Shown here piece by piece: positions 1 to 64,000 of a stretch of 64,000 nucleotides of DNA. The stretch is from Gammaproteobacteria bacterium (lineage in GTDB: Bacteria; Pseudomonadota; Gammaproteobacteria; Steroidobacterales; GCA-2729495). The notes below the pieces were generated by a model, which ran no database searches, was not told the origin of the DNA, and worked only from the letters and a program-made list of their open reading frames with translations. A program made the translations under genes and the position numbers. The stretch lies in NCBI GenBank assembly GCA_030426355.1, contig JAUHYQ010000001.1, positions 124,001 through 188,000 of the forward strand. Reading direction: 5' to 3'. Within the stretch, counting starts at the first letter, position 1. Each line of letters begins with the position of its first letter.

Positions 1-496
1 CGTCGGCGGACACGCCCATGTCGCCGGTGGCCACGCCCACGACACGACCGTTTTCATATAAAACCTCGGCGGCAGCAAACCCAGGGAAAATATTCACCCC
101 CATGATCTCGGCCTGCTCACCCAGCCAACGACACAGATTGCCAAGACTGATAATGTAATTACCCTTGTTGTGCATGGTATGAGGCACTAACAAACCGGGC
201 ACATGAACCGCACTCTCTTCGCCGGTGAGATACCACACGTCATCACCCGATACGGCGGTTTTTACGGGCGCGCCGCGCTCCGCCCAATCGGGGAAAAGCT
301 CGTTTAGCGCAATTGGTTCCAGCACCGCTCCCGACAGAATATGCGCGCCGATTTCCGAGCCCTTTTCGACCAGGCAAACGTTCAGCTCCTGGCCGGATTG
401 CTCGGCCAATTGCATCAGACGGCAGGCAGCCGACAGGCCTGCAGGCCCGCCGCCGACGATGACAACGTCAAATTCCATACTCTCGCGTTCAGACAC
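1..496 (-). CDS. Electron transfer flavoprotein-ubiquinone oxidoreductase, N-terminal part
   Basis: Only the first 165 codons lie in the window; the gene runs off the left edge. The visible protein opens with an FAD-binding Rossmann motif (VVIVGGGPAG) followed by EIGAHILSGAVLEP and, near the edge, VGVATGDMGVSAD, which are hallmarks of ETF-QO. This inner-membrane flavoprotein with a 4Fe-4S cluster passes electrons from ETF (acyl-CoA and amino-acid dehydrogenases) to ubiquinone. I chose the GTG at 496: a GAGGG ribosome site lies just upstream and the resulting start VSERESMEFD resembles the family N-terminus. The first ATG is six codons further in, at 478. The gene is divergent from zapE. Confidence 0.9.
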   Translation of the reverse strand, partial: MSERESMEFDVVIVGGGPAGLSAACRLMQLAEQSGQELNVCLVEKGSEIGAHILSGAVLEPIALNELFPDWAERGAPVKTAVSGDDVWYLTGEESAVHVPGLLVPHTMHNKGNYIISLGNLCRWLGEQAEIMGVNIFPGFAAAEVLYENGRVVGVATGDMGVSAD

Positions 497-607
497 GGTT
501 GACCCTCAAGTGGCACTGAGTGAAGCCGCAGTATTGTAGCGAAAAATGTTCCACACATTGATGGACGTCATATCTGGCCGAAACCCATACTGATAGAATC
601 CCGGCCC

Positions 608-1708
608 GTGAGTGTACGTTCCCACTATCTATCCGCTTTACAGGAGCACGGCTTCAAGAGTGACGCGAGTCAGCTGGCCGCCGTGGACTTGCTTGAGCAA
701 GTGCACGACGAGTTGGCGGCCGCGGCCGCTGCCCGAGGGCCGCTGCGGACACTTAGGCGCCTGCTGCCGGGCACCGGTCAGGGTAGCGCGCCCGTTTGCG
801 GTGCCTATCTTTGGGGTGGCGTTGGCCGCGGCAAAACCTTCGTCATGGATGTTTTTTTTGACGCCCTCCCAATCGATAAAAAGCAGCGCTTTCACTTTCA
901 TCGGTTGATGTATCGGGTACATAACCGGCTAAAAGCACTGCAGGGCACCACCGATCCGATAGCAATCGTCGCGGATGAACTGGCCGCGGATGCAAAAATC
1001 ATTTGCTTTGACGAATTTTTTGTCTCGGATATAGGCGATGCGATGATTCTGGGCAGATTACTCGACGCACTGTTCTCCCGCGGCGTGACGCTCGTCGCCA
1101 CGTCCAATATTCCGCCGGCCGAACTCTACAAAGACGGCCTGCAACGTCAGCAGTTCTTGCCCGCCATAGAGCTGCTCGAGCGACATACCCGGGTAGTGAA
1201 CCTCGATGCCGGACATGACTACCGGCTGCGGGTACTCAAGCGCGCAGAAATATGGCACGCACCACTGGACGATGCAGCGGAGGCCAACCTGCACGGATAT
1301 TTTGCGGCCATTGCACCTGACAAGGGGAGCACCGATCAACCGATGGAAATACTCGGGCGCGATATACAGACGCGTCGACGCGCGGCCGGGGTGGCCTGGT
1401 TCGATTTTGGGGCGCTCTGTGATGGACCTCGCAGTCAGGACGACTATATTGAAATTGCCCGGGCTTTTCAGACGGTCTTGCTGTCCAAGGTGCCGCGGAT
1501 GGGCCCCGAGCAGGAAAATCAGGCGCGGCGCTTTATCGCGCTGGTGGATGAATTCTATGACCGACGAGTAAAACTTATCGTGTCTGCAGAGCAACCCGCC
1601 ACACAAATCTACTGCGGCACACGGCTGACCATGGAATTTCAACGTACCCGCAGCCGGCTGACAGAAATGCAGTCGCATCAGTACCTTGCTCAGGCTCATC
1701 TACCCTGA
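608..1708 (+). CDS. zapE: Cell division protein ZapE (AFG1-like AAA ATPase)
   Basis: A 366-residue AFG1/ZapE-family P-loop ATPase. Walker A is GGVGRGKT (about residues 70-77) and Walker B is IICFDE (131-136), followed by FFVSDIGDAMILGRL, a strongly conserved ZapE segment. In Escherichia coli ZapE is a cytoplasmic ATPase that associates with the FtsZ ring and destabilises FtsZ polymers late in division or under stress. Length matches the family. Translation starts at GTG 608; no ATG in frame gives a complete N-terminus. It is single, divergent from the ETF-QO gene, with gpmA 116 bases downstream on the same strand. Confidence 0.93.
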   Translation: MSVRSHYLSALQEHGFKSDASQLAAVDLLEQVHDELAAAAAARGPLRTLRRLLPGTGQGSAPVCGAYLWGGVGRGKTFVMDVFFDALPIDKKQRFHFHRLMYRVHNRLKALQGTTDPIAIVADELAADAKIICFDEFFVSDIGDAMILGRLLDALFSRGVTLVATSNIPPAELYKDGLQRQQFLPAIELLERHTRVVNLDAGHDYRLRVLKRAEIWHAPLDDAAEANLHGYFAAIAPDKGSTDQPMEILGRDIQTRRRAAGVAWFDFGALCDGPRSQDDYIEIARAFQTVLLSKVPRMGPEQENQARRFIALVDEFYDRRVKLIVSAEQPATQIYCGTRLTMEFQRTRSRLTEMQSHQYLAQAHLP

Positions 1709-1824
1709 TTTGAGGGTCCGCCGGACTGCGTCATACCGAAAGTTACGCGCCCGGCATTCCGGGTTAAACTACGCGCCGTTTACGCGAGAAAATTCAAACG
1801 ACCCACCTAAAACGGAGCAACAAG

Positions 1825-2565
1825 ATGGCAGGCAAACTGGTTCTGTGCCGACACGGCCAAAGCGAATGGAATCTGAAAAATCTGTTCACAGGCTGGAAAG
1901 ACGTGGATCTGACAGAACAAGGCATTGCGGAAGCCAGACAAGCCGGTCAAGACTTGCGCAAACTGAATATTCAATTCGATGTTGCCTACACGTCGGTGCT
2001 GAAACGCGCCATTCGCACACTGTGGCTCATTCTTGATGAAATGGACTTAATGTGGATACCGGTTGTCCGCGCGTGGCAACTTAACGAACGGCACTACGGG
2101 GATTTGCAAGGGCTGAACAAAGCCGAAACCGCGGCGAAACACGGCGAGGATCAGGTGCATATCTGGCGACGCAGCTACGACATCCCGCCACCGCCGCTGG
2201 CAAAGGATGACGAGCGCCACCCGCGACACGATCCGCGTTATGCGGGCATTGCCGATCTACCTGGAACGGAATCCCTTAAAACCACGCTGGAACGCGTCGA
2301 ACCTTACTTCAATAATGAAATAGCGCCGCGCCTGAAAGCAGGCCAGAACGTATTGATTACCGCTCACGGCAACAGCTTGCGGGCGCTGGTCAAGATGCTC
2401 GATAAGGTTTCAGATGAAGAAATAACCGGCTTTAACATCCCCACAGGCGTGCCCATTGTTTATGAACTGGATGACGATCTGAACCCGCTGAAGCGGGATT
2501 TTGTGGGCGACCCGGATACTGTGGCAGCCGCAGCCGCAGCGGTGGCAAACCAGAGCAAAGCCTGA
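1825..2565 (+). CDS. gpmA: 2,3-bisphosphoglycerate-dependent phosphoglycerate mutase
   Basis: Cytosolic glycolytic enzyme interconverting 3- and 2-phosphoglycerate. The 246-residue protein has the phosphohistidine motif CRHGQSEWN (His10), the second catalytic His in [10 protein letters not shown] (about His181), and the acid in [12 protein letters not shown] (about Glu88). Length is close to the E. coli enzyme (250). The ATG at 1825 follows GGAGCAACAAG, a good ribosome site. The gamma-carbonic anhydrase gene begins 3 bases after its stop, so the two are probably cotranscribed. The C-terminus has a short alanine-rich tail. Confidence 0.96.
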
Positions 2566-2568
2566 CCG

Positions 2569-3087
2569 ATGATTTACGACCTCAACGGCCAGACTGCCGA
2601 GATTGCTGATGATGCCTTTGTGGCACCCAACGCCAGCATTATCGGCGACGTGTGCCTGAAGAGCGGCGCTAGCGTCTGGTTTGGCGCAGTTATCCGCGGC
2701 GACATTGAGCGCATTACCGTCGGCACCGGTTCTAACGTTCAGGACGGCACAGTGATGCATACCGATCCGGATAACCCGTGCACGCTCGGCGACTACGTCA
2801 CGGTGGGTCATATGGCGATGCTGCACGGATGCAAAGTCGGTGACGGTTCGCTGGTGGGAATCGGCGCAACCCTGCTCAATGGTTCAAGAATCGGCAAGCG
2901 GTGCATCGTCGGCGCGCACACCTTGATCACAGAAGGCAAAAAGTTTCCGGACGGCGTACTCATCATTGGCACTCCGGGAAAAATTGTCCGTGAACTTAAT
3001 GAAGATGACTTCGCCCGCATGCGCGAAAACGCTGAACGTTACGTCGTGCGGGCGCAACGCTACCTGCAGGAACTCAAGGCGCGCTAA
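2569..3087 (+). CDS. Gamma-carbonic anhydrase family protein (YrdA-like)
   Basis: A 172-residue left-handed beta-helix (hexapeptide-repeat) protein. The repeats run through residues 15-125, and the metal-ligand histidines appear at about 64 (VMHTD), 81 (VGHMAM) and 86 (LHGCKV), the gamma-CA spacing. Family members are trimeric zinc or iron proteins; YrdA-type members often show weak or no hydratase activity, so carbonic anhydrase function is family inference. The start ATG is 3 bases after the gpmA stop. It converges on tesB and overlaps its stop by 4 bases. Confidence 0.88.
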   Translation: MIYDLNGQTAEIADDAFVAPNASIIGDVCLKSGASVWFGAVIRGDIERITVGTGSNVQDGTVMHTDPDNPCTLGDYVTVGHMAMLHGCKVGDGSLVGIGATLLNGSRIGKRCIVGAHTLITEGKKFPDGVLIIGTPGKIVRELNEDDFARMRENAERYVVRAQRYLQELKAR

Positions 3088-3968
3088 TCACGCACCCGTA
3101 TCAACCCTTCCTGCGCGGTGGTCGCAACCAGTTTTCCTGCCTGAGTAAATACAGTTGAGCGGGCCAGACCTCGCCCCCCGGATGCACTGGGACTGTCAAA
3201 CACGAACAACAACCATTCATCGACACGAAAGTCGTGATGGAACCACATGGCATGATCCAGACTCGCCATTTGCACGCTACCGTCAATGAAACTAATGGCA
3301 TGCGGCAACGTCGCTGTCCCCAGCAATTCATAGTCCGACACATAGGCCATTAACGCCTGATGCAGGTCGGGATCATCGGGCAATGTATCTTTGGCTTTGA
3401 TCCATACGTGTTTAACAGGCTCCAGCTTGCGCGGATTGGAATAGTCGGGCGGCCGCAGCGGACGCACCATAAAAGGTCGTTTACGCGTCAGGTAACGGCG
3501 CATTTTTTCATGCACCTGGGCAAGCACCGCTTCGCCCACTTCGCTGCGGTCTGCCAGCCCATCCGGCCCCGGTACATCGGGCATTACCAGCTGGTGCTCA
3601 ATCCCTTCCTCGTGAGCCTGAAAAGATGCAGCCATGTTAAAAATCGGCTGCCCGTGCTGGATCGCCACGACCCGTCGGCTGCTAAAACTTCCGCCATCGC
3701 GCGCGCGATCCACCTCGTAAACAATGGGCGCCTCGACGTCGCCGCGGCGCAGGAAGTAAGCGTGCAGCGAATGGCAGATGCGCCCTTCGACCGTCCGCGC
3801 CGCAGCCTGCAATGCCTGCCCTAGCACCTGCCCGCCGAATACCTGCGGCGTGCCGATGTCGCGGCTTTCGCCGCGATATATGTTCTGCTCTATGCGCTCC
3901 AGCTTTAGCAGCTGGAGCAAATCAGCCAATACCGGATCCATGACTGTCATGGGTGACACCTCCTGCAT
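3084..3968 (-). CDS. tesB: Acyl-CoA thioesterase II
   Basis: A 294-residue double-hotdog thioesterase that hydrolyses acyl-CoA to fatty acid and CoA. Visible signatures are TPQVFGGQVLGQALQAA near residues 42-58, HSLHAYFLRRGD in the first hotdog, and SLDHAMWFH and GGRGLARSTVFTQ in the second, as in E. coli TesB (286 aa). The ATG at 3968 gives the annotated length; a second ATG (MTVMDP) five codons in is an alternative start. It is divergent from the DUF1499 gene, with about 40 bases between the two starts. Confidence 0.93.
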   Translation of the reverse strand: MQEVSPMTVMDPVLADLLQLLKLERIEQNIYRGESRDIGTPQVFGGQVLGQALQAAARTVEGRICHSLHAYFLRRGDVEAPIVYEVDRARDGGSFSSRRVVAIQHGQPIFNMAASFQAHEEGIEHQLVMPDVPGPDGLADRSEVGEAVLAQVHEKMRRYLTRKRPFMVRPLRPPDYSNPRKLEPVKHVWIKAKDTLPDDPDLHQALMAYVSDYELLGTATLPHAISFIDGSVQMASLDHAMWFHHDFRVDEWLLFVFDSPSASGGRGLARSTVFTQAGKLVATTAQEGLIRVRD

Positions 3969-4008
3969 AACCTATGCTAACGTTTGCGGCCTACAGGAGG
4001 AAATGCTC

Positions 4009-4764
4009 ATGAGTGAAGCATCCAAACGCGATACCCGAGGCAGCAAAGCGTGCGCGTGGGCCAAGCGGCTCTTTATACTGGGCGCGGTACTGCTGGTTGC
4101 AGGCCTGCTGGCACCCAATCTTGGCATCTCGCCCATGGTGGTCATGCTGCTGATTTCTCTGAGCCTGTTGTTTTTCATCGTTGCGGGTATCAGTGGTGGC
4201 GTGGGCCTGATTCGCAGCAGCGGCTCCGGTGGCGGCAATTCACCCATCTACGCCTGGCTGGGCGTGGTTGCAGGCGTTGGCGCCCTGTTGAACATTGTCA
4301 TGATTATGGGCAGCGCCGGTGGTCCGCCTATACACGACATCACCACCGACACCGATAACCCGCCGGCCTTCATTGAAGTCGCCAAACTGCGCGGCCCCAA
4401 AGACAACCCGGTGGAATATTCAGGGCCCGAAGCAGCCGCGCAGCAAAAAGCCGCTTACGGCGACATCAAGACGATCGAACTGAATGACCCGCGAGCCTTA
4501 GTGTTCGAGTCTGCCCTGCAGGTCGCCAAAGACATGGGCTGGGAAATCGTTGCAGCAGAGCCCGAGTCCGGTCGAATTGAAGCTACGGCGACCACGCCGT
4601 TTGTCGGTTTCAAAGATGACGTGGTTATTCGTATAACGGCGCCCAGCGCTACAACGCTGGTCGATGTACGTTCAAAGTCGCGCGTAGGTATGGGCGATAT
4701 GGGCGTTAATGCTAAACGCGTAAGAGAGTTTCGTGACCGGCTGATCGCCGCGGTCGAGCCTTAA
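4009..4764 (+). CDS. DUF1499 family membrane protein
   Basis: A 251-residue protein of unknown function. Three or four hydrophobic helices occupy the first ~100 residues (LFILGAVLLVAGLLAP, MVVMLLISLSLLFFIVAGI, LGVVAGVGALLNIVMIMG). A C-terminal soluble domain from about residue 140 matches DUF1499 (IKTIELNDPRALVFESALQ, RVGMGDMGVNAKRVREFRDRL). The domain probably faces the periplasm. A perfect AGGAGG at 3995-4000 sits 8 bases before ATG 4009 and decides the start; ATGs at 4003 and 4006 are too close to it. Family role is unknown. Confidence 0.82.
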   Translation: MSEASKRDTRGSKACAWAKRLFILGAVLLVAGLLAPNLGISPMVVMLLISLSLLFFIVAGISGGVGLIRSSGSGGGNSPIYAWLGVVAGVGALLNIVMIMGSAGGPPIHDITTDTDNPPAFIEVAKLRGPKDNPVEYSGPEAAAQQKAAYGDIKTIELNDPRALVFESALQVAKDMGWEIVAAEPESGRIEATATTPFVGFKDDVVIRITAPSATTLVDVRSKSRVGMGDMGVNAKRVREFRDRLIAAVEP

Positions 4765-4775
4765 ACGCGACGGTT

Positions 4776-5243
4776 TCAGACGTCTTTCAAAAAGTACATC
4801 ACGATGACTTCGGCGGTGGCCACCGGCCGTTGCTGCCCTTCCATCTCGATGTCGCAATCGATGACAGCTTGCAGCGCGCCGGCGCGCTTGCGCGCTGACT
4901 TCAGCACACTGCGCATTCGTACTCGCGAACCGGAGGGGACCATCGAACGGAAACGCGCCTTGTTAATGCCGTAATTAATCAACCGCTCCAGGCCAGGGAA
5001 CTCGACCATGCCTTCGATGAGCGCGGATATCAACGATATGGTGAGATACCCGTGGGCGCAGGTCGTACCCAGTGGAAACTCTTTCGCCGCGCGCTCCGGA
5101 TCCGTGTGTATCCACTGATGATCATCGGTGGCGTCCGCAAATTTATTGATGCGATCCTGATCAACCAGTATCCAGCGCGATACGCCGAGCTCCTGCCCTT
5201 CCAGCGCCTTCGCATCTTCCATGGTTCTTATTACGTGCGGCAT
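4776..5243 (-). CDS. MaoC-like (R)-specific enoyl-CoA hydratase
   Basis: A 155-residue single-hotdog MaoC-domain protein. The hydratase-2 motif appears as FADATDDHQWIHTDPERA (about residues 36-53) with the expected Asp and His, followed by CAHGYLTISLISAL. Such enzymes hydrate short trans-2-enoyl-CoAs to (R)-3-hydroxyacyl-CoAs, feeding beta-oxidation or polyhydroxyalkanoate synthesis; the substrate cannot be deduced here. It is monocistronic and convergent with the DUF1499 gene. Confidence 0.88.
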   Translation of the reverse strand: MPHVIRTMEDAKALEGQELGVSRWILVDQDRINKFADATDDHQWIHTDPERAAKEFPLGTTCAHGYLTISLISALIEGMVEFPGLERLINYGINKARFRSMVPSGSRVRMRSVLKSARKRAGALQAVIDCDIEMEGQQRPVATAEVIVMYFLKDV

Positions 5244-5309
5244 CGGTTGTTCTTGTCCTCTCTACGCTGTATCCATTGCCCGTGCGAGCCGGCGCATATT
5301 CTAATTTAA

Positions 5310-5906
5310 TCAATCAGTTGCAGCGCTAATTCGGCTGAGAAACTCTTGGCGGATTGCCGGATCGTCCTTAAAACAACCCAGCATTGTACTGCTGACCATT
5401 TTGATGTCCTTTTTGTACACACCGCGAGTCGTCATGCATTCGTGCTGGGCCTCCATAATCACGGCAACGCCGCGGGGCTTTAGCTCACCGTTAATACACT
5501 CGGCGATCTGCTTGGTGAGCTTTTCCTGCACTTGCAGGCGCTTGGCAAATACGTTTATCACTCGAACGATCTTGCTAACTCCCACCACGCGATCGGCCGG
5601 CATATACGCAACATGAGCCTTACCAATAAACGGCGCCATGTGGTGCTCACAATGCGACTCGAAATCGATGTTGGTTAGCGCGACCATGCCCTGATAGCCC
5701 TCGGCATCGGGAAAACTGCTACCAAGAATTTCTGCGGGATCCACGCCATAACCGGAATACCAGTCCGAAAATGACTTCAGGACGCGCGTCGGCGTACGAC
5801 GCAAACCGGCGCGATCAGGATCCTCCCCAATCCACCCCAGTAAAGTTCGCACAGCCTGTTCCGCGTCCTCGCGGCTCGGTCGCTTGTCCATTATTTTTTC
5901 GCTCAT
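5310..5906 (-). CDS. folE: GTP cyclohydrolase I
   Basis: First enzyme of tetrahydrofolate/pterin synthesis: GTP to 7,8-dihydroneopterin triphosphate. The 198-residue protein shows zinc-binding motifs HCEHHMAPFIGKAHVAY and QHECMTTRGVYK and the C-terminal FLSRI typical of FolE1. I chose ATG 5906, whose ATGA overlaps the mobA stop by 4 bases (translational coupling); the open frame continues upstream only inside mobA. Placement behind moaC-mobA gives a small pterin operon moaC-mobA-folE, fitting because GTP is the precursor for both folate and molybdopterin. Confidence 0.95.
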   Translation of the reverse strand: MSEKIMDKRPSREDAEQAVRTLLGWIGEDPDRAGLRRTPTRVLKSFSDWYSGYGVDPAEILGSSFPDAEGYQGMVALTNIDFESHCEHHMAPFIGKAHVAYMPADRVVGVSKIVRVINVFAKRLQVQEKLTKQIAECINGELKPRGVAVIMEAQHECMTTRGVYKKDIKMVSSTMLGCFKDDPAIRQEFLSRISAATD

Positions 5907-6520
5907 GTTGTGTTTCGTCCGCCTCGCTTGTCGACCAACCTGGAATCCAGCTCCTGCGGCGTATTTGCGCCCGCCAGAAGCTTGCTGTCCGACCCCTCCA
6001 GCAGCTTGACCGACTGCGTGTTGAGCCAACGCTGCGGACTGAAGTCGCCACCGGTCTCTACCTGATGCAGGAAGCCGACAAGCGTAGCGGGTTCGTAGAC
6101 GGCACACAACGGTTCAGGCACGTTCCGGACTTCGCTGTGCCACGCTGTCGCTGCGTGATCGGGAGATCGTTCTCGGATCAGGCGTTTAAGTACCGCAGCG
6201 GTAACCAGTGGCATATCAACCGCCATGACCAGCCAGGCTGCGTCGGGGTACCGACGATGGGCCGATAAAATCCCGGCAGCCGGACCCCGTACTTCAGGCC
6301 CCAAACTGTCCGCAATAAAAGCGTAGCTTGCGCGCCCGGCTTGCAGCCGCTGCTCTTCACGACCCGACACAAAAACGCTATTGAGAAGCGGCGCCATAAT
6401 GCTCACGGCGCGGTCTAGCAAAGTCAGGCCAGAAAATTGCACGGCGGCTTTGTCCGTCCCCATGCGGCGACTCTCACCACCGGCGAGGATCAGTCCTTTC
6501 AGCGGCGGCACCAACGTCAT
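5903..6520 (-). CDS. mobA: Molybdenum cofactor guanylyltransferase
   Basis: Links GMP to Mo-molybdopterin to form the bis-MGD precursor, using GTP. The 205-residue protein has the nucleotidyltransferase signature GLILAGGESRRMGTDKA near its N-terminus and AWLVMAVDMPLVTAAVL as the metal-binding loop. I start it at ATG 6520, just after the moaC stop at 6528; the longer open frame upstream is moaC in another frame. It overlaps folE by 4 bases. Its presence implies at least one DMSO-reductase-family molybdoenzyme elsewhere in the genome, consistent with fdhD at 26.4 kb. Confidence 0.92.
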   Translation of the reverse strand: MTLVPPLKGLILAGGESRRMGTDKAAVQFSGLTLLDRAVSIMAPLLNSVFVSGREEQRLQAGRASYAFIADSLGPEVRGPAAGILSAHRRYPDAAWLVMAVDMPLVTAAVLKRLIRERSPDHAATAWHSEVRNVPEPLCAVYEPATLVGFLHQVETGGDFSPQRWLNTQSVKLLEGSDSKLLAGANTPQELDSRLVDKRGGRNTT

Positions 6521-6527
6521 GCAATGT

Positions 6528-7037
6528 TCAGCCCGTGGCGGGCATGTCGGCGCGGTAATCGCTTTTACCGCCTGTTTTGGATAGCAAGCGAATATCACCA
6601 ATAACCATGTCATGCGACAGCGCTTTGCACATGTCATATACAGTCAGCGCGGCAACGGTCGCCCCGGTCAGCGCCTCCATTTCGACACCGGTTTTATGGT
6701 GCACGCGTACCTTGCATTCGATCAATGCATCGGCGCCGTCGATGACTATCGAAATCTTGCAGGACTCCAGCCCCAGCGGATGACAAAACGGTATGAGTTC
6801 GTGAGTGCGTTTGGCGGCCATGGTGCCGGCAACAATGGCCGTCTGAAAAACCGGACCTTTACTGGTGTGAATATCGCCAATCGGGGATTCATGCCCCTGA
6901 GTATCGCTTGCTATTGCGGCGTGAATTTCATTGGGCAGAAAGACACGGGCCGATGCGTGAGCCGTGCGCTCAGTTGCGGTCTTGTCCGCGACATCCACCA
7001 TGGTGGGCTGATTATTGTTATCGATGTGTGAAAACAT
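6528..7037 (-). CDS. moaC: Cyclic pyranopterin monophosphate synthase
   Basis: Second step of molybdopterin synthesis, converting the MoaA product to cPMP. Signatures: MVDVADKTATERTA, PFCHPLGLESC and KTGVEMEALTGATVAALTVYD, all canonical MoaC. I chose ATG 7037 (MFSHIDNNNQ, 169 residues, close to the family's ~160); a TTG 10 codons upstream is possible but overlaps a TATAAT-like stretch. It leads the moaC-mobA-folE set, while moaA, moeA and moaB lie 22-27 kb away. Confidence 0.94.
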   Translation of the reverse strand: MFSHIDNNNQPTMVDVADKTATERTAHASARVFLPNEIHAAIASDTQGHESPIGDIHTSKGPVFQTAIVAGTMAAKRTHELIPFCHPLGLESCKISIVIDGADALIECKVRVHHKTGVEMEALTGATVAALTVYDMCKALSHDMVIGDIRLLSKTGGKSDYRADMPATG

Positions 7038-7076
7038 GAGGCCGATTATACTCGCCGCAGCACTCAAATAAGGTGA

Positions 7077-7610
7077 CTAGCCCGGGGGAACCTCGGGCGA
7101 TACCGGGTATGCGTTGTCACGAAAAGCGCGGCGCACGTTCCACAGGAACGACACCAGACCCCAACTCAACCCCACGACCACGCCCGCGTCCACGATCGCT
7201 CGCCACGGTTGCGGCACGGCGCGTAAGCCGAGCAGCATTCCCACTATCAGTACGGTCCCCACCCAGGCCACCAGCAGGGGTCGGCGCGTACCCCTGAAGT
7301 ACCCCATGCAGAACAAAGGCGCGAGTAAACCCGATAGCAGATCCGGGTGCTTGTAAAGATATAAGGCCCGCGCCGCAGTGCGTGGCGCAAAGCTGAGCTG
7401 GAAGCCGCGGTAACCTTCTGCATAAGCCATGAAAAGCACGAACAACACCAGCCCTGCCCACTCGCCCAGGGTGAGCCCGCCGCTGACACCCTCAATCGTC
7501 AGCACCGCAAGGCGCACAATTGCGTCAATCAATACCCATGCGAAGCCAGCTACTCCCCAAAATGCGTATAGCCACCCCGCAATGCTGCCGTTGTCGTTGT
7601 TCTCTGTCAT
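7077..7610 (-). CDS. Predicted multi-pass inner-membrane protein
   Basis: I do not recognise a family with certainty. From ATG 7610 (MTENNDNGSIAG) the protein has 177 residues with four likely membrane helices: AGWLYAFWGVAGFAWVLIDA, WAGLVLFVLFMAYAEG, PLLVAWVGTVLIVGMLLGL and AGVVVGLSWGLVSFLW. Between helices 2 and 3 lies YRGFQLSFAPRTAARALYL, a hydrophilic loop. It is transcribed towards moaC with a 39-base gap to the chosen moaC start and is divergent from leuC. No catalytic motif is visible. Confidence 0.7.
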   Translation of the reverse strand: MTENNDNGSIAGWLYAFWGVAGFAWVLIDAIVRLAVLTIEGVSGGLTLGEWAGLVLFVLFMAYAEGYRGFQLSFAPRTAARALYLYKHPDLLSGLLAPLFCMGYFRGTRRPLLVAWVGTVLIVGMLLGLRAVPQPWRAIVDAGVVVGLSWGLVSFLWNVRRAFRDNAYPVSPEVPPG

Positions 7611-7668
7611 AGAAGCGGCGACAATACCAAGACACGAATTCCAAGACCACAAACTTTCCTGCTAACTC

Positions 7669-9072
7669 ATGCCACTGACCATAATTGAAAAAATCTGGAA
7701 CGAGCATCAGATCGCGGACCTGGGTGACGGCACCTGCCTGATCTATATAGACCGGGTTTTTCTGCACGAACGCACTGGCAGCGTCGCCTTAAAAGGACTG
7801 GAAGCGACCCGGCGCCCGGTGCGCAACCCGGAACAGGCCTTCTGCACCATGGATCACATCGTGGATACCTTTCCGGGGCGCAGCGATGAAACCACCATGC
7901 CGGGCGGCAAGGATTTTATTCAGACAACCCGGGCCGCTGCCAATGCGGCAGGGATTAACCTGTTTGACCTGAACGATCCGCGACAGGGCATTGCGCACGT
8001 TATCTCCGCGGAACAGGGCATCGCACTGCCCGGCGTAACGCTGGTGTGCCCCGACAGTCACACGGGTACGCTGGGCGGCTTGGGCGCGCTCGCCTGGGGC
8101 ATAGGCTCTACCGAAGCAGAACATGCGCTCGCCACCAAAACACTGGTGGTAAAAAAACCCAAGACCATGCGGGTGAATTTTGAGGGCGCACTGCCATTTG
8201 GCGTCACTGCCAAAGACATGATTCTCAAATTGATTGGCGAGCACACCGCATCGGGTGGTGTCGGTTATGCCATTGAGTTCGCAGGTGAAGCTGTACGGCA
8301 ATTGCCGGTGGAAGCGCGGCTTACCCTCTGCAACATGACGGTGGAATTCGGTGCCTGGAGCGGTCTGGTCGCTCCGGATGACACAACTTTCGATTATGTA
8401 CGGGGCCGCCCGTTCGCACCGAGCAAGGCGCAATGGGAGCAGGCCGTGGCTCACTGGCGCACATTAAAGACAGATGACAACGCCCGCTTCGACAAAGAGA
8501 TCACGATTAACTGCAGCAACATCGTGCCGCAAATCACGTGGGGAACCAGCCCGATGCACGAAACAGGCATCGATCAGCGCGTGCCCTATCCTGCCATTGA
8601 AAGCGATCCTGCCAAACGGGCAGCAATTGAACGCGCTCTCGAATACATGGATCTCTCTCCCGGCACGCCGCTGGAAGGTGTGCCCATCGATGCGGCTTTC
8701 ATAGGCTCGTGCACCAACAGCAGGATTAGCGACCTGCGGGCTGCGGCCGATATATTGCGTGGACGCAAAGTGGCGAAAGGCGTGAAGGCCATCTGCGTGC
8801 CAGGCTCTGGCTTGGTAAAAGCGGCTGCGGAAGCCGAAGGGCTTGACCGCGTTTTTACCGATGCCGGTTTTGAGTGGCGCGAATCAGGCTGTTCAATGTG
8901 CTTTTTTGCCGGTGGCGAAAGCTTTGGCCTGGAAGAACGCGTGGTCAGCAGCACCAACCGGAACTTTGAAAACAGACAGGGACCACGTACGCGGACGCAT
9001 CTCGCCAGCCCCACCACGGTCGCAGCATCCGCCGTTATGGGCCATCTGACTGACGTGCGTAATCTGGGTTAG
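7669..9072 (+). CDS. leuC: 3-isopropylmalate dehydratase, large subunit
   Basis: Aconitase-superfamily enzyme of leucine synthesis, isomerising 2- and 3-isopropylmalate with a 4Fe-4S cluster. The 467-residue length equals E. coli LeuC. Cluster cysteines are visible in FIGSCTNSRISD and ESGCSMCFFAG, and substrate residues in NRNFENRQGPRTRTHLASP. leuD follows after 5 bases. leuB does not follow, unlike the common leuCDB order; a CoA-transferase and an HMG-CoA lyase come next instead. Confidence 0.96.
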   Translation: MPLTIIEKIWNEHQIADLGDGTCLIYIDRVFLHERTGSVALKGLEATRRPVRNPEQAFCTMDHIVDTFPGRSDETTMPGGKDFIQTTRAAANAAGINLFDLNDPRQGIAHVISAEQGIALPGVTLVCPDSHTGTLGGLGALAWGIGSTEAEHALATKTLVVKKPKTMRVNFEGALPFGVTAKDMILKLIGEHTASGGVGYAIEFAGEAVRQLPVEARLTLCNMTVEFGAWSGLVAPDDTTFDYVRGRPFAPSKAQWEQAVAHWRTLKTDDNARFDKEITINCSNIVPQITWGTSPMHETGIDQRVPYPAIESDPAKRAAIERALEYMDLSPGTPLEGVPIDAAFIGSCTNSRISDLRAAADILRGRKVAKGVKAICVPGSGLVKAAAEAEGLDRVFTDAGFEWRESGCSMCFFAGGESFGLEERVVSSTNRNFENRQGPRTRTHLASPTTVAASAVMGHLTDVRNLG

Positions 9073-9077
9073 CACAC

Positions 9078-9707
9078 ATGGAAAAATTTACGGTACTCGA
9101 AGCGATTGCAGCGCCACTGATGCGCATCAATATTGACACCGATGTGATCATTCCCAGTCGCGAAATGAAACGCGTTTCAAAAGACGGTCTGAGCGATGGC
9201 ATGTTTGCCAACTGGCGCTATACAACACCGGGTGGGCGCGAAGAAAATCCGGACTTTATTCTGAATCAGGAACCGTACCGGCGCGCAAAAATTCTGCTGT
9301 CGGGCGACAACTTTGGCTGCGGCTCGTCGCGCGAGCATGCTGTGTGGGCTCTTGCTGAGTGGGGCATACGCTGCATCATCACCCCGAAGTTTGGCAATAT
9401 TTTTTACGGCAACTGTGTTCGCAACGGTATCCTGCCGGTAGTGCTGGCGAACGACATTGTCGAGAATCTGGCAGAACAGGTTGCAGCCGATCCGGCCAGC
9501 CATTTGATTAAGGTTGATCTGATTCAGCGCACCGTCACGGCGCCTGACGGCACAATACATGTCTTTGACATCGCGCCTGCTGATCAGGAAATGCTGCTCG
9601 AAGGCCTTGACGCGATTGCTGTCACTATGCGAAGAGACGATGAAATACTCGCATTCCAGGCACGCGACCGACTGTCACGGCAATGGGTTTACCTCGACAC
9701 GAAATAG
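9078..9707 (+). CDS. leuD: 3-isopropylmalate dehydratase, small subunit
   Basis: Swivel-domain partner of LeuC; 209 residues, the usual length. The conserved NFGCGSSREHAVWAL active-site loop and the entry RINIDTDVIIPSREMKR are present. It is almost certainly translated from the same mRNA as leuC. It converges on the CoA-transferase gene with a 62-base gap in which no clear terminator hairpin is visible. Confidence 0.96.
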   Translation: MEKFTVLEAIAAPLMRINIDTDVIIPSREMKRVSKDGLSDGMFANWRYTTPGGREENPDFILNQEPYRRAKILLSGDNFGCGSSREHAVWALAEWGIRCIITPKFGNIFYGNCVRNGILPVVLANDIVENLAEQVAADPASHLIKVDLIQRTVTAPDGTIHVFDIAPADQEMLLEGLDAIAVTMRRDDEILAFQARDRLSRQWVYLDTK

Positions 9708-9769
9708 TCAGTAACGTGCGCGGCGTCTCTCTCGAAAGATAATCGTCTGCGAGCCACCTCAAAAGCACA

Positions 9770-10972
9770 CTAATTTTCGGTCGAAATAACGCCGTTGGCG
9801 AGCATTGCATCAATGTCAGTATCGGAGTAGCCAGCCTCTGCCAGCACTTCTCGACTATGCTCGCCGGCATGCGGTACGGGCTGATGCAATCCGAAGCGTT
9901 CTCCGTTCATTTCAAGCGGCAATGCCGGCAACTCGACCTGTGCGCCCTTGAATTCGCCATCCGTGACGGTAAACGGAACCAATCCTTTGCTCGCCTTCAG
10001 GTGTGCGTCGTCGAATAGATCTTCGGGCCGGGCGATCGGCGCGAACGGCAAGCCAGTTTTCTCCAGCTTGGCCATCAGCTCGGCCTTGGTGTAGCCCATG
10101 AAAACGTCCTGAATAATGGGCACCAGTCGAGCCTTGGCTTTTACCCGGTCATTGTTGGTCTTTAAGGACTCATCGTTGGCGAGCTCGTCCAAGCCGAAAG
10201 ACTCGCACAACAAGCCCCACTGCTTGTCGCTCACGACGCCCACAAACACCGGGTCGTCCTTGGTCTGAAAGACCTGATAAATGGCCCATGCGGAAACGCG
10301 TGCCGGCATGGGTGCCGCTGCGGTGCCGGTAACGGCCTTCTGCGCCATATGCTGCCCGACGAGAAAGACGGTGCTTTCATAAAGGGACGCGATAACTTTT
10401 TGCCCCTTGCCGGTGGCATGGCGCTGGTGCAATGCGCCCAGCACGCCGATAGCACCAAACATGCCGCCGGTTACATCGATTACTGACGCGCCGGCACGCA
10501 GCGGCTGGCCCGGCGGACCGGTCATGTATGCGAGGCCGCCCATCATTTGCGCCACTTCGTCGAGTGCAGTGCGGTGCTCATAGGGGCCGGCCAGAAAACC
10601 TTTCTCCGAACAATAAATCAGCCCGGGATTGCTCCTGCTCAACTCCTCATAACCGAAGCCCAGGCGATCCATGGTGCCGGGACGGAAGTTCTCGATCAGC
10701 ACATCGGCCCCGTTGATCAGCTTAAGTACAGCCGCCTTGCCTTCCGGCGACTTCAGATTGACACACAGGCTGCGCTTGTTACGGTTGTACATCGGGAAAT
10801 AGCCCGCGCCGGAACCCAGCAGGTGCCGCGTACTGTCCCCGCCCACCGGTTCGATTTTGATAACATCGGCACCCATGTCAGCGAGCACGAGTCCTGCGGC
10901 AGGCCCCATAACCATGTGTGTGAACTCGATGACCCTGACACCGGCCAGAGGTAAGGATTGCTTATCGCTCAT
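9770..10972 (-). CDS. CaiB/BaiF-type (family III) CoA-transferase
   Basis: A 400-residue family III CoA-transferase, which moves CoA between carboxylic acids through an aspartyl-CoA anhydride. The N-terminus LAGVRVIEFTHMVMGPAAG and ADMGADVIKIEPVGGD are family signatures; the catalytic Asp is probably Asp166 in VIDVTGG. Start ATG 10972 follows AAAAGG at good spacing. The substrate cannot be named. The HMG-CoA lyase is divergent 161 bases away, hinting at a shared branched-chain or hydroxy-acyl-CoA route. Confidence 0.9.
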   Translation of the reverse strand: MSDKQSLPLAGVRVIEFTHMVMGPAAGLVLADMGADVIKIEPVGGDSTRHLLGSGAGYFPMYNRNKRSLCVNLKSPEGKAAVLKLINGADVLIENFRPGTMDRLGFGYEELSRSNPGLIYCSEKGFLAGPYEHRTALDEVAQMMGGLAYMTGPPGQPLRAGASVIDVTGGMFGAIGVLGALHQRHATGKGQKVIASLYESTVFLVGQHMAQKAVTGTAAAPMPARVSAWAIYQVFQTKDDPVFVGVVSDKQWGLLCESFGLDELANDESLKTNNDRVKAKARLVPIIQDVFMGYTKAELMAKLEKTGLPFAPIARPEDLFDDAHLKASKGLVPFTVTDGEFKGAQVELPALPLEMNGERFGLHQPVPHAGEHSREVLAEAGYSDTDIDAMLANGVISTEN

Positions 10973-11133
10973 GCATTTGCCTTTTCCGTTAGAATTCCCG
11001 ACCCTGCCGGGCACGTGGAATCGAGGTTCCGAATTATCTACGGCGACTGAATTGATAACAACCCGCCTGCGGCCGTTGGACAAGAAGCCGTCGGGCATAC
11101 AACGAGACTTTAAATCAGGACAGGAACAGTCAT

Positions 11134-12090
11134 ATGAGCTCCATAGACATACTGGTGAGCGAGGTGGGCCCGCGAGACGGGCTGCAGAGCATTAAATCAA
11201 TCATGCCGACAGCCGCAAAAAAGGCCTGGATCCAGGCCGAAGCAGAAGCCGGCGTACCTGAAATCGAAGTAGGCTCGTTCGTGCCGCCCAAGCTACTCCC
11301 GCAACTTGCCGATACAGCCGAAATCGTCGCCTTTGCCCGCGGGATACCCGGGTTGGCGGTGGCCGCTCTGGTACCCAACTTCAAGGGTGCCGAGAACGCG
11401 GTGAAGGCCGGGGCACACAAGATCACCCTGCCCCTTTCGGTAAGCGAAACGCATAGTCAGGCAAACCTTAAGAAAACTCACGAGCAGGTTTTTGACGAAG
11501 TCCGCAATATTGCAGAACTGCTTAAAGTCCTGCCCGCCGATCAGCGCCCGGATTTTGAAGGCGGATTGTCTACGGCATTTGGCTGCACATTGGAGGGCAA
11601 GGTGCCGGAACGCAAAGTGATTGAATGTGCAGTCAGACTGATGGAGCTGGGCTGTGATGAGGTGGGTCTGTCGGACACTACCGGCTACGCCAACCCGGCA
11701 CAACTGCGTCGCCTTATTAAACTGATTCGTGCAGAAATCGGCGATGACAAATTGCAGGGTGTACATCTGCACAATACCCGTGGTTTGGGCCTGGCAAACA
11801 CTATTGCCGCGCTGGAAGAAGGTATCACCACGGTGGATGCATCACTGGGCGGACTGGGCGGCTGCCCTTTCGCACCCGGCGCGAGCGGCAACATCGTCAC
11901 CGAAGATCTGGTTTTTATGCTGGATGCAATGGGTCTAAAGACGGGCATCAACCTCGACAAGCTGCTCAAAGTGCGGGATATCGTGATTGCAGCGCTGCCG
12001 GGCGAAGAAATGTACGGCTTTACGCCGGACGCGGGCCTGCCCAAGGGTTATGGCGCCCATGGTGAGCATGGCTGGGGCCTTTCAGCATAA
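11134..12090 (+). CDS. mvaB: Hydroxymethylglutaryl-CoA lyase
   Basis: Cleaves HMG-CoA to acetyl-CoA and acetoacetate, the last step of leucine catabolism; a related acyl-CoA lyase role is possible. The 318-residue TIM barrel shows EVGPRDGLQ near the N-terminus, GLSDTTGYANP in the middle, HLHNTRGLGLAN (metal His pair) and the catalytic-cysteine signature GLGGCPFAPGASGN. ATG 11134 follows AGGACAGGAACAG. It ends 6 bases before a strong terminator. No methylcrotonyl-CoA carboxylase genes are in the window, so pathway assignment is inferred. Confidence 0.92.
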   Translation: MSSIDILVSEVGPRDGLQSIKSIMPTAAKKAWIQAEAEAGVPEIEVGSFVPPKLLPQLADTAEIVAFARGIPGLAVAALVPNFKGAENAVKAGAHKITLPLSVSETHSQANLKKTHEQVFDEVRNIAELLKVLPADQRPDFEGGLSTAFGCTLEGKVPERKVIECAVRLMELGCDEVGLSDTTGYANPAQLRRLIKLIRAEIGDDKLQGVHLHNTRGLGLANTIAALEEGITTVDASLGGLGGCPFAPGASGNIVTEDLVFMLDAMGLKTGINLDKLLKVRDIVIAALPGEEMYGFTPDAGLPKGYGAHGEHGWGLSA

Positions 12091-12096
12091 GCATTT

Positions 12097-12138
12097 CCGC
12101 ACAAAAAAGGGGCCCTCTCGGGCCCCTTTTTTGTGCGG
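12097..12138. terminator. Bidirectional rho-independent terminator
   Basis: A perfect 19-bp inverted repeat (12097-12115 and 12120-12138) around a TCTC loop. Its core is GGGGCCC/GGGCCCC flanked by A6 and T6 tracts, so it works in both directions. It separates the HMG-CoA lyase (plus strand, ends 12090) from the porin (minus strand, ends 12162). Confidence 0.95.
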
Positions 12139-12161
12139 GCCGGAACAATCCGGTAGCACGC

Positions 12162-13553
12162 TTATTTGTATTTGAATTGCACGTCGAGCTGCACGATATC
12201 GTTATCAAACGGATTCGACGTGGCCAGACTGCCGTTGTCGTAACCGTTGCTGTCTAGCTTTTCTCCCGCCAGATACTTTGCCGCGAGGTAGGTTGAGTTG
12301 CTGAGCATGTACTTGCCCTGCACCACGAAGCCCTTGGAATCGGTGCCGCCGCCCGCGAAATCAGAGTCCGTCAGCAAGCCCAGAACAGAGTCGGCCTCTT
12401 TTTCCTGATAGTAGGCCTTGACCTGCCATTCGCCCTTCTTCTTGGCCTTGCCGATATAACCACCGGCAAGATAGGCCGTGTCCAGCTTTTTGCCGGCCGA
12501 CGGTCCGTTGGGTATCGATTTGGCATCGACGTTCTTGGCAAAATCAAAGAAAAATCCGAACGGAGTTGCCGCATCGAAAGCAGCCACGCCGTAAATCTCT
12601 ACCGGCGCATAATCCATGAAGTAGAGCTCGCCCATGGGATCGACCATGCCCATCGCATTTACCAGCGTATTGCCCTGGCAGTCATCACCACGACCGTCAC
12701 TCGGCGCATTAAAACACTGTACGCCTTCAGCCTTGATCTTGAAGTAGCTCACACCAACATCAAGTTTGGCGCCACCGACCTGCGGGGTAGCACCCACCTG
12801 ACCACCGTAGTTGAATGAACTGCCGCTATTGCTGTCTGCCTCAAGCCAGGTGCCAAGGAAGTTCGCGTAAAAAGTGTCGCCCTCGTAGTAAACGTCGAAT
12901 CCTTCGGGGCGCCAGTCCGAATCCCACAGGAAACCGGAATCGGCTGCATCGACAAACTTATTCTTGAACTTACCGCCATAAAGATTCGCGTTTTCATCGA
13001 ACTGCCAGTCAAAATACGCAAGATCCAGCTTGATATCCTTACTGGAGCCCGCCCCGCCCAGCGTTTGATTCGACGAGACCGGGTCATCCCCACCCGTAGC
13101 GACGCCCAATACCGCGTCAACCGTCTCGGACACCTCGGCCGTTAGCGCGGCGCGCGCACGGATACGCTGCCGATTACGCTTTGAATCGGCCTCCGGAATA
13201 TTCATGGCATCACTCAAACCGCTTTTTTCTTCTGTCTGGTAGCGGTAGCGGAAGTCGCCTGAAAACTTGATGCGCTCCGCCCACGACATTTGCTCCAGAG
13301 CGGCCTGATTGTCGGCTACCTGCTGGCTCAGCGCAGTGATCTGCGCGCTGGCTTCAGTCGGCTCCTTGTTTGCCTGCGTGATCTGCCCTTCGGCGGGCCG
13401 GGCAGCCTGCTGCTGCTCCAACTCGCTGATACGGTCCAGCGCTTCTTCAAACATTTCTTTAAGCTGCTGAAACTCCGCATCACTGACTGCCGCACTTGCA
13501 ATCTGCGTCATCGTCAACAGCCACATGCCGGCAACGGCCACCAATACTTTCAT
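12162..13553 (-). CDS. Putative outer-membrane porin, probably phosphate-regulated
   Basis: A 463-residue outer-membrane protein with a signal peptide (MKVLVAVAGMWLLTMTQIASA), an N-terminal coiled coil (about residues 27-90, FEEALDRISELEQQQ) and a beta-barrel rich in alternating polar and aromatic residues that ends in FKYK. This resembles Gram-negative porins of the putative-porin (Porin_5-like) family. It lies directly behind pstB on the same strand and has its own Pho-box-like site at 13603-13620, 50 bases before the start. Phosphate or phospho-anion uptake is therefore a reasonable inference. Substrate is unproven. Confidence 0.8.
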   Translation of the reverse strand: MKVLVAVAGMWLLTMTQIASAAVSDAEFQQLKEMFEEALDRISELEQQQAARPAEGQITQANKEPTEASAQITALSQQVADNQAALEQMSWAERIKFSGDFRYRYQTEEKSGLSDAMNIPEADSKRNRQRIRARAALTAEVSETVDAVLGVATGGDDPVSSNQTLGGAGSSKDIKLDLAYFDWQFDENANLYGGKFKNKFVDAADSGFLWDSDWRPEGFDVYYEGDTFYANFLGTWLEADSNSGSSFNYGGQVGATPQVGGAKLDVGVSYFKIKAEGVQCFNAPSDGRGDDCQGNTLVNAMGMVDPMGELYFMDYAPVEIYGVAAFDAATPFGFFFDFAKNVDAKSIPNGPSAGKKLDTAYLAGGYIGKAKKKGEWQVKAYYQEKEADSVLGLLTDSDFAGGGTDSKGFVVQGKYMLSNSTYLAAKYLAGEKLDSNGYDNGSLATSNPFDNDIVQLDVQFKYK

Positions 13554-13597
13554 TTATCTGCTCCACTTGAAAACCGAGTGATCGGCATATTGCGCTC

Positions 13598-13634
13598 GAT
13601 TTATTACATAAATATTACATTTCTGTAATAAATC
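13598..13634. repeat. 37-bp palindrome upstream of the porin
   Basis: An 11-bp perfect inverted repeat: GATTTATTACA (13598-13608) pairs with TGTAATAAATC (13624-13634) around a 15-base spacer. It contains the Pho-box direct repeat at 13603-13620, so the same TGTAAT element appears in both orientations. It may be a dual-orientation regulator site or an mRNA leader hairpin. Confidence 0.7.
13603..13620 (-). promoter_or_regulatory. Pho box upstream of the porin
   Basis: Read on the minus strand the site is ATGTAAT-n4-ATGTAAT, two 7-mers spaced 11 bp apart, the geometry of PhoB boxes. It lies 50 bases before the porin start, with a weak CAATAT about ten bases downstream as a possible -10. The same half-site occurs at pstS and phoB. 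Confidence 0.7.
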
Positions 13635-13764
13635 AGGTGCCGCCAACGGTCACTACGACACGCTCTTTAATAAACAAAATCATAATGTTAAAGCTTTTTG
13701 GGCTTAACAAGATTGTAATGTGACGATGATGGCGGCGCGATGTGACACTTTTGTCATGGGGGGC

Positions 13765-13783
13765 TGTCACATTACATGTGACA
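13765..13783. repeat. Inverted repeat between pstB and the porin
   Basis: TGTCACAT, three bases, then ATGTGACA: a perfect 8-bp palindrome 17 bases after the pstB stop. ATGTGAC half-sites also occur at 13718 and 13740 (22 bp apart). It could be a regulator site or an mRNA hairpin ending or protecting the pst transcript; no T-run follows it. Confidence 0.5.
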
Positions 13784-13799
13784 AGAAAATAAAGGCACG

Positions 13800-14696
13800 T
13801 TACCCGATACGGCCGGTTACGTAGTCCTCAGTCAGGCGATGAATAGGATTGGTAAACACCGTATCGGTTGCCCCGACCTCGACAAGCTGCCCCATGTGAA
13901 AGTAAGCGGTGCGTTGCGAAACGCGTGCCGCCTGTTGCATGGAATGTGTCACGATGGCTATAGAGAAATTCTGCCGCAGCTCCTCGATCAAATCCTCGAT
14001 CTTGGCTGTGGCAATAGGATCCAGAGCAGAACACGGCTCGTCCATCAGAATAACCTCCGGATTAACCGCGATGGTGCGCGCGATGCACAGTCGTTGCTGC
14101 TGACCGCCAGATAACGAGGTACCAGGCTCGTCCATTCGACTTTTCACTTCGGCATACAGACCCGCTCGCTCCAGGCTGGAGAACACTATTTCGTCAAGCT
14201 CAGCGCGGCTCCGAGCGAGGCCATGTATGCGCGCACCGTAGGCAACATTCTCATAGACCGATTTGGGAAAGGGGTTGGGCTTCTGAAACACCATGCCAAC
14301 GCGTGCCCGCAATAGAACCGGATCGACTTCTTTAGCGTAAATGGGTTCGCCATCAAGCCTGATATCTCCTTCAACGCGTGCACCCTCAATAGTGTCATTC
14401 ATGCGGTTAAGACAACGAATAAAGGTTGACTTGCCACAACCCGAGGGACCAATCAGTGAAATAACCTCATTCCGACCAACGTCTAACGTAACGTTATTGA
14501 TAGCCTGATTATCGCCATAAAAAACATTGCAGTTGCGCACCGAAATAATCGGATCCGGCGATGTAACCTCCCCGACTGTTTCAAATATGCACTCGCCATC
14601 TTGTTCTTCTTTGCTCAACGTATCTCTTCCTGCAACGTAGGGGTCATGCGACCGATTGCCGATAAATCCATACTGCGTATCCATGGGCTTAAGCAT
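13800..14696 (-). CDS. pstB: Phosphate ABC transporter ATP-binding protein
   Basis: ATPase of the high-affinity phosphate importer PstSCAB, at the inner face of the inner membrane. Walker [10 protein letters not shown], the PstB-typical CLNRMND, ABC signature [14 protein letters not shown] and Walker [14 protein letters not shown] are all present. At 298 residues it is ~40 longer than E. coli PstB because of a polar N-terminal extension; an internal ATG (MDTQYG) five codons in is an alternative start. pstA lies 41 bases upstream on the same strand. Confidence 0.96.
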
Positions 14697-14737
14697 GGTT
14701 AAGTCTATGGGCCTGAGCCGTCCGTGTGAACCGCTCC

Positions 14738-16054
14738 TTACCAGCGCCGCTCATACTTGCTTCTAAGCCAAACTGCTGTAGCGTTCATCACCAGCAAAAA
14801 AGCCAGCAAAACCATGATGGCGGCGGCAGTGCGTTCCGCGAAAGCACGCTCCGGACTATCCGCCCACAAATAAATCTGAACGGGCAATGCCGACGACGGA
14901 TCAAGGGGTGTCTGCGGCGCTTCCACAATAAATGCGACCATGCCAATCATCAGAAGTGGAGCTGTTTCGCCCAAGGCGCGCGCAATGCCCAAAATCGCCC
15001 CGGTCAGCATACCCGGCATTGCCAACGGCAGTACATGATGCACAACCGCCTGCACCGGGGATGCGCCAATCCCCAGCGCTGCTTCGCGTATCGAGGGCGG
15101 AACCGCAGTAATCGCGCTGCGGGATGCAATAATAATGGTCGGCAGAGTCATCAACGCGAGCACCAATCCGCCTACCAGCGGGGCCGAACGGGGCAACGAC
15201 AAAAAATTGATAAACACGGCAAGCCCGAGCAAACCGAAAACAATAGATGGAACAGCTGCCAGGTTGTTGATATTCACTTCTATAAGGTCAACCCAGCGAT
15301 TGCGTGGTGCGAATTCTTCCAAATAGATGGATGCAGCGACACCCAGTGGGAAAGCAATGCTCATGCAAACCACCAGCATAAAGAATGACCCTTTGGCGGC
15401 CGCCCATATACCTGCCATCTCGGGGTCACGCGAGTCACCAGAGGTAAAAAATACTGTGTTAAAACGCTGCTCCAGTCGCCCTTGCGCAACCAACTGCCTG
15501 AGCCAGCCGATTTGTGCATCGCCGAGCCGGGCAGCACCGTCAGCATCGTCACCGCGACTGTATTGCTTAAACCAGGCATCAATTTCATCGTCTGCAAGAA
15601 ACCACAAAGATTCGCGTGATCCGATAATATCCGGCTCAGCCATTACCCGGTCCCGCAACTCGTAGATTGCACCGTTACTGACCAGACGATTAAGAAGCTG
15701 TTTGGGCTTTCGGCCGCTCACCTCCGGAAACATAGAGCCCAGACCGTCCTTGATAAGCCGCGAATAATTGACCTGCGAAAGCACATCTGGTGCCCTGCTA
15801 CCGTCCGGGCTAACCACATCAGGATCGAAATAGACATCAACCTGAATATACGTCTGCGTAAATGCCGTATAACCCTGACTGATGATACTTACAAAAAAGA
15901 ACGCCACGAACGAAACGCTGACGAGCACCGCAAGCAAACCGAAAAACCGGAAACGATTCTCACGCCGATACCGTGCCCCTAAAGACGCCTCGACGCGCTT
16001 GCGAGTTTCAACAGAGCTGCGCAACGCCGAGTTTGACGGACTTTCTTCAGACAT
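14738..16054 (-). CDS. pstA: Phosphate ABC transporter permease PstA, long form
   Basis: Inner-membrane permease of PstSCAB. The 438-residue length is well above the ~300 of E. coli PstA; the excess is a periplasmic insertion of roughly 120 residues after the first helix (residues ~40-190) before the conserved permease core. The core has the EAA-type loop [23 protein letters not shown] and [14 protein letters not shown]. The long form occurs in various proteobacteria. It ends 41 bases before pstB and starts 52 bases after the pstC stop. Confidence 0.94.
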
Positions 16055-16106
16055 CGAAATGGTTACCTATTAATCGTTGACTATTGCATCGCCTATTTAT
16101 CATCGT

Positions 16107-17495
16107 CTAATCGTATTGCTCGCGATACTTGCGCACGACGTGCAAAGCAATGATGTTAAGGATCAGCGTGACGATAAACAAAGTCAGGCCCAGCCCGAAA
16201 GCCGCCAAGGTTTTCGGGCTATCAAATTCCTGATCGCCTACCAGCAAAGTGACGATTTGCACTGTTACTGTTGTGACGGCCTCCAGTGGATTAATGGTCA
16301 TTTTCGCGGCGAGGCCGGCGGCCATGACAACGATCATGGTTTCACCAATAGCCCGCGAAGCGGCCAGCAGAAAGCCGCCTACGATCCCGGGCAACGCGGC
16401 CGGCAATACCACGCGGCGAATGGTCTCGGAACGCGTCGCACCCAGTCCCAGCGAACCGTCGCGCATTGACTGCGGTACCGAGTTAATCACATCGTCAGAA
16501 ATGGACGAGACAAACGGCAGAATCATGATGCCCATCACCAGGCCCGCACCGAGGGCGCTCTCTGATGAAATCTGAAGGCCCGCGCTAAGGCCAAAATCCC
16601 GCAGCAACGGAGCAACGGTTAAAGCGGCAAAGTAACCGTATACCACCGTTGGGATGCCAGCCAGCACCTCCAGCAGCGGCTTTACCACGCCCCGCACCCT
16701 GGCCGTGGTGTACTCGGAAAGATAGATCGCCACCATCAGCCCTATGGGCAATGCAATGATCATTGCTATACCCGAGATCATCAGGGTGCCCAAAAACAGA
16801 GGCACGGCACCAAACGATCCGGATGACCCCACCTGATCAGAACGAATAGCCGTTTGGGGGCTCCAGTTCAGCCCGAATAAAAAGTCGAACAGCGGCACCT
16901 TCTGAAAAAAACGAATCGACTCAAACAGCACGGAAAAGACAATGCCAATCGTGGTCAGCACGGCGATACTGGCTGCCATAACCAGCAACACCTGAATGGC
17001 CGACTCGACTCGGTTACGGGCCCTGAAGTCCCCGCTCAAATTGCGCCAGGCCAGATAACACCCGGTACTCGACAGTGCAACCACAGCCAGGCCCAGCAGT
17101 AGCGACAAGAATTCTCGACCGGCATTCAGACTGTCAGCTGCCGACTGAATGTAGGCCTCAGACTCTCCGGAAGTCTCGGCACCTGCCGCAACAACGCGGA
17201 TATCATTAAGCACGAGATTCAGTCGTGATTCAGGCAAGGAGCGCACTTCATCGGGAAGACCAGCGATTACACGGTCAAGAACAAGACCGTCGCCCATGAA
17301 AAAATACCCAAGAATGGCGATAATTGCGGGTATGGCACCCCACATCAGCACGTAGTAACCGTGATACATGGGTAGCGAATGCATGGTTCGCCCGGCGTCA
17401 AGCGCATGGCTGTATGCAATAGCTTTTTGCCGACCGGCAAAATAGCCAATGATCAGTATCGCAATGTATACGAGCAGTATGGTTGACAAGCGCAT
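16107..17495 (-). CDS. pstC: Phosphate ABC transporter permease PstC, long form
   Basis: Second permease of PstSCAB; 462 residues versus ~320 in E. coli. A long N-terminal region with two helices and a periplasmic stretch precedes the core, matching the long PstA. Core signatures are the EAA-type loop RDGSLGLGATRSETIRRVVLP and ASRAIGETMIVVMAAG, and SEYTTARVRGVVKPLLEVLAG. It follows pstS after a 125-base gap and precedes pstA in the same direction. Confidence 0.94.
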   Translation of the reverse strand: MRLSTILLVYIAILIIGYFAGRQKAIAYSHALDAGRTMHSLPMYHGYYVLMWGAIPAIIAILGYFFMGDGLVLDRVIAGLPDEVRSLPESRLNLVLNDIRVVAAGAETSGESEAYIQSAADSLNAGREFLSLLLGLAVVALSSTGCYLAWRNLSGDFRARNRVESAIQVLLVMAASIAVLTTIGIVFSVLFESIRFFQKVPLFDFLFGLNWSPQTAIRSDQVGSSGSFGAVPLFLGTLMISGIAMIIALPIGLMVAIYLSEYTTARVRGVVKPLLEVLAGIPTVVYGYFAALTVAPLLRDFGLSAGLQISSESALGAGLVMGIMILPFVSSISDDVINSVPQSMRDGSLGLGATRSETIRRVVLPAALPGIVGGFLLAASRAIGETMIVVMAAGLAAKMTINPLEAVTTVTVQIVTLLVGDQEFDSPKTLAAFGLGLTLFIVTLILNIIALHVVRKYREQYD

Positions 17496-17620
17496 TTAAA
17501 AATAAAGCAGGTAGTCAAATTGAATCCGATGAAAAACGGCAGCCGACGCACAGAATTCGCCGGCCGCCGCCAATTCTAGCCGTTCTGAATTGTCAGGCCA
17601 GCCTAATCTCGAGCTAATCA

Positions 17621-18679
17621 CTACAACGACAAATTGCGGAGATTCTTGACCGCGTCGACCACGGCCGCATATTCATCGGCAGGCAGTGGAATGAGGCCAC
17701 GATCAGCAAGATAGCCCTCTTCGCCCATCGCTCTATCACTAACAAATTCAGCCAGATATTCTTCAATCCCTGGAATCGTGCCGACGTGGGCCTTCTTCAC
17801 GTAGAAGTACAATGGCCGGGAAACCGGATAGGCGCCGTCAGCAATATTCTCGAACGTTGGGTCTTCACCGTCGACCCTGGAGCCCTGGACTACATCGGAA
17901 TTCTGGTCGAGAAAACTGAAACCGAAAATGCCCAGTGCTTTGTCGTTCGCCTGCAGTTTCTGCACAATAAGATTATCGTTCTCACCGGCCTCGACAAAGC
18001 GACCGTCCTCACGAATGGTGTGACAGATAGATTTGTACCGCGACTCATCATTCTTCTTAAGCGCCTTTATCCACGCAAAATTTTTGCATCCGCCTTCCAT
18101 TGCAAGCTCGACAAAGGCATCGCGCGTGCCTGAAGTTGGCGGCGGCCCCAGCACTTCGATGTTGGAGTCTGGAAGGTCGGCGCGAATGTCACTCCACTTC
18201 TGATAGGGGTTAGCAATCAATGACTCGGCGCCGTTGGGATTAGGCACTTCTTTGGCCAACGCCAGAAATATATCGCGGGTGGTTAATGACAACTGACCTG
18301 CAGCAACAGAATTCGCCAGCACGATACCGTCGTAGCCGATTTTTACCTCGACAATCTCTTCAACCCCGCTGGAGGCACAAGTTTCAACTTCAGAACTCTT
18401 AATGCGGCGGGATGAGTTGGCAATATCCGGCGTCCCTACGCCGATACCGGCACAAAACAGCTTCAGTCCGCCACCCGAACCGGTGGATTCAACGGTTGGC
18501 GTCTTGAAGCGGGAACCGCGCCCGAACTGCTCGGCAACCACGGTTGCGAACGGGTATACCGTTGAAGAGCCGACAATGCTGATTTGATCGCGGGCTGATT
18601 GCGCACCGACGTTGGTCGACGAGAATGACGCCATAACGGCGACGGAAATGACAATTGACTTGATCGCACCCTGAGTCAC
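17621..18679 (-). CDS. pstS: Periplasmic phosphate-binding protein
   Basis: Substrate-binding subunit of PstSCAB; 352 residues. The signal peptide is VISVAVMASFSSTNVGA (cleavage probably after AQSA-type residues near 27). The mature start DQISIVGSSTVYPFATVVAEQF is the canonical PstS phosphate-loop region, and GSGGGLKLFC and PPTSGTRDAFVELAM are further ligand loops. It has its own Pho box at 18737-18754, so it probably starts the pst transcript, with phoU upstream on the same strand. Confidence 0.95.
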   Translation of the reverse strand: MTQGAIKSIVISVAVMASFSSTNVGAQSARDQISIVGSSTVYPFATVVAEQFGRGSRFKTPTVESTGSGGGLKLFCAGIGVGTPDIANSSRRIKSSEVETCASSGVEEIVEVKIGYDGIVLANSVAAGQLSLTTRDIFLALAKEVPNPNGAESLIANPYQKWSDIRADLPDSNIEVLGPPPTSGTRDAFVELAMEGGCKNFAWIKALKKNDESRYKSICHTIREDGRFVEAGENDNLIVQKLQANDKALGIFGFSFLDQNSDVVQGSRVDGEDPTFENIADGAYPVSRPLYFYVKKAHVGTIPGIEEYLAEFVSDRAMGEEGYLADRGLIPLPADEYAAVVDAVKNLRNLSL

Positions 18680-18736
18680 AACATCCTCCAGAATTTAGCT
18701 GTTCGGTTTAGGTGCTGCGCAGTCTAGGCTTGGATT

Positions 18737-18754
18737 ATTACATCAGTATTACAT
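18737..18754 (-). promoter_or_regulatory. Pho box upstream of pstS
   Basis: On the minus strand: ATGTAAT-n4-ATGTAAT, exact 11-bp repeat. A TAGACT (four of six to TATAAT) lies about ten bases downstream, so the box takes the place of the -35, as in activated Pho promoters. It ends 57 bases before the pstS ATG. Confidence 0.78.
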
Positions 18755-18790
18755 TTAGAAATATTATAAATTGTTGTTTTAATTACTTTT

Positions 18791-19513
18791 TTACGGTCGC
18801 TTGGCCTCCACACGCTCGCGCAACTCCTCTATCTCTATATGCCTTACATCTTTGCCCTTGACCAGATAAATCACATACTCCGAGATATTCTTGGCATGGT
18901 CGCCGATGCGCTCCAACGCACGCGCAACCCAGCTGATGTCCATAAAGCGGCGGATGGTATGTGGGTCTTCCATCATCATTGAAATGCATTGACGGGAAAT
19001 CATGTCGTACTCTTCGTCGACGAGTTTGTCCTCCTCGACCACCCTGAGTGCATCCTCTGCATCCAGACGGCTAAATGCATCCAGTGCGTCATGAACCATC
19101 TCCAGAACATGCTCTGCGAGCGTCTTCAGCTCGTCGTGACGTTGTGTTTGCTGCGCCTCACCGGCCAGACGCGCTGCCAGAATCCCGATCCGCTGCGCCT
19201 CGTCTCCAATCCTCTCCAAATCCGTGATCGCCTTGATAACCGCAACAACAAGGCGCAGATCTGCTGCTGCCGGCGCGCGAGTCGCCAGAATGCGCCCGCA
19301 TTCCTCATCGATTTTGACTTCGAACCGGTTAACCTCAACGTCGCGCTTGGCCACTTCCAGACCAAGGTTGCTATCGGCCGAAACGATGGCCTCGATGGCC
19401 TGAGTCAACTGCATCTCAACCAGCCCGCCCATATTACTGACCTGACTGCGAAGCCGCTCAAGTTCTTCGTTAAACTTGCGCGAGATATGTTGACCAAAGA
19501 TTTCGCTTTCCAT
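18791..19513 (-). CDS. phoU: Phosphate signalling protein PhoU
   Basis: Cytoplasmic regulator linking PstSCAB to the PhoR kinase and repressing the Pho regulon when phosphate is ample. The 240-residue, almost all-helical protein carries two PhoU repeats with VNRFEVKIDEECGRILATRAP, LRLVVAVIKAITDLERIGDEA and WVARALERIGDHAKNISEYV, containing the paired E/DxxxD metal motifs. It lies between phoR and pstS, whereas in E. coli phoU is last in the pst operon, after pstB. Confidence 0.96.
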   Translation of the reverse strand: MESEIFGQHISRKFNEELERLRSQVSNMGGLVEMQLTQAIEAIVSADSNLGLEVAKRDVEVNRFEVKIDEECGRILATRAPAAADLRLVVAVIKAITDLERIGDEAQRIGILAARLAGEAQQTQRHDELKTLAEHVLEMVHDALDAFSRLDAEDALRVVEEDKLVDEEYDMISRQCISMMMEDPHTIRRFMDISWVARALERIGDHAKNISEYVIYLVKGKDVRHIEIEELRERVEAKRP

Positions 19514-19563
19514 GGCGCCGATCCTCTAAAAACAGTTGATGGTTAATATACAGGCCGGATGCA

Positions 19564-20853
19564 TCATGCGATAGCAACTATTGATGCAGCGGGAAATATG
19601 CAGGTGAACACACTGCCTTTGCCCAGCTCACTTTCAATTTTCAACCTGGCACCGTGACGGGTCAGAGCATGCTTGACGATAGCAAGCCCGAGGCCCGTTC
19701 CGCGTCCGCCGACGCGCTCCCGACCATCTTCCACGCGATAGAACCGTTCACATAAACGCGGCAGATGCTCTTTGGCAATGCCCTTGCCGGTATCGGCGAC
19801 CGACAGATAGGCCCCGTCAGCATCGGTCCACCAACGCATCGTAATGCGACCTTCCGCCGGAGTGTATCGTGCAGCATTCGACGCCAGATTGGACACCACC
19901 GATTGAATGTCCCGAACATTACCGATCAAATCAGAATCGCTATCCACAACGATGTCTACCTGCCGTGGCCCATCGGGCAATGCCAGCACTTCCTGGCGCG
20001 CCGTCTCTAATACAGCGCGTATATTGACCGCCGCCGGCTTGCTCACCGCACGCTCAGTCTCAAGTTCTGACAGCCGCAGCAGCTCATCGACCAATTGCCG
20101 CATGCGCGTCGTCTGAGTCTGCATCTCTGCAACCGGCTGCTTCAGCTCAGCATCCAGAGTCTTGTCGTCGGCCAGTGCGTCAAGGTAGCCTGCAATAACC
20201 GTGAGCGGCGTGCGCAGTTCATGTGACGCGTTTGCAACAAAGTCGCGCCGCATCTCCTCGAGTTTGCGGCGGTCGGTTACGTCTCTCACCAGCAGCATCT
20301 TTTGATCGAAGCCATACGGAACTGCATGGCATGAAAGCCATTGATCGCTGTTCATGGGAGAAGCTATTTCGACCGGTGCCGCAACATCGTCGCGGCGCAA
20401 ATAGGCAACAAAGGCCGGATCCCGCAAAAGGTTCTCGATACGCAAGCCGCGATCACGTTTTTTTAGTCCAAGCAATTCACGGGCGGCACGGTTAAACACG
20501 ACAATCTCATTGCGATCGTTGAGAATTACACCTGCGTCAGGGAATGTGCGCGTTGCCTGACGCAGTTGCTTGAGAAGCAACTTAAAACGCCGCCCCCTGC
20601 GGCGCCCGCGATTGCGCAGAAAATCAATGCGCGCGAATACCCGCGGCCATATGCCCGAGCCCTCGGGCAAGACTTCCATCTTCTTGCCATGCAGCCACTT
20701 GTCCAGGCGGTACAGCCAGGCAAGATGCCAAGCCAAAGCGGCTGTGGTTGCGATAAGCAGACCTGCCAACGGCCTGTCATAAAGCGCCCCGATGACTAGC
20801 CCGCCCATGCCCAGCAAGAACAGGCGCAGAAAAACTGAACCCCAGTTGGTCAT
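19564..20853 (-). CDS. phoR: Phosphate regulon sensor histidine kinase
   Basis: Membrane-bound histidine kinase, 429 residues. One hydrophobic stretch at residues 5-50 forms the membrane anchor, followed by a basic linker, a PAS domain (TFPDAGVILNDRNEIVVFNRAA, about 98-190), HisKA with FVANASHELRTPLTVIAGYLDA, and HATPase_c with NLASNAARYTP, VADTGKGI and GRGTGLGLAIVKHAL. This is the standard PhoR layout without a periplasmic sensor domain. The start shares one base with the phoB stop (TAATG), so translation is coupled. Confidence 0.95.
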   Translation of the reverse strand: MTNWGSVFLRLFLLGMGGLVIGALYDRPLAGLLIATTAALAWHLAWLYRLDKWLHGKKMEVLPEGSGIWPRVFARIDFLRNRGRRRGRRFKLLLKQLRQATRTFPDAGVILNDRNEIVVFNRAARELLGLKKRDRGLRIENLLRDPAFVAYLRRDDVAAPVEIASPMNSDQWLSCHAVPYGFDQKMLLVRDVTDRRKLEEMRRDFVANASHELRTPLTVIAGYLDALADDKTLDAELKQPVAEMQTQTTRMRQLVDELLRLSELETERAVSKPAAVNIRAVLETARQEVLALPDGPRQVDIVVDSDSDLIGNVRDIQSVVSNLASNAARYTPAEGRITMRWWTDADGAYLSVADTGKGIAKEHLPRLCERFYRVEDGRERVGGRGTGLGLAIVKHALTRHGARLKIESELGKGSVFTCIFPAASIVAIA

Positions 20854-21554
20854 TAGCCCGCCTGCTCCGGCTCGGCGGAAAAACGATAGCCCGCGCCCCG
20901 AACAGTCTGCACGTATCGTTCAGCACCGCTGTCGTGTAGCGCCTTTCGCAGACGCTGGATATGCACGTCGACGGTGCGCTCTTCGATATAGACGTTTCTA
21001 CCCCATACGTTGTCGAGAATTTGTTCACGACTGTAGACCCGCTCTGGATGCTGCATAAAAAAACTCAGCAATTTGTACTCCGTGGGCCCCAGCGGGAGCT
21101 CCTTCCCGCTAATGAGCAAACGATGCTCATCCGGCTTAAGCTCGAGTATTCCGGCCACGATGGGCTCACTGACACCCACACCGGAACGACGCAGCACTGC
21201 ATTGATGCGGGCCACCAGTTCACGCGCAGAGAACGGCTTGGTAACGTAATCGTCCGCTCCCCCATCCAGACCCAGTATTTTGCTCTGCTCTTCGGCACGC
21301 GCCGTCAACATGATGATTGGCAAATCTTTGTAACTATCATCTCGCTTGAGCGAGCGGGTGAGTTCCAGCCCGCTGGAATCAGGCAGCATCCAGTCAACCA
21401 GCAGCAGATCGGGACGATTATTGGCAACCAGCGTGCGCGCCGCCGCGCAACTATCTGCCTCGTCTATCGCAAAACCTGCCCGGTGCAGATTGAATGCAAT
21501 CATTTGCCGCACCGGCGCCTCGTCTTCGACGATCAGTATCCTTGGATGTTTCAT
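20853..21554 (-). CDS. phoB: Phosphate regulon response regulator
   Basis: OmpR/PhoB-family regulator, 233 residues. The receiver domain has the acidic pair VEDEAPV, the phospho-acceptor Asp in LLLVDWMLPDSSG and the Lys in DDYVTKPFSAREL. The C-terminal winged helix has GPTEYKLLSFFMQHPERVYSREQILDNVWG and VDVHIQRLRKAL, very close to E. coli PhoB. The strong match in the recognition region supports use of E. coli-like Pho boxes here. It leads the phoBR operon and has a Pho box in its own promoter. Confidence 0.97.
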   Translation of the reverse strand: MKHPRILIVEDEAPVRQMIAFNLHRAGFAIDEADSCAAARTLVANNRPDLLLVDWMLPDSSGLELTRSLKRDDSYKDLPIIMLTARAEEQSKILGLDGGADDYVTKPFSARELVARINAVLRRSGVGVSEPIVAGILELKPDEHRLLISGKELPLGPTEYKLLSFFMQHPERVYSREQILDNVWGRNVYIEERTVDVHIQRLRKALHDSGAERYVQTVRGAGYRFSAEPEQAG

Positions 21555-21600
21555 AAGCCGTTTACGCTTGTATTCCGGCTCCGTATTACATCAGGCATAT

Positions 21601-21618
21601 ATTACAGCCCGATTACAG
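21601..21618 (-). promoter_or_regulatory. Pho box upstream of phoB
   Basis: On the minus strand: CTGTAAT-n4-CTGTAAT, then ten bases and TGTAAT (21586-21591), which fits a -10 element five of six. This implies PhoB autoregulation of phoBR. The box ends 46 bases before the phoB ATG. Confidence 0.75.
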
Positions 21619-21638
21619 TCATGCGCTGACTCTTTAAC

Positions 21639-22097
21639 TTACTCGGCAGAAGCCTTCATCAGGTAGGCAATCAAATCGGCGCGCTGCTGAGGATCGGTAA
21701 CGCCGGCGAACACCATGGTGGTTCCCGGCACCAGTTCCGTCGGGCGCGTAATCCACTTATCAAGCGTGGCCTCGTCCCATGTAATGCCCGAATTGGCCAA
21801 TGCGTCGGAATAGATAAAGCCATCCGCCTGCGCAGCGTTGCGGCCCATCACGCCATACAAATTAGGGCCTACCTTGTGCATGCCGCCTTCATTGAGCGTG
21901 TGACAACTCTGACAGAAGATGTAAACCCGTTTGCCTTTCTGGATATCTCCTTCCGTCACGTCTGCCGCTGCGACAGCAGATACACCACCCTGCGCCGTCT
22001 CGCTTGCATCGTTTGCCCCCAATGGCGTCTCGCCCTCCTGAGCACAGGCGAACAATAAAACCGCAGAAAAAATGACTGTAATTAAACGAATCAACAT
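21639..22097 (-). CDS. Lipoprotein cytochrome c, class I
   Basis: From ATG 22097 the protein has 152 residues: a lipoprotein signal (lipobox LLFAC, Cys18), a linker, and one mono-heme domain with CQSCH and an axial Met probably in PGTTMVFAG, plus HKVGPNLYGVMGR, a signature of cytochrome c2/c550-type proteins. It is probably membrane-tethered and periplasmic. The longer open frame upstream runs into the 2Fe-2S gene and lacks a signal. It ends the redox gene set that starts at 25.7 kb and may accept electrons from it. Confidence 0.88.
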   Translation of the reverse strand: MLIRLITVIFSAVLLFACAQEGETPLGANDASETAQGGVSAVAAADVTEGDIQKGKRVYIFCQSCHTLNEGGMHKVGPNLYGVMGRNAAQADGFIYSDALANSGITWDEATLDKWITRPTELVPGTTMVFAGVTDPQQRADLIAYLMKASAE

Positions 22098-22123
22098 ATG
22101 CCTTCCCAAACCAAAGTAAAAAG

Positions 22124-22585
22124 TCAGCTCGCGCGACGCAGTTCGGCCGCCCGGTGTATTGCCTTGCGAATTCTGGGATAGGTTCCGCAACGGCAAATAT
22201 TTGTAATTTCCCGATCAATGTCTGCGTCGCTCGGATCCGGGTTATGCGCCAGCAGCGCTTCTACCGCCATGATCATGCCCGACTGGCAGTACCCGCATTG
22301 CGGCACCTGCTCATCAATCCATGCCTGCTGCACCGGACTGAATGCCCCGTCAGCAGCGAGGCTCTCTATGGTCGTGACCCGTCTGCCCTTCACGGCTGAA
22401 ACCGGCACCACGCATGAGCGCACCGCGGCGCCGTCCAGATGTACAGTGCAGGCACCGCACTGCGCTATTCCGCAACTGTACTTGGTACCGGTTAGCCTGA
22501 GCAGATCGCGCAGTGCCCACAGCAATGGCATGTCAGCAGGCGCACTGATACTGACCTGCGCGCCATTAAGCTCAAATTCAATCAT
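22124..22585 (-). CDS. Xanthine-dehydrogenase-family 2Fe-2S subunit (IorA-like)
   Basis: A 153-residue protein with two 2Fe-2S sites: the plant-type ferredoxin motif [17 protein letters not shown] (residues ~38-60) and the C-terminal motifs [12 protein letters not shown] and [11 protein letters not shown]. This is the small subunit of molybdenum hydroxylases such as isoquinoline 1-oxidoreductase or aldehyde dehydrogenase. Its usual large molybdopterin subunit is absent from the window. The ATG overlaps the DUF1838 stop (ATGA), and the cytochrome c start is 26 bases downstream, so the three genes form one unit. Confidence 0.9.
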
Positions 22586-23418
22586 TGTCGCGCGACGACC
22601 ATGCGATCAGGATACTCGGCCTCGGCACGCTTGCGATAGTCAGTGGGCAAGGCATCGATACCGGGCAGCTTTGCGCCCGCAGCGTGCCACAGCAAGTGAC
22701 CCTCATGCCCTTCCATGTCCATCCATTCAAGCCACGGCATGGTAACGGTAGAACTAAACACCGTCGATAAACGCTGCAACCCGGAATCCGTAAACTCGCT
22801 CAGCCCGACGAACATCGATTGCGCCTGACCGCGGGGCGCAGGCAAGCCTGGCGGATAGACCGTGTCGTTATTCATCCACACCTTGTCCGCTGCGACGTTC
22901 CACCACTTTTTAAGCGGAGCATCGGGGATCGTATCCTTTATCCGGCTGAAGCGGATACCCTGAGTGGAGAGATTAAAACCTCGCCCCGGACCGCCGCCCT
23001 GCACGGCAGCGCCGACTTTATTGATCTTGTCGGTGAACGGGTTTTTGTAATCCTTTAACCACTGCTGCCCATCGAGGGTGCGAAAAAACGTTACGGTGTT
23101 GCCGGTCAATTCGTAGCTACCGTCATCAAGATGTGTGACCAGGTACAGTTCCATGCCCGAAAAACGAAACAACGGTTTCGGGTTCATCGTCTCGCCAATC
23201 AGCGCGTAGACCGTACCGTTGTACCACCAAGGGCAATCCACCGCTTCGAGGCTCGCCATCATCCGAATAAAGTTGGCCAGATTAGCCTCCGGCGTGGCCA
23301 GATCCACGCTGCCCGGTGCCGTTCCAGGCGCAAACTCGGGCAAGGCTCCCTCCACCGATGCAACCAGTAAACCGCCTGTACCCATTATTATTGCCCTGCG
23401 CGAAAATTCACTGCTCAT
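22582..23418 (-). CDS. DUF1838 family protein with Tat-type signal
   Basis: A 278-residue protein matching DUF1838 as I recall it ([48 protein letters not shown]-like end). The N-terminus [16 protein letters not shown] looks like a twin-arginine signal, so the protein is probably exported folded. No enzyme activity is established for the family. It is coupled by a 4-base overlap to the 2Fe-2S gene and follows the flavoprotein gene by 35 bases, which suggests a joint oxidative role. Confidence 0.8.
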
Positions 23419-23453
23419 AACCTGCTGACCCGCCGTCCGGCCTCCGGTAGTGA

Positions 23454-25046
23454 CTAAATACCCAACCCGCCCGGATTCATCAGACCTTTGGGGTCAACTT
23501 GCTTCTTGATCGCCCCAATGAGCGCTGCTGCGTGTTTTTCCCGGCCACGCATGTACGGATACGACTTGCCGATCTGCATATGGATCGCACCGCATTCGTG
23601 AAACAGATCGATAATGCGCCCCTTCATTTCCTTGACCAGCGCGCGCCCCTCCGGGTTCGCCTCGTATTCAGGCAGCATGTCCAGATATTCCTGCGGCAGA
23701 TAGCGCTTATGAAATGCCGTGCGGTCATCTTCCCAGTAGAAAACCGGTTCATACAAAAAACCGTTGGTACTGATGCTGGTGTACATGGCCGCGTACTCCA
23801 CTTTGTGCTGATGCATGCGCTCTTCATATTCCGCATACAGCTCATGAAGCCTTGCATGGAAAGTTGTGAGTCGGGAAAACGGCAAAATACCGTGCTGCGG
23901 CACCCAGCGCTGACCGCGTGGACCCAACACTGGATACAGCGGAATAAAAGGGTTCGCCATTAACACTGTCGGGATGGTGTTAGCAATTTCGTGACCGTGC
24001 GGGGCACAAGCGATACGCACCAATTCCAGCTTGCTGGCGGCCTCAGCCTTGCTATACCCCTCCACATTAAAATGCATTGCGTACGGAAAGGCTTTAAGAA
24101 AGCGCTCGCCGGCAACGGCCATTTTAATGAGCTTCCACAAACCGTCGATGGGGTTGCGTGATGCTGCGTAGACGGCTTTAGCCACTTCAATCTTGGCTGA
24201 CATGTCCTGACTGCCGAGTTGCCCCTGCTGAAGCTTGGGGTCCAGCCCGAAATTATCCGAACAAACCCCGGCGCGGGCGGCCTCTGCTGCGCCAGCAGCC
24301 ATCTGATCAAACGAATCGAAGCCGAACGAGCACGATACCTTGAAGGTCGGGTTCTTGATCAGGCGCAAGGTGATACGCGCTTTTAAACCGAGCACACCGG
24401 CATCACCGGTAAACAGGCCCGTAAGGTCAGGGCCGTAACCGCGGAAAAACGGCGTGCTGGTTTCGACCGCTGCGGAGCCGGTACGCAGTATCTTGCCTCC
24501 CGGTAACACAACTTCGAAGCACAAGACCGAATCCGCCGATATGCCATAAAGGCCAGACCCCAGGCTGACACTGTTCTGTGCCATCGACCCGCCTATGGTT
24601 GCCGCAATTCCGGAAAAGGGCCCCCAAAACGGCGTACGCAAGCCTTTTTCTTTGAGTGCGGCCGTCATCTCGGCCCAGGTGACGCCGGGCTCGACAGTAA
24701 CGTACATGTCTTCTTCGTTAATCTCGAGAATACGATTCATACGCGACGTATCGACCAGCAAAGAATTGGCTGTGTCCGGTAAATAGGCATCGGTATACGA
24801 AGCGCCGCCGCCCCGCGGCACCAGTGCTACACCCGCGGCGGCGGCAATGCGCGAAACCTCCACTGCGTCTGACAGCGAACCCGGCTGCACAACCGCGATT
24901 GGCAATTCGCGCTGGGAATAAACATCCATCGCGTAAAAATTGCGCTCTTCATCCGCGGTCAACACATAGTCGCGACCGATGGCATTAGCAAGCTTATTGA
25001 CCACATCGGCTTGCGAATCACTCGCCTGAGATTCATTGGCAACCAT
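23454..25046 (-). CDS. VAO/4-cresol-dehydrogenase-type FAD oxidoreductase
   Basis: A 530-residue PCMH-type flavoprotein. The FAD domain has VVQPGSLSDAVEVSRIAAAAG, LVPRGGGASYTDAYLP and SGIAATIGGSMAQNSVSLGSG. The C-terminus KKQVDPKGLMNPGGLG is typical of the vanillyl-alcohol oxidase/p-cresol methylhydroxylase family. Such enzymes oxidise phenolic or hydroxyacid substrates and often pass electrons to a cytochrome c, which fits the cytochrome gene at 21.6 kb. No signal peptide is visible, which is odd beside an exported cytochrome. The substrate is unknown. Confidence 0.83.
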   Translation of the reverse strand: MVANESQASDSQADVVNKLANAIGRDYVLTADEERNFYAMDVYSQRELPIAVVQPGSLSDAVEVSRIAAAAGVALVPRGGGASYTDAYLPDTANSLLVDTSRMNRILEINEEDMYVTVEPGVTWAEMTAALKEKGLRTPFWGPFSGIAATIGGSMAQNSVSLGSGLYGISADSVLCFEVVLPGGKILRTGSAAVETSTPFFRGYGPDLTGLFTGDAGVLGLKARITLRLIKNPTFKVSCSFGFDSFDQMAAGAAEAARAGVCSDNFGLDPKLQQGQLGSQDMSAKIEVAKAVYAASRNPIDGLWKLIKMAVAGERFLKAFPYAMHFNVEGYSKAEAASKLELVRIACAPHGHEIANTIPTVLMANPFIPLYPVLGPRGQRWVPQHGILPFSRLTTFHARLHELYAEYEERMHQHKVEYAAMYTSISTNGFLYEPVFYWEDDRTAFHKRYLPQEYLDMLPEYEANPEGRALVKEMKGRIIDLFHECGAIHMQIGKSYPYMRGREKHAAALIGAIKKQVDPKGLMNPGGLGI

Positions 25047-25139
25047 TCAGGTATTCCTTAATCATTCTTGTCATGGATCAGGGGCTTTGAGCGGCCCCTA
25101 AAATCAGTGCTAGTAGTTCGTGCGGCACAATTTTAGCGC

Positions 25140-25655
25140 CTAGCGGCCAAAAGCGCCGCCCACCTGCGAAATACCGCCTGGCAGGGAGTAATCGCGCCAT
25201 ATCCGTATCTTGCCGTCACGCACGACAAACCAGCCCGCGATGGCGAAATGCATGCTCTTGGATTCGTCCTCGCCGATAAAGTGGTCAATGCGATCGTTAA
25301 TGACCATTTCGCCGATTGAGTATGTGCGGAGGATTTCCCACTCGACCTCTTTCAGATTCTTCAGAAATCTGTCTAAAGTCTTGATAAATTTATCTTTACC
25401 AATAATATCCGGGTTGCCTTCGAACATCTGGTAGACGATATCGTCGGCCAGGTATTCGGCCAGCAAGTGCACGTCGCGCTTCGACCAGTCCAGGCAAAAT
25501 TGCGTGACGATGCGTTCGTTTTCGATTTCCAGTTGCGACTTTGCGGGTTTATTCCCATCCATTGCGGCACCTCCCATTCCTGACGAGGCGCAGCCGGCCA
25601 CGCCGATGGTTGCGGCTAACAAGCTGCGCCGAGTGAGTCGTGCTGTATTATCCAT
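25140..25655 (-). CDS. NTF2-fold lipoprotein resembling limonene-1,2-epoxide hydrolase
   Basis: A 171-residue protein with RRSLLAATIGVAGC at the N-terminus: twin-arginine-like residues and a lipobox with Cys22. The rest is a SnoaL/NTF2-like cone fold. Arg122 and Asp124 (NDRIDHF) and Asp155 (IWRDY) match the Arg-Asp-Asp catalytic triad of limonene-1,2-epoxide hydrolase in order and in spacing (2 and 31 residues). Epoxide hydrolysis is an inference from this. It lies upstream of the flavoprotein on the same strand after a 93-base gap. Confidence 0.78.
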   Translation of the reverse strand: MDNTARLTRRSLLAATIGVAGCASSGMGGAAMDGNKPAKSQLEIENERIVTQFCLDWSKRDVHLLAEYLADDIVYQMFEGNPDIIGKDKFIKTLDRFLKNLKEVEWEILRTYSIGEMVINDRIDHFIGEDESKSMHFAIAGWFVVRDGKIRIWRDYSLPGGISQVGGAFGR

Positions 25656-25739
25656 TGCTTTATCCTGCTTGGGTAATAATTAGGGGCTGTGTAACCAACC
25701 GGTTCCCAAAAATTCTGCGCGCCGGACCGCCTGACAACC

Positions 25740-26384
25740 ATGAATATAGTCCATGAAAGCTTTCCCGTTGGGCCGCTGCAATGCAATTGCACCGTAATTG
25801 GCGATTCAGTCAGCGGACGTGGCTACGTTTTTGATCCGGGCGGAAACCCCGAGCGCATCATGGCTGCGGCAACCCGCATGGGCCTGCACATCGAGGCGCT
25901 GATTCACACCCATGCCCATCTGGACCATATCCTGGCTGCCGGTGAGATCAGCAAGCAAACCGGCGCGAAAGTTTGCCTGCATCGGGACGATCTGTTTCTC
26001 TGGAACGCACTTGAGCAGCAATGCGCGCTCTTCGGCGTTCCCTATACGCCCGTCCCGGCCCCGAACCACTGGCTAGAGCACAACGAAGAGCTTGATCTGC
26101 TGCATGGCTGTCATGGCTGCTGTATTCACACTCCCGGCCACACCCCGGGCTCGATGAGCTTCCATTTTGCCGCCGCTGGCTTGTTAATTGCCGGCGATAC
26201 GCTGTTTCTGGGGTCGGTGGGGCGAACTGACCTGCCGGGCGGCAACACGCAACAACTGGTGCATTCCATACAAAAGCGCCTGTATACCCTTGATGAGGGT
26301 ACAGTTGTGATCACCGGACACGGCGCTAACACAACCCTCGGTCATGAAATGCGCAATAACGCGTACGTGAACATCCGCAGCTGA
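25740..26384 (+). CDS. MBL-fold metallo-hydrolase (glyoxalase II-like)
   Basis: A 214-residue metallo-beta-lactamase-fold protein. The metal motif is IHTHAHLDHILAAGE (HxHxDH), with further ligands in HTPGHTPGSMSFHF, IAGDTLFLGSVGRTDLPGG and VITGHGANTTLGHE. This is the compact YcbL-like type II glyoxalase group; thiolester hydrolysis is likely but not proven. It is a single gene converging on fdhD with only 3 bases between stops. A second, classical GloB is at 34.1 kb. Confidence 0.9.
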   Translation: MNIVHESFPVGPLQCNCTVIGDSVSGRGYVFDPGGNPERIMAAATRMGLHIEALIHTHAHLDHILAAGEISKQTGAKVCLHRDDLFLWNALEQQCALFGVPYTPVPAPNHWLEHNEELDLLHGCHGCCIHTPGHTPGSMSFHFAAAGLLIAGDTLFLGSVGRTDLPGGNTQQLVHSIQKRLYTLDEGTVVITGHGANTTLGHEMRNNAYVNIRS

Positions 26385-26387
26385 CGA

Positions 26388-27224
26388 TTACGCAAGCCCG
26401 ACCACCCGGGCGGGCACCGAATAAACATTAAACCGGTCCGCTTTAACAAAGCCCACCAGCGTCATACCGGCTTCCCAGGCAAGTTCCACTGCCAGACTGG
26501 ACGGTGCGCCAACTGCGGCCAGCATGGGGCTGCCCGCCATGCAGGCTTTCTGCACCAGCTCGAAGCTTGCACGCCCACTCACCACGATGCCCCGATCAGC
26601 CAGTGGCAACTTGCCGCCATAAAACGCGTTACCAACGAGTTTATCCAGCGCGTTGTGGCGGCCAACGTCTTCAAATACAGTCCCGCGCAATCCGGCCGCA
26701 CTGAACAACCCGGCCGCATGAATACTGCCGGTGCCGGCAAATAACGCCTGCCGGGCCATAAGCTGCGCCGGCAATTCCTGCAGGACCGTCGCTGATACCG
26801 AAAAAGCACTTTCGTTCAGGTCGAATTCGGCGCGCGTGCGCACCGCGTCCAGCGATGCCTTGCCGCAAACACCGCAAGAAGACGTCATGTAGAAGTTCCG
26901 CTCGGCGGTGGACAAATCCTGCACGGGCGCAGCCGCGAGTTCCACGGTAACGCGGCTACCTGCTGTGCCCTCCAGTTCCACGCGCACATCGCGTATCGCG
27001 GTTTGCGCCGGAAGCAGGCCTTCGCTAAACAAAAAACCCACCGCAAGTTCGGCATCCTTACCCGGAGTGCGCATGGTGACGGAAATCGCGCGCGAACCAC
27101 CAGGCCATGCAAGCCGAATCAGTAACGGCTCTTCCACCACCACCTGATCGTGCTCCAGCGGCTCAGCGTTGCCGACGCGACGCACCGCGACCTGCGCGCT
27201 ACCCGCGCCCGGCTGCCGGTTCAT
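26388..27224 (-). CDS. fdhD: Formate dehydrogenase accessory sulfurtransferase
   Basis: Carries sulfur from a cysteine desulfurase to the molybdenum cofactor of formate dehydrogenase. Key motif: TSSCGVCGKAS with the CxxC sulfur carrier; also GTGSIHAAGLF, EDVGRHNALDKLVG and VSGRASFELVQK. From ATG 27224 it has 278 residues, matching the family; ATGA overlaps the upstream oxidase stop. No formate dehydrogenase gene is in the window, so the client enzyme must be elsewhere. Confidence 0.94.
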   Translation of the reverse strand: MNRQPGAGSAQVAVRRVGNAEPLEHDQVVVEEPLLIRLAWPGGSRAISVTMRTPGKDAELAVGFLFSEGLLPAQTAIRDVRVELEGTAGSRVTVELAAAPVQDLSTAERNFYMTSSCGVCGKASLDAVRTRAEFDLNESAFSVSATVLQELPAQLMARQALFAGTGSIHAAGLFSAAGLRGTVFEDVGRHNALDKLVGNAFYGGKLPLADRGIVVSGRASFELVQKACMAGSPMLAAVGAPSSLAVELAWEAGMTLVGFVKADRFNVYSVPARVVGLA

Positions 27225-28618
27225 TCCGCCGGCACCGAATCGAATATGCGACCGGGGTTCAGTATGCCCCGCGGGTCGAGGGCCAGTTTCATGCGTTGCA
27301 TAAGTTCGATTTCTGCGGGATTGCGGCAGACATGCAACCATTTTTTCTTTTCCAGACCAACACCGTGTTCCGCCGATACCGAACCCCCGATTTTCTGCAG
27401 AGGTTCGTATACGCAGCGTTCGACACGCTCGCGCACAACGTCCTGTGGCTGATTGCCTGCGGCGACCACCAGATGCAAGTTACCGTCGCCGGCATGACCG
27501 AACACCCAGAGGCGCGCCTGCCCACCCCATTCCCTCGTCAAGCGCTGTTCAACTTGCTGCACGTACGCTTCCATCTCGGTAAGCGGCAGACTGACATCAA
27601 AAATAATGGCCGATGCCGATTCCAGGGTCAGCTCCACATTTTCGCGCAGGCCCCAAAGTTCATTGCGTTCCGCTTCGGACTTGCAAACCAGCGCATCCTC
27701 CAGCAAATGACACTGCGTCGCCTGATGCAAGACATTCACAAAGCGCTCGTGATCAGCATCCCGGTCGTTGCCCCGCGCCTCTGCCAGCACATAGTAAGCA
27801 TGCCCGGTGTCGAGCGGCGCGCGATCAACCGTTACCAATTCATAGAAGTTGCGCCACATCAACTCGAACGCATGCAGCCCGCCGCCCAGACCGCCTTCCA
27901 GATGCGCCAGCAGAGCGACCACCTGTTCGAAATTCTTGCATGCCAGCAGCGCGGTTTCTCGGCCGGTCGGCAGAGGCCTTAGTCGCAACACCAGCCGCGT
28001 AATAACCCCTAACGTACCTTCGCTGCCGATAAACAACTGCTTGAGGTCATAGCCGGCATTGTTCTTCAACATTTGGTTAAGCGAAGAAACCACCGTGCCG
28101 TCAGCCAGCACCGCTTCGAGGCCCAGTATCTGCTCCCGCGCCATTCCGTATCGCAGTACGTTAATGCCGCCGGCGTTGGTCGCCGCATTGCCACCGACGG
28201 TGCAGCTCCCCCGCGCACCCAGGTCAAGCGCCAGTTGCAAACCGTGCTTTTCGGCTGCTTCCTGAGCACGCTGCAGCGGCACACCTGCTTGTACGCGCAT
28301 GACTCGGTTTACCGGATCAATGTGCTCTATTTGATTCAACCTTTCGGTGGACAGCACCACGTCATCCACGGTGGCAAGGGCTCCCTCTGCAAGACCGGTC
28401 AGGCCACCGTGCGTCACGACCGCCTGGCCACGCTCATTGCAAGCCTTTAACACAGCCGCCACGCCCGCGACATTGGCCGGCCTGAAGAGCACTGCTGCGG
28501 TGACAAAGTCTTTGCGCCAGATGCCAGCAGCGCGGCCACTGACATCGGCGCCCGTGAGCACCGCATCAGCACCGAGCAATGGCGTCAGCTGATCAAGCAA
28601 GGCGCGGTGAATGTTCAT
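27221..28618 (-). CDS. GlcD/D-2-hydroxyacid dehydrogenase-like FAD oxidoreductase
   Basis: A 465-residue PCMH-type flavoprotein. FAD-binding segments are VVTHGGLTGLAEGAL and GSCTVGGNAATNAGGINVLRYG, with C-terminal HAGDGNLHLVV, VSAEHGVGLEKKKW and LDPRGILNPGRIF. This fits D-lactate, glycolate or D-2-hydroxyglutarate dehydrogenases. It is wedged between moaA and fdhD, overlapping fdhD by 4 bases and sharing one base with the moaA stop, so all three are cotranscribed. Why a hydroxyacid dehydrogenase sits inside a molybdenum-cofactor operon is unclear. Confidence 0.88.
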   Translation of the reverse strand: MNIHRALLDQLTPLLGADAVLTGADVSGRAAGIWRKDFVTAAVLFRPANVAGVAAVLKACNERGQAVVTHGGLTGLAEGALATVDDVVLSTERLNQIEHIDPVNRVMRVQAGVPLQRAQEAAEKHGLQLALDLGARGSCTVGGNAATNAGGINVLRYGMAREQILGLEAVLADGTVVSSLNQMLKNNAGYDLKQLFIGSEGTLGVITRLVLRLRPLPTGRETALLACKNFEQVVALLAHLEGGLGGGLHAFELMWRNFYELVTVDRAPLDTGHAYYVLAEARGNDRDADHERFVNVLHQATQCHLLEDALVCKSEAERNELWGLRENVELTLESASAIIFDVSLPLTEMEAYVQQVEQRLTREWGGQARLWVFGHAGDGNLHLVVAAGNQPQDVVRERVERCVYEPLQKIGGSVSAEHGVGLEKKKWLHVCRNPAEIELMQRMKLALDPRGILNPGRIFDSVPAE

Positions 28619-29691
28619 CAGCCGCCGATGTAATACATTTCCACCTTGTCGGCCGGTGCGCTATTGAGCGCGCGCAACTCGCTATATCGATCAGCGCGCC
28701 CCCGCCAAACGCCACCGATCAACTCGGCAAGTTGCTCATCCGTCAGTTCGCTGCGCAGCGGTTCACGCAAATCAATACCGCTGGCCGCGAACAGGCAAGT
28801 AAATAACTTGCCGTCCGACGACAATCGGGCACGAGTGCACGACCCGCAGAAAGGTTCAGTCACGGAGGTAATAAAACCGACCTCTCCCTGCCCGTCTGCA
28901 AACACATAACGGCTCGCAACCTCACCGTGATAATTACGCGCAACCGGCTCAAGTGGCCAGCGCTCGTTAATTAATTGCAGCAATTCTTTGGCCGGAACCG
29001 TTTCGGCCGGCTGCCAGTGATTGATGGTGCCCACGTCCATGTACTCAATAAAACGCACAATAACGCCGCTGCCACGGAAGTGATCCACCGTGTCGAGCAC
29101 GGTGTGATCGTTCACACCGCGTTTAATTACGGTGTTCACTTTAATAGGGGTAAGGCCTGACTGCTCGGCCTCATGTATACCTTCCAGAACCCGCTGGTAA
29201 CTGCCGCGGCCACCACTCATGCGCCGGAATACTGCTTCGTCAAGCGCGTCCAGACTAACCGTGACGCGATCCAGACCGGCGGCTTTCAGCGCTGCCGCGT
29301 GCTGTGCCAGCAGAATCCCGTTGGTCGTGAGCGCAATATCATCAATGCCTTCAATGCCGCGGAGCTCCGCGATCAGGTCCGGCAAATTGGCACGTAACAG
29401 CGGCTCCCCTCCGGTTATGCGAAGTTTGTTAACGCCCAGGCCGACAAAAATTCGAGCGGTTCTGACAATCTCGTCAAATGACAACCGCGCATCACTGCTC
29501 AGAAACTGGAAATCCTTGTGATATTTGTCTTCGGGCATGCAATACGGGCAGCGAAAATTGCAGCGATCCATCACCGAAATGCGTAAATCGTGGAGCGGAC
29601 GGCCACGCGTATCCTGCAGCCGAACCTTGCCGTCAGGAAAACGGATGAGCGGCGCAGAGCCAGAATCAGAAGGGGCTGTTGTTTGAGTCAT
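28618..29691 (-). CDS. moaA: GTP 3',8-cyclase
   Basis: Radical-SAM enzyme of the first molybdopterin step, acting with MoaC. The 357-residue protein has the N-terminal cluster motif MDRCNFRCPYCMPEDKYH (CxxxCxxC), the second cluster in CGSCTRARLSSDGKLFTCLF and the C-terminal GG tail (MYYIGG) that MoaA needs for activity. ATG 29691 is taken as start; the first 20 residues are a variable extension. It is the first gene of moaA-oxidase-fdhD and divergent from the quinone oxidoreductase. Confidence 0.95.
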   Translation of the reverse strand: MTQTTAPSDSGSAPLIRFPDGKVRLQDTRGRPLHDLRISVMDRCNFRCPYCMPEDKYHKDFQFLSSDARLSFDEIVRTARIFVGLGVNKLRITGGEPLLRANLPDLIAELRGIEGIDDIALTTNGILLAQHAAALKAAGLDRVTVSLDALDEAVFRRMSGGRGSYQRVLEGIHEAEQSGLTPIKVNTVIKRGVNDHTVLDTVDHFRGSGVIVRFIEYMDVGTINHWQPAETVPAKELLQLINERWPLEPVARNYHGEVASRYVFADGQGEVGFITSVTEPFCGSCTRARLSSDGKLFTCLFAASGIDLREPLRSELTDEQLAELIGGVWRGRADRYSELRALNSAPADKVEMYYIGG

Positions 29692-29806
29692 GTAGGCTGC
29701 CGATTTAGCGCTACCGCGCGGGAAGTACCCTACACGGCTCGCGGAATGACGCTAACATACGGCCTTCGCTTGTCAATGAGATCAGTCAACCCCGATAGTA
29801 GCTGCC

Positions 29807-30841
29807 ATGGTTAAAGCGCCCAGTAACCTTTCATTAAACATTCCGCAGCAAATGCGGGGTGTCGTTATCAGCGCGCCAGGCGGGCCCGAGGTATTGCGTC
29901 TCAAGGATGTGCCAACCCCCCGGCCGGGCACGGGCGAAGTGCTGATCAAAGTTGCGGCTGCGGGTGTCAACCGCCCCGACTGCCTGCAGCGGCGCGGCAT
30001 CTACCCGCCGCCGCCGGGAGCATCGGAACTGCCTGGCCTCGAAGTGGCCGGAACGATCGTCCAGTGCGGTGATGGCGTTGAATCGCTGCAATCCGGCGAT
30101 CGGGTTTGCGCGCTGGTGGCCGGTGGCGGGTACGCCGAGTATTGCCTGGCACCGGCGGTTCAATGCCTTCCCGTGCCGACAAGCCTGACACTCGCGCAGG
30201 CGGCGACCCTGCCAGAAACCTTCTTTACGGTATGGAGCAATGTGTTTGATCGCGGCAAACTGGTTGCGAACGAAACGCTGCTGGTACATGGCGGGGCCAG
30301 CGGCATTGGCACCACGGCCATACAAATGGGGCGCGCAATGGGGGCTACCGTTTATGCGACCGCCGGGAGTGACGCAAAGGCAAAACTATGCGAAGCACTG
30401 GGTGCGGCGCGCTGCATCAACTACAAACGTGAGAATTTTCTGGATGAACTGAAGGCCGAAACTTCAGGCGGCGTGGACGTTATTCTGGATATCGTTGGCG
30501 GCAGCCATCTGGAACAAAATATTAAGTTGCTGAACACCGACGGAAGACTGGTCGTCATCGGCATACTCGGGGGTGCTAAAGGCACGCTCAACCTTGGCCT
30601 CGTGCTTAGCAAACGTCTGGTCATCACCGGCTCCACGTTACGCGCCCGCCCACCCGCAGAAAAACAACTTATCGCGGACCAACTTCGCAAGCATATATGG
30701 CCGCTATTGGAGCACGGCACCATTAAGCCGGTAGTGCAGCGACATTTCGGCCTGGCGGATGCGGCCGAAGCGCACCGTCTGCTTGAAGCCAATCAGGCCG
30801 AGGGAAAACTGGTACTGATGGTAAACGCGGATCATGAGTAA
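29807..30841 (+). CDS. Zinc-free quinone oxidoreductase (PIG3 type), MDR superfamily
   Basis: A 344-residue medium-chain dehydrogenase. Signatures: RPDCLQRRGIYPPPPGASEL, LVHGGASGIGTTAIQMGRAMG (NADPH loop) and VDVILDIVGGSHLEQNI. PIG3-type members reduce quinones with NADPH. A second ATG at 29852 (MRGVVISAPGG) matches the family N-terminus better and may be the true start. It overlaps XdhC by 8 bases and heads the plus-strand molybdenum-cofactor operon. Confidence 0.9.
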   Translation: MVKAPSNLSLNIPQQMRGVVISAPGGPEVLRLKDVPTPRPGTGEVLIKVAAAGVNRPDCLQRRGIYPPPPGASELPGLEVAGTIVQCGDGVESLQSGDRVCALVAGGGYAEYCLAPAVQCLPVPTSLTLAQAATLPETFFTVWSNVFDRGKLVANETLLVHGGASGIGTTAIQMGRAMGATVYATAGSDAKAKLCEALGAARCINYKRENFLDELKAETSGGVDVILDIVGGSHLEQNIKLLNTDGRLVVIGILGGAKGTLNLGLVLSKRLVITGSTLRARPPAEKQLIADQLRKHIWPLLEHGTIKPVVQRHFGLADAAEAHRLLEANQAEGKLVLMVNADHE

Positions 30842-31856
30842 CCGGTTTCTGGTTGAACAATTTGATATCTGGCGCTCCGGCGGACAGGAGCTGGTGCTTG
30901 TCACGGTTTTAGAAACCGCAGGTTCCACCTATAGCAAGGCGGGCCGACAGCTACTGATCAACGGCGACCGTCAGTACGCCGGCCTGGTTGGCGGTGGTTG
31001 TCTCGAAGGCGACCTCGTACTGCGGGCTGAAGAGGTACTGAAGTCGGGCACGCCGCAACTGGTCCGCTATGACATGCGCGATGATGCCGATGATTTGTGG
31101 GGCATGGGTCTGGGCTGCCGCGGGATGATGCGTCTATTACTGCAACGGTTGAATGCGGCAAATGACTGGCAGCCTTTCAGCCAACTTGCCGAACTGATGC
31201 GTCGTGACACAGCAACCGGCGTGGAGCTGGTCATTGCAAGCGATAACGCATGCCATCCCGTCGGTCGCATGGACTTCAGTGAGGTTGCGGATAAGCCGTT
31301 TGCTCCGGGTATTACGGCGACCGAAACCACTGACGGCAACTATGAATCGCTGCGCTGGATCATAAAACCCTGGCCAAGAGTGCTGTTACTTGGTGCCGGG
31401 CCGGATTCTCACCCGGTGATCGGGATGGCACGGCTGCTGGGCTGGCATATCACGGTCGCTGACCATCGTGCCTCGCTGCTAAAGGCCCCCGAACTGAGCG
31501 CGGCCGATCATGTTTTGTTGGTTGACAGTGGTACGTTGCAAAACGAACTAACGCTGGAAAGTTACTCGGCGGCCTGCGTCATGAGCCACCACCTCGAAAC
31601 TGACCTTGGTTACCTGAAAGCCTTGCGCGAGTGCCCGCTGATGTATACCGGCGTGTTGGGTCCGGCAGCGCGCCGGGCGGAACTGCTGGATCGTCTGAAA
31701 GCCGAAAATACTGCCGTCGACTGCGTTGAATTTGCGGCACGGCTAAAAGGGCCGGTGGGCCTGGACATAGGCGCCGAAACACCGCAAGGCATTGCGCTGG
31801 CCCTGCTGGCAGAGATGCACGCGACTTTTGCGGCTGCAGGCGTAATTTCCATATGA
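30834..31856 (+). CDS. XdhC/CoxI family molybdenum-hydroxylase maturation protein
   Basis: A 340-residue XdhC-type protein. The N-terminal domain has TAGSTYSKAGRQLLI and LVGGGCLEGDLVLRAEEVL, and the C-terminal Rossmann-like domain has PRVLLLGAGPDSHPV and a terminal VGLDIGAETPQGIALALLAEM. XdhC inserts and sulfurates the cofactor of xanthine-dehydrogenase-family enzymes. That fits the orphan 2Fe-2S subunit at 22.1 kb, but the client large subunit is not in the window. It overlaps moeA by 4 bases (ATGA). Confidence 0.92.
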   Translation: MSNRFLVEQFDIWRSGGQELVLVTVLETAGSTYSKAGRQLLINGDRQYAGLVGGGCLEGDLVLRAEEVLKSGTPQLVRYDMRDDADDLWGMGLGCRGMMRLLLQRLNAANDWQPFSQLAELMRRDTATGVELVIASDNACHPVGRMDFSEVADKPFAPGITATETTDGNYESLRWIIKPWPRVLLLGAGPDSHPVIGMARLLGWHITVADHRASLLKAPELSAADHVLLVDSGTLQNELTLESYSAACVMSHHLETDLGYLKALRECPLMYTGVLGPAARRAELLDRLKAENTAVDCVEFAARLKGPVGLDIGAETPQGIALALLAEMHATFAAAGVISI

Positions 31857-33067
31857 CCAAACAGCAAGCACGCACACGCATAGACGTTCGCGAAGCCGAC
31901 GACCTGATAGCAGGCAACATGCCGAAGTATCCGCCTTCGCGTATCCCACTCGCCGCGTCAGCCGGACTGGTATTGATGGAAAATATCGTCGCGGAACGGG
32001 ACCAGCCGCCTTTTAACCGCGCCACCATGGACGGGATTGCGATTGCGAGCGCGGCAGAAGACAGGAATCGCCGTTTTCGGGTCACCGGCATTCAGGCAGC
32101 GGGCGCGCCGCAGTTGAGTCTGGAAGCCCCAGACACCTGCGTGGAAGTGATGACCGGTGCGGTGATGCCCGCCGGTGCCGACACGGTCATACCGGTGGAA
32201 AGAATTACGGTGCAAGACGGCGCTTGCGAGCTGGAAGAAAACTACACCTACACGCCCGGCCAGTTTGTGCACCTTCGTGGCAGCGACCATGCACGCGGCG
32301 ACGTGCTGCTCCCGCCCGGAACGCGCATCCGCAGCCCCGAAATGGCGATACTGACGGCTGCGGGCAAGGCCGATGCAGCAGTCAGCATCTGGCCAAGGAT
32401 TGCCATCGTATCAACGGGCGATGAACTGGTTGATGTTGGCGAGACCATTGAAGACCATCAAATTCGCTCGTCGAACGACCGCGCGATCGAGGCGGCGCTG
32501 AAACTGCGGGGCTGTTCCGAAACCCGCCGCAGTAACTTGCCGGATGACCCTGCTGAACTGAAACATGCGATTCGCGAACTGCACGACGACTCCGACGTGC
32601 TGATCCTCAGCGGTGGAGTTTCAATGGGCAAGTACGACTATGTACCCAGAATCATGGAAGAACTGGGAGTCACGCTGATCTTTCACAAAATTCTGCAGCG
32701 CCCGGGATTGCCTATGTGGTTCGGCGTCAGCGCGGCAGGTGTTCCGGTGTTCGCGCTGCCGGGTAATCCGGTTTCAACGCTGGTGTGTTTGACGCGTTAC
32801 GTCCTCCCTGCGCTGCAACGCTCACTGGGTGAAGCATGCCTCCCCGCAGTTCTGCCACTGGCGGAGGACGTGCTGTTCGAACCGGACCTGTGCTGGTTTC
32901 TGCCTGTCCGCGTACAATACACTGAGGCAGGCCCAGTGGCGGTGCCTCGCCCGACGAACACTTCCGGTGATTTTATCGGGCTGCGGGGCACCGACGGATT
33001 TGTTGAGCTGGAGCGCGGTGAATCGCGCTTCCCAGCGGGAAGTTGCTATCGTTTTTGGGCCTGGTGA
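31853..33067 (+). CDS. moeA: Molybdopterin molybdenumtransferase
   Basis: Inserts molybdate into adenylated molybdopterin. The 404-residue protein shows the MoeA domains in order: RATMDGIAIASA, EVMTGAVMPAGADTVIP, IVSTGDELVDVGE, LSGGVSMGKYDYVP and LPGNPVSTLVCL. Length is near the E. coli enzyme (411). It sits between XdhC and a CBS protein, each within a few bases. The end of this gene could be misread in another frame as an N-terminal extension of the CBS protein. Confidence 0.95.
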   Translation: MTKQQARTRIDVREADDLIAGNMPKYPPSRIPLAASAGLVLMENIVAERDQPPFNRATMDGIAIASAAEDRNRRFRVTGIQAAGAPQLSLEAPDTCVEVMTGAVMPAGADTVIPVERITVQDGACELEENYTYTPGQFVHLRGSDHARGDVLLPPGTRIRSPEMAILTAAGKADAAVSIWPRIAIVSTGDELVDVGETIEDHQIRSSNDRAIEAALKLRGCSETRRSNLPDDPAELKHAIRELHDDSDVLILSGGVSMGKYDYVPRIMEELGVTLIFHKILQRPGLPMWFGVSAAGVPVFALPGNPVSTLVCLTRYVLPALQRSLGEACLPAVLPLAEDVLFEPDLCWFLPVRVQYTEAGPVAVPRPTNTSGDFIGLRGTDGFVELERGESRFPAGSCYRFWAW

Positions 33068-33074
33068 GTACACC

Positions 33075-33509
33075 GTGAAAAAAATACCGCCAATCAAAAC
33101 CGCGATGACCGCGTTCCCCTATTCCGTGCAGCCGGAAGCTTCGCTGCATCAGGCCATGGATTTCATGCGCACCCACAACATCAGACATTTGCCCGTCGCC
33201 GATGATGGCAAGCTCATGGGATTGGTGTCGGACCGCGACATCAAACTTGTGCTGGGCCCCGACTTTGCCTATCCGGATCCGGATAAACTGACGGTGGGCG
33301 ACATTATGCGCTCGGACACTTACACCGTGGATATGGAAGAACGGCTCGACAACGTGCTCGCTCACATGGCAGAACATCACATCGGCTCGGCAGTAATTAC
33401 CCGGCATGGAAAACTTGCCGGCATGTTCACGCTGTCAGATGCCTGTCGGGAGTTCGCAGAATATTTGCGGGCACCTTATCTCAAGCCGGACGGCGACGAT
33501 GCCGCCTGA
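33075..33509 (+). CDS. Tandem CBS-domain protein
   Basis: From GTG 33075 the protein has 144 residues, almost exactly two CBS motifs: TAFPYSVQPEASLHQAMDFM to LVSDRDIKLVL, and VGDIMRSDTYTVDMEERLDNVLAHM to LAGMFTLSDACREFAEYL. CBS pairs bind adenine nucleotides and act as energy sensors. GGTGAG sits about ten bases before the GTG. The longer frame upstream lies within moeA and has no domain. Its position between moeA and moaB suggests a regulatory role in cofactor supply. Confidence 0.87.
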   Translation: MKKIPPIKTAMTAFPYSVQPEASLHQAMDFMRTHNIRHLPVADDGKLMGLVSDRDIKLVLGPDFAYPDPDKLTVGDIMRSDTYTVDMEERLDNVLAHMAEHHIGSAVITRHGKLAGMFTLSDACREFAEYLRAPYLKPDGDDAA

Positions 33510-33530
33510 ATTCGCTGCACGGAGTCTTTT

Positions 33531-34064
33531 TTGAGTCACGATAACGTTAAAAATCGGGAGTTCATACCGCTGAATATTGCGGTCATGACCGTTTCCGACA
33601 GCCGCAATGAAAGCACTGACAAGTCGGGCGCACTGTTGGTTGACCGGCTGACAAAAGCCGGACATCAATTGCGCGATAAGCAAATTCAGCCGGATGATAT
33701 TTACCGCATACGCGCCGGCGTTTCGACCTGGATCGCCGACCCGGAGGTGCACGTCGTGATTACCACCGGGGGCACTGGCGTGACCGGCCGTGACGGCACC
33801 CCGGAAGCGATCACGCCGCTACTGGATAAACTGATTGACGGGTTCGGCGAGATGTTTCGCGCGTTATCGTGGCCCGATATTGGCACATCAACACTGCAGT
33901 CACGCTGTCTGGCTGGTGTCGCGAACGGCACCTACGTATTTTGCCTGCCCGGCTCTACCGGCGCCTGTGCAACCGGATGGGACGAACTCATAGAAAAGCA
34001 GCTGGACTACCGCACTCGCCCATGCAACCTCGCTGAATTGCTGCCGCGCCTCACTGAAACCTGA
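33531..34064 (+). CDS. moaB: Molybdopterin adenylyltransferase-type protein MoaB
   Basis: A 177-residue MoaB/Mog-fold protein that in many bacteria adenylates molybdopterin before MoeA acts. Signatures: NIAVMTVSDSRNESTDKSG, VVITTGGTGVTGRDGTPEAI and FCLPGSTGACATGWDELI. The start is TTG 33531, preceded by GGAG at 33521; no ATG fits. It follows the CBS gene by 21 bases. No mogA is seen, so it may supply that activity. Confidence 0.93.
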   Translation: MSHDNVKNREFIPLNIAVMTVSDSRNESTDKSGALLVDRLTKAGHQLRDKQIQPDDIYRIRAGVSTWIADPEVHVVITTGGTGVTGRDGTPEAITPLLDKLIDGFGEMFRALSWPDIGTSTLQSRCLAGVANGTYVFCLPGSTGACATGWDELIEKQLDYRTRPCNLAELLPRLTET

Positions 34065-34087
34065 ATAAGACTTGAGAGAACCCCGAA

Positions 34088-34876
34088 GTGAATTCAAAAA
34101 ACGCTTTGCCAAAACTTGAAGTGCACATGATCCCCTGCCTGGAGGACAACTACGGTTATCTGGTGCACGACAGTGATAGCGGTTTTACGGCATCGGTAGA
34201 TACCCCCGAAGTGGAACCTATTCTGCGCGCGCTGGATGAAAAAGGCTGGGCGCTCAGCCACATCCTGAATACCCACCACCACTTCGATCATGCCGGTGGC
34301 AATCTTGAGCTCAAAGAAAAGACCGACTGCATCATTATCGGCGCACGCAAGGATGCGGACAGGATCCCCGGTATCGATATTCAGATGGGCGATGGCGATA
34401 TCTACTTGTTCGGCAAACACGAAATGACCATTCTTGAAACACCGGGCCATACCAGGGGACATTTGAGTTACTACTTCGCCGACTCCGACATCGCCTTTGT
34501 CGGGGACACCCTGTTTGCGCTGGGCTGCGGTCGCCTGTTTGAAGGCACCCCTGAAATGATGTGGGAATCTCTGCAGAAACTCTTGCAACTGCCTGATAAA
34601 ACATTAATTTATTGCGCCCATGAATACACCGCCTCCAATGCGGCATTTGCCCTGACAGTCGAACCCGACAACGGCGACTTGCGCACCCGCAACGCGGAAA
34701 TAGCCAAGTTGCGCGCCAGAAACAAGCCCACGATTCCCACCACCATTGGCCTCGAACGGCGCACCAATCCGTTTCTGCGTCCGGACAGCGCCAACATTCG
34801 TGCAACCGTTGGCTTGCGCAGCGCCACGGACACTGAAGTGTTCGCCGAAGTTCGCACCCGCAAAGACCGCTTCTGA
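34088..34876 (+). CDS. gloB: Hydroxyacylglutathione hydrolase (glyoxalase II)
   Basis: Hydrolyses S-lactoylglutathione in methylglyoxal detoxification. The 262-residue protein has IPCLEDNYGYLVHD, the binuclear metal motif LNTHHHFDHAGGN, ILETPGHTRGHLSYYF, VGDTLFALGCGRLFEGTPEMMW and the C-terminal glutathione-site part TTIGLERRTNPFLR. GTG 34088 is the start. It is last in the plus-strand series from 29.8 kb, 23 bases after moaB. Confidence 0.95.
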   Translation: MNSKNALPKLEVHMIPCLEDNYGYLVHDSDSGFTASVDTPEVEPILRALDEKGWALSHILNTHHHFDHAGGNLELKEKTDCIIIGARKDADRIPGIDIQMGDGDIYLFGKHEMTILETPGHTRGHLSYYFADSDIAFVGDTLFALGCGRLFEGTPEMMWESLQKLLQLPDKTLIYCAHEYTASNAAFALTVEPDNGDLRTRNAEIAKLRARNKPTIPTTIGLERRTNPFLRPDSANIRATVGLRSATDTEVFAEVRTRKDRF

Positions 34877-35047
34877 CGACGTCGCAAATCCCGCAAGATT
34901 CTGCGCAAAGCGGCAAATTATGTGAAAAGCGTCACAACGCCCGAGTGACGGCACTAATACAGTGCTGCACTACAGTCATCGGGTATTGTGTATGGGCGCA
35001 CAAAGACATGTATTTACGGCACCTTGCGTGCTTGTCGGGGTTACATT

Positions 35048-38000
35048 GTGTCCCTGACGCGCAAACTCACGCTCATACTCATTGGTGTGCTGCTTACGGT
35101 ATGGGCGATCATTTTCTCGCAATTGCATTTCAGCATTACAGCGAACTTTCAGTCGTTCGATAAGCACACTCGCGACTCCATTAGGGCCGGCGTAGACAAG
35201 GCCATCAGCGATCAGGCCATGCGCATGCACGCCGAGGCGCGAATCTGGATGGAATTGTCTGACACGCACCACACGTCCAAACCGGACAGTGCGGGAAATG
35301 GGGTCAAGGATGCCAATGTGGCAGATAACACGCCTGTTGACCTACCCAAGTGGATTCTGCGTGAAAGCGACGTGGTGTCACTGATAGACCTGAACGGCAA
35401 TGTGCTTTGGTCGTACGCACGCGTTGGCGCGGCCTGGGTCAGTGATCTTACCCGGCAGCCCGATGGCCGCGTAATTCCTGAACTGGCACAGATCGACCCG
35501 GTGGCAGGGCAGCAGTTCTTTCTGCAAACCGATGCCGGTCCGCAATTAGCGTTTTCAACCCCGGTTACGTCCACCAATAGCCAACTGCCCACAGCGCATC
35601 TGGTCGTGGCCAAGACCCTTAACCCATTCTTCTACCAGCAGATATCGATGACGGACCGCCCGCTTGAAGTGCTCTATACCGGCGACCGAAGCAAGTTGGC
35701 CGAGCCACTGGCACCGCTTCTCAGTAAAGGCGGCCTCTCGGATGCAGAGCTTTTTGAACTGGAACAAACCACCTCGCGCGCCTATATGCGCTTCGACGAC
35801 CCATTCGGGAATCCTGTTCTGCTGCTTGCTGCTGCCAGCCCACGATTTTTGTCAACGCTGCCAAACAACCCCGGGGTTCAGCTGTTCATGGTGATCAGCG
35901 CAATCACCATTATCTACCTGTTAATGATGGTCGGTGTAATTAAGCACCTGATCGGTGAACCGCTGGATCGTCTGGGCAAACGGCTGCGCGGCATGAGCCT
36001 TGATGGGCTGCAATCGGTCAATACCGACGGCAAAGGTGAATTTCAGCTGATTGAAAATATGTTCACCGAGCTGGCGGCTGAACGTGAGAAACGCGAATCC
36101 AGCCTGCGTAATTTCGCCCGCGCTGTGGAAACAACTGATGACGCCATTGCCATCATCGACTGGGAAGGAGCTTTCCACTACGTCAATCCAAGCTACATAA
36201 AGCTCACTGGCCGGACACTGGATGAACTGAATGCCTCGAAACCGTGGTGGAACATGGTGTCTGCCACCCACTCCATGCGCACCAGGGGCAACGGCAAAGA
36301 CGAATGGGAAGGCGAAGTCGAAATTATGCGCCCTGATGGGGAAATACGAGTCGTAGAAGTAAAAACCTACAAGCTCGATGCTGTGCAGTCTGAAAACGCA
36401 CACTTCGTGTTTGCTCTGCACGACATCACCGAAAAGAACGCGCAAATCGCAGAGATTCAACGGCTGGCAACCGCGGTAAAAAGCATTGAGGATTGCATCA
36501 TCATTGCTGACACGCAGGGCCGCATCCAATACGCCAATCCCGCTTACGAAAAGCGCTGCGGCAAAAAACTGGCAGAGATACAAGGCCTTGAAACGAACAA
36601 ACTGTCACACGCGGCCAGCCCTCTGGAGGTTTATGAGAACATCACTCAAACCGTTATGGCAGGGAAAGTCTGGCGTGGCGAATTGCAGGCTGTTTTTCAG
36701 GACGGCCGGGAAGTCATTGACGAAGCCGTTATAACCCCGGTGATTAATGACCGTGGTGAGATCGTAAACTACGTGACCACGCTCCATGATGTCACTCAGC
36801 GTGTCACCATGGAAGAAGATTTACGTTTGGCAAACAACCGGGTGCAACAGGCCAATGACGAACTCGAGGAGCGCGTTGCAAAGCGTACTGACGAGTTGCG
36901 AACCGCTAAAGAGATTGCGGAACAGGCCAACGTCGCGAAATCAGCATTTTTGGCCACCGTGAGTCATGAAATTCGAACGCCGCTGAACGGTATTCTCGGT
37001 ATGCTCGAACTGCTGGCGGACTATCCGCTGGATAACGAGCAGAAACGTCTGCTGAGCAGTGCTGACACCTCGGCAGGCCTGCTACTGGCGCTGATCAATG
37101 ACATTCTGGATTTCTCCAAGATAGAGGCCGGCGAGCTGGGGCTGGAAGAAACCACCGTTTCGCTGCGTGAGGCGACAGAATCCGTCGTGCTTTCACTGGC
37201 CGCCACCGCGCACCGCAAGGGCCTCAAACTGCAAAGTTCGCTCGACTCTTCCCTGCCGCGCTTAATAAAAGTGGACGGCGTTCGTCTGCAACAAATTCTG
37301 CTTAACCTGATGGGGAACGCCATCAAATTTACTGAATCGAACGGGGGTAAGGGGAATATCTCGTTGGAAGTCGGGCGCGGCCCCGATACGAGCACCGGTG
37401 CCACGTTACAACTGCGGGTCCGGGACAACGGCATCGGCATACCCACGGAAGCGATAGAGACGCTTTTTAAACCGTTCACGCAAGCCGAAAGCTCAACAAC
37501 CCGACGCTTTGGCGGCACGGGCCTGGGCCTGAGTATTAGCGCGCGTCTGGTCACGCTGATGGGCGGTGAGATCGCTGTAAACAGCCAACTGGGTGAGGGT
37601 TCGGTATTTACCGTAACACTGCCACTGATTGAAGCCACCGGTGGCGTAGCGGCTGAACTGTCACGACTGACGAATACCACTAGCAAAAGCACTATGGCCC
37701 GCTGGGATAATGATGAGTTGCGGGGACACATACTGGTCGCTGAGGACAACCCCATCAATCAGGAGGTTATCAAGCTGCAATTGAAAGCTATCGGCTTTAG
37801 CTGCGACCTCGCGAACGACGGTACCGCAGCACTGGAGTTATGGCACCAGAACAAGTACGACCTCGTGCTGACCGACTGCCATATGCCGAACATGGACGGC
37901 TTTGCGCTGGCCAGGGCAATCCGCAAAGCAGAGGCGGACGCCAGCCGGGTGCCCATCGTGGCGCTCACCGCCAATGTCTTAAGCGAAGAGGCGAAGAAGT

Positions 38001-38542
38001 GCCGCCGGGCCGGCATGGACGAGTGCCTGACGAAGCCCATTGAACGCCGACGCCTCGACAAGGCACTGACGGTACACCTGACCGCACGCGCGTTGCACAA
38101 ATCATCCAGGCCCGATCACCAACAGACTTCAACACCCGCAAAATCAAAATCGGCCAGGCAGCAAACCCATCGGGCCAGCGACGGGCTGCTGGATATGACT
38201 GTGTTTGCGGCCAATATTGGTGACGATATGCAAGTCCAGCGCGAACTGTTGCGACGTTTTGCTGTAGAAGCAGGAAAAAACATCAGTGAGAGCCGCGCGG
38301 CACTGCTTACGAAAGACACCGACACCCTTCGCTGCAATGCGCACAAACTCAAGTCTGCCGCACGCACCATCGGTGCGGACCGGCTTGCAGATGTATGTGT
38401 GGAAATCGAAGCCGCTGCGGGCGAAAACAATTTTCTCATACTGGCTGAACTCATTGAACAGAAAGCCATGTTGATCACGCTGCTGGGGCAGCGAATTGAT
38501 GCCGAGCTGGGGCAAATTCTGCCCGCACTGGAAACAACCTGA
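35048..38542 (+). CDS. CHASE4-PAS-PAS hybrid histidine kinase with receiver and HPt domains
   Basis: From GTG 35048 (VSLTRKLTLIL) a 1164-residue BarA-like tripartite kinase. Order: helix 1 (~7-29), CHASE4-type periplasmic sensor (~30-275), helix 2 (~277-300), HAMP-like linker, PAS (~352-465), PAS (~470-590), coiled coil, HisKA with SHEIRTPLNGILGM (His640), HATPase_c with GTGLGLSISARL, receiver with LTDCHMPNMDG (Asp943), and HPt with NAHKLKSAARTIG (His1099). The longer reading frame adds only 20 polar residues before helix 1, so I prefer the GTG. The response regulator starts 14 bases after it and is its likely partner. Confidence 0.92.
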   Translation: MSLTRKLTLILIGVLLTVWAIIFSQLHFSITANFQSFDKHTRDSIRAGVDKAISDQAMRMHAEARIWMELSDTHHTSKPDSAGNGVKDANVADNTPVDLPKWILRESDVVSLIDLNGNVLWSYARVGAAWVSDLTRQPDGRVIPELAQIDPVAGQQFFLQTDAGPQLAFSTPVTSTNSQLPTAHLVVAKTLNPFFYQQISMTDRPLEVLYTGDRSKLAEPLAPLLSKGGLSDAELFELEQTTSRAYMRFDDPFGNPVLLLAAASPRFLSTLPNNPGVQLFMVISAITIIYLLMMVGVIKHLIGEPLDRLGKRLRGMSLDGLQSVNTDGKGEFQLIENMFTELAAEREKRESSLRNFARAVETTDDAIAIIDWEGAFHYVNPSYIKLTGRTLDELNASKPWWNMVSATHSMRTRGNGKDEWEGEVEIMRPDGEIRVVEVKTYKLDAVQSENAHFVFALHDITEKNAQIAEIQRLATAVKSIEDCIIIADTQGRIQYANPAYEKRCGKKLAEIQGLETNKLSHAASPLEVYENITQTVMAGKVWRGELQAVFQDGREVIDEAVITPVINDRGEIVNYVTTLHDVTQRVTMEEDLRLANNRVQQANDELEERVAKRTDELRTAKEIAEQANVAKSAFLATVSHEIRTPLNGILGMLELLADYPLDNEQKRLLSSADTSAGLLLALINDILDFSKIEAGELGLEETTVSLREATESVVLSLAATAHRKGLKLQSSLDSSLPRLIKVDGVRLQQILLNLMGNAIKFTESNGGKGNISLEVGRGPDTSTGATLQLRVRDNGIGIPTEAIETLFKPFTQAESSTTRRFGGTGLGLSISARLVTLMGGEIAVNSQLGEGSVFTVTLPLIEATGGVAAELSRLTNTTSKSTMARWDNDELRGHILVAEDNPINQEVIKLQLKAIGFSCDLANDGTAALELWHQNKYDLVLTDCHMPNMDGFALARAIRKAEADASRVPIVALTANVLSEEAKKCRRAGMDECLTKPIERRRLDKALTVHLTARALHKSSRPDHQQTSTPAKSKSARQQTHRASDGLLDMTVFAANIGDDMQVQRELLRRFAVEAGKNISESRAALLTKDTDTLRCNAHKLKSAARTIGADRLADVCVEIEAAAGENNFLILAELIEQKAMLITLLGQRIDAELGQILPALETT

Positions 38543-38555
38543 AGGAAAGCGCGTA

Positions 38556-39860
38556 ATGCACGTAGACCACAAACCTATTTTGATCATTGACGACGACGCC
38601 TTTCAGCGACGCATGATCCGCATCAAGCTGCAGACACGCGGCTACGAAGTGAACGAAGCTAAAGACGGTGTTGAGGCACTGGGCTTTCTGGCAGAACAGG
38701 ATTACAGCCTGGTGTTGCTGGACATTGTGATGCCGCAGCTGAATGGCTGGGAAGTGCTGGATCAGATACGCACCACCCATTCGGTACAAGACTTGCCGGT
38801 GGTTATGATGACCGCCAAAGACAATACCTATGATCCCGATGCCGCCCGGCGGCGCGGGGCTAACGATTACCTGACCAAACCCATAGACTTCATCAAGTTA
38901 AATCAGCGTATTGACGAGTACGTAAACGGAGCTTCGGTCCCGGCCGAGAAAGCCCATGAAGCCGATGCCGAGATACGCGCGCAACAGAGCGAACAGGCAA
39001 TGCGCGCCGACAATGACAGTCATGATCGCGTTCACCCCGAGGTGCATCGGCATGATGAGCAAATCGATGGAGAGACCGGCCAACACGTGTGTGCGAAACC
39101 GATCCATTCCCTGCTTGATGGCATGGTTCGCAATCTGCCGGGGGTGTTTTTCAGGGCTATTGGCGATACTGAGCACAACGTGCATCTTAGCTTTCAAAGC
39201 AGCGGCCTGAATAGCTTTCTGGGGCAGCAATGGAGCAGCGTACCCGATATATTCGCGAGCCTCGAGGATCACGACCGACGCGAAGTCAATCGTCAGTTCC
39301 GCGATCATGCAATCAATATTCAACCGATACTGCTGCGATTTCCGTGCCGAAACCGTGAAAACAGGGTCGGCTGGATCGAGTGCCGCGCGATTCCGCACCG
39401 GCTGCCGTCGGGCGAAACAGTGTGGGATGCCATGCTGCTGGATGTCACCGAGCAGAAAGAACTCGAACTGGCTGCCATCCGGTCAAAAGAAGCGGCCGCC
39501 AGAAATCTGGCGCCCGAACAATTGCCACTGCTGGAATTGTACCGACGTTTTCACGTAGCCTGGAAAGCGGGCGACAACACCGACGCCCTGGCCGAAAATA
39601 TTGCCGAGCTGGAACGCGCACTCAATGCGTCAGCCAATCCAGAGGAAGAATCACGGCAGGATACTGACCAGCAGCACAGCCCTCACCGGGATGCCAGTGG
39701 CTACATTCACCAATGCGCGCAATGCCGGCGCGTCAGGAACTTTGAAGCCGGCGACAAATGGGAACTGATCGCCGAATGGACCCACCAGATGCCGCTAAAG
39801 ACGAGTCACACCATATGCGGAGAGTGCGCTGAAGCTGACGAACTGCTGACCACCCCATAG
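38556..39860 (+). CDS. Response regulator with PAS domain and C-terminal Cys4 tail
   Basis: From ATG 38556 (GAAGGA nine bases before it) 434 residues. A receiver at residues 6-125 (IIDDDAFQRR, LVLLDIVMPQLNGW, DYLTKP) is followed by a charged linker and a PAS-like domain (~190-320, ending VWDAMLLDVTEQKELE). The tail CAQCRRVRNF...HTICGECAE resembles the paired CxxC tail seen in some PAS/receiver proteins. There is no DNA-binding or GGDEF domain, so output may be through protein contacts. Confidence 0.85.
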   Translation: MHVDHKPILIIDDDAFQRRMIRIKLQTRGYEVNEAKDGVEALGFLAEQDYSLVLLDIVMPQLNGWEVLDQIRTTHSVQDLPVVMMTAKDNTYDPDAARRRGANDYLTKPIDFIKLNQRIDEYVNGASVPAEKAHEADAEIRAQQSEQAMRADNDSHDRVHPEVHRHDEQIDGETGQHVCAKPIHSLLDGMVRNLPGVFFRAIGDTEHNVHLSFQSSGLNSFLGQQWSSVPDIFASLEDHDRREVNRQFRDHAINIQPILLRFPCRNRENRVGWIECRAIPHRLPSGETVWDAMLLDVTEQKELELAAIRSKEAAARNLAPEQLPLLELYRRFHVAWKAGDNTDALAENIAELERALNASANPEEESRQDTDQQHSPHRDASGYIHQCAQCRRVRNFEAGDKWELIAEWTHQMPLKTSHTICGECAEADELLTTP

Positions 39861-39867
39861 GCGGCGG

Positions 39868-40983
39868 CTACTCGTCCGCCGACATAGGCTTGCCCCAGGC
39901 AGGATCAAACGGCACAGCATTCTCAGGACCGAGATTCAGGGACGATACATCCATAATATGGGTGCGTATCCCGGCAAACCCCGGGCCTGTTGCCCTGCCC
40001 CAGTTCATCTTCGTCCCGTCCGGCGAGACGGCGGCAAGAATATTCAGATTGTCACTGTAAGTCAGGCGCTGTTGCTCACCGGTCGCCAGATCACCCAGAA
40101 AGATTTCCCAGTTGTGATCCATGGCTTTCACATACACGTAGTGCCGACCATCGGGCGTCGGGTGCGGATGCCAGTTCATACCCTTGTCAAAGGTATGGCG
40201 ACGCCAGTTGGTGCCGTCCTTTTTGATTGTAAATATAGTCATTGGCGTGGGCTCGATTACGCCAAACTCGTCGTCACGCCAGGCACGAAAAATAATATGT
40301 TCGTTATCCTGCATAAAGAACGGCGCACCTTCATGCCAGTCGCCCGTCCGGGTTACCTGAAACTCTTCGGTTCCGTCTGACCGCATAACCCAGATATCCA
40401 TATTGCCGTCAATCTGGCGGCCGAAAGTAATCCACTCGCCGTTGGGCGAAACCGATACTTCAGCCTCGTACCACTCGTTATTGGTCAGCCGCGTTTTATT
40501 GCTGCCATCCAGATCGGAGGAATACAACTCGGCGCCCTGCGGGTAGTTTTTAGGATCCGACCAATTGCCTACGTCCATGTCCAGGTTGTCACGTGTCGAT
40601 GTCCATACCACCCGTTTCTGATCGGGGAAAAAATACGAACACCCGTCCTGTCCGCGGTCATTGACTCGCCAGTACTCCGACCCGTCATCGGTAAAAATGT
40701 ACGTCAGATTACCTTCGCCGCCATGGCTCGACGGAATCGCATCCTTGTCTTTGGTTTGCGCAATTAAATGTCGTGAGTCGGGGGCCCAATAGGCCTCGGC
40801 GGCCACCGGGATGTTGGGCACCCTGTATGATGGCAACTCACGGGGATCCGCACGCTTGAATTCAGGTTTATCAGCCGCAGTTGCAGCCCCTGAAAACACC
40901 AACAACGCACTGACTGACGAAACAACAAAACGCAGCGATATTCCGACAAGCAAAAACCTGAACGGCATATTGATGGTTGGCAT
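39868..40983 (-). CDS. Secreted PD40/TolB-like beta-propeller protein
   Basis: A 371-residue protein with a signal peptide (FVVSSVSALLVFSGAATA, mature from about residue 37) and at least five PD40 repeats: YWAPDSRHLIAQT, YFFPDQKRVVWTS, VSPNGEWITFGR with MDIWVMRSDGTEEFQVTR, MQDNEHIIFRAW, PTPDGRHYVYV and VSPDGTKMNW. It is a periplasmic or surface propeller with no visible catalytic site; it resembles TolB C-terminal and oligogalacturonide-lyase-like propellers. It converges with the response regulator (7-base gap). Confidence 0.8.
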   Translation of the reverse strand: MPTINMPFRFLLVGISLRFVVSSVSALLVFSGAATAADKPEFKRADPRELPSYRVPNIPVAAEAYWAPDSRHLIAQTKDKDAIPSSHGGEGNLTYIFTDDGSEYWRVNDRGQDGCSYFFPDQKRVVWTSTRDNLDMDVGNWSDPKNYPQGAELYSSDLDGSNKTRLTNNEWYEAEVSVSPNGEWITFGRQIDGNMDIWVMRSDGTEEFQVTRTGDWHEGAPFFMQDNEHIIFRAWRDDEFGVIEPTPMTIFTIKKDGTNWRRHTFDKGMNWHPHPTPDGRHYVYVKAMDHNWEIFLGDLATGEQQRLTYSDNLNILAAVSPDGTKMNWGRATGPGFAGIRTHIMDVSSLNLGPENAVPFDPAWGKPMSADE

Positions 40984-41275
40984 GGCTATCCCTCACAGAT
41001 TGTCTGGGCCGGTTTGTATAATAACCCTATTTATCCAATGGCTTGCGCCGGGCAAACATCGCTTTCGGGCAGCTCGTCACTTTCCGCCTTCTTTCTCGAA
41101 GACCTGCTAACGCCCCCGCAAATCGACTAAAAAGTTGCCAGCGCAAGCCAAGCACCCTATCATCGCTGTCCCGCGCCGGGCTGCTTTGCCCAGGTATGGC
41201 CGGACAGCCGATCTTTGCTGCGTAGAGAACTTAGGGTTCCGCCACAAGAAGTGCTGACAAATTATTGATTTAAAA

Positions 41276-41352
41276 GCGCCCGTAGCTCAGTTGGATAGAG
41301 TGTCTGGCTACGAACCAGAAGGTCGGGAGTTCGAATCTCTCCGGGCGCGCCA
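41276..41352 (+). tRNA. tRNA-Arg (anticodon ACG)
   Basis: A complete 77-nt cloverleaf: acceptor GCGCCCG/CGGGCGC, D arm GCTCAGTTGGATAGAGT, anticodon arm TCTGG-CTACGAA-CCAGA with anticodon ACG at 41310-41312, T arm GGGAG-TTCGAAT-CTCTC, discriminator G and encoded CCA. It decodes CGU/CGC/CGA after A34 becomes inosine. Its 3' part is the integration site of the island that follows. Confidence 0.98.
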
Positions 41353-41355
41353 TTT
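41308..41355 (+). repeat. Left 48-bp attachment repeat (tRNA 3' part)
   Basis: From the anticodon loop (CTACGAACC) through the CCA end plus TTT; identical over 48 bases to 46482-46529. Start in the anticodon loop is typical of tRNA-targeting tyrosine recombinases. Confidence 0.92.
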
Positions 41356-41469
41356 CCCCAACCTCCCCAAACCACCGCATACCGGCGCAGACCGCATTGG
41401 TATGCGGTTTGATCGCATCCATGGCCTATTCGCTGTATGTCTCGAGCGGTCGCCATAGGTCTACGTTTG

Positions 41470-41497
41470 GTCACACTCAGGTCACAGATTCGTCACA
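41470..41497. repeat. Three GTCACA repeats at exact 11-bp intervals
   Basis: GTCACA at 41470, 41481 and 41492, each followed by five variable bases. One helical turn apart, so a protein could bind all three on one face. Candidates: recombinase arm-type or excisionase sites beside the attachment site, or a Pho-like element lacking the T of TGTCA. Confidence 0.55.
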
Positions 41498-41593
41498 GGA
41501 AATTGAGTTCTAGCTGACTAAGTTCATCAATGGCGCGCCGCTATTTGGAACAGTCACCCTCGCCACAGTTGCCCGCTATTGCTCTAGACTAGA

Positions 41594-41622
41594 TTGACCG
41601 CGTTCGATGCTGTCAGTAGTTT
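41594..41622 (+). promoter_or_regulatory. Possible sigma-70 promoter driving the cassette genes
   Basis: TTGACC, 17-base spacer, TAGTTT. The -35 matches five of six, the -10 is weaker. It lies 83 bases before the first cassette ATG and could act as an integron-type cassette promoter. Confidence 0.4.
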
Positions 41623-41705
41623 AGTTGGTGTCGATCGCGGCTTTTGGGGGACTTTTGCTGTGTTCAATTCCAAGATCAATAACCGTTTCATACTAATACG
41701 CTGTT

Positions 41706-42197
41706 ATGAGGCTTAGTTTTATTGTCCGACTATTGGCCCTTCTGAGTATTGGGGGCTGCGCAGCACAATCCACGCATCCGATATCGGAAGAGCAAATAGT
41801 GCAGGAGCAGATCGGCCGAGTGCTTTTGCTCCAAGATGCGGCAATTATCGAAAATAAAAGCTTCGCGGGAGACTATATCGTCACCGAAATACGGCGCTCG
41901 TATTGTGAAACCCTTTACGACCTTGGCGATGCTCGGCAAGCCGACTTTTTCTTTGCCATGCTTTCGTATGCCGATTTGGGCGGCCACCCTTCAAGCCAGT
42001 TGGATGAAATGATTGTGCGCGGGCCCTTCGACGCTGCAATGGCACAAATTGACGCTTTTCTCGAGAACCGAAAAATGTACAACGAGTGGCCCAACTATCG
42101 GCGGATTGAGCTCATTCGAAAGCAGCTCCTGGCGCGTAGGGAAATCTCAGAGCCAATAACCACAAGGGGTGCAAAAGACGTTTGCGACATATCGTAG
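41706..42197 (+). CDS. Cassette-encoded lipoprotein of unknown function
   Basis: A 163-residue protein I do not recognise. The N-terminus MRLSFIVRLLALLSIGGC is a lipoprotein signal with lipobox SIGGC (Cys18). The rest is mainly helical, with two further cysteines (RSYCETLYDL and DVCDIS) that could form a disulfide. The ATG at 41706 sits inside GTTATGA, possibly the junction of the first cassette. An attC site (42231-42311) follows the stop by 33 bases. Confidence 0.68.
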   Translation: MRLSFIVRLLALLSIGGCAAQSTHPISEEQIVQEQIGRVLLLQDAAIIENKSFAGDYIVTEIRRSYCETLYDLGDARQADFFFAMLSYADLGGHPSSQLDEMIVRGPFDAAMAQIDAFLENRKMYNEWPNYRRIELIRKQLLARREISEPITTRGAKDVCDIS

Positions 42198-42230
42198 TAT
42201 GGCAATTATGAACACCACCTTTTTTTCGCC

Positions 42231-42311
42231 TCATAACCAGTTGGGGCAAAGGGCTCGCTGCGCGAGCGGGACGCCTGGCTTCGCCAGCCGCCCCTGCCCA
42301 AGGCGTTAGGT
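42231..42311 (+). repeat. Integron attC site 1
   Basis: R'' TCATAAC, arm TTGGGGCA, an internal region of nested hairpins (GCTCGCTGCGCGAGC and CTGGCTTCGCCAG), arm TGCCCAA and R' GTTAGGT (GTTRRRY). Arms pair with one unpaired G, a typical attC extrahelical base. 81 bases. Confidence 0.8.
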
Positions 42312-42319
42312 GCCGAGTT

Positions 42320-43285
42320 TTGCCGCTAGATCACTACGTATCACAGGTGCATCTAAAAAACTTCAGCCGACCCGGCAGCGATGCGCACTTGTGCGCTATC
42401 CGAAAGTCTGATCAGCACTATTTTGAGCCCCACACCAGAACGGTGTGCAGAACCGCGGATGGAAGCACCAACCAATATCTAACAGAACCTCGCGCAGTCG
42501 AGGAGTTTTTAAAAGGTATTGAGCCTAGATATAACCAAGCGATATCCCAGTTGGCCATTCAAGAGCCTGATCAGGAAACTATATATACGCTTTCTGGGTT
42601 TATAGCCTATGTTATGACTTGCTCGCCTGCAGGCATGCGCATTCTCTCGGAACCGTATCGAGGCACGATTACTGAGACGGCTAAAACGTTAGAAAGGCAC
42701 GATCTCTTGCCGAAAACTCCCAAAGAGCTTGTGGGCAAAACCTTAGCTCAAATGCTGGAAGATGGGAGTGTAAAAGCAGCTGTAGACGAGAAGTACCCAC
42801 AGGCTGTAGGTATCTCCCAAATTATTAGGAGAACAGCCCTGTTAGGTAACTTTAAATGGGAGATATTAGTAAACGAGCACGAAGACAGCCCTTTTTTTAC
42901 AAGCGACTTTCCTGTCGCCATAGAAAAGACACCGGTACCTCAGACTCTTTGCAAAGTTGTTCCTTTGTCGCCTTATTTAGCTCTTAGGATATTCCCAGAC
43001 ATAGAGCTAGACAAAGATAAAGCAGATCTAGATTTTGCCAACTTTGGATATCGTGTATCAAAATTATCTCGTTCTCAGGTCGGCGAAGTAAACAAGCTTA
43101 TTGTTAGGTCAGCAGAGTCCCTTGTCTTTTTTCCAGTCTTGTATGATTGGATTCCTAAGTTTGTTAATAGAAATTCGCCGTACAGAATTGAACCTGTAAC
43201 TAGCGCCCTGCCGACGCCTTCAGGCAGCATGATGATTTTCTCGCAACGCATTGCCAGGATAGATAGTGATAAGAACGGCACCTAA
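42320..43285 (+). CDS. DUF4238 family protein (cassette-encoded)
   Basis: A 321-residue DUF4238 protein. The N-terminus MPLDHYVSQVHLKNFS is the family hallmark, and YLTEPRAVEEFLKGIEPRYNQAI and SPFFTSDFPVAIEKT with PLSPYLALRIFP match the expected central part. Function is unknown; DUF4238 genes often sit on mobile elements. TTG 42320 is the start, nine bases after the preceding R' site. The stop codon lies inside R'' of attC 2, a typical cassette arrangement. Confidence 0.82.
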   Translation: MPLDHYVSQVHLKNFSRPGSDAHLCAIRKSDQHYFEPHTRTVCRTADGSTNQYLTEPRAVEEFLKGIEPRYNQAISQLAIQEPDQETIYTLSGFIAYVMTCSPAGMRILSEPYRGTITETAKTLERHDLLPKTPKELVGKTLAQMLEDGSVKAAVDEKYPQAVGISQIIRRTALLGNFKWEILVNEHEDSPFFTSDFPVAIEKTPVPQTLCKVVPLSPYLALRIFPDIELDKDKADLDFANFGYRVSKLSRSQVGEVNKLIVRSAESLVFFPVLYDWIPKFVNRNSPYRIEPVTSALPTPSGSMMIFSQRIARIDSDKNGT

Positions 43286-43375
43286 CCAGCACAGGCAAGC
43301 GACGCTTGACTCGCCTGCGCCGTTGCTAGCGCAACCGACTTGTCGTATCAAGCGCGCCTGCTGTGGGCGTTAGGT
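43280..43375 (+). repeat. Integron attC site 2
   Basis: R'' ACCTAAC, arm CAGCACAGGC, central stem, arm GCCTGCTGTGG and R' GTTAGGT. 96 bases. Its arms are nearly identical to attC 3, which suggests cassettes 2 and 3 came from the same integron pool. Confidence 0.88.
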
Positions 43376-43381
43376 GCTTAG

Positions 43382-44188
43382 ATGGGTGATATAAAAGAAA
43401 TCTTCGAAGTTTGGGCTTCCCGCGCAAAGAGCCCACTATTCGGATATTTCTCGCTGTCGTTTGTTGCTACAAACTGGAAGGCGATATTTTTCCTACTTTT
43501 CGCCGATAAAGACGTTATATCCCGCATTGAATATTTTGACTCGAACACTTGTGCAGAGACGCTGCTGTGGATCCCTTTAGGCATAAGCATTGTGGCAGCT
43601 CTTAGTTACCCTTGGATCCAATTCGTGTTTCTGTACGCAACCACAGGGCCGATCAACCTTCGGAACAAATTAAACGCCAAATCGGAAAGCAATCTTTTAT
43701 TAGTAAAGGTCGAGCTTGAAAACGCCAGAAATGAACTAATTCGTCAACGCGAAAAGGAGATAATTGATAAAGCGCAGATCGATGAGAAATTAGAAGATAT
43801 TGATGACGAATCGGCTAGAGAAAAGGCTAGAAGTGAAATTAAAGCTATAAGAGATTCAGAAGGACTTTTACGGCAACCAATAAATAGAGAGACGTTACAA
43901 AGGTATTTACTCGTCCGATTTCCTAATTTGCCAGTAGATAGAAAAATAATTACCATTTTTTTGAACGACTTGAATTTGAATCGGTACAAGTTGATTGGGG
44001 ATGTGGAAGAAGTCCTGAATAGTTCCAAAGAATTTGTAGAGTTCTATAAAGAAAAAAAACCTGAAGTGTTTAAGTCTAGTATTGACTATGTGACCAAGTC
44101 TTTTGGTTACTTCGATCAGGAATTCAGAAAAAAGCATGGATTCTCAAATGAAACTCGACAAACGATGGAAGATTACACTCGCACCTAA
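43382..44188 (+). CDS. Cassette-encoded membrane protein with coiled coil
   Basis: A 268-residue protein of unknown function, AT-rich in codon use. The N-terminus EVWASRAKSPLFGYFSLSF with NWKAIFFLLFA starts a two-helix membrane module (second helix IPLGISIVAALSYPWIQFVFL). A charged coiled coil follows (~105-165, KVELENARNELIRQREKEI, EDIDDESAREKARSEIKAI) and then a C-terminal soluble domain with LLVRFPNLPVDRKIITIF. ATG 43382 is seven bases after the R' site. The stop lies inside attC 3. A defence or toxin role is possible but unproven. Confidence 0.72.
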   Translation: MGDIKEIFEVWASRAKSPLFGYFSLSFVATNWKAIFFLLFADKDVISRIEYFDSNTCAETLLWIPLGISIVAALSYPWIQFVFLYATTGPINLRNKLNAKSESNLLLVKVELENARNELIRQREKEIIDKAQIDEKLEDIDDESAREKARSEIKAIRDSEGLLRQPINRETLQRYLLVRFPNLPVDRKIITIFLNDLNLNRYKLIGDVEEVLNSSKEFVEFYKEKKPEVFKSSIDYVTKSFGYFDQEFRKKHGFSNETRQTMEDYTRT

Positions 44189-44266
44189 CCAGCACAGGCA
44201 GGCGACCGTGAAACGCTGGCTCGTTCCCCAGGCAGCCTTGGCCCGCGCCTGCTGTGGGCGTTACAA
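44183..44266 (+). repeat. Integron attC site 3
   Basis: R'' ACCTAAC, arm CAGCACAGGC, central stem, arm GCCTGCTGTGG and right core GTTACAA. 84 bases. The right core departs from GTTRRRY, as can happen when the downstream cassette supplies these bases or is degraded. Confidence 0.85.
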
Positions 44267-44277
44267 GGCATAAAACC

Positions 44278-44436
44278 ATGTTCTCAGCCGAAAAAATTTA
44301 TCGAAGCTTACGACTCCACCTTCCCAAATGCACAAAATTTGTGCAAATCCTCAACAACGCTTGCCAACAGGTTACCGGTGATGGCTTCAGCGTGCACTTT
44401 TTAAGCTGCACCTGCATCGCGACTGATTGCACTTGA
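44278..44436 (+). CDS. Small cassette-position open frame, unknown
   Basis: ATG 44278 begins 11 bases after attC 3, where a cassette gene should start. It encodes 52 residues, basic at first (KIYRSLRLHLPKCTKFVQIL) with five cysteines (CTK, ACQQ, SCTC, DCT). No ribosome site or homologue is evident and no attC follows the stop, so this may be a real small gene, a truncated cassette, or noise. Confidence 0.35.
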   Translation: MFSAEKIYRSLRLHLPKCTKFVQILNNACQQVTGDGFSVHFLSCTCIATDCT

Positions 44437-44467
44437 CAGGGAACCAACTACACCCATTTGCTAGCTA

Positions 44468-45424
44468 CTAGCGTTTTTCCATACAGACTTTGCTTGCACC
44501 CACCAAGGCCCAAACTTCGCATTCTTCATCCTTCGGGCTAGTTCGTTTCTCATTAAGCAACGTCGGTCTTGGCGGAAGCGTTGGTATTCGGCGCGACTTC
44601 TCAGCCCTGTAACGATTTCCAGTATCAATTGGTGTCGCCTCTTTACGCTCACGGGCTTTTGGTACCAGTACTTTCGAAATAAAATCGTAGGAATTAGGGA
44701 AAGGAATACCGAAGCCACCCTGATATTCGCTGCCTTCTTGATCACATCGCTTGACAGTGAGAGCTCCCCCACTCGGCAGTTTCTGCGACGTGTAGTAACT
44801 CACCCGTCTACCCATTACCTTCCCATTCGCCCGATCTACGACTTGGGTCTCATCTCCATATACGCCATACCGTTGATCATCTATTGTTGTTAGAGCGTTC
44901 CATGTCACTAAGTAAGCTGACGATGCATTTTCTTTTTGCAGGGCATCGCTAGCGGAGATATTAGACAGATTTTCGCTACCCTCCTTCTTCTTGTACTCGT
45001 ATACCTGCCCGCCAGCACTGCGGGAAAATTCGAACGTCTCGTAGTATCCATATGGCTTATTAAGATAAGTGTAAGGAAGAATGTCACTCGTATGAAATGG
45101 GCTTAGCCGCGCCGTTTCATCCGTTGGAAGCAACAGCCAAAACCCCTCGACATCTTTGGCGCTTTCGTACACCCACTCACCCGCGCTATTACACAAATGG
45201 CGGAGCTTTACGCCAGCGATATCGCTCTCCACCGTATCGCTGTATGGGAACCACGCCATGCCCCCCAATAATGTTGTGAGCAATACAATATCAATCGCAA
45301 TTCTTGATTGCGTAGCGTGCCGACCGACCGAATACTTCCTCAGAAAGAATCGAGCAATAAGGCGCGATACCAGCAAAAAAATAGCCGTCAGAACCGTAAG
45401 CAATATCGCTGTTTGTGGGCTCAT
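44468..45424 (-). CDS. Membrane-anchored protein of unknown function, paralogue of the next gene
   Basis: A 318-residue protein with two N-terminal helices (AILLTVLTAIFLLVSRLIAR and IAIDIVLLTTLLGGMAWF), then a large domain probably outside the cytoplasm with LRHLCNSAGEWVYESAKDVEGF, VVDRANGKVMGRRVSYYT and FPNSYDFISKVLVP. These blocks recur, diverged, in the upstream gene at 45435. The start is 10 bases after that gene's stop, so the two form an operon. It runs against the cassette genes. No family recognised. Confidence 0.7.
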   Translation of the reverse strand: MSPQTAILLTVLTAIFLLVSRLIARFFLRKYSVGRHATQSRIAIDIVLLTTLLGGMAWFPYSDTVESDIAGVKLRHLCNSAGEWVYESAKDVEGFWLLLPTDETARLSPFHTSDILPYTYLNKPYGYYETFEFSRSAGGQVYEYKKKEGSENLSNISASDALQKENASSAYLVTWNALTTIDDQRYGVYGDETQVVDRANGKVMGRRVSYYTSQKLPSGGALTVKRCDQEGSEYQGGFGIPFPNSYDFISKVLVPKARERKEATPIDTGNRYRAEKSRRIPTLPPRPTLLNEKRTSPKDEECEVWALVGASKVCMEKR

Positions 45425-45434
45425 GAATCAATCC

Positions 45435-46172
45435 CTACTTATCAGCATTGAAAATACTCTTTACGAAACGTGCGACATCTATCGGATGAGGACAAGTTAG
45501 AAACCCGGGTTTCTGGATAACCCAAGGAGTTGCTGCGGGACCTGGAAATGCTTTCAGAAGCGGTATAGCCCCTAGCAAAACAACTTGCGACCCAAGAATT
45601 TGGTCCGTAGTTGCATCCTTTACCTGTAAAGTTGCTGAGCTCACAAGTCTGTTGGACATTTTGGGCCCCTCTACCCATTCAAGTACGACGGTGCTATCAC
45701 CACTCTTTGATTGAGCACTCTTTCGCTCCAGATCACCATTTTCTCCAATGAACACGAGTTGATTACGAAGGTCTGAAGTTACAACCAACTTACCAACCGG
45801 TTTTTCGCCACTCAGAAAATATCTCTCTGCCATTTTTCTAGAAAAAACACGCTCACCTATAGCCCCCGCCTGACTTTTTCGTGGCGAAGACTTATAAAAT
45901 ATTCTTTCGGGAACATCTGACTGAAAGCGTATTTCAGATCGAACTGAACGATCACAAATCATCGAAAATGATGCCTTAAGTTCACGACTCTTGTAGAAAA
46001 TATAAGCCGTAGTGACCGGATAATAGAGGCCTACGACGACCAGAACCAATAGAGCAGATAGCCTTATCCGTGGTTTTTTTATAGTCGCCCAAACGGTTAT
46101 AAAAAGAATAAAAAAAATCGCTGGGATAACCAGAGAAAATACGCCTAGACCGGTCCGCAGAAAAAACTCCAT
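45435..46172 (-). CDS. Membrane-anchored protein of unknown function, paralogue of the previous gene
   Basis: A 245-residue protein with two or three N-terminal helices (LGVFSLVIPAIFFILFITVW and ALLVLVVVGLYYPVTTAYIF), then a soluble domain with SMICDRSVRSEIRFQSDVPER, VKDATTDQILGSQVVLLG and CPHPIDVARFVKSIF, which line up with three blocks of the 44468 gene. Start ATG 46172 follows AGGGAGGGG, a strong ribosome site. Gene pairs of this kind can be partners such as effector and immunity proteins, but nothing here proves it. Confidence 0.7.
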   Translation of the reverse strand: MEFFLRTGLGVFSLVIPAIFFILFITVWATIKKPRIRLSALLVLVVVGLYYPVTTAYIFYKSRELKASFSMICDRSVRSEIRFQSDVPERIFYKSSPRKSQAGAIGERVFSRKMAERYFLSGEKPVGKLVVTSDLRNQLVFIGENGDLERKSAQSKSGDSTVVLEWVEGPKMSNRLVSSATLQVKDATTDQILGSQVVLLGAIPLLKAFPGPAATPWVIQKPGFLTCPHPIDVARFVKSIFNADK

Positions 46173-46481
46173 TGCCCCTCCCTAGTCCACCCTGTTCCTT
46201 CGCCGCCAAGCGCACAGGCAATCGCAATTAGCGCCACGCACCCGACAAGCTAAGGATTGTTTTCTAGCATATTCGGCAAGTTTGCGCTCTATCACCCCAC
46301 CTGCAGGATTTGAACTGGGGGCCCTTCTCTTGGGAGCAGGTCCCTGTGGTCAGTTTGAAAAGCTGAAAACGTAGGGTTAAGCAAAACTTTAACGAGCTTT
46401 AGCGGGTCTCAGCGGTAAATAAAGTGAGGGCGGACCTGATAACTTATTGATTAATAAAAGAATAATTACTGTTAATGCGAA
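46173..46481. other. Non-coding right end of the island
   Basis: No gene seen. A tRNA T-arm-like string (GATTTGAACTGGGGG near 46311) does not fold into a full tRNA. The last 40 bases (TTATTGATTAATAAAAG at 46444) resemble the TTATTGATTTAAAAG just before the intact tRNA-Arg. Confidence 0.5.
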
Positions 46482-46529
46482 CTACGAACCAGAAGGTCGG
46501 GAGTTCGAATCTCTCCGGGCGCGCCATTT
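46482..46529 (+). repeat. Right 48-bp attachment repeat (truncated tRNA-Arg copy)
   Basis: Identical to 41308-41355. It contains only half of the anticodon arm, the T arm and the acceptor end, so it cannot be a functional tRNA; it marks the right island boundary. Confidence 0.92.
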
Positions 46530-46588
46530 AAATCATCGATGGGGTCAGAGTAACGTCGAATCCCCGTAACGCTGGACCGCTGCTGGCG

Positions 46589-47128
46589 TCAGGTTGCACC
46601 CAATGCCAGCCCAGCCCCGATAAGCGCGCCAACCAGCACATCGCTCGGATAATGCAGCCCCAGCAAAACCCGCGATAGCGCTACCAGCACAGCAAAGGGC
46701 AGCGCGATTGCGGCCAGCACCGGATCCACACCCGCGATCATGATCGTAAATGAAACGGCATGCAGCGTATGCCCGGAGGGGAAGCTGTATTGATCAAGTG
46801 GGGCGACTGCGCATTCAATGTTGTCATACGAAACGTAGGGACGATTTCGCACCAGGCGGCTTTTCAGCACTTTATAGATCAGCACGCCCATCGCGGTGAC
46901 TACCATCATATCCACCAAATTCGGCAATACTTCATTGCCGTGCCTGACATAAAGCATCACGCCAAATGCAAGCCATATCCACCCGTCACCCAGCTTGCTC
47001 ACAATGGCAAAAAGTTCGCGTACGACATCATGTCGCGCAAGCTGGTTAACCCGCACGCAAATGCCTCTCTCCCACTCATCAAGTTGTCGAATTGCCGCTA
47101 TCAAGGTCTGCCTCTCTCGCCAAAACAC
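46589..47128 (-). CDS. PAP2-superfamily membrane phosphatase
   Basis: A 179-residue integral-membrane lipid-phosphatase-like protein. The three PAP2 motifs are present: KSRLVRNRP, PSGHTLH and SRVLLGLHYPSD, giving the catalytic His-Arg-His set. Hydrophobic helices surround them. Substrates in the family include phosphatidic acid, phosphatidylglycerol phosphate and undecaprenyl pyrophosphate. GTG 47128 is the start. It is divergent from a glycosyltransferase, and both starts lie about 33 bases from a triple Pho-box-like repeat, so phosphate-starvation induction is likely. Confidence 0.88.
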   Translation of the reverse strand: MFWRERQTLIAAIRQLDEWERGICVRVNQLARHDVVRELFAIVSKLGDGWIWLAFGVMLYVRHGNEVLPNLVDMMVVTAMGVLIYKVLKSRLVRNRPYVSYDNIECAVAPLDQYSFPSGHTLHAVSFTIMIAGVDPVLAAIALPFAVLVALSRVLLGLHYPSDVLVGALIGAGLALGAT

Positions 47129-47161
47129 GGGGCAATAGTGAGGTTCAATTTAGACACGGTA

Positions 47162-47190
47162 ATGACAATTTGATGACACCTGCGTGACAG
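47162..47190 (-). promoter_or_regulatory. Triple Pho box facing the PAP2 gene
   Basis: On the minus strand: CTGTCAC-n4-GTGTCAT-n4-TTGTCAT, three half-sites at exact 11-bp steps. A TCTAAAT about eight bases downstream may be the -10. The site is 33 bases before the PAP2 start codon. Confidence 0.75.
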
Positions 47191-47205
47191 CGCGTGGCTG
47201 GCCGG

Positions 47206-47234
47206 ATGTCACACCCCTGTAACAGCCCTGTCAT
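47206..47234 (+). promoter_or_regulatory. Triple Pho box facing the glycosyltransferase gene
   Basis: ATGTCAC-n4-CTGTAAC-n4-CTGTCAT, three half-sites at exact 11-bp steps; the last is a perfect E. coli-type PhoB half-site. It ends 33 bases before ATG 47268 and favours that ATG over GTG 47250, which would lie at or before the expected transcription start. Confidence 0.78.
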
Positions 47235-47267
47235 CAAGCAGCAACGTTAGTGAGCCAGAATTTCGCT

Positions 47268-48341
47268 ATGCGAGTGGTAATAGCAACCGATGCGTGGGCT
47301 CCGCAGGTGAACGGCGTGGTAACGACGCTGACCCAGACTCGGAACAGCCTGCTGGATTCAGGGCACGACGTGCTGATGATTACGCCGACAGGCCGCAGGT
47401 CGTACCCGTGCCCAAGTTACCCGGAAATACGGCTCGCCTTCTTTGCAGGCAAGGCCATTGCTCGGGAAATAGCGGCCTTTCGGCCGGATTGCATACACAT
47501 CGCGACCGAAGGGCCGATCGGGCTGTCGGTTCGGCGCTACTGCCTCAAGAACAAAATTCCGTTCACAACCGCTTATCACACTCAGTTTCCCGAGTACGTC
47601 AGGTCCCGGTTTCCGATCCCAATCAGTTGGACTATCGCTCTCACACGGTGGTTTCACAAGCCCGCCGTCCGCACCATGGTGCCGACAAAAAGTGTGCAGG
47701 AACTGCTGACAGAACGCGGCTTTGAACATGTCGTGCTGTGGTCCCGAGGTGTCGACACCAGCCTCTTCTGCCCGACCGACGCCGTTAACTATGCCTACCC
47801 CCGGCCTATCTGGCTGTACCTGGGCCGGGTCAGTGTCGAAAAGAATATTGAAGAATTTCTTTCCCTCGACATCCCGGGAACCAAAGTCGTGATTGGTGAT
47901 GGCCCGGATCGGGAGAAGTTGTCTGTACGGTATCCCGCATGCCAATTTTTAGGCTATAAATTCGGTGCCGATTTAGCCCGGCACTTAGCAGGCGCCGATG
48001 TGTTTGTATTCCCGAGCAAAACGGACACCTTCGGACTGGTGATGCTCGAAGCCATGTCATGCGGACTGCCCGTTGCCGCCTTCCCGGTGACCGGCCCCAT
48101 TGACGTTGTCTGCAACGGAAAAACAGGAATACTAGCCGACGATCTGCGGGACGCCTGCCAACAAGCGCTCAATTTAGGCCGGGACACCTGTCGGGAGTAT
48201 GCAAAAAGCCGAAGCTGGGACGAAGCTGCGCGCCAGTTCTGCTCACATCTCGCGGTGTTCACCGCGCCGCTTCAGCCCCAAAATACACAGGGGCCGATCA
48301 TGCGACCGGCCCCTGTGTCGAACAAACTGCCGCGCAGCTAG
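47268..48341 (+). CDS. Family-4 glycosyltransferase, probably lipid-directed
   Basis: A 357-residue GT-B glycosyltransferase of the GT4 group that includes sulfolipid synthase SqdX and the mannosyltransferases PimB/MgtA. Signatures: the N-terminal MRVVIATDAWAPQVNGVVTTL, AYHTQFPEYV, LYLGRVSVEKNIEEFL, and the donor-site SKTDTFGLVMLEAMSCGLP. Control by a Pho box and the divergent lipid-phosphatase gene suggest it makes glycolipids that replace phospholipids; sugar and acceptor are unknown. GTG 47250 is an alternative start. The last 20 codons contain a 12-bp hairpin, and the stop overlaps the TonB receptor stop within CTAG. Confidence 0.85.
   Translation: MRVVIATDAWAPQVNGVVTTLTQTRNSLLDSGHDVLMITPTGRRSYPCPSYPEIRLAFFAGKAIAREIAAFRPDCIHIATEGPIGLSVRRYCLKNKIPFTTAYHTQFPEYVRSRFPIPISWTIALTRWFHKPAVRTMVPTKSVQELLTERGFEHVVLWSRGVDTSLFCPTDAVNYAYPRPIWLYLGRVSVEKNIEEFLSLDIPGTKVVIGDGPDREKLSVRYPACQFLGYKFGADLARHLAGADVFVFPSKTDTFGLVMLEAMSCGLPVAAFPVTGPIDVVCNGKTGILADDLRDACQQALNLGRDTCREYAKSRSWDEAARQFCSHLAVFTAPLQPQNTQGPIMRPAPVSNKLPRS
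48285..48318 (-). terminator. Hairpin terminator for the TonB receptor, inside glycosyltransferase codons
   Basis: A perfect 12-bp stem (ACACAGGGGCCG at 48285-48296 with 48307-48318) and 10-base loop. On the minus strand it is 20 bases after the receptor stop and followed by ATTTT, so it can end that transcript. On the plus strand no T-run follows. It codes for glycosyltransferase residues at the same time. Confidence 0.65.
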
Positions 48342-51151
48342 AAATTGAAGCTCGCACGCACGCCGATTACACGCGGGTCGGGCATGGTAACGATCACGCC
48401 GTCCGTCGGGCCCGGCGGGAACTGACCCTCACGAACCGTGTTGACCTGCGAACCAAAATCCACGCCTGACTTCACGGTGTCATCGTCGAATACGTTATCA
48501 ATGTAGCCAATAACCTCCCAGCTGTCGCCGATAACGCCGCCGCGAAGATCAGCCGTCACGTAGCTGTCCAGCCATTTGACGTTGAACTCGTCCATCGCAC
48601 GCTCGTCACGGTAGATCACGCTGGCATCTGCGTACCACTCCAGGCCGCCGTCACCCAGCGGGGCCTGATATCGAGCGTTACCCACAAATGAATGCTCGGG
48701 AACGTCTTCAACCTGGTTGCCCGTGAGATCGACAATACAGAAGTCGGAACGTCCTCCTGACGGCGGAGTCGGGTTGTCAATGATCGACAAACAACCCCCG
48801 CCTCCGGCGGCCAGGCTGCGCGCAACGTTATTTGATGAAGACGTTTCCAGCACAAACTTCGAGTACTCCGAATCCACATAGGTGTAGCCGCCTGCAAGGG
48901 TCAGATTCTCCGTAGCCTGCCAGATGGCTTCCAGCTCAATACCCCAGATCTCGGACTCACCGGCATTTTCAATACCGCCAACGTCTGTCTGAATAACGGG
49001 GTCGAAGCGGGAAACACCCACTTGCTTGTCGGTATAGTCCTGATAAAACAACGCCGTGCTCACGAGCAAATCACCACCCATCAACGTCCGCTTGGCGCCG
49101 ATCTCATACGAAATCAGCTTTTCCTTTTTAAATGTGTTCAATTCGGGCTGAAAGAACGAACCGGCCGTAATCGTACTGATACCGCCCGGCTTGATGCCCT
49201 GGGCGATAGATGCGTAATACAGCGCGTCATCCGATGGCTTGAACTCCACTGTCGCCTTGGGCGCGAAGAAGCTCTCGGAAAACTTGGCAACACTGTTGAT
49301 TACCGCGGGTCGCGTATAAGTACCCACGGGCAAAGTACCGCCCGCAACCGATTGAGCCACCGACGACGCACCGCGGAAAGACGAGTTACAGAACACGTCA
49401 CCGTTGGCATCCGGAGCCTGGTTGGCAAGCCCTGTCAAAGCAGGTGTTTTGTTGATATCGCAGGTGCCGCCCGCAACGCGCAGATCTTCGTCGATCCAGC
49501 GCCCTTCGACACTGACTTTCCAGGCGTCATCCAGTTCCCATTCAAGCAACCCGTACAGCGACAAACTCTCGGTCTCACGGCGCGTCACATCCGCACCGGG
49601 AGAATTAATACCGTTCGCGATAACCGCGTTACCGGGACCCGCTGCTAAAACCGGCAATGGGGTCCCCGGAGGCCCAAAAGCGCCGCGAAAAATCGCCGGC
49701 GATACGCTGAAACTGTTCGCGCGTTGCTGAATGTTCTCCTTCCAGAACAACGCCCCCACCGTATAGTTCAGCGGGCCCTCCAGATCGGAGGCATAGCGGA
49801 ATTCCTGGCTGAACAGACGCGTCTGATTCTCAAAGTTAATTTCCTGCACCGCGGGCGAACAGTTTGCGAACCCGCAGGCTGGCAGCGTGAAGCTGTAAGT
49901 CGCCCCGGTGCTCCCGGGCCAGGTGGAATCAAGTGAGGTATAAGTGACACCCGGCAGCAACACATCATTCTGGCCGTCAAATAACTGGTCCGAATTGAGT
50001 GCCGCAAAACCCGTGTACGACGAAGCTACGCCCGAATCCAGCACCCATTCCACCTTCAGGGTACCGGTAATGGTTTCGACTTCTGTACCGTAGTAATTGC
50101 TGCCCGTGCGCGGATTCGCGTTTTGCCAGATCGTCAGTTGATCTGCCGATGGCATGGTGCCGACCGTCAGTACCTTTGGTGAACCACCCAGACAGCTGGC
50201 AATAGTGCCATCGGAACCGGTCGGAAACGCGTTGCAATCCGGATACAAGGGGAAAAACGGCGGTGGCCCGCTGCTCTGCACCAGCGTCGGCGTGTCGCCG
50301 TTTAAAACCGCAACCGAGTCATCGATATCAATGACCGCATTGCTGTCGACCCGCGCCTGTGCCTGAGGTTCATAGCTGTCCTGGGAACCCGCCAGACGGC
50401 CGGAAAAGCTGAGGTTGTCGGTCGCCTGCCACAGTCCCGACAAGGCCAGACCGAAACCGTCCGATCCGCCAACCGACTCGCCGGTCAATGCATTGTCGTA
50501 GAAACCGTCTTTGTCATACATCAGCCCGTTGATGCGCAGGCCGAAGTTCTCGGTGATGGGTGCACTCCAGGCGCCTGAAATGCGGCTGCTATTGCGCGAG
50601 TCGCTTGCCGAACCCAAATCAATGCCCACGGTACCCTCGAATTCTTCAAGGCTGGGCTTTTTAGAAACATACTGAATCGCTCCGCCAAAGGCGCTGCGAC
50701 CGTAAAGAGCACTTTGCGGCCCTTTAACGACCTCGACGCGTTCGATATCGAGCAGCTGCTGATTAACCAGAATGCCGCCGCCTGCAGTACCCACTGCTTC
50801 GCCGGTAAAGTCCACGCCGTCCACCAATAACGCCACGTTGGATCGCCCTCGAGTCGGGGACAGGCCGCGAATCACGATACGGGTATCCTGCGCGCCAAAA
50901 CCCTCATCGAATTGCAGGCCCGGTGAATACTTCGCCACATCACCCAGGGTATCGATGCCATACCGCGAAATTTGCTCGTCGTCGATGGTACTGACGGCTA
51001 TCGGCACGTCCTGCAGATTTTCATCCTTGCGACGCACCGAAACCACAATTTCATCGGGAGCTGCATAACCGGCCTCGGGAGCCAATATGACTGCCGGAAA
51101 CGTTACCAGTGCCGCGCTTGCGGCCAGCGGCAATGCTCGAAATACTTTCAT
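48338..51151 (-). CDS. TonB-dependent outer-membrane receptor
   Basis: A 937-residue receptor. Signal peptide LPLAASAALVTFPAVILAPEAGYA; likely TonB box DEIVVSVRR; plug domain with DVPIAVSTIDDEQI, RIVIRGLSPTRGRSN, VALLVDGVDF and VEVVKGPQSALYGRSAFGGAIQY; then a 22-strand barrel ending in RVIGVRASFNF with terminal Phe. Such receptors import siderophores, vitamins, glycans or aromatic compounds; this subclass (Caulobacter-type, long barrel) is common in marine heterotrophs and the ligand is unknown. The upstream 160 bases show no Pho or Fur box to my eye. Confidence 0.92.
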   Translation of the reverse strand: MKVFRALPLAASAALVTFPAVILAPEAGYAAPDEIVVSVRRKDENLQDVPIAVSTIDDEQISRYGIDTLGDVAKYSPGLQFDEGFGAQDTRIVIRGLSPTRGRSNVALLVDGVDFTGEAVGTAGGGILVNQQLLDIERVEVVKGPQSALYGRSAFGGAIQYVSKKPSLEEFEGTVGIDLGSASDSRNSSRISGAWSAPITENFGLRINGLMYDKDGFYDNALTGESVGGSDGFGLALSGLWQATDNLSFSGRLAGSQDSYEPQAQARVDSNAVIDIDDSVAVLNGDTPTLVQSSGPPPFFPLYPDCNAFPTGSDGTIASCLGGSPKVLTVGTMPSADQLTIWQNANPRTGSNYYGTEVETITGTLKVEWVLDSGVASSYTGFAALNSDQLFDGQNDVLLPGVTYTSLDSTWPGSTGATYSFTLPACGFANCSPAVQEINFENQTRLFSQEFRYASDLEGPLNYTVGALFWKENIQQRANSFSVSPAIFRGAFGPPGTPLPVLAAGPGNAVIANGINSPGADVTRRETESLSLYGLLEWELDDAWKVSVEGRWIDEDLRVAGGTCDINKTPALTGLANQAPDANGDVFCNSSFRGASSVAQSVAGGTLPVGTYTRPAVINSVAKFSESFFAPKATVEFKPSDDALYYASIAQGIKPGGISTITAGSFFQPELNTFKKEKLISYEIGAKRTLMGGDLLVSTALFYQDYTDKQVGVSRFDPVIQTDVGGIENAGESEIWGIELEAIWQATENLTLAGGYTYVDSEYSKFVLETSSSNNVARSLAAGGGGCLSIIDNPTPPSGGRSDFCIVDLTGNQVEDVPEHSFVGNARYQAPLGDGGLEWYADASVIYRDERAMDEFNVKWLDSYVTADLRGGVIGDSWEVIGYIDNVFDDDTVKSGVDFGSQVNTVREGQFPPGPTDGVIVTMPDPRVIGVRASFNF

Positions 51152-51318
51152 CAGAGTCCCCCTGAAAGAACTATACGCATCTAGGATTTAGACAGATTGC
51201 AAATTAGCAACCCATCGCAAAAAGCGAAAGCAATTCTCTTCAGGAGCGAAAACTTATCCAATTGATGGACAAAATTTCGAAACAAGAAACGGGTAACCTG
51301 GTGGGCACAACCAATGCA

Positions 51319-51825
51319 TTAACTGGAACTCTTGCCCTGCACCGTCGCAAATTTATAGAACTTGCCGTCCTTGCCGTACGCAATTACGTCGTAGCTCACA
51401 GGATTGGGAGATTCCATGCCCGGCGAACCCGCCGGCATACCCGGAACGGCAATACCCTGTATGTCGTCCCGCTTCTCATCAATGAGCTTCTGGATGATCT
51501 CAGCGGGCACGTGCCCTTCTACCCAGTAATCGCCCACCTTTGCCGTATGGCATGAACCCACGCGTCGTGGCACCCCGAATTGGGCCTGCACCGGCGCGGT
51601 ACTCGCCACCGTATTCACGTCCACTTCAAATCCGTTTGCCCGCAGATGATCCACCCATTTGGTGCAGCATCCGCAGGTCGGCGTTTTGTAGACCACAATC
51701 GTTTCGCTGCCGCCTGCCTCATCGGCCGGCACCGGAGCCTCTTCCGCAACGGTTGCGCTTAAGGGCAACAACAAAACGGTCGCCGATAACAGCCCGGCAA
51801 GTCTGCGAGCGTATTTTTGCTTCAT
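51319..51825 (-). CDS. DUF411 family periplasmic protein
   Basis: From ATG 51825 (GGAG seven bases upstream) a 168-residue secreted protein: signal peptide LAGLLSATVLLLPLSATVA, then a DUF411 domain with VYKTPTCGCCTKWVDHLRANGF, GVPRRVGSCHTAKVGDYWVEGHVPA and GIAVPGMPAGSPGME. DUF411 proteins are linked to copper tolerance and probably bind metal through the CxCC motif and the single downstream Cys. The start lies 14 bases after the nitrilase-like gene stop, so the two are likely cotranscribed. Confidence 0.87.
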   Translation of the reverse strand: MKQKYARRLAGLLSATVLLLPLSATVAEEAPVPADEAGGSETIVVYKTPTCGCCTKWVDHLRANGFEVDVNTVASTAPVQAQFGVPRRVGSCHTAKVGDYWVEGHVPAEIIQKLIDEKRDDIQGIAVPGMPAGSPGMESPNPVSYDVIAYGKDGKFYKFATVQGKSSS

Positions 51826-51838
51826 TACTATCTCCACA

Positions 51839-52981
51839 TCAGGGGTTCAGCCAACGGCTCGCCTTGTCCAGCAAATCGCCCATATCGCCCCGCGTCTGCG
51901 GCAATTCTTCGGGCGGCAGATCAAGGTGATTGAGCGGCACCTCATCAACATACTGGGTGAACACCGGGTCTACCACTTCCAGAGGATAACGCGGTATCCG
52001 GCGCCCTTCGCGAAATGCTGCGATCGGCACGGTCGCCTCGATAATACCCTCATTGTTGCCTGGCAGTTCCGCCAATACCTCGCCATCGGGTGCCACCACC
52101 AGAGAATTTCCGCCTAACGCCTCGGCTCCGCTGCCGACAGGAAATGTGATGTTGGACATCGCCGTGTAAAAATTGTGAAACCGTGCGGTGGCTTTTACAT
52201 CATCCGGCGAAAACAGGGTGGCCGTACGAAACATAATTTCAACACCACGCATCGCAAAGGCCGCAAACACGAATGGATCTAACTGCACGGTGCTGACAGC
52301 AATATTGCCGTACTCCGTGCGCAATACCGGAAACTCGGCTTCGATGCCATAACGTGCCCGGTACTTGTCGCGGACGTTCTCAACGGTCGTGGTTGGAATT
52401 TCGCCTTCGTTTGCCGCCCCGCCGAGACGCTTAACGTTGCGCGACTTCCAGAACTTTTCGGCCACTTCCCCGTCCCGGCCGATTACGGTGTTAATGCTCA
52501 GTATGTGACCGGGCCACTCCGCATCGCGCGCGTAGCTGCCAAAAATAATGTAGGTATCGCAGTCTCGGGCGATCTCACCCAACTGACGAGTCTCCGGCCC
52601 GGGAATCTCGATAGTGAACTGCAGTTTTTCGTCGCGAGTACCGAAAGAATAGCCTGTCAGTGGAAATTCGTTGTAAAGCAAGAAATCCGGCTTTTTGCCT
52701 TCGGTACACGCCCGCCTGGCAAAATCGGCCATGCTCTTGAGGTTGACTTCCAGTCCTTCGGCCACTGTCGCAAAGTCTTGCAGATTGCTAACGCCCGACT
52801 GAATAACCTTGATAACCACCTCGTCTTTTTCGAGCGGCACGGTGGGGTAACTGCCGTCAGGCCTGACCAGTTCAACTGAGCTTGTGGCTGCGATATCGGG
52901 CGGGTTATCGGACGGGCTGCAACTCCACAACGCGAGCATTCCGAATACCGCTGCTGCAATCAGTAAAAGCCGATGCATCAT
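51839..52981 (-). CDS. Nitrilase-fold lipoprotein lacking the catalytic cysteine
   Basis: A 380-residue carbon-nitrogen-hydrolase-like protein with a lipoprotein signal (LALWSC, Cys21). The Glu (LLYNEFPLTGYSFG) and Lys (AEKFWKSRNVK) of the nitrilase triad are in place. Where the nucleophile Cys should stand, before FAAFAMRGVEIMF, the sequence reads AVSTVQLDPFV with no Cys. The only other cysteines are in RRACTEG and ARDCDTY, outside the active site. It may be catalytically dead or use another residue. It is divergent from the PQQ dehydrogenase. Confidence 0.82.
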   Translation of the reverse strand: MMHRLLLIAAAVFGMLALWSCSPSDNPPDIAATSSVELVRPDGSYPTVPLEKDEVVIKVIQSGVSNLQDFATVAEGLEVNLKSMADFARRACTEGKKPDFLLYNEFPLTGYSFGTRDEKLQFTIEIPGPETRQLGEIARDCDTYIIFGSYARDAEWPGHILSINTVIGRDGEVAEKFWKSRNVKRLGGAANEGEIPTTTVENVRDKYRARYGIEAEFPVLRTEYGNIAVSTVQLDPFVFAAFAMRGVEIMFRTATLFSPDDVKATARFHNFYTAMSNITFPVGSGAEALGGNSLVVAPDGEVLAELPGNNEGIIEATVPIAAFREGRRIPRYPLEVVDPVFTQYVDEVPLNHLDLPPEELPQTRGDMGDLLDKASRWLNP

Positions 52982-53030
52982 GAGGGTCTCCTTTGCTTAC
53001 CTGGCCTATTACATGCGCTAAAATCCGCGC

Positions 53031-55013
53031 ATGCAAATCAGGAAATCAGAAGCGCCCCCAGCCGGCATCCGCTATAGCGTGCTGTGCCTTATTGCGCTGG
53101 CGGCGAGCTCAGCACTGGCCTGGGAGCACTACGGCGGCGATGCAGGCGGCTCCCATTACTCGCCGTTGCAGCAGATCAATACCGATAATGTTGGCGCGCT
53201 AAAGCAAGCGTGGTCATTCAGCACCGGCGAAGTCGAGGCGATGCCAGAGCGGCGCCCGATGCTGAGCTTTAATGGCACACCGCTGCTGTTACCGAAAGCG
53301 GCCGGTCAATCACTGGTTCTCTGCTCGGCACTGAACCGCGTGATCGCACTGAATCCGGCAACCGGCGTCGAGCGATGGAGTTACGACCCGAATATTGAAC
53401 TCGGGCCGATCGGCAATAAATACCTGTGTCGCGGGGTCGCCTATTGGGAAGATCCGGATGCACCCGCTGCTAACGCCTGCAAGCATCGGATTTTCATGAG
53501 CACCAAAGACCTGCGGCTGATCGCGGTAGATGCGCGCGATGGCAAACCCTGCGCAGAATTTGGCGACAACGGCCAATTGCATCTGCAAGCCACGGTGGCA
53601 GACGGCATCCCAAATCTCAATGTCGGCGATCTGCAAATGTCGGCACCGCCGGTTGTGATCGGCGATAAGGTGATCACCGGTTTCGCCGACAATACCAAGT
53701 TCTGGCGCGTTGATAACCCGCGCTGCCAGGTGCTGGCGTTTAATGCCCGTAACGGTGCGCCGGCCTGGAGCTTTAACCCCGTGCCCACGCCCGAGCAACA
53801 TACGGGCCCCGAACTTGGCGGCGGCAACGTCTGGTCAATGATGTCCGTGGATCCCGCTCGCGGCCTGGTTTTCATGCCAACCGCGACTGCGGGCCCGAAC
53901 AATTTTGGCGGCTACCGACCGGGCAATAACGCCTATGCCAATTCGGTGGTCGCTGTGGACGGGGCCAGCGGCAAAGTCGTGTGGCATTACCAAATGGTGC
54001 ACCACGACGTCTGGGATCTGGACATCCCGTCGCAGCCTATTCTGGTGGATATTGAAAAAGACGGCGAGCGCATTCCTGTGGTGATACAACTCACCAAAAT
54101 GGGGCTGACTTTTGTGCTGCACCGTGAAACCGGCGAACCTGTTTTCCCCGTGGAAGAACGTGAAGTACCGACACAGGGTGTTGCAGGGGAATCACTGTCG
54201 CCGACGCAACCCTTTCCGATTGCGCCAGAACCTCTGGTTGAATTTGGCATCAGTCCCGACGACGCATGGAGTTTTTTCAGTTTCTTTGAAACGGCATGCC
54301 GTGAAGAAATTGAAAAATACGATCTGGGCGAAAAAGGTGAACCGAGTGCACTTTACCAGCCCGTCACACTGCGAGGCAGAGCCACGCTGCCGGGGCTGTC
54401 CGTCAACAACTGGGGCGGCGCCAGTTATGACCCGACAAGCAATTTGCTGGTGGTGCCCATCAATCGCGCACCCATGTTTCTAAAACTCTGGGTAACCAAT
54501 GAAATCCCGCCGGAAGTCATGAACCAGCCGCGAATGGGGCCGTTGGGCCCACCCACTGAAATAGCGGGCACGCCCTACTCCTATTCGACCGGGCCGCTCC
54601 TTTCGCCCATCATGACGCCCTGCACGCCGCCGCCCTGGGGCGAACTTGCAGCCATTGATATGAATGACGGCAGCATACGATGGCGGCAGCCGCTCGGCAC
54701 GCTGGACAAACTGGCCCGCATGCCGCTGCCACTGAACTGGGGCACGCCGTTATCGGGAGGCCCCACCAGCACTGCCGGCGGCGTCACCTTTATCGGCGCC
54801 AGCGCTGACGAGAAATTCCGCGCCTTTAACACCGTAACGGGCGAGAAACTCTGGGAGTCGGCATTGCCGAGCGCCGCCATGGCGACGCCGATGACGTACG
54901 AAGTTGACGGCGAACAATACGTCGTGGTCGCGGCCGGCGGGCATATGTTCATGTACAGCCAGAACATCGCCAATTATCTGGTCGCTTTTAAGCTGCCACG
55001 CGATTCTCAGTAG
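53031..55013 (+). CDS. PQQ-dependent dehydrogenase (quinoprotein)
   Basis: A 660-residue eight-bladed quinoprotein. An N-terminal hydrophobic signal (VLCLIALAASSALA) ends near residue 31, followed by WEHYGGDAGGSHYSPLQQI, the usual mature start. W-type repeats follow, with HHDVWDLDIPSQPILVD, NWGGASYDPTSNLLVVP and LNWGTPLSGGPTSTAGGVTFIGASAD. It lacks the five-helix domain of membrane glucose dehydrogenase, so it is probably periplasmic, passing electrons to ubiquinone or a cytochrome. Substrate (sugar or alcohol) is unknown and no pqq genes are in the window. Its end overlaps the barrel gene by 7 bases. Confidence 0.9.
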   Translation: MQIRKSEAPPAGIRYSVLCLIALAASSALAWEHYGGDAGGSHYSPLQQINTDNVGALKQAWSFSTGEVEAMPERRPMLSFNGTPLLLPKAAGQSLVLCSALNRVIALNPATGVERWSYDPNIELGPIGNKYLCRGVAYWEDPDAPAANACKHRIFMSTKDLRLIAVDARDGKPCAEFGDNGQLHLQATVADGIPNLNVGDLQMSAPPVVIGDKVITGFADNTKFWRVDNPRCQVLAFNARNGAPAWSFNPVPTPEQHTGPELGGGNVWSMMSVDPARGLVFMPTATAGPNNFGGYRPGNNAYANSVVAVDGASGKVVWHYQMVHHDVWDLDIPSQPILVDIEKDGERIPVVIQLTKMGLTFVLHRETGEPVFPVEEREVPTQGVAGESLSPTQPFPIAPEPLVEFGISPDDAWSFFSFFETACREEIEKYDLGEKGEPSALYQPVTLRGRATLPGLSVNNWGGASYDPTSNLLVVPINRAPMFLKLWVTNEIPPEVMNQPRMGPLGPPTEIAGTPYSYSTGPLLSPIMTPCTPPPWGELAAIDMNDGSIRWRQPLGTLDKLARMPLPLNWGTPLSGGPTSTAGGVTFIGASADEKFRAFNTVTGEKLWESALPSAAMATPMTYEVDGEQYVVVAAGGHMFMYSQNIANYLVAFKLPRDSQ

Positions 55014-56269
55014 TACCAGTTCAGCTGCAGGAAAACGCTCAGGTCGTTGGAGAAATATAAACCGGGTGCCGGTGCGGGTATTCCCCCGAACTCGCTTCCT
55101 GCAGGACCGAGCGGCAGCCCGATGGAACCCAGCAACACGAGGTTCTCGGCCAGATCGTGGCGCGTATTGACCTGCAACAGCGCGCTGCCGTCGCGCAGAT
55201 TCCAGAACAAGCTGGGAGTGAGTACAAACAGAGGGGTCAGCTCGATCGCCGCGCTTGCAGCAATGTAGTGGCGCCCGAGACTGAACAGTTCACCACGCGA
55301 CAAGCGATTCAGCAATTCAGTGTTTGCCGCAAGGCAAGCACCACTGTAACAACTGTCGGGCTGCCCAAAGCCATTATAAAAATACTCTGCGACACCACTG
55401 ACATTCTTGCCGCCCCATTCCCATGAATAGCTTAGGCTGGTGACGAACTGCCAGACCAGCCCGTCAATTGCGGTATCGGCAGCCACCGCATCAGCACGCC
55501 AGACCGCGCCACCAAACTCACGGTTACCGCCCAACGCAAACAGACCTTCGCCGTAATTTCTTGCGAGCAGAAAATCAAATTCGGCATCCTGCAACATGCC
55601 GTGATACTTAAGCGCGTATGTGAACTGGTCGGATTCCACATCGCCGCTCAACGGGTCACGGCGAACCACCACCGCTGCCTGCATATCATCGCCGTTGTCA
55701 CGCAAAAACTGGCCGTACACCATGTCGTCGCCGGTTTTGTATTCTTTATCAATGGCCGTGGGGTCGAAAGGATTGACGATATCCATGGGGGCAAACACCA
55801 GTCCGTTGCCCCAACTTAGCGCTTGCCTGCCGGCCCGCAATACCAACGTGTCACCGGTGTAACCCAAATACAGCCGATCCAGCCGGTGCAAAACGGCGGT
55901 TTCATCACTGTCTCGCATAACATGCGTCAGATCGAACCACCGCCGGCGATCATCGGGCAAACGGCCTGCCGGCAGCACGGCCCCGCCCGGACCGCGCGAA
56001 AACTCGACACTGTCGCCGTGCAGCGCCAGCAATTGATAGTCAGCCTGAGCATTCCAGCCATTGCCCACCGCGCTGGCTGTCAGCCGGCCGGAAAAATTCA
56101 GATCGTTGGCCGTGGCGCCGGCTGACTGGCGCAAAGCGCTGTTGTCCGGCAACAACTGGCCAAGGTACTGCAGACTGCTACGGCCGCCCAAATCATAGTT
56201 AAGCTGATCTGCACTTGCCCCGACCGCCGACCCCAGCCCTAGCACAAGCATTACCAACCGCACAATCAT
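55007..56269 (-). CDS. Predicted outer-membrane beta-barrel linked to an ABC exporter
   Basis: A 420-residue protein: signal peptide RLVMLVLGLGSAVGASA, then beta-strand-rich sequence with LYLGYTGDTLVLRAGRQALSWGNGLVFAPMD, a segment seen in DUF1302-like and related barrels, and a C-terminal LSVFLQLNWYY with terminal aromatic. It overlaps the ATPase gene by 4 bases and is the last gene of the exporter operon, so it is probably the outer-membrane part of that system. Identity beyond barrel is not certain. Confidence 0.75.
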   Translation of the reverse strand: MIVRLVMLVLGLGSAVGASADQLNYDLGGRSSLQYLGQLLPDNSALRQSAGATANDLNFSGRLTASAVGNGWNAQADYQLLALHGDSVEFSRGPGGAVLPAGRLPDDRRRWFDLTHVMRDSDETAVLHRLDRLYLGYTGDTLVLRAGRQALSWGNGLVFAPMDIVNPFDPTAIDKEYKTGDDMVYGQFLRDNGDDMQAAVVVRRDPLSGDVESDQFTYALKYHGMLQDAEFDFLLARNYGEGLFALGGNREFGGAVWRADAVAADTAIDGLVWQFVTSLSYSWEWGGKNVSGVAEYFYNGFGQPDSCYSGACLAANTELLNRLSRGELFSLGRHYIAASAAIELTPLFVLTPSLFWNLRDGSALLQVNTRHDLAENLVLLGSIGLPLGPAGSEFGGIPAPAPGLYFSNDLSVFLQLNWYY

Positions 56270-56958
56270 GTGGCCTGCTGCTGATCCTTAACGATGCGTC
56301 CGTCGAGCAAACTGACTATACGACGCGCATAGCTCATAACACGCTGATCGTGAGTGGCAATAATAAAAGTAGTTTTGTGTGTGCGGTTCAATTCCACGAA
56401 CAACTCCATCAGTTGCTCTGCAGTATGTGAATCCAGGTTCGCGGTAGGCTCGTCGGCCAGCACCATGGCGGGCCTTGTCACTATTGCGCGCGCGACAGCC
56501 ACACGCTGTTGCTGGCCGCCCGACATTTTCGCCGGCAATCGATCCTCCAAACCTGTCAGACCGACCTCCGCCAAAACATTTTCCGCCAGTTCGCGCCGCT
56601 CTTTTGCAGGACGCCCCTGCACCTGCATCACGAACTCGACGTTTTCGCGTGCCGTGAGCACCGGGATCAGGTTATAGGCCTGAAACACAAAACCAATATT
56701 GTTCAGGCGCATCTCGGCGAGCGCGCCCTTGCTCAACTGATCAATCCGCTTACCGGCGACCCAAACCTCGCCGCTGTCCGGCCGGTCAAGACCGCCGATT
56801 GCGTTTAATAATGTTGTCTTACCGCCACCCGAAGGCGCGACCAGACAAACAAACTCGCCCTTTTCCACTTCCAGCGTGACGTGATCGAGTCCGGTAATTT
56901 TCTGATCGCCCTGAATAAAGGTACGGCAAAGCTCAATACATCTGACAGCAGTCATCAT
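56266..56958 (-). CDS. ABC transporter ATP-binding protein (LolD/MacB type)
   Basis: A 230-residue ATPase. Walker A APSGGGKTT (the usual first Gly is Ala), Q-loop FQAYNLIPVLTARENVEF, signature MSGGQQQRVAVARAIV, Walker B VLADEPTANLDS. LolD/MacB members power FtsX-type permeases in mechanotransmission rather than ordinary transport. It starts directly after the upstream permease stop (no gap) and overlaps the barrel gene. Confidence 0.93.
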   Translation of the reverse strand: MMTAVRCIELCRTFIQGDQKITGLDHVTLEVEKGEFVCLVAPSGGGKTTLLNAIGGLDRPDSGEVWVAGKRIDQLSKGALAEMRLNNIGFVFQAYNLIPVLTARENVEFVMQVQGRPAKERRELAENVLAEVGLTGLEDRLPAKMSGGQQQRVAVARAIVTRPAMVLADEPTANLDSHTAEQLMELFVELNRTHKTTFIIATHDQRVMSYARRIVSLLDGRIVKDQQQAT

Positions 56959-58188
56959 CTACACCTTGCTTATAGCCTCGATGGGCTCGTAGCGTGACGC
57001 CCGCCACGCCGGGGACAAGCTGGCCAATATACCGAGAATAATGACCACCGCGTTGGCCATTATCATGTCATCGGTGGTCAGCAACGGGTACAACATCGAC
57101 GCGGCACCAAACAATTCCATGCCCTCGGCCACCATGGAAATATCAATGCCGTCGCGCAGCCAGTAAACAGTTACCAACGCAAGTACGTTGCCGCAAAACA
57201 GCCCAAGCACCAGCAACATCACAGACTCCACCAGGATTTGCGCCAAAATTACTGCGGGCTTCATTCCCAGCGCCAGCATTAAACCAATCTCACGCACGCG
57301 CTCAAACACGGCCATGACGAGCGTGTTTACCAGGCCAAAAGACAGCGCCAGAAAAACGACCACAATCCAGACCAGCACAAAACCGTCCATAACGCCGAGC
57401 ATCGTCCCGAGATAGACGTCAAGCTCGTACCACGCATCAACGCGCAAACGCTGATCAGCGGCGCCGCGTATATGGGTTAACAGCGGCTCAATGTCGCGAA
57501 AATCGCTGCCCAGTACTGCGATCTCCTGCACCCGATCGTCTATACGCAACAACGACTGCGCAACCGCACGACCCGTGAACACAAACTGCTCTTCATAACT
57601 TTCGATTGCCGCATCGAATACCCCCACGATCCGAAACCCGCGATCGACGATTTCGTTATCAGGATCCTGACTCATCAACACAATGCGCTTGGCGAGCTCC
57701 GTTTCCAGCGTTTCCGCCAGTTTGCGGCCTATCAGTACGCCGTCATCATCGACACTTTCAAGCAAGCGGCCGACAGCTACCTCATCGCCCAAAAAGGAAA
57801 TGCGCGCCTCCGCAGTGGGATCAATACCCACCAGCGTGACACCCCGTGACTCCCGCTCGCTTGAGATAACCGCCGGCACGCGCACACGTTCAGTCCACGC
57901 AACCACGTCTGGATCGTCCAGCGCTGCTCGCAACCGTCCGCTTGCAGGCGGCAGGGAATTCACCACACTGGGATCGTCACGGTAGTCACGGTGATGAATC
58001 TGCACATGGCCCGGCAACCCCTCGATGCCATCGCGCACCATTTCGGTGACCATGCCGCGCAGCAGAGATGTCATAAACATCATCGCCCACACCCCGACCG
58101 TGACTGCGCCCAACATGATCAGTGTGCGACGATGATTGCGCCACAAATTGCGCCATGCCAGTCGGGTAACCACGCCCGCAACCTGCAT
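56959..58188 (-). CDS. FtsX-like ABC permease (second)
   Basis: A 409-residue MacB/LolC-type permease: N-terminal helix with RRTLIMLGAVTVGVWAMMF, a periplasmic domain of ~200 residues (HVQIHHRDYRDDP, ISSERESRGVTLVGIDP), and three C-terminal helices with VFERVREIGLMLALGMKPAVILAQIL and SLSPAWRASRYEPIEAI. It shares its first base with the stop of the other permease. The pair resembles LolC/LolE or other lipid- and lipoprotein-moving exporters. Confidence 0.9.
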   Translation of the reverse strand: MQVAGVVTRLAWRNLWRNHRRTLIMLGAVTVGVWAMMFMTSLLRGMVTEMVRDGIEGLPGHVQIHHRDYRDDPSVVNSLPPASGRLRAALDDPDVVAWTERVRVPAVISSERESRGVTLVGIDPTAEARISFLGDEVAVGRLLESVDDDGVLIGRKLAETLETELAKRIVLMSQDPDNEIVDRGFRIVGVFDAAIESYEEQFVFTGRAVAQSLLRIDDRVQEIAVLGSDFRDIEPLLTHIRGAADQRLRVDAWYELDVYLGTMLGVMDGFVLVWIVVVFLALSFGLVNTLVMAVFERVREIGLMLALGMKPAVILAQILVESVMLLVLGLFCGNVLALVTVYWLRDGIDISMVAEGMELFGAASMLYPLLTTDDMIMANAVVIILGILASLSPAWRASRYEPIEAISKV

Positions 58189-59414
58189 TACGCCGCCCTC
58201 ATGGCTTGCACAGGTTCCAGCAAATGAATGCGCAGGGCCGGATAAATTGATGCCAGCAATGTGCCAACAAAGACCACACCGGGGCCCAAAAATAAACTGA
58301 GCATGGTCGCCTGCGGGAATATGCGTGCTGGCAAATTAAACTTGTCAGCCATGACCTCCATGCCCGGATAGCTAAATCCTGCGTAGCCAAACCAGGCGGT
58401 AACGGCCCAACCGATCAGCACGCCCAGCAATAGTCCCAATATGGCCATGAGCGCCGTCTCCAGCATCACCAGCCACGCCAGTCGGCCCGGCGACAAGCCC
58501 AGCGACAGTACAATCCCGAACTCGCGCGTGCGCTCCAGCACCGACATCAGCACGGTATTGAGCACACTGAAAGCGACCAGCACTACCAGCACGCCGTACA
58601 TAAACCAGGCACCCGCGATGTCTGCCTGTATGGCCTGCTTCAACCCGGGCTGAAGCGCATCCCAGTCATGCACCACGAGATCCTGATCAGAAGGAAGGGC
58701 CGCACTGACCGCACTCACCGCCAGCGGCACGTCATCAAGACCGGGCATACGCATCACAATCTCGTGCGCGGAGTCGCCCATGAAAAAGGTCTCCTGAAAC
58801 AACGACAGCGGCATTTCAACCATGTTCCTGTCGAGCACCGCAATCCCCGACTCGAAAATTCCGCTCACCGTGGCCACCACGGCGGCGAAGGAGCCGTCCT
58901 TGCCGCTGCCGATGAGAGTCAGTTCGTCATCGACTCCGACCTTAAGATTGCGTGCCAGAATGCTGCCGATCACCACCTCCTCAGACCGACCCTGCAGATA
59001 GCTGCCGGTAACCACCAACCCGGGAAGGGTCGAAATACCCGGCTCTTTATCCGGCTGCACACCGACAACCTGCACCCCAAAGCTGCGATCGGCGCTGGAG
59101 ACCAGCGCGAAGGCGTTAGCCCTGACTGCGACCCGCGCGCCGTCAATTGTTTCCGATAACCGATCAGCAAGCGCGGCGGCATCCGGCACGGTCTGGCGAA
59201 TTTTCTTGTCGTCCTTGTAGCCATTTGCCTGCACTTGCAAATGACCTGTGAACAACGCCAGGGTGTTATCGATCATCATCCCGTACATGCCAAACTGCAG
59301 CGAAATCATGAACACCAGGATCACGTTGGAAAACGCCATCGCGCCCACCGTCAGCCATGTTCGGCGGGGCTGACGCCAGAGATTTCGCCACGCCAGCCGC
59401 AAGGTAATATTCAC
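58188..59414 (-). CDS. FtsX-like ABC permease (first)
   Basis: A 408-residue FtsX-type permease, paralogous to its neighbour: N-terminal RLAWRNLWRQPRRTWLTVGAM, periplasmic domain (GHLQVQANGYKDDKKIRQ, VVGVQPDKEPGIS), and C-terminal helices with LERTREFGIVLSLGLSPGRLAWLVM and IYPALRIHLLEPVQAM. It begins 32 bases after the LolA-like gene. Probably a heterodimer with the 56959 product. Confidence 0.9.
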   Translation of the reverse strand: MNITLRLAWRNLWRQPRRTWLTVGAMAFSNVILVFMISLQFGMYGMMIDNTLALFTGHLQVQANGYKDDKKIRQTVPDAAALADRLSETIDGARVAVRANAFALVSSADRSFGVQVVGVQPDKEPGISTLPGLVVTGSYLQGRSEEVVIGSILARNLKVGVDDELTLIGSGKDGSFAAVVATVSGIFESGIAVLDRNMVEMPLSLFQETFFMGDSAHEIVMRMPGLDDVPLAVSAVSAALPSDQDLVVHDWDALQPGLKQAIQADIAGAWFMYGVLVVLVAFSVLNTVLMSVLERTREFGIVLSLGLSPGRLAWLVMLETALMAILGLLLGVLIGWAVTAWFGYAGFSYPGMEVMADKFNLPARIFPQATMLSLFLGPGVVFVGTLLASIYPALRIHLLEPVQAMRAA

Positions 59415-59446
59415 TTTACATCTGCCTTGAAATGGCCCGCGGCGTC

Positions 59447-60226
59447 TTAGCTGCGTGGATTCCGCAGGCTGGAAAGCGTAAACAAACCGGCATCCAGTTG
59501 CGCTTCATAGTTCATATCATCCACCCGTAACTCGGTCCACTCGTCCGGCTTCTCGACGCGGTGCATGCGTTGCCTGAGCGCCGTTGTACGCCCGCCCACC
59601 TCACCGATCTGCAGAGTTTCCAGCCGTTTCACGAGTTGGCCGTCCTGATCATAAAAATCGTGCTGCAACACAATCAGATCGCTGCGGATACTCAGAATTT
59701 CCTTTCCCCAGACCACAGCGGCTGCTTCTTTGGGGGTGGATTCAATAACGTACTCGGTAAAGCCGTCGCGCTGGGATAGCTCCAGCAGCCGATGAGTGTA
59801 TTGATCAACAATATCGTCCGCACGCGAAACGTCCTTATTAGAAAAATCGGAGCCCATCCAGCTTTGCCCCATCATGGACGACGGAACCTTAATAACGCGA
59901 TTCACCTTTGGCGAATAGTTCCACATGCTGTTATCGATCATCAGTGTGCCGTTACCGCGATCACGACGGGGTTCCGTCACGCGGACCAATGACAAGTCGC
60001 TTCCCTGTGTCCATGTCTGCATGGACATCGAACGTTCCCAGTCGGGCCGGTGAATCGTCATGGTCATGACGCCTGCCGATGAAACTCCGCGCCAATGATT
60101 GATGGCCTCCCGAACCAGCGCTTCAGGGTCCGGAACCGCTGTCGACGAGTCCGCGGCCAGCCCTGCGGCAAACAAGGCCGCCAGAACAGAAGGGCCAAAT
60201 ATGGATAAATGTCTTCTCGTGCTCAT
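59447..60226 (-). CDS. LolA-like outer-membrane lipoprotein-sorting family protein
   Basis: A 259-residue secreted protein: signal VLAALFAAGLAADSSTA, then a LolA-like half-barrel with MTMTIHRPDWERSMSMQTWTQ, GNGTLMIDNSMWNYSPKVNRVIKVP and MGQSWMGSDFSNKD, which match the lipoprotein-sorting (LolA_like) family. It probably ferries a hydrophobic cargo across the periplasm between the FtsX permeases and the outer membrane. First gene of the operon; the desaturase-like gene is divergent 82 bases away. Confidence 0.88.
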   Translation of the reverse strand: MSTRRHLSIFGPSVLAALFAAGLAADSSTAVPDPEALVREAINHWRGVSSAGVMTMTIHRPDWERSMSMQTWTQGSDLSLVRVTEPRRDRGNGTLMIDNSMWNYSPKVNRVIKVPSSMMGQSWMGSDFSNKDVSRADDIVDQYTHRLLELSQRDGFTEYVIESTPKEAAAVVWGKEILSIRSDLIVLQHDFYDQDGQLVKRLETLQIGEVGGRTTALRQRMHRVEKPDEWTELRVDDMNYEAQLDAGLFTLSSLRNPRS

Positions 60227-60307
60227 AAAGTTTGTGACCGATAGTCCGCCTGCAAGTTGCAGCGATTTTGCAACGGCGCCCGGATTGAATTGGACTATAC
60301 TGGAACG

Positions 60308-61081
60308 ATGGAGTCGCGTCTCTTGGCTTTCATCAGCATGCTCGTAATCATGACGGTTTGCGAAACCGTCTGGGCAAAGCGCGCGCGCTCACTCGACCGG
60401 TTGATGCGCTGGCCGGGCAATCTGGGCATCGCCATGCTCGGGACTGTCGTCGTTCGACTGATCTTTCCTGTTACCGCGGCAGGCGTTGCACTGCTTGCCC
60501 AGACCAACGGCATAGGCCTGTTCAATGCGTTAATGTTGTCACCCGTCATCAGCATTCCGCTATCACTGCTGTTGCTGGACATGACCATATACGGCCAGCA
60601 CAGGCTCTTTCATAGCGTACCGCTGCTGTGGCGTATCCACCGGATGCATCACACCGATCTGGACATTGATGTCAGCACCGGCTTGCGCTTTCATCCGGTG
60701 GAGTTACTGCTGTCGATGCTGATCAAGTTTGCCGCCATCATAGCGCTGGGCGCTCCGCCGCTGGCCGTGTTGATATTCGAAATCGGGTTGAACGCCTGCT
60801 CACTTTTTAACCATGCGAATGTGCGCCTGCCAGAAAAGCTGGACAACTTTCTGCGCACCGTTATCGTCACGCCCGATATGCATCGCGTACATCATTCAAC
60901 GCTGCCCAGCGAGACCAACAGCAATTACGGCTTTGGCCTGTCGTGGTGGGACAAGGCGTTTGGCACATACGTGCCGCAACCGAAACTCGGGCATACCGGA
61001 ATGATCATAGGACTGGATAACTATCGCGAACCGGAAGTGGTGCGACTTGATCACATGTTGGTTAATCCGTTTCGCCCGTAG
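60308..61081 (+). CDS. Sterol desaturase/fatty-acid hydroxylase superfamily protein
   Basis: A 257-residue di-iron membrane protein. Histidine clusters: HRLFH, HRMHH and HRVHH, with NHANVRLPE, in the order of the superfamily; hydrophobic helices lie in the first 100 residues and between clusters. Members hydroxylate or desaturate sterols, fatty acids or other lipids. ATG 60308 is chosen; the longer open frame adds 17 residues of no clear origin. The lipid substrate is unknown. Confidence 0.9.
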   Translation: MESRLLAFISMLVIMTVCETVWAKRARSLDRLMRWPGNLGIAMLGTVVVRLIFPVTAAGVALLAQTNGIGLFNALMLSPVISIPLSLLLLDMTIYGQHRLFHSVPLLWRIHRMHHTDLDIDVSTGLRFHPVELLLSMLIKFAAIIALGAPPLAVLIFEIGLNACSLFNHANVRLPEKLDNFLRTVIVTPDMHRVHHSTLPSETNSNYGFGLSWWDKAFGTYVPQPKLGHTGMIIGLDNYREPEVVRLDHMLVNPFRP

Positions 61082-61140
61082 GCAAGTGGACTAGTAGACA
61101 AGTGGATTAGCGGACACTGCAACGCACCAGCCCTCAGTAA

Positions 61141-61980
61141 CTACCAGGGCAACTCTTGCCCCGTATAACTCAAGAAGTCGCCGGACTGGCGACGATCCTT
61201 ATAGCTATCGATCACCTTGATAACAGCCGCGGCCGACTCAGCCGGTTCTATCATCGGAATCGGCACGTTCTTGGCAAAGTCGGTAGCAACCACGCCCGGG
61301 TGAATCAGCCCGACGATGATTTCATTATGGCCCGGCTCCTTGGATCGCCGTAACTCTTTGGATATGGTTCGCATCGACATGTTAAGTGCCGCTTTGCTGG
61401 CCCGGTAAAAATTCTGGCCGCCGAAAGTCATGCTCACCGAGCCGACGGCGCTCGAAATATTCATGATTTTCTTTTGTTCGCTGTCAGCTACATTGTCGAC
61501 AAATTTCTCGACCATGCGAATCGCGCCTTTGACATTAACGGCCATCACTTCGTCGAATGCAGCGTAGTCGTAACGACCGAACTGTTGACGATCATTACCG
61601 CCAAGGATTCCGGCATTATTGATTAATACGTCAATGGGAACGCCGGCATAACGAGCTGCAAGCGCATCCATTTCACGATTATCGGTCACATCAAGCGATT
61701 CGATAACCAGATTAGAATGGCGCGCAGCCAGCAATTGCAGCTCATCGGCACCGGCCGGATTGCGGCATGTTGCAATTACTCCCCATCCAAGCTCCGCGTA
61801 TTGGCGAGCCAGTTCCAGGCCAATACCGCGGCTGGCCCCCGTAATCAGCACGGTGGGGGTGGCCGGCGCCCGTGCCACGCGCTCGGGAGCGCTCGCGCAG
61901 GCCGACAACCCCGCCATTGCCACGAATATTGAAACCAGCATCAAATTCCGTCTGAAAACTCTCATCAATTTGCCATCCAT
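61141..61980 (-). CDS. Short-chain dehydrogenase/reductase with lipoprotein-like N-terminus
   Basis: A 279-residue protein with an SDR domain from residue ~42: TVLITGASRGIGLELA (cofactor loop), LINNAG, the Ser in NISSAVGSVS and the catalytic YRASK. The first ~40 residues (MRVFRRNLMLVSIFVAMAGLSAC) look like a lipoprotein signal with a lipobox LSAC, unusual for a cytosolic NAD(P) enzyme. ATG 61965 or 61980 may be the start. It lies between the desaturase-like gene (convergent) and the hydrolase (divergent). Confidence 0.87.
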   Translation of the reverse strand: MDGKLMRVFRRNLMLVSIFVAMAGLSACASAPERVARAPATPTVLITGASRGIGLELARQYAELGWGVIATCRNPAGADELQLLAARHSNLVIESLDVTDNREMDALAARYAGVPIDVLINNAGILGGNDRQQFGRYDYAAFDEVMAVNVKGAIRMVEKFVDNVADSEQKKIMNISSAVGSVSMTFGGQNFYRASKAALNMSMRTISKELRRSKEPGHNEIIVGLIHPGVVATDFAKNVPIPMIEPAESAAAVIKVIDSYKDRRQSGDFLSYTGQELPW

Positions 61981-62114
61981 ATTGAATACGTGCCTTTGCG
62001 CGTGTCGCCAGAACCCGCTATCTCCGCTAAAATCCCGCTCACCGCATTCCGATAATCAGAAATCCGACACTTTCGGAATCCTAATAATGAATCGCAATAA
62101 TTAAGGATAATTCT

Positions 62115-62828
62115 ATGCCCGTCATGCAGACATCGGATTTGACTCCCCGTCAGTACTGGGAAGAAGTCAAAGCCAATCCGAATCGTGCGAAATTTGGTTT
62201 TGGCGAAAAAGCAGCCATCATTAATATTGACTGCCAGCGAGCCTATACCGATATCGATACCTTCAAGACAGCCTATCAGACTGATCCGAAGCAAATACAG
62301 TACATCAATGAGCTTTCAGCTCTGGCACGCGCAAAAAACATGCCCGTCATATGGACATACGTAGCCTACATGGACAATGCGGATGACGCCGGGGCCTGGG
62401 GCACCCGCACCAATACGCCGGACTCCTTGCAGAACATCAAGGTGGGCGACGAACGGGCCGAGCTGGACTCACGCCTGGAAATCGACCACCAGCGCGATGC
62501 CATTATTAATAAGCGGATGGCCAGCGTTTTTCACGAGACGCTGATTCCTTCGCTGCTGGTCTGGCACAAAGTTGACACCGTTATCCTGACGGGCGGCAGT
62601 ACATCGGGGTGTATACGCGCCAGTGCTGTCGCATCGCTGTCGACCGGATATCGCACCATTATTCCGGAAGAGGCCGTCGCAGACAAACACGAAATACCGC
62701 ATTTCGCTAATCTCTGCGATCTGATGCTTAAATACGCAGACGTAGAACCTGTCGCAGAAGTCAAGAAATGGCTGAGCGATCACCCCGGCTGCAAGCCCAT
62801 ACGCGAAGCCCGCGGCTGTTCGTTCTAA
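62115..62828 (+). CDS. Cysteine hydrolase of the isochorismatase superfamily
   Basis: A 237-residue isochorismatase-fold hydrolase. The Asp-Lys-Cys triad is visible: AIINIDCQRAYTD, AIINKRMASVF and GGSTSGCIRASAVAS. The closest named group by motif is N-carbamoylsarcosine amidohydrolase, which cleaves a carbamoyl group. Its neighbours are two polysaccharide-deacetylase-family genes, a pairing found in nitrogen-compound breakdown. The deacetylase start is 23 bases after its stop, so the two are likely cotranscribed. Confidence 0.87.
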   Translation: MPVMQTSDLTPRQYWEEVKANPNRAKFGFGEKAAIINIDCQRAYTDIDTFKTAYQTDPKQIQYINELSALARAKNMPVIWTYVAYMDNADDAGAWGTRTNTPDSLQNIKVGDERAELDSRLEIDHQRDAIINKRMASVFHETLIPSLLVWHKVDTVILTGGSTSGCIRASAVASLSTGYRTIIPEEAVADKHEIPHFANLCDLMLKYADVEPVAEVKKWLSDHPGCKPIREARGCSF

Positions 62829-62851
62829 AACCTTCAATCGGAGCTTTCCCC

Positions 62852-63763
62852 ATGAAAGAAGATCCAGGTTTGTACGACTACTGGCCGTACGAAAACCGCC
62901 CCAAAATCGAGTGGCCCAATGGCGCAAGGATGGCATTTTGGGTTGCACCAAACATTGAATTCTACGAATTGGACCCGGCCGTCAACCCGCATCGTAAAGC
63001 GTGGCCGCGACCCACACCGGACATTAACGGCTATGGGACCCGCGATTACGGCAACCGGGTTGGTCATACGCGCATGATGAAGGTACTGGACAAGTACGGC
63101 GTGCGCGGTTCGATCTCTTTATCAACAGCGCTGTGTGAACATCACCCGGAAATTATCGAACAGTGCAAAGAACGAGATTGGGAATTTTTCAGCCACGGTA
63201 TCTATAACACGCGGTATACCTATGGCATGGACGAAGCGCAGGAGCGCGCCATGATAGAGGATGCAATCGAGACCATTCTCAAACACACCGGACAAAAGTG
63301 TGCTGGTTACCTGGCGCCCGCGCTCACCCACACAGAAATAACCATGGATCTATTTGCCGAGGCCGGCGGCATCTATACCTGCGATCTGTTTCACGATGAT
63401 CAGCCGACACCGGTGCACGTGCGCGGCGGACAGAAGTTTATCTCGGTACCCTACTCGCTTGAGATGAACGACACGATTACTTACGTGGTGAACAAGATTG
63501 AGCCGCGACGTTACGGCGAAATGATAAAAGCGAATTTTGACAGGCTGTATGCCGAAGGAGCGGATAACGGCGTGGTGATGTGCGTTCCGCTGCATGCCTA
63601 TCAAGTAAGCCATCCACATCGCCTGAGAGCCTTTGAAGAAGCCCTGGAATACATCACAGGGCATTCCGATGTGTGGGTCACGACTGGTCGCGAAATCGCC
63701 GAACACTACATAGAACATTGCTACGACGACGCCGTGGCCGACATAGCGGCGAAAGCCGGCTGA
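62852..63763 (+). CDS. Polysaccharide-deacetylase (NodB-fold) family hydrolase, allantoinase/PuuE-like
   Basis: A 303-residue NodB-fold protein. Signatures: WPNGARMAFWVAPNIEFYEL, YGTRDYGNRVGHTRMMKVLDKYG, EFFSHGIYNTRY and GYLAPALTHTEITMDLFAEAGGIYTCDLFHDDQPTP. This subgroup includes PuuE-type allantoinases and other amidohydrolases that cut C-N bonds, not sugar chains. ATG 62852 has GGAG ten bases before it. The next gene is a paralogue. Confidence 0.86.
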   Translation: MKEDPGLYDYWPYENRPKIEWPNGARMAFWVAPNIEFYELDPAVNPHRKAWPRPTPDINGYGTRDYGNRVGHTRMMKVLDKYGVRGSISLSTALCEHHPEIIEQCKERDWEFFSHGIYNTRYTYGMDEAQERAMIEDAIETILKHTGQKCAGYLAPALTHTEITMDLFAEAGGIYTCDLFHDDQPTPVHVRGGQKFISVPYSLEMNDTITYVVNKIEPRRYGEMIKANFDRLYAEGADNGVVMCVPLHAYQVSHPHRLRAFEEALEYITGHSDVWVTTGREIAEHYIEHCYDDAVADIAAKAG

Positions 63764-63786
63764 TTCTGGATTGAGGATTAAGAGCC

Positions 63787-64000
63787 ATGCCTCTGGATAA
63801 AGAATATTTTGAATACCCCCATCGCAGTTACGGGATGGATCACGATTACTACGACTGGTCGATGCTGGCCGACCGCGCGCCGATAAGCTGGCCCGACGGT
63901 AAGCAGGTGGCCCTCTGGGTCAACATTGCCCTGCAATATTTTCCACTTAATCAGCAAGGTAAACCGTTCGCGCCGACTGGCGGCATGACGACGGCCTATC
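63787..64000 (+). CDS. Polysaccharide-deacetylase (NodB-fold) family hydrolase, 5' part
   Basis: ATG 63787 starts a protein cut by the window end after 71 codons. Its start MPLDKEYFEYPHRSYGMDHD and WPDGKQVALWVNIALQYFPL align with the beginning of the previous gene. It lies 23 bases after that gene's stop, so the two paralogues are tandem. Function is inferred from the family only. Confidence 0.8.
   Translation, partial: MPLDKEYFEYPHRSYGMDHDYYDWSMLADRAPISWPDGKQVALWVNIALQYFPLNQQGKPFAPTGGMTTAY

Follow-up and report, generated by a model that had tools for sequence, protein, structure and literature searches.

A divergent PAP2 phosphatase–glycosyltransferase gene pair under opposed Pho box arrays suggests phosphate-controlled glycolipid remodelling without PlcP in a gammaproteobacterium

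In the PlcP–Agt system of membrane lipid remodelling, a GT4 glycosyltransferase makes glycolipid from diacylglycerol under phosphate stress (PMC4796936, PMC8528852 and PMC9239053; these and the other papers are cited here from part of their text), and Pho boxes have been reported for this system in PMC4796936 and PMC8528852. Diacylglycerol can be made only by dephosphorylating phosphatidate or by means of a phospholipase C (Sebastian and co-workers, PMC4796936). According to the cited part of the same paper, Phaeobacter MED193 and HTCC7211 appear to be without phosphatidate phosphatase homologues, and cyanobacteria probably use phosphatidate phosphatases for diacylglycerol. A P. aeruginosa plcP mutant keeps some glucuronosyl lipid, which was ascribed to an alternative diacylglycerol supply (PMC8528852), and ocean metagenomes have been surveyed through plcP for lipid remodelling driven by phosphorus (PMC4796936). 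Among the best-ranked titles of a literature search, with subscription papers mostly outside its reach, none dealt with a Pho-controlled PAP2 enzyme paired with an Agt-type glycosyltransferase in proteobacteria. Here we analyse such a candidate pair in a 64-kb stretch of gammaproteobacterial DNA, the whole of which is called the window. Read from sequence, the Pho boxes, the phoB–phoR–pst genes, the catalytic motifs, the conservation in relatives and the failure to detect PlcP suggest that a shared Pho switch on PAP2 and glycosyltransferase (GT) serves to swap phospholipid for sugar lipid without the usual phospholipase.

The intergenic region of the divergent PAP2 and GT genes (47129–47267) carries two outward-facing triple Pho boxes (Table 1). 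An earlier note on this DNA had described two opposed sets of three TGTMAY half-sites at 11-bp spacing, and this is confirmed; its coordinates for them (47162–47190 and 47206–47234) were correct at the outer edges and one base off at the inner edges. A weaker fourth half-site, TGTCTA at 47151–47156, extends the minus-strand array. When the 2.82-Mb genome (G000; 2,823,934 bases in 11 contigs, 99.69% complete) was scanned, these two arrays were its only TGTMAY triples with 0 mismatches, and triples with up to two mismatches numbered eight, compared with one for a backward control pattern. Perfect half-site pairs occur seven times genome-wide (two for the backward control), all inside the window and all before genes of the Pho set: one at the porin, one at pstS, one at phoB and two in each of the PAP2 and GT arrays. 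Pairs with at most one mismatch numbered 10 in the window against a shuffle mean of 2.24.

Table 1. Positions of the annotated genes and Pho boxes within the window
Feature	Coordinates	Strand	Remarks
PAP2-family membrane lipid phosphatase	46589..47104	minus	171 aa from likely start TTG 47104
Triple Pho box facing PAP2	47162-47189	minus	TGTCACGCAGG-TGTCATCAAAT-TGTCAT, 18/18 to TGTMAY, exact 11-nt spacing
Triple Pho box facing GT	47207-47234	plus	TGTCACACCCC-TGTAACAGCCC-TGTCAT, 18/18 to TGTMAY, exact 11-nt spacing
GT4 glycosyltransferase, Agt/GTcp diacylglycerol type	47268..48341	plus	357 aa; PF13439, PF13692, PF00534 over cut-off
Porin_5 outer-membrane porin	12161..13553	minus	PF16930 122 bits
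Pho box array upstream of porin	13603..13630	minus	16/18; perfect pair 13603-13619
pstC, pstA, pstB	13800..17495	minus	PF12501/PF00528, PF11812/PF00528, PF00005; names by context
pstS-like phosphate-binding protein	17621..18679	minus	PF12849; name by context
Pho box pair upstream of pstS	18737..18753	minus	pair scan
phoU	18791..19513	minus	PF01895
phoR sensor kinase	19564..20853	minus	PF11808 PhoR, HisKA, HATPase_c
phoB response regulator	20853..21554	minus	TIGR02154 320.3 bits, cut-off 296.2
Pho box pair upstream of phoB	21601..21617	minus	pair scan

A phoB–phoR–phoU–pstSCAB run spans 13800–21554 of the same window. As regards membership of a PhoB regulon, both phoB and phoR are thus present, and 11-nt direct repeats are common to the phoB, pstS and PAP2/GT promoters. 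The array of the Porin_5 gene lies about 50 nt upstream of it, and its product is likely a phosphate-related porin of the Pho set.

The plus-strand array ends 33 nt before the GT start codon ATG 47268, a start supported by relatives: among the full-length matches listed, nearly all begin at residue 1 or 2. The earlier note had put each array 33 bases before its start codon; this stands for GT and would apply to PAP2 only if translation began at GTG 47128, which gives an open frame of 179 aa (46589–47128, minus strand). The likelier PAP2 start is TTG 47104. The starts of six homologues (L004, L010, L034, L036, L037 and L045), picked by script as the closest start codon at the match or upstream of it, align with it, and a GAGAGG stretch lies just upstream; other homologues have script-picked starts one to two residues later or longer N-ends. 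With TTG 47104 as the start, the minus-strand array is probably 57 nt from the PAP2 gene, and a 33-nt spacing common to both sides finds no support.

The DNA beyond the PAP2 stop codon has features of its own. Two exact 48-nt copies in direct orientation, at 41308–41355 and 46482–46529, correspond to the 3' half of a tRNA-Arg gene (tRNA 41276–41352); the right copy ends (46529) some 60 bp away from the stop codon of PAP2. The two copies bound a 5.2-kb stretch, much of which is lower in GC, and resemble the termini of an integrated island. Within this stretch, at 42289–44263, repeats with GTTAGGTGC / GCACCTAAC ends flank ORFs 42320–43285 (DUF4238) and 43382–44188, an arrangement that we take to resemble integron attC sites and gene cassettes. 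A Pfam search gave no match for ORFs 43382–44188, 44468–45424 and 45435–46172, and neither these ORFs nor the convergent TonB receptor gene downstream was tied to the PAP2–GT pair.

Conservation of the arrays was compared across 25 distinct divergent PAP2–GT intergenics, the window's included and identical ones merged. The best GT-side triple ends 32–35 nt before the start in 22 of the 25 (exceptions L004, L055 and L103). A score of at least 14/18 was reached on the GT side in 20/25, on the PAP2 side in 20/25, on both in 16/25 and on at least one in 24/25; the divergent pair of L103 has no Pho boxes on either side. PAP2 genes of this clade not adjoining a GT gene also carry arrays: 16 of 19 scored at least 14/18, compared with 1 of 40 control ORFs (Mann-Whitney p 1e-9, kinship ignored), the controls being upstream regions of other ORFs of the same loci, taken mechanically and some probably not genes. 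The same unlinked loci, 20 hand-picked from the upper PAP2 list less L165, dropped at a contig end, reached shuffle p <=0.01 in 16/19. In other linked gene orders PAP2 is mostly without an array of its own (3/10 at shuffle p <=0.01: L181, L183 and L195); this set comprised L179–L183, L190 and L193–L196, in some of which PAP2 lies downstream within a gene run. The plcP–GT operons, serving as positive control, gave 32/58 distinct cases at shuffle p <=0.02, a weaker signal than that of the divergent pairs and one blurred by the 300-nt window and match-based starts. Shuffles for unlinked PAP2, linked PAP2 and plcP–GT operons keep base content only.

In a genome of the same family as the window's (L160), the PAP2 gene of this clade is near a Porin_5 porin; in L160 and L163 it is close to a similar ORF pair (3182–4189 and 2995–3876, respectively) that looks CHAD-like by eye and had no NCBIfam match. 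At three loci of another family, f7 (L164, L167 and L168), the neighbour of a Pho-boxed PAP2 not linked to GT is an FGGY kinase, identified in L164 as the glycerol kinase GlpK.

The GT has the features of a diacylglycerol enzyme. It keeps 13 of the 14 functional residues reported for GTcp, the SAR11 diacylglycerol enzyme (PMC8231724), with positions placed by motif offset and not by alignment to the GTcp sequence. The catalytic and sugar-binding residues are H104 and D253 (the GTcp His104–Asp256 pair), G16, G82, G85, R187, K192, T254, F255, G256 and E261. Among the diacylglycerol-contact residues (GTcp His104, Thr162, Arg163 and Trp320), H104, R160 and W317 are kept and Thr162 corresponds to Ser159, the single exception. 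The motif FPSKTDTFG matches FPSXTDTFG exactly, and GRVSVEKN differs from the published GRVAXEKN by one change, A to S. The protein is 54% identical to a Methylophaga aminisulfidivorans homologue (L075) whose gene itself follows a PlcP gene, and a GT from another Methylophaga species falls within the GTcp group (PMC8231724). No NCBIfam model matched it over cut-off, and the named relatives of the window's genome are mostly gammaproteobacterial MAGs among the matches listed. Sequence and conservation in relatives lend good support both to Pho control and to the assignment of this GT to the diacylglycerol type; in these two respects the earlier reading of the locus is upheld.

The window's genome gave no match at 1e-15 or 1e-60 to a PlcP profile built from 12 PlcP-type proteins, a family so named because its members have a Metallophos domain, precede GT and differ from LpxH, without alignment to a characterised PlcP. 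PF00149 (Metallophos) has four matches in this genome; three score above the NCBIfam cut-offs for CpdA, ApaH and LpxH, and the fourth resembles bis-tetraphosphatase or Pnkp-type phosphatases. All three PlcP-type proteins tried do score against PF00149. In many relatives plcP is upstream of GT, and the window has the divergent PAP2 in its place.

To place this arrangement we used a survey of 396 genomes, a sample of the order (E <= 1e-60 for GT, 1e-60 for PlcP and 1e-30 for PAP2), which found GT in 138, PlcP in 144 and PAP2 of this clade in 171. PAP2 is present in 106/138 genomes with GT and in 65/258 others (kinship ignored), and PlcP in 116/138 genomes with GT, leaving 22 without a PlcP match. 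PAP2 and PlcP occur together in 111/396 genomes, that is, in 111 of the 144 with PlcP, which rules out mutual exclusion. The divergent PAP2–GT pair was found in at least 23 genomes; among the 23 listed, PlcP is present in 15 and absent in 8, so that PAP2 is found alongside PlcP more often than in its stead. This list and the co-occurrence tables were compiled by hand from profile matches and loci, with L002 and L003 left out of the neighbourhood counts, and G205 and G079 count as divergent on the strength of PAP2 genes truncated by contig ends. PlcP absence in 8/23 divergent-pair genomes, among the matches listed, compared with 14/115 other GT genomes, is a weak excess (Fisher p 0.012, kinship ignored). 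Some of these absences may be gaps, since four of the eight genomes (G002, G193, G205 and G297) are 87–88% complete; the others (G174, G079, G166 and G000) are 91–99.7% complete. The proposal of the earlier note that PAP2 may supply diacylglycerol instead of PlcP would fit the present genome, in which no PlcP was found. Other linked orders, read from coordinates among the matches listed, are PAP2–plcP–GT (G074), GT–plcP–PAP2 (G142, G167, G276, G312 and G362) and divergent PAP2 and plcP–GT (G246); PAP2 also adjoins a second GT, 31–35% identical, for example in G111, G100, G139 and G145.

GT occurs in 2/5 genomes of the window's genus. In a GT tree of 45 rows, two GTs of this genus, from the window and from G002, fall inside family f7, taken here as Woeseiaceae, at forks of 98/88 and 100/99, and apart from the remaining three GTs of the family to which their genomes belong. 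A PAP2 tree of 50 rows again groups the PAP2s of the window and G002 with f7 (100/99), apart from the PAP2s of their own family; the rows of both trees were chosen by hand. The agreement of the two placements suggests that both genes of the divergent pair were transferred horizontally together. In three f7 genomes (G135, G237 and G243), plcP is directly upstream of GT instead of the divergent PAP2, so PlcP and PAP2 occupy one and the same place beside GT. PAP2 is located elsewhere with its own Pho array in G135 and G243, and G237 gave no PAP2 match at 1e-30 among the matches listed.

The window PAP2 matches PF01569 at 75 bits and has all three PAP2 motifs, KX6RP, PSGH and SRX5HX3D. The account that we favour, and hold to be rather probable, is that PhoB-induced PAP2 makes diacylglycerol from phosphatidate, which GT converts to glycolipid in a PlcP-free route. 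Upon phosphate limitation, phosphorylated PhoB would bind both outward-facing arrays and switch on PAP2 and GT along with the pst–pho genes and the porin. PAP2 would then convert phosphatidate, or a close lipid phosphate, into diacylglycerol and released phosphate; the Agt-type GT would transfer a sugar from a UDP-sugar onto diacylglycerol, and new membrane made from the presumed glycolipid would replace phospholipid without the PlcP phospholipase. In relatives with PlcP, PAP2 would provide diacylglycerol from new synthesis and PlcP would salvage old phospholipid.

The main rival keeps both genes under Pho control and has PAP2 free phosphate from lipid A, undecaprenyl diphosphate or phosphatidylglycerophosphate, with GT drawing its diacylglycerol from housekeeping reactions. 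The closest solved relative of PAP2 speaks for this and counts against a phosphatidate substrate: the best PDB sequence match is LpxE (53.7 bits), not a phosphatidate phosphatase, and the structural model (pLDDT 89) has LpxE 6ebu as its best fold match (Z 18.4 over 156 residues), with B. subtilis PgpB 5jki at Z 16.8 over 161 residues. All four NCBIfam matches are below their cut-offs, the best being to the undecaprenyl-diphosphatase SepP (59 bits against 250), and in 43 of the 171 PAP2 genomes no match to either GT or PlcP passed the E-value limits applied, which implies uses of PAP2 beyond the glycolipid pathway. However, the lipid A phosphatase model NF028538 had no match to the window PAP2 in the NCBIfam search (E 0.001) and did match another PAP2 of the same genome. 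This genome has two further PAP2 matches; the second, which adjoins an EptA-type transferase, reaches 174.6 bits with the lipid A phosphatase model (below the cut-off of 275), and the third resembles the acid phosphatase PhoC, below cut-off. The repeated linkage of PAP2 to GT and PlcP likewise points to diacylglycerol, and we consider the main rival possible but unlikely. At the second PAP2 (locus L140:9-1917), elsewhere in the genome, the gene for the EptA-type phosphoethanolamine transferase overlaps the lipid A phosphatase-like gene; such a transferase would release diacylglycerol too.

Use of phospholipid turnover, with PAP2 as an accessory to an unrecognised phospholipase of another family, would agree with the co-occurrence of PAP2 in 111 of the 144 PlcP genomes. 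We judge it improbable, given that the window's own genome has no match to the PlcP profile and its Metallophos matches fit other families, in a search that covered the PlcP/Metallophos fold. Chance repeats without any regulation are far less probable still. The half-sites are short and degenerate, and the divergent locus L103 lacks boxes, yet perfect triples and pairs are unique genome-wide, an identical site type precedes phoB and pstS, and the GT-side distance is kept in 22 of the 25 distinct intergenics, the window's included; uniqueness, shuffles and conservation in relatives led us to reject a chance origin of the boxes. Beyond the PhoB-induced, PlcP-free route proposed for this genome, we give about even chances to a wider reading. 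The clade of this PAP2, common in its gammaproteobacterial order, would belong to the Pho regulon as a rule and provide a PlcP-independent route to diacylglycerol from new synthesis, pairing with Agt-type GTs in several gene orders; its divergent version, arrays included, would have reached a PlcP-less lineage by horizontal transfer from a Woeseiaceae-like source, and that lineage would have gained glycolipid remodelling in a single event.

If a Pho-controlled PAP2 does supply diacylglycerol, surveys based on plcP only would overlook bacteria that remodel their lipids; across the 396 genomes, the possible miss amounts to the 22 of 138 GT genomes without a PlcP match, of which 8 carry the divergent PAP2. 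Should the proposed mechanism be true, the PAP2–GT pair would also be a Pho-controlled example of alternative diacylglycerol supply. Compared with the solved enzymes LpxE and PgpB (PDB 6ebu, 5jki and 5jwy), the window PAP2 has the same fold and the three PAP2 motifs and differs in having Pho boxes upstream and only below-cut-off NCBIfam matches. The cyanobacterial proposal, as given in the cited part of PMC4796936, invokes the same diacylglycerol source, phosphatidate, as would apply to the window PAP2; in contrast to it, the present PAP2 comes from a genome with mostly gammaproteobacterial MAGs as named relatives, is predicted to be under Pho control and is partnered by an Agt-type GT. With the PlcP–Agt system the window shares a GT of the same residue type, and it departs from that system in that no PlcP was found in its genome and a PAP2 gene with its own Pho array stands divergently where in many relatives plcP sits upstream of GT. 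The arrangement would be a variant form of glycolipid remodelling under Pho control rather than a system of a new kind.
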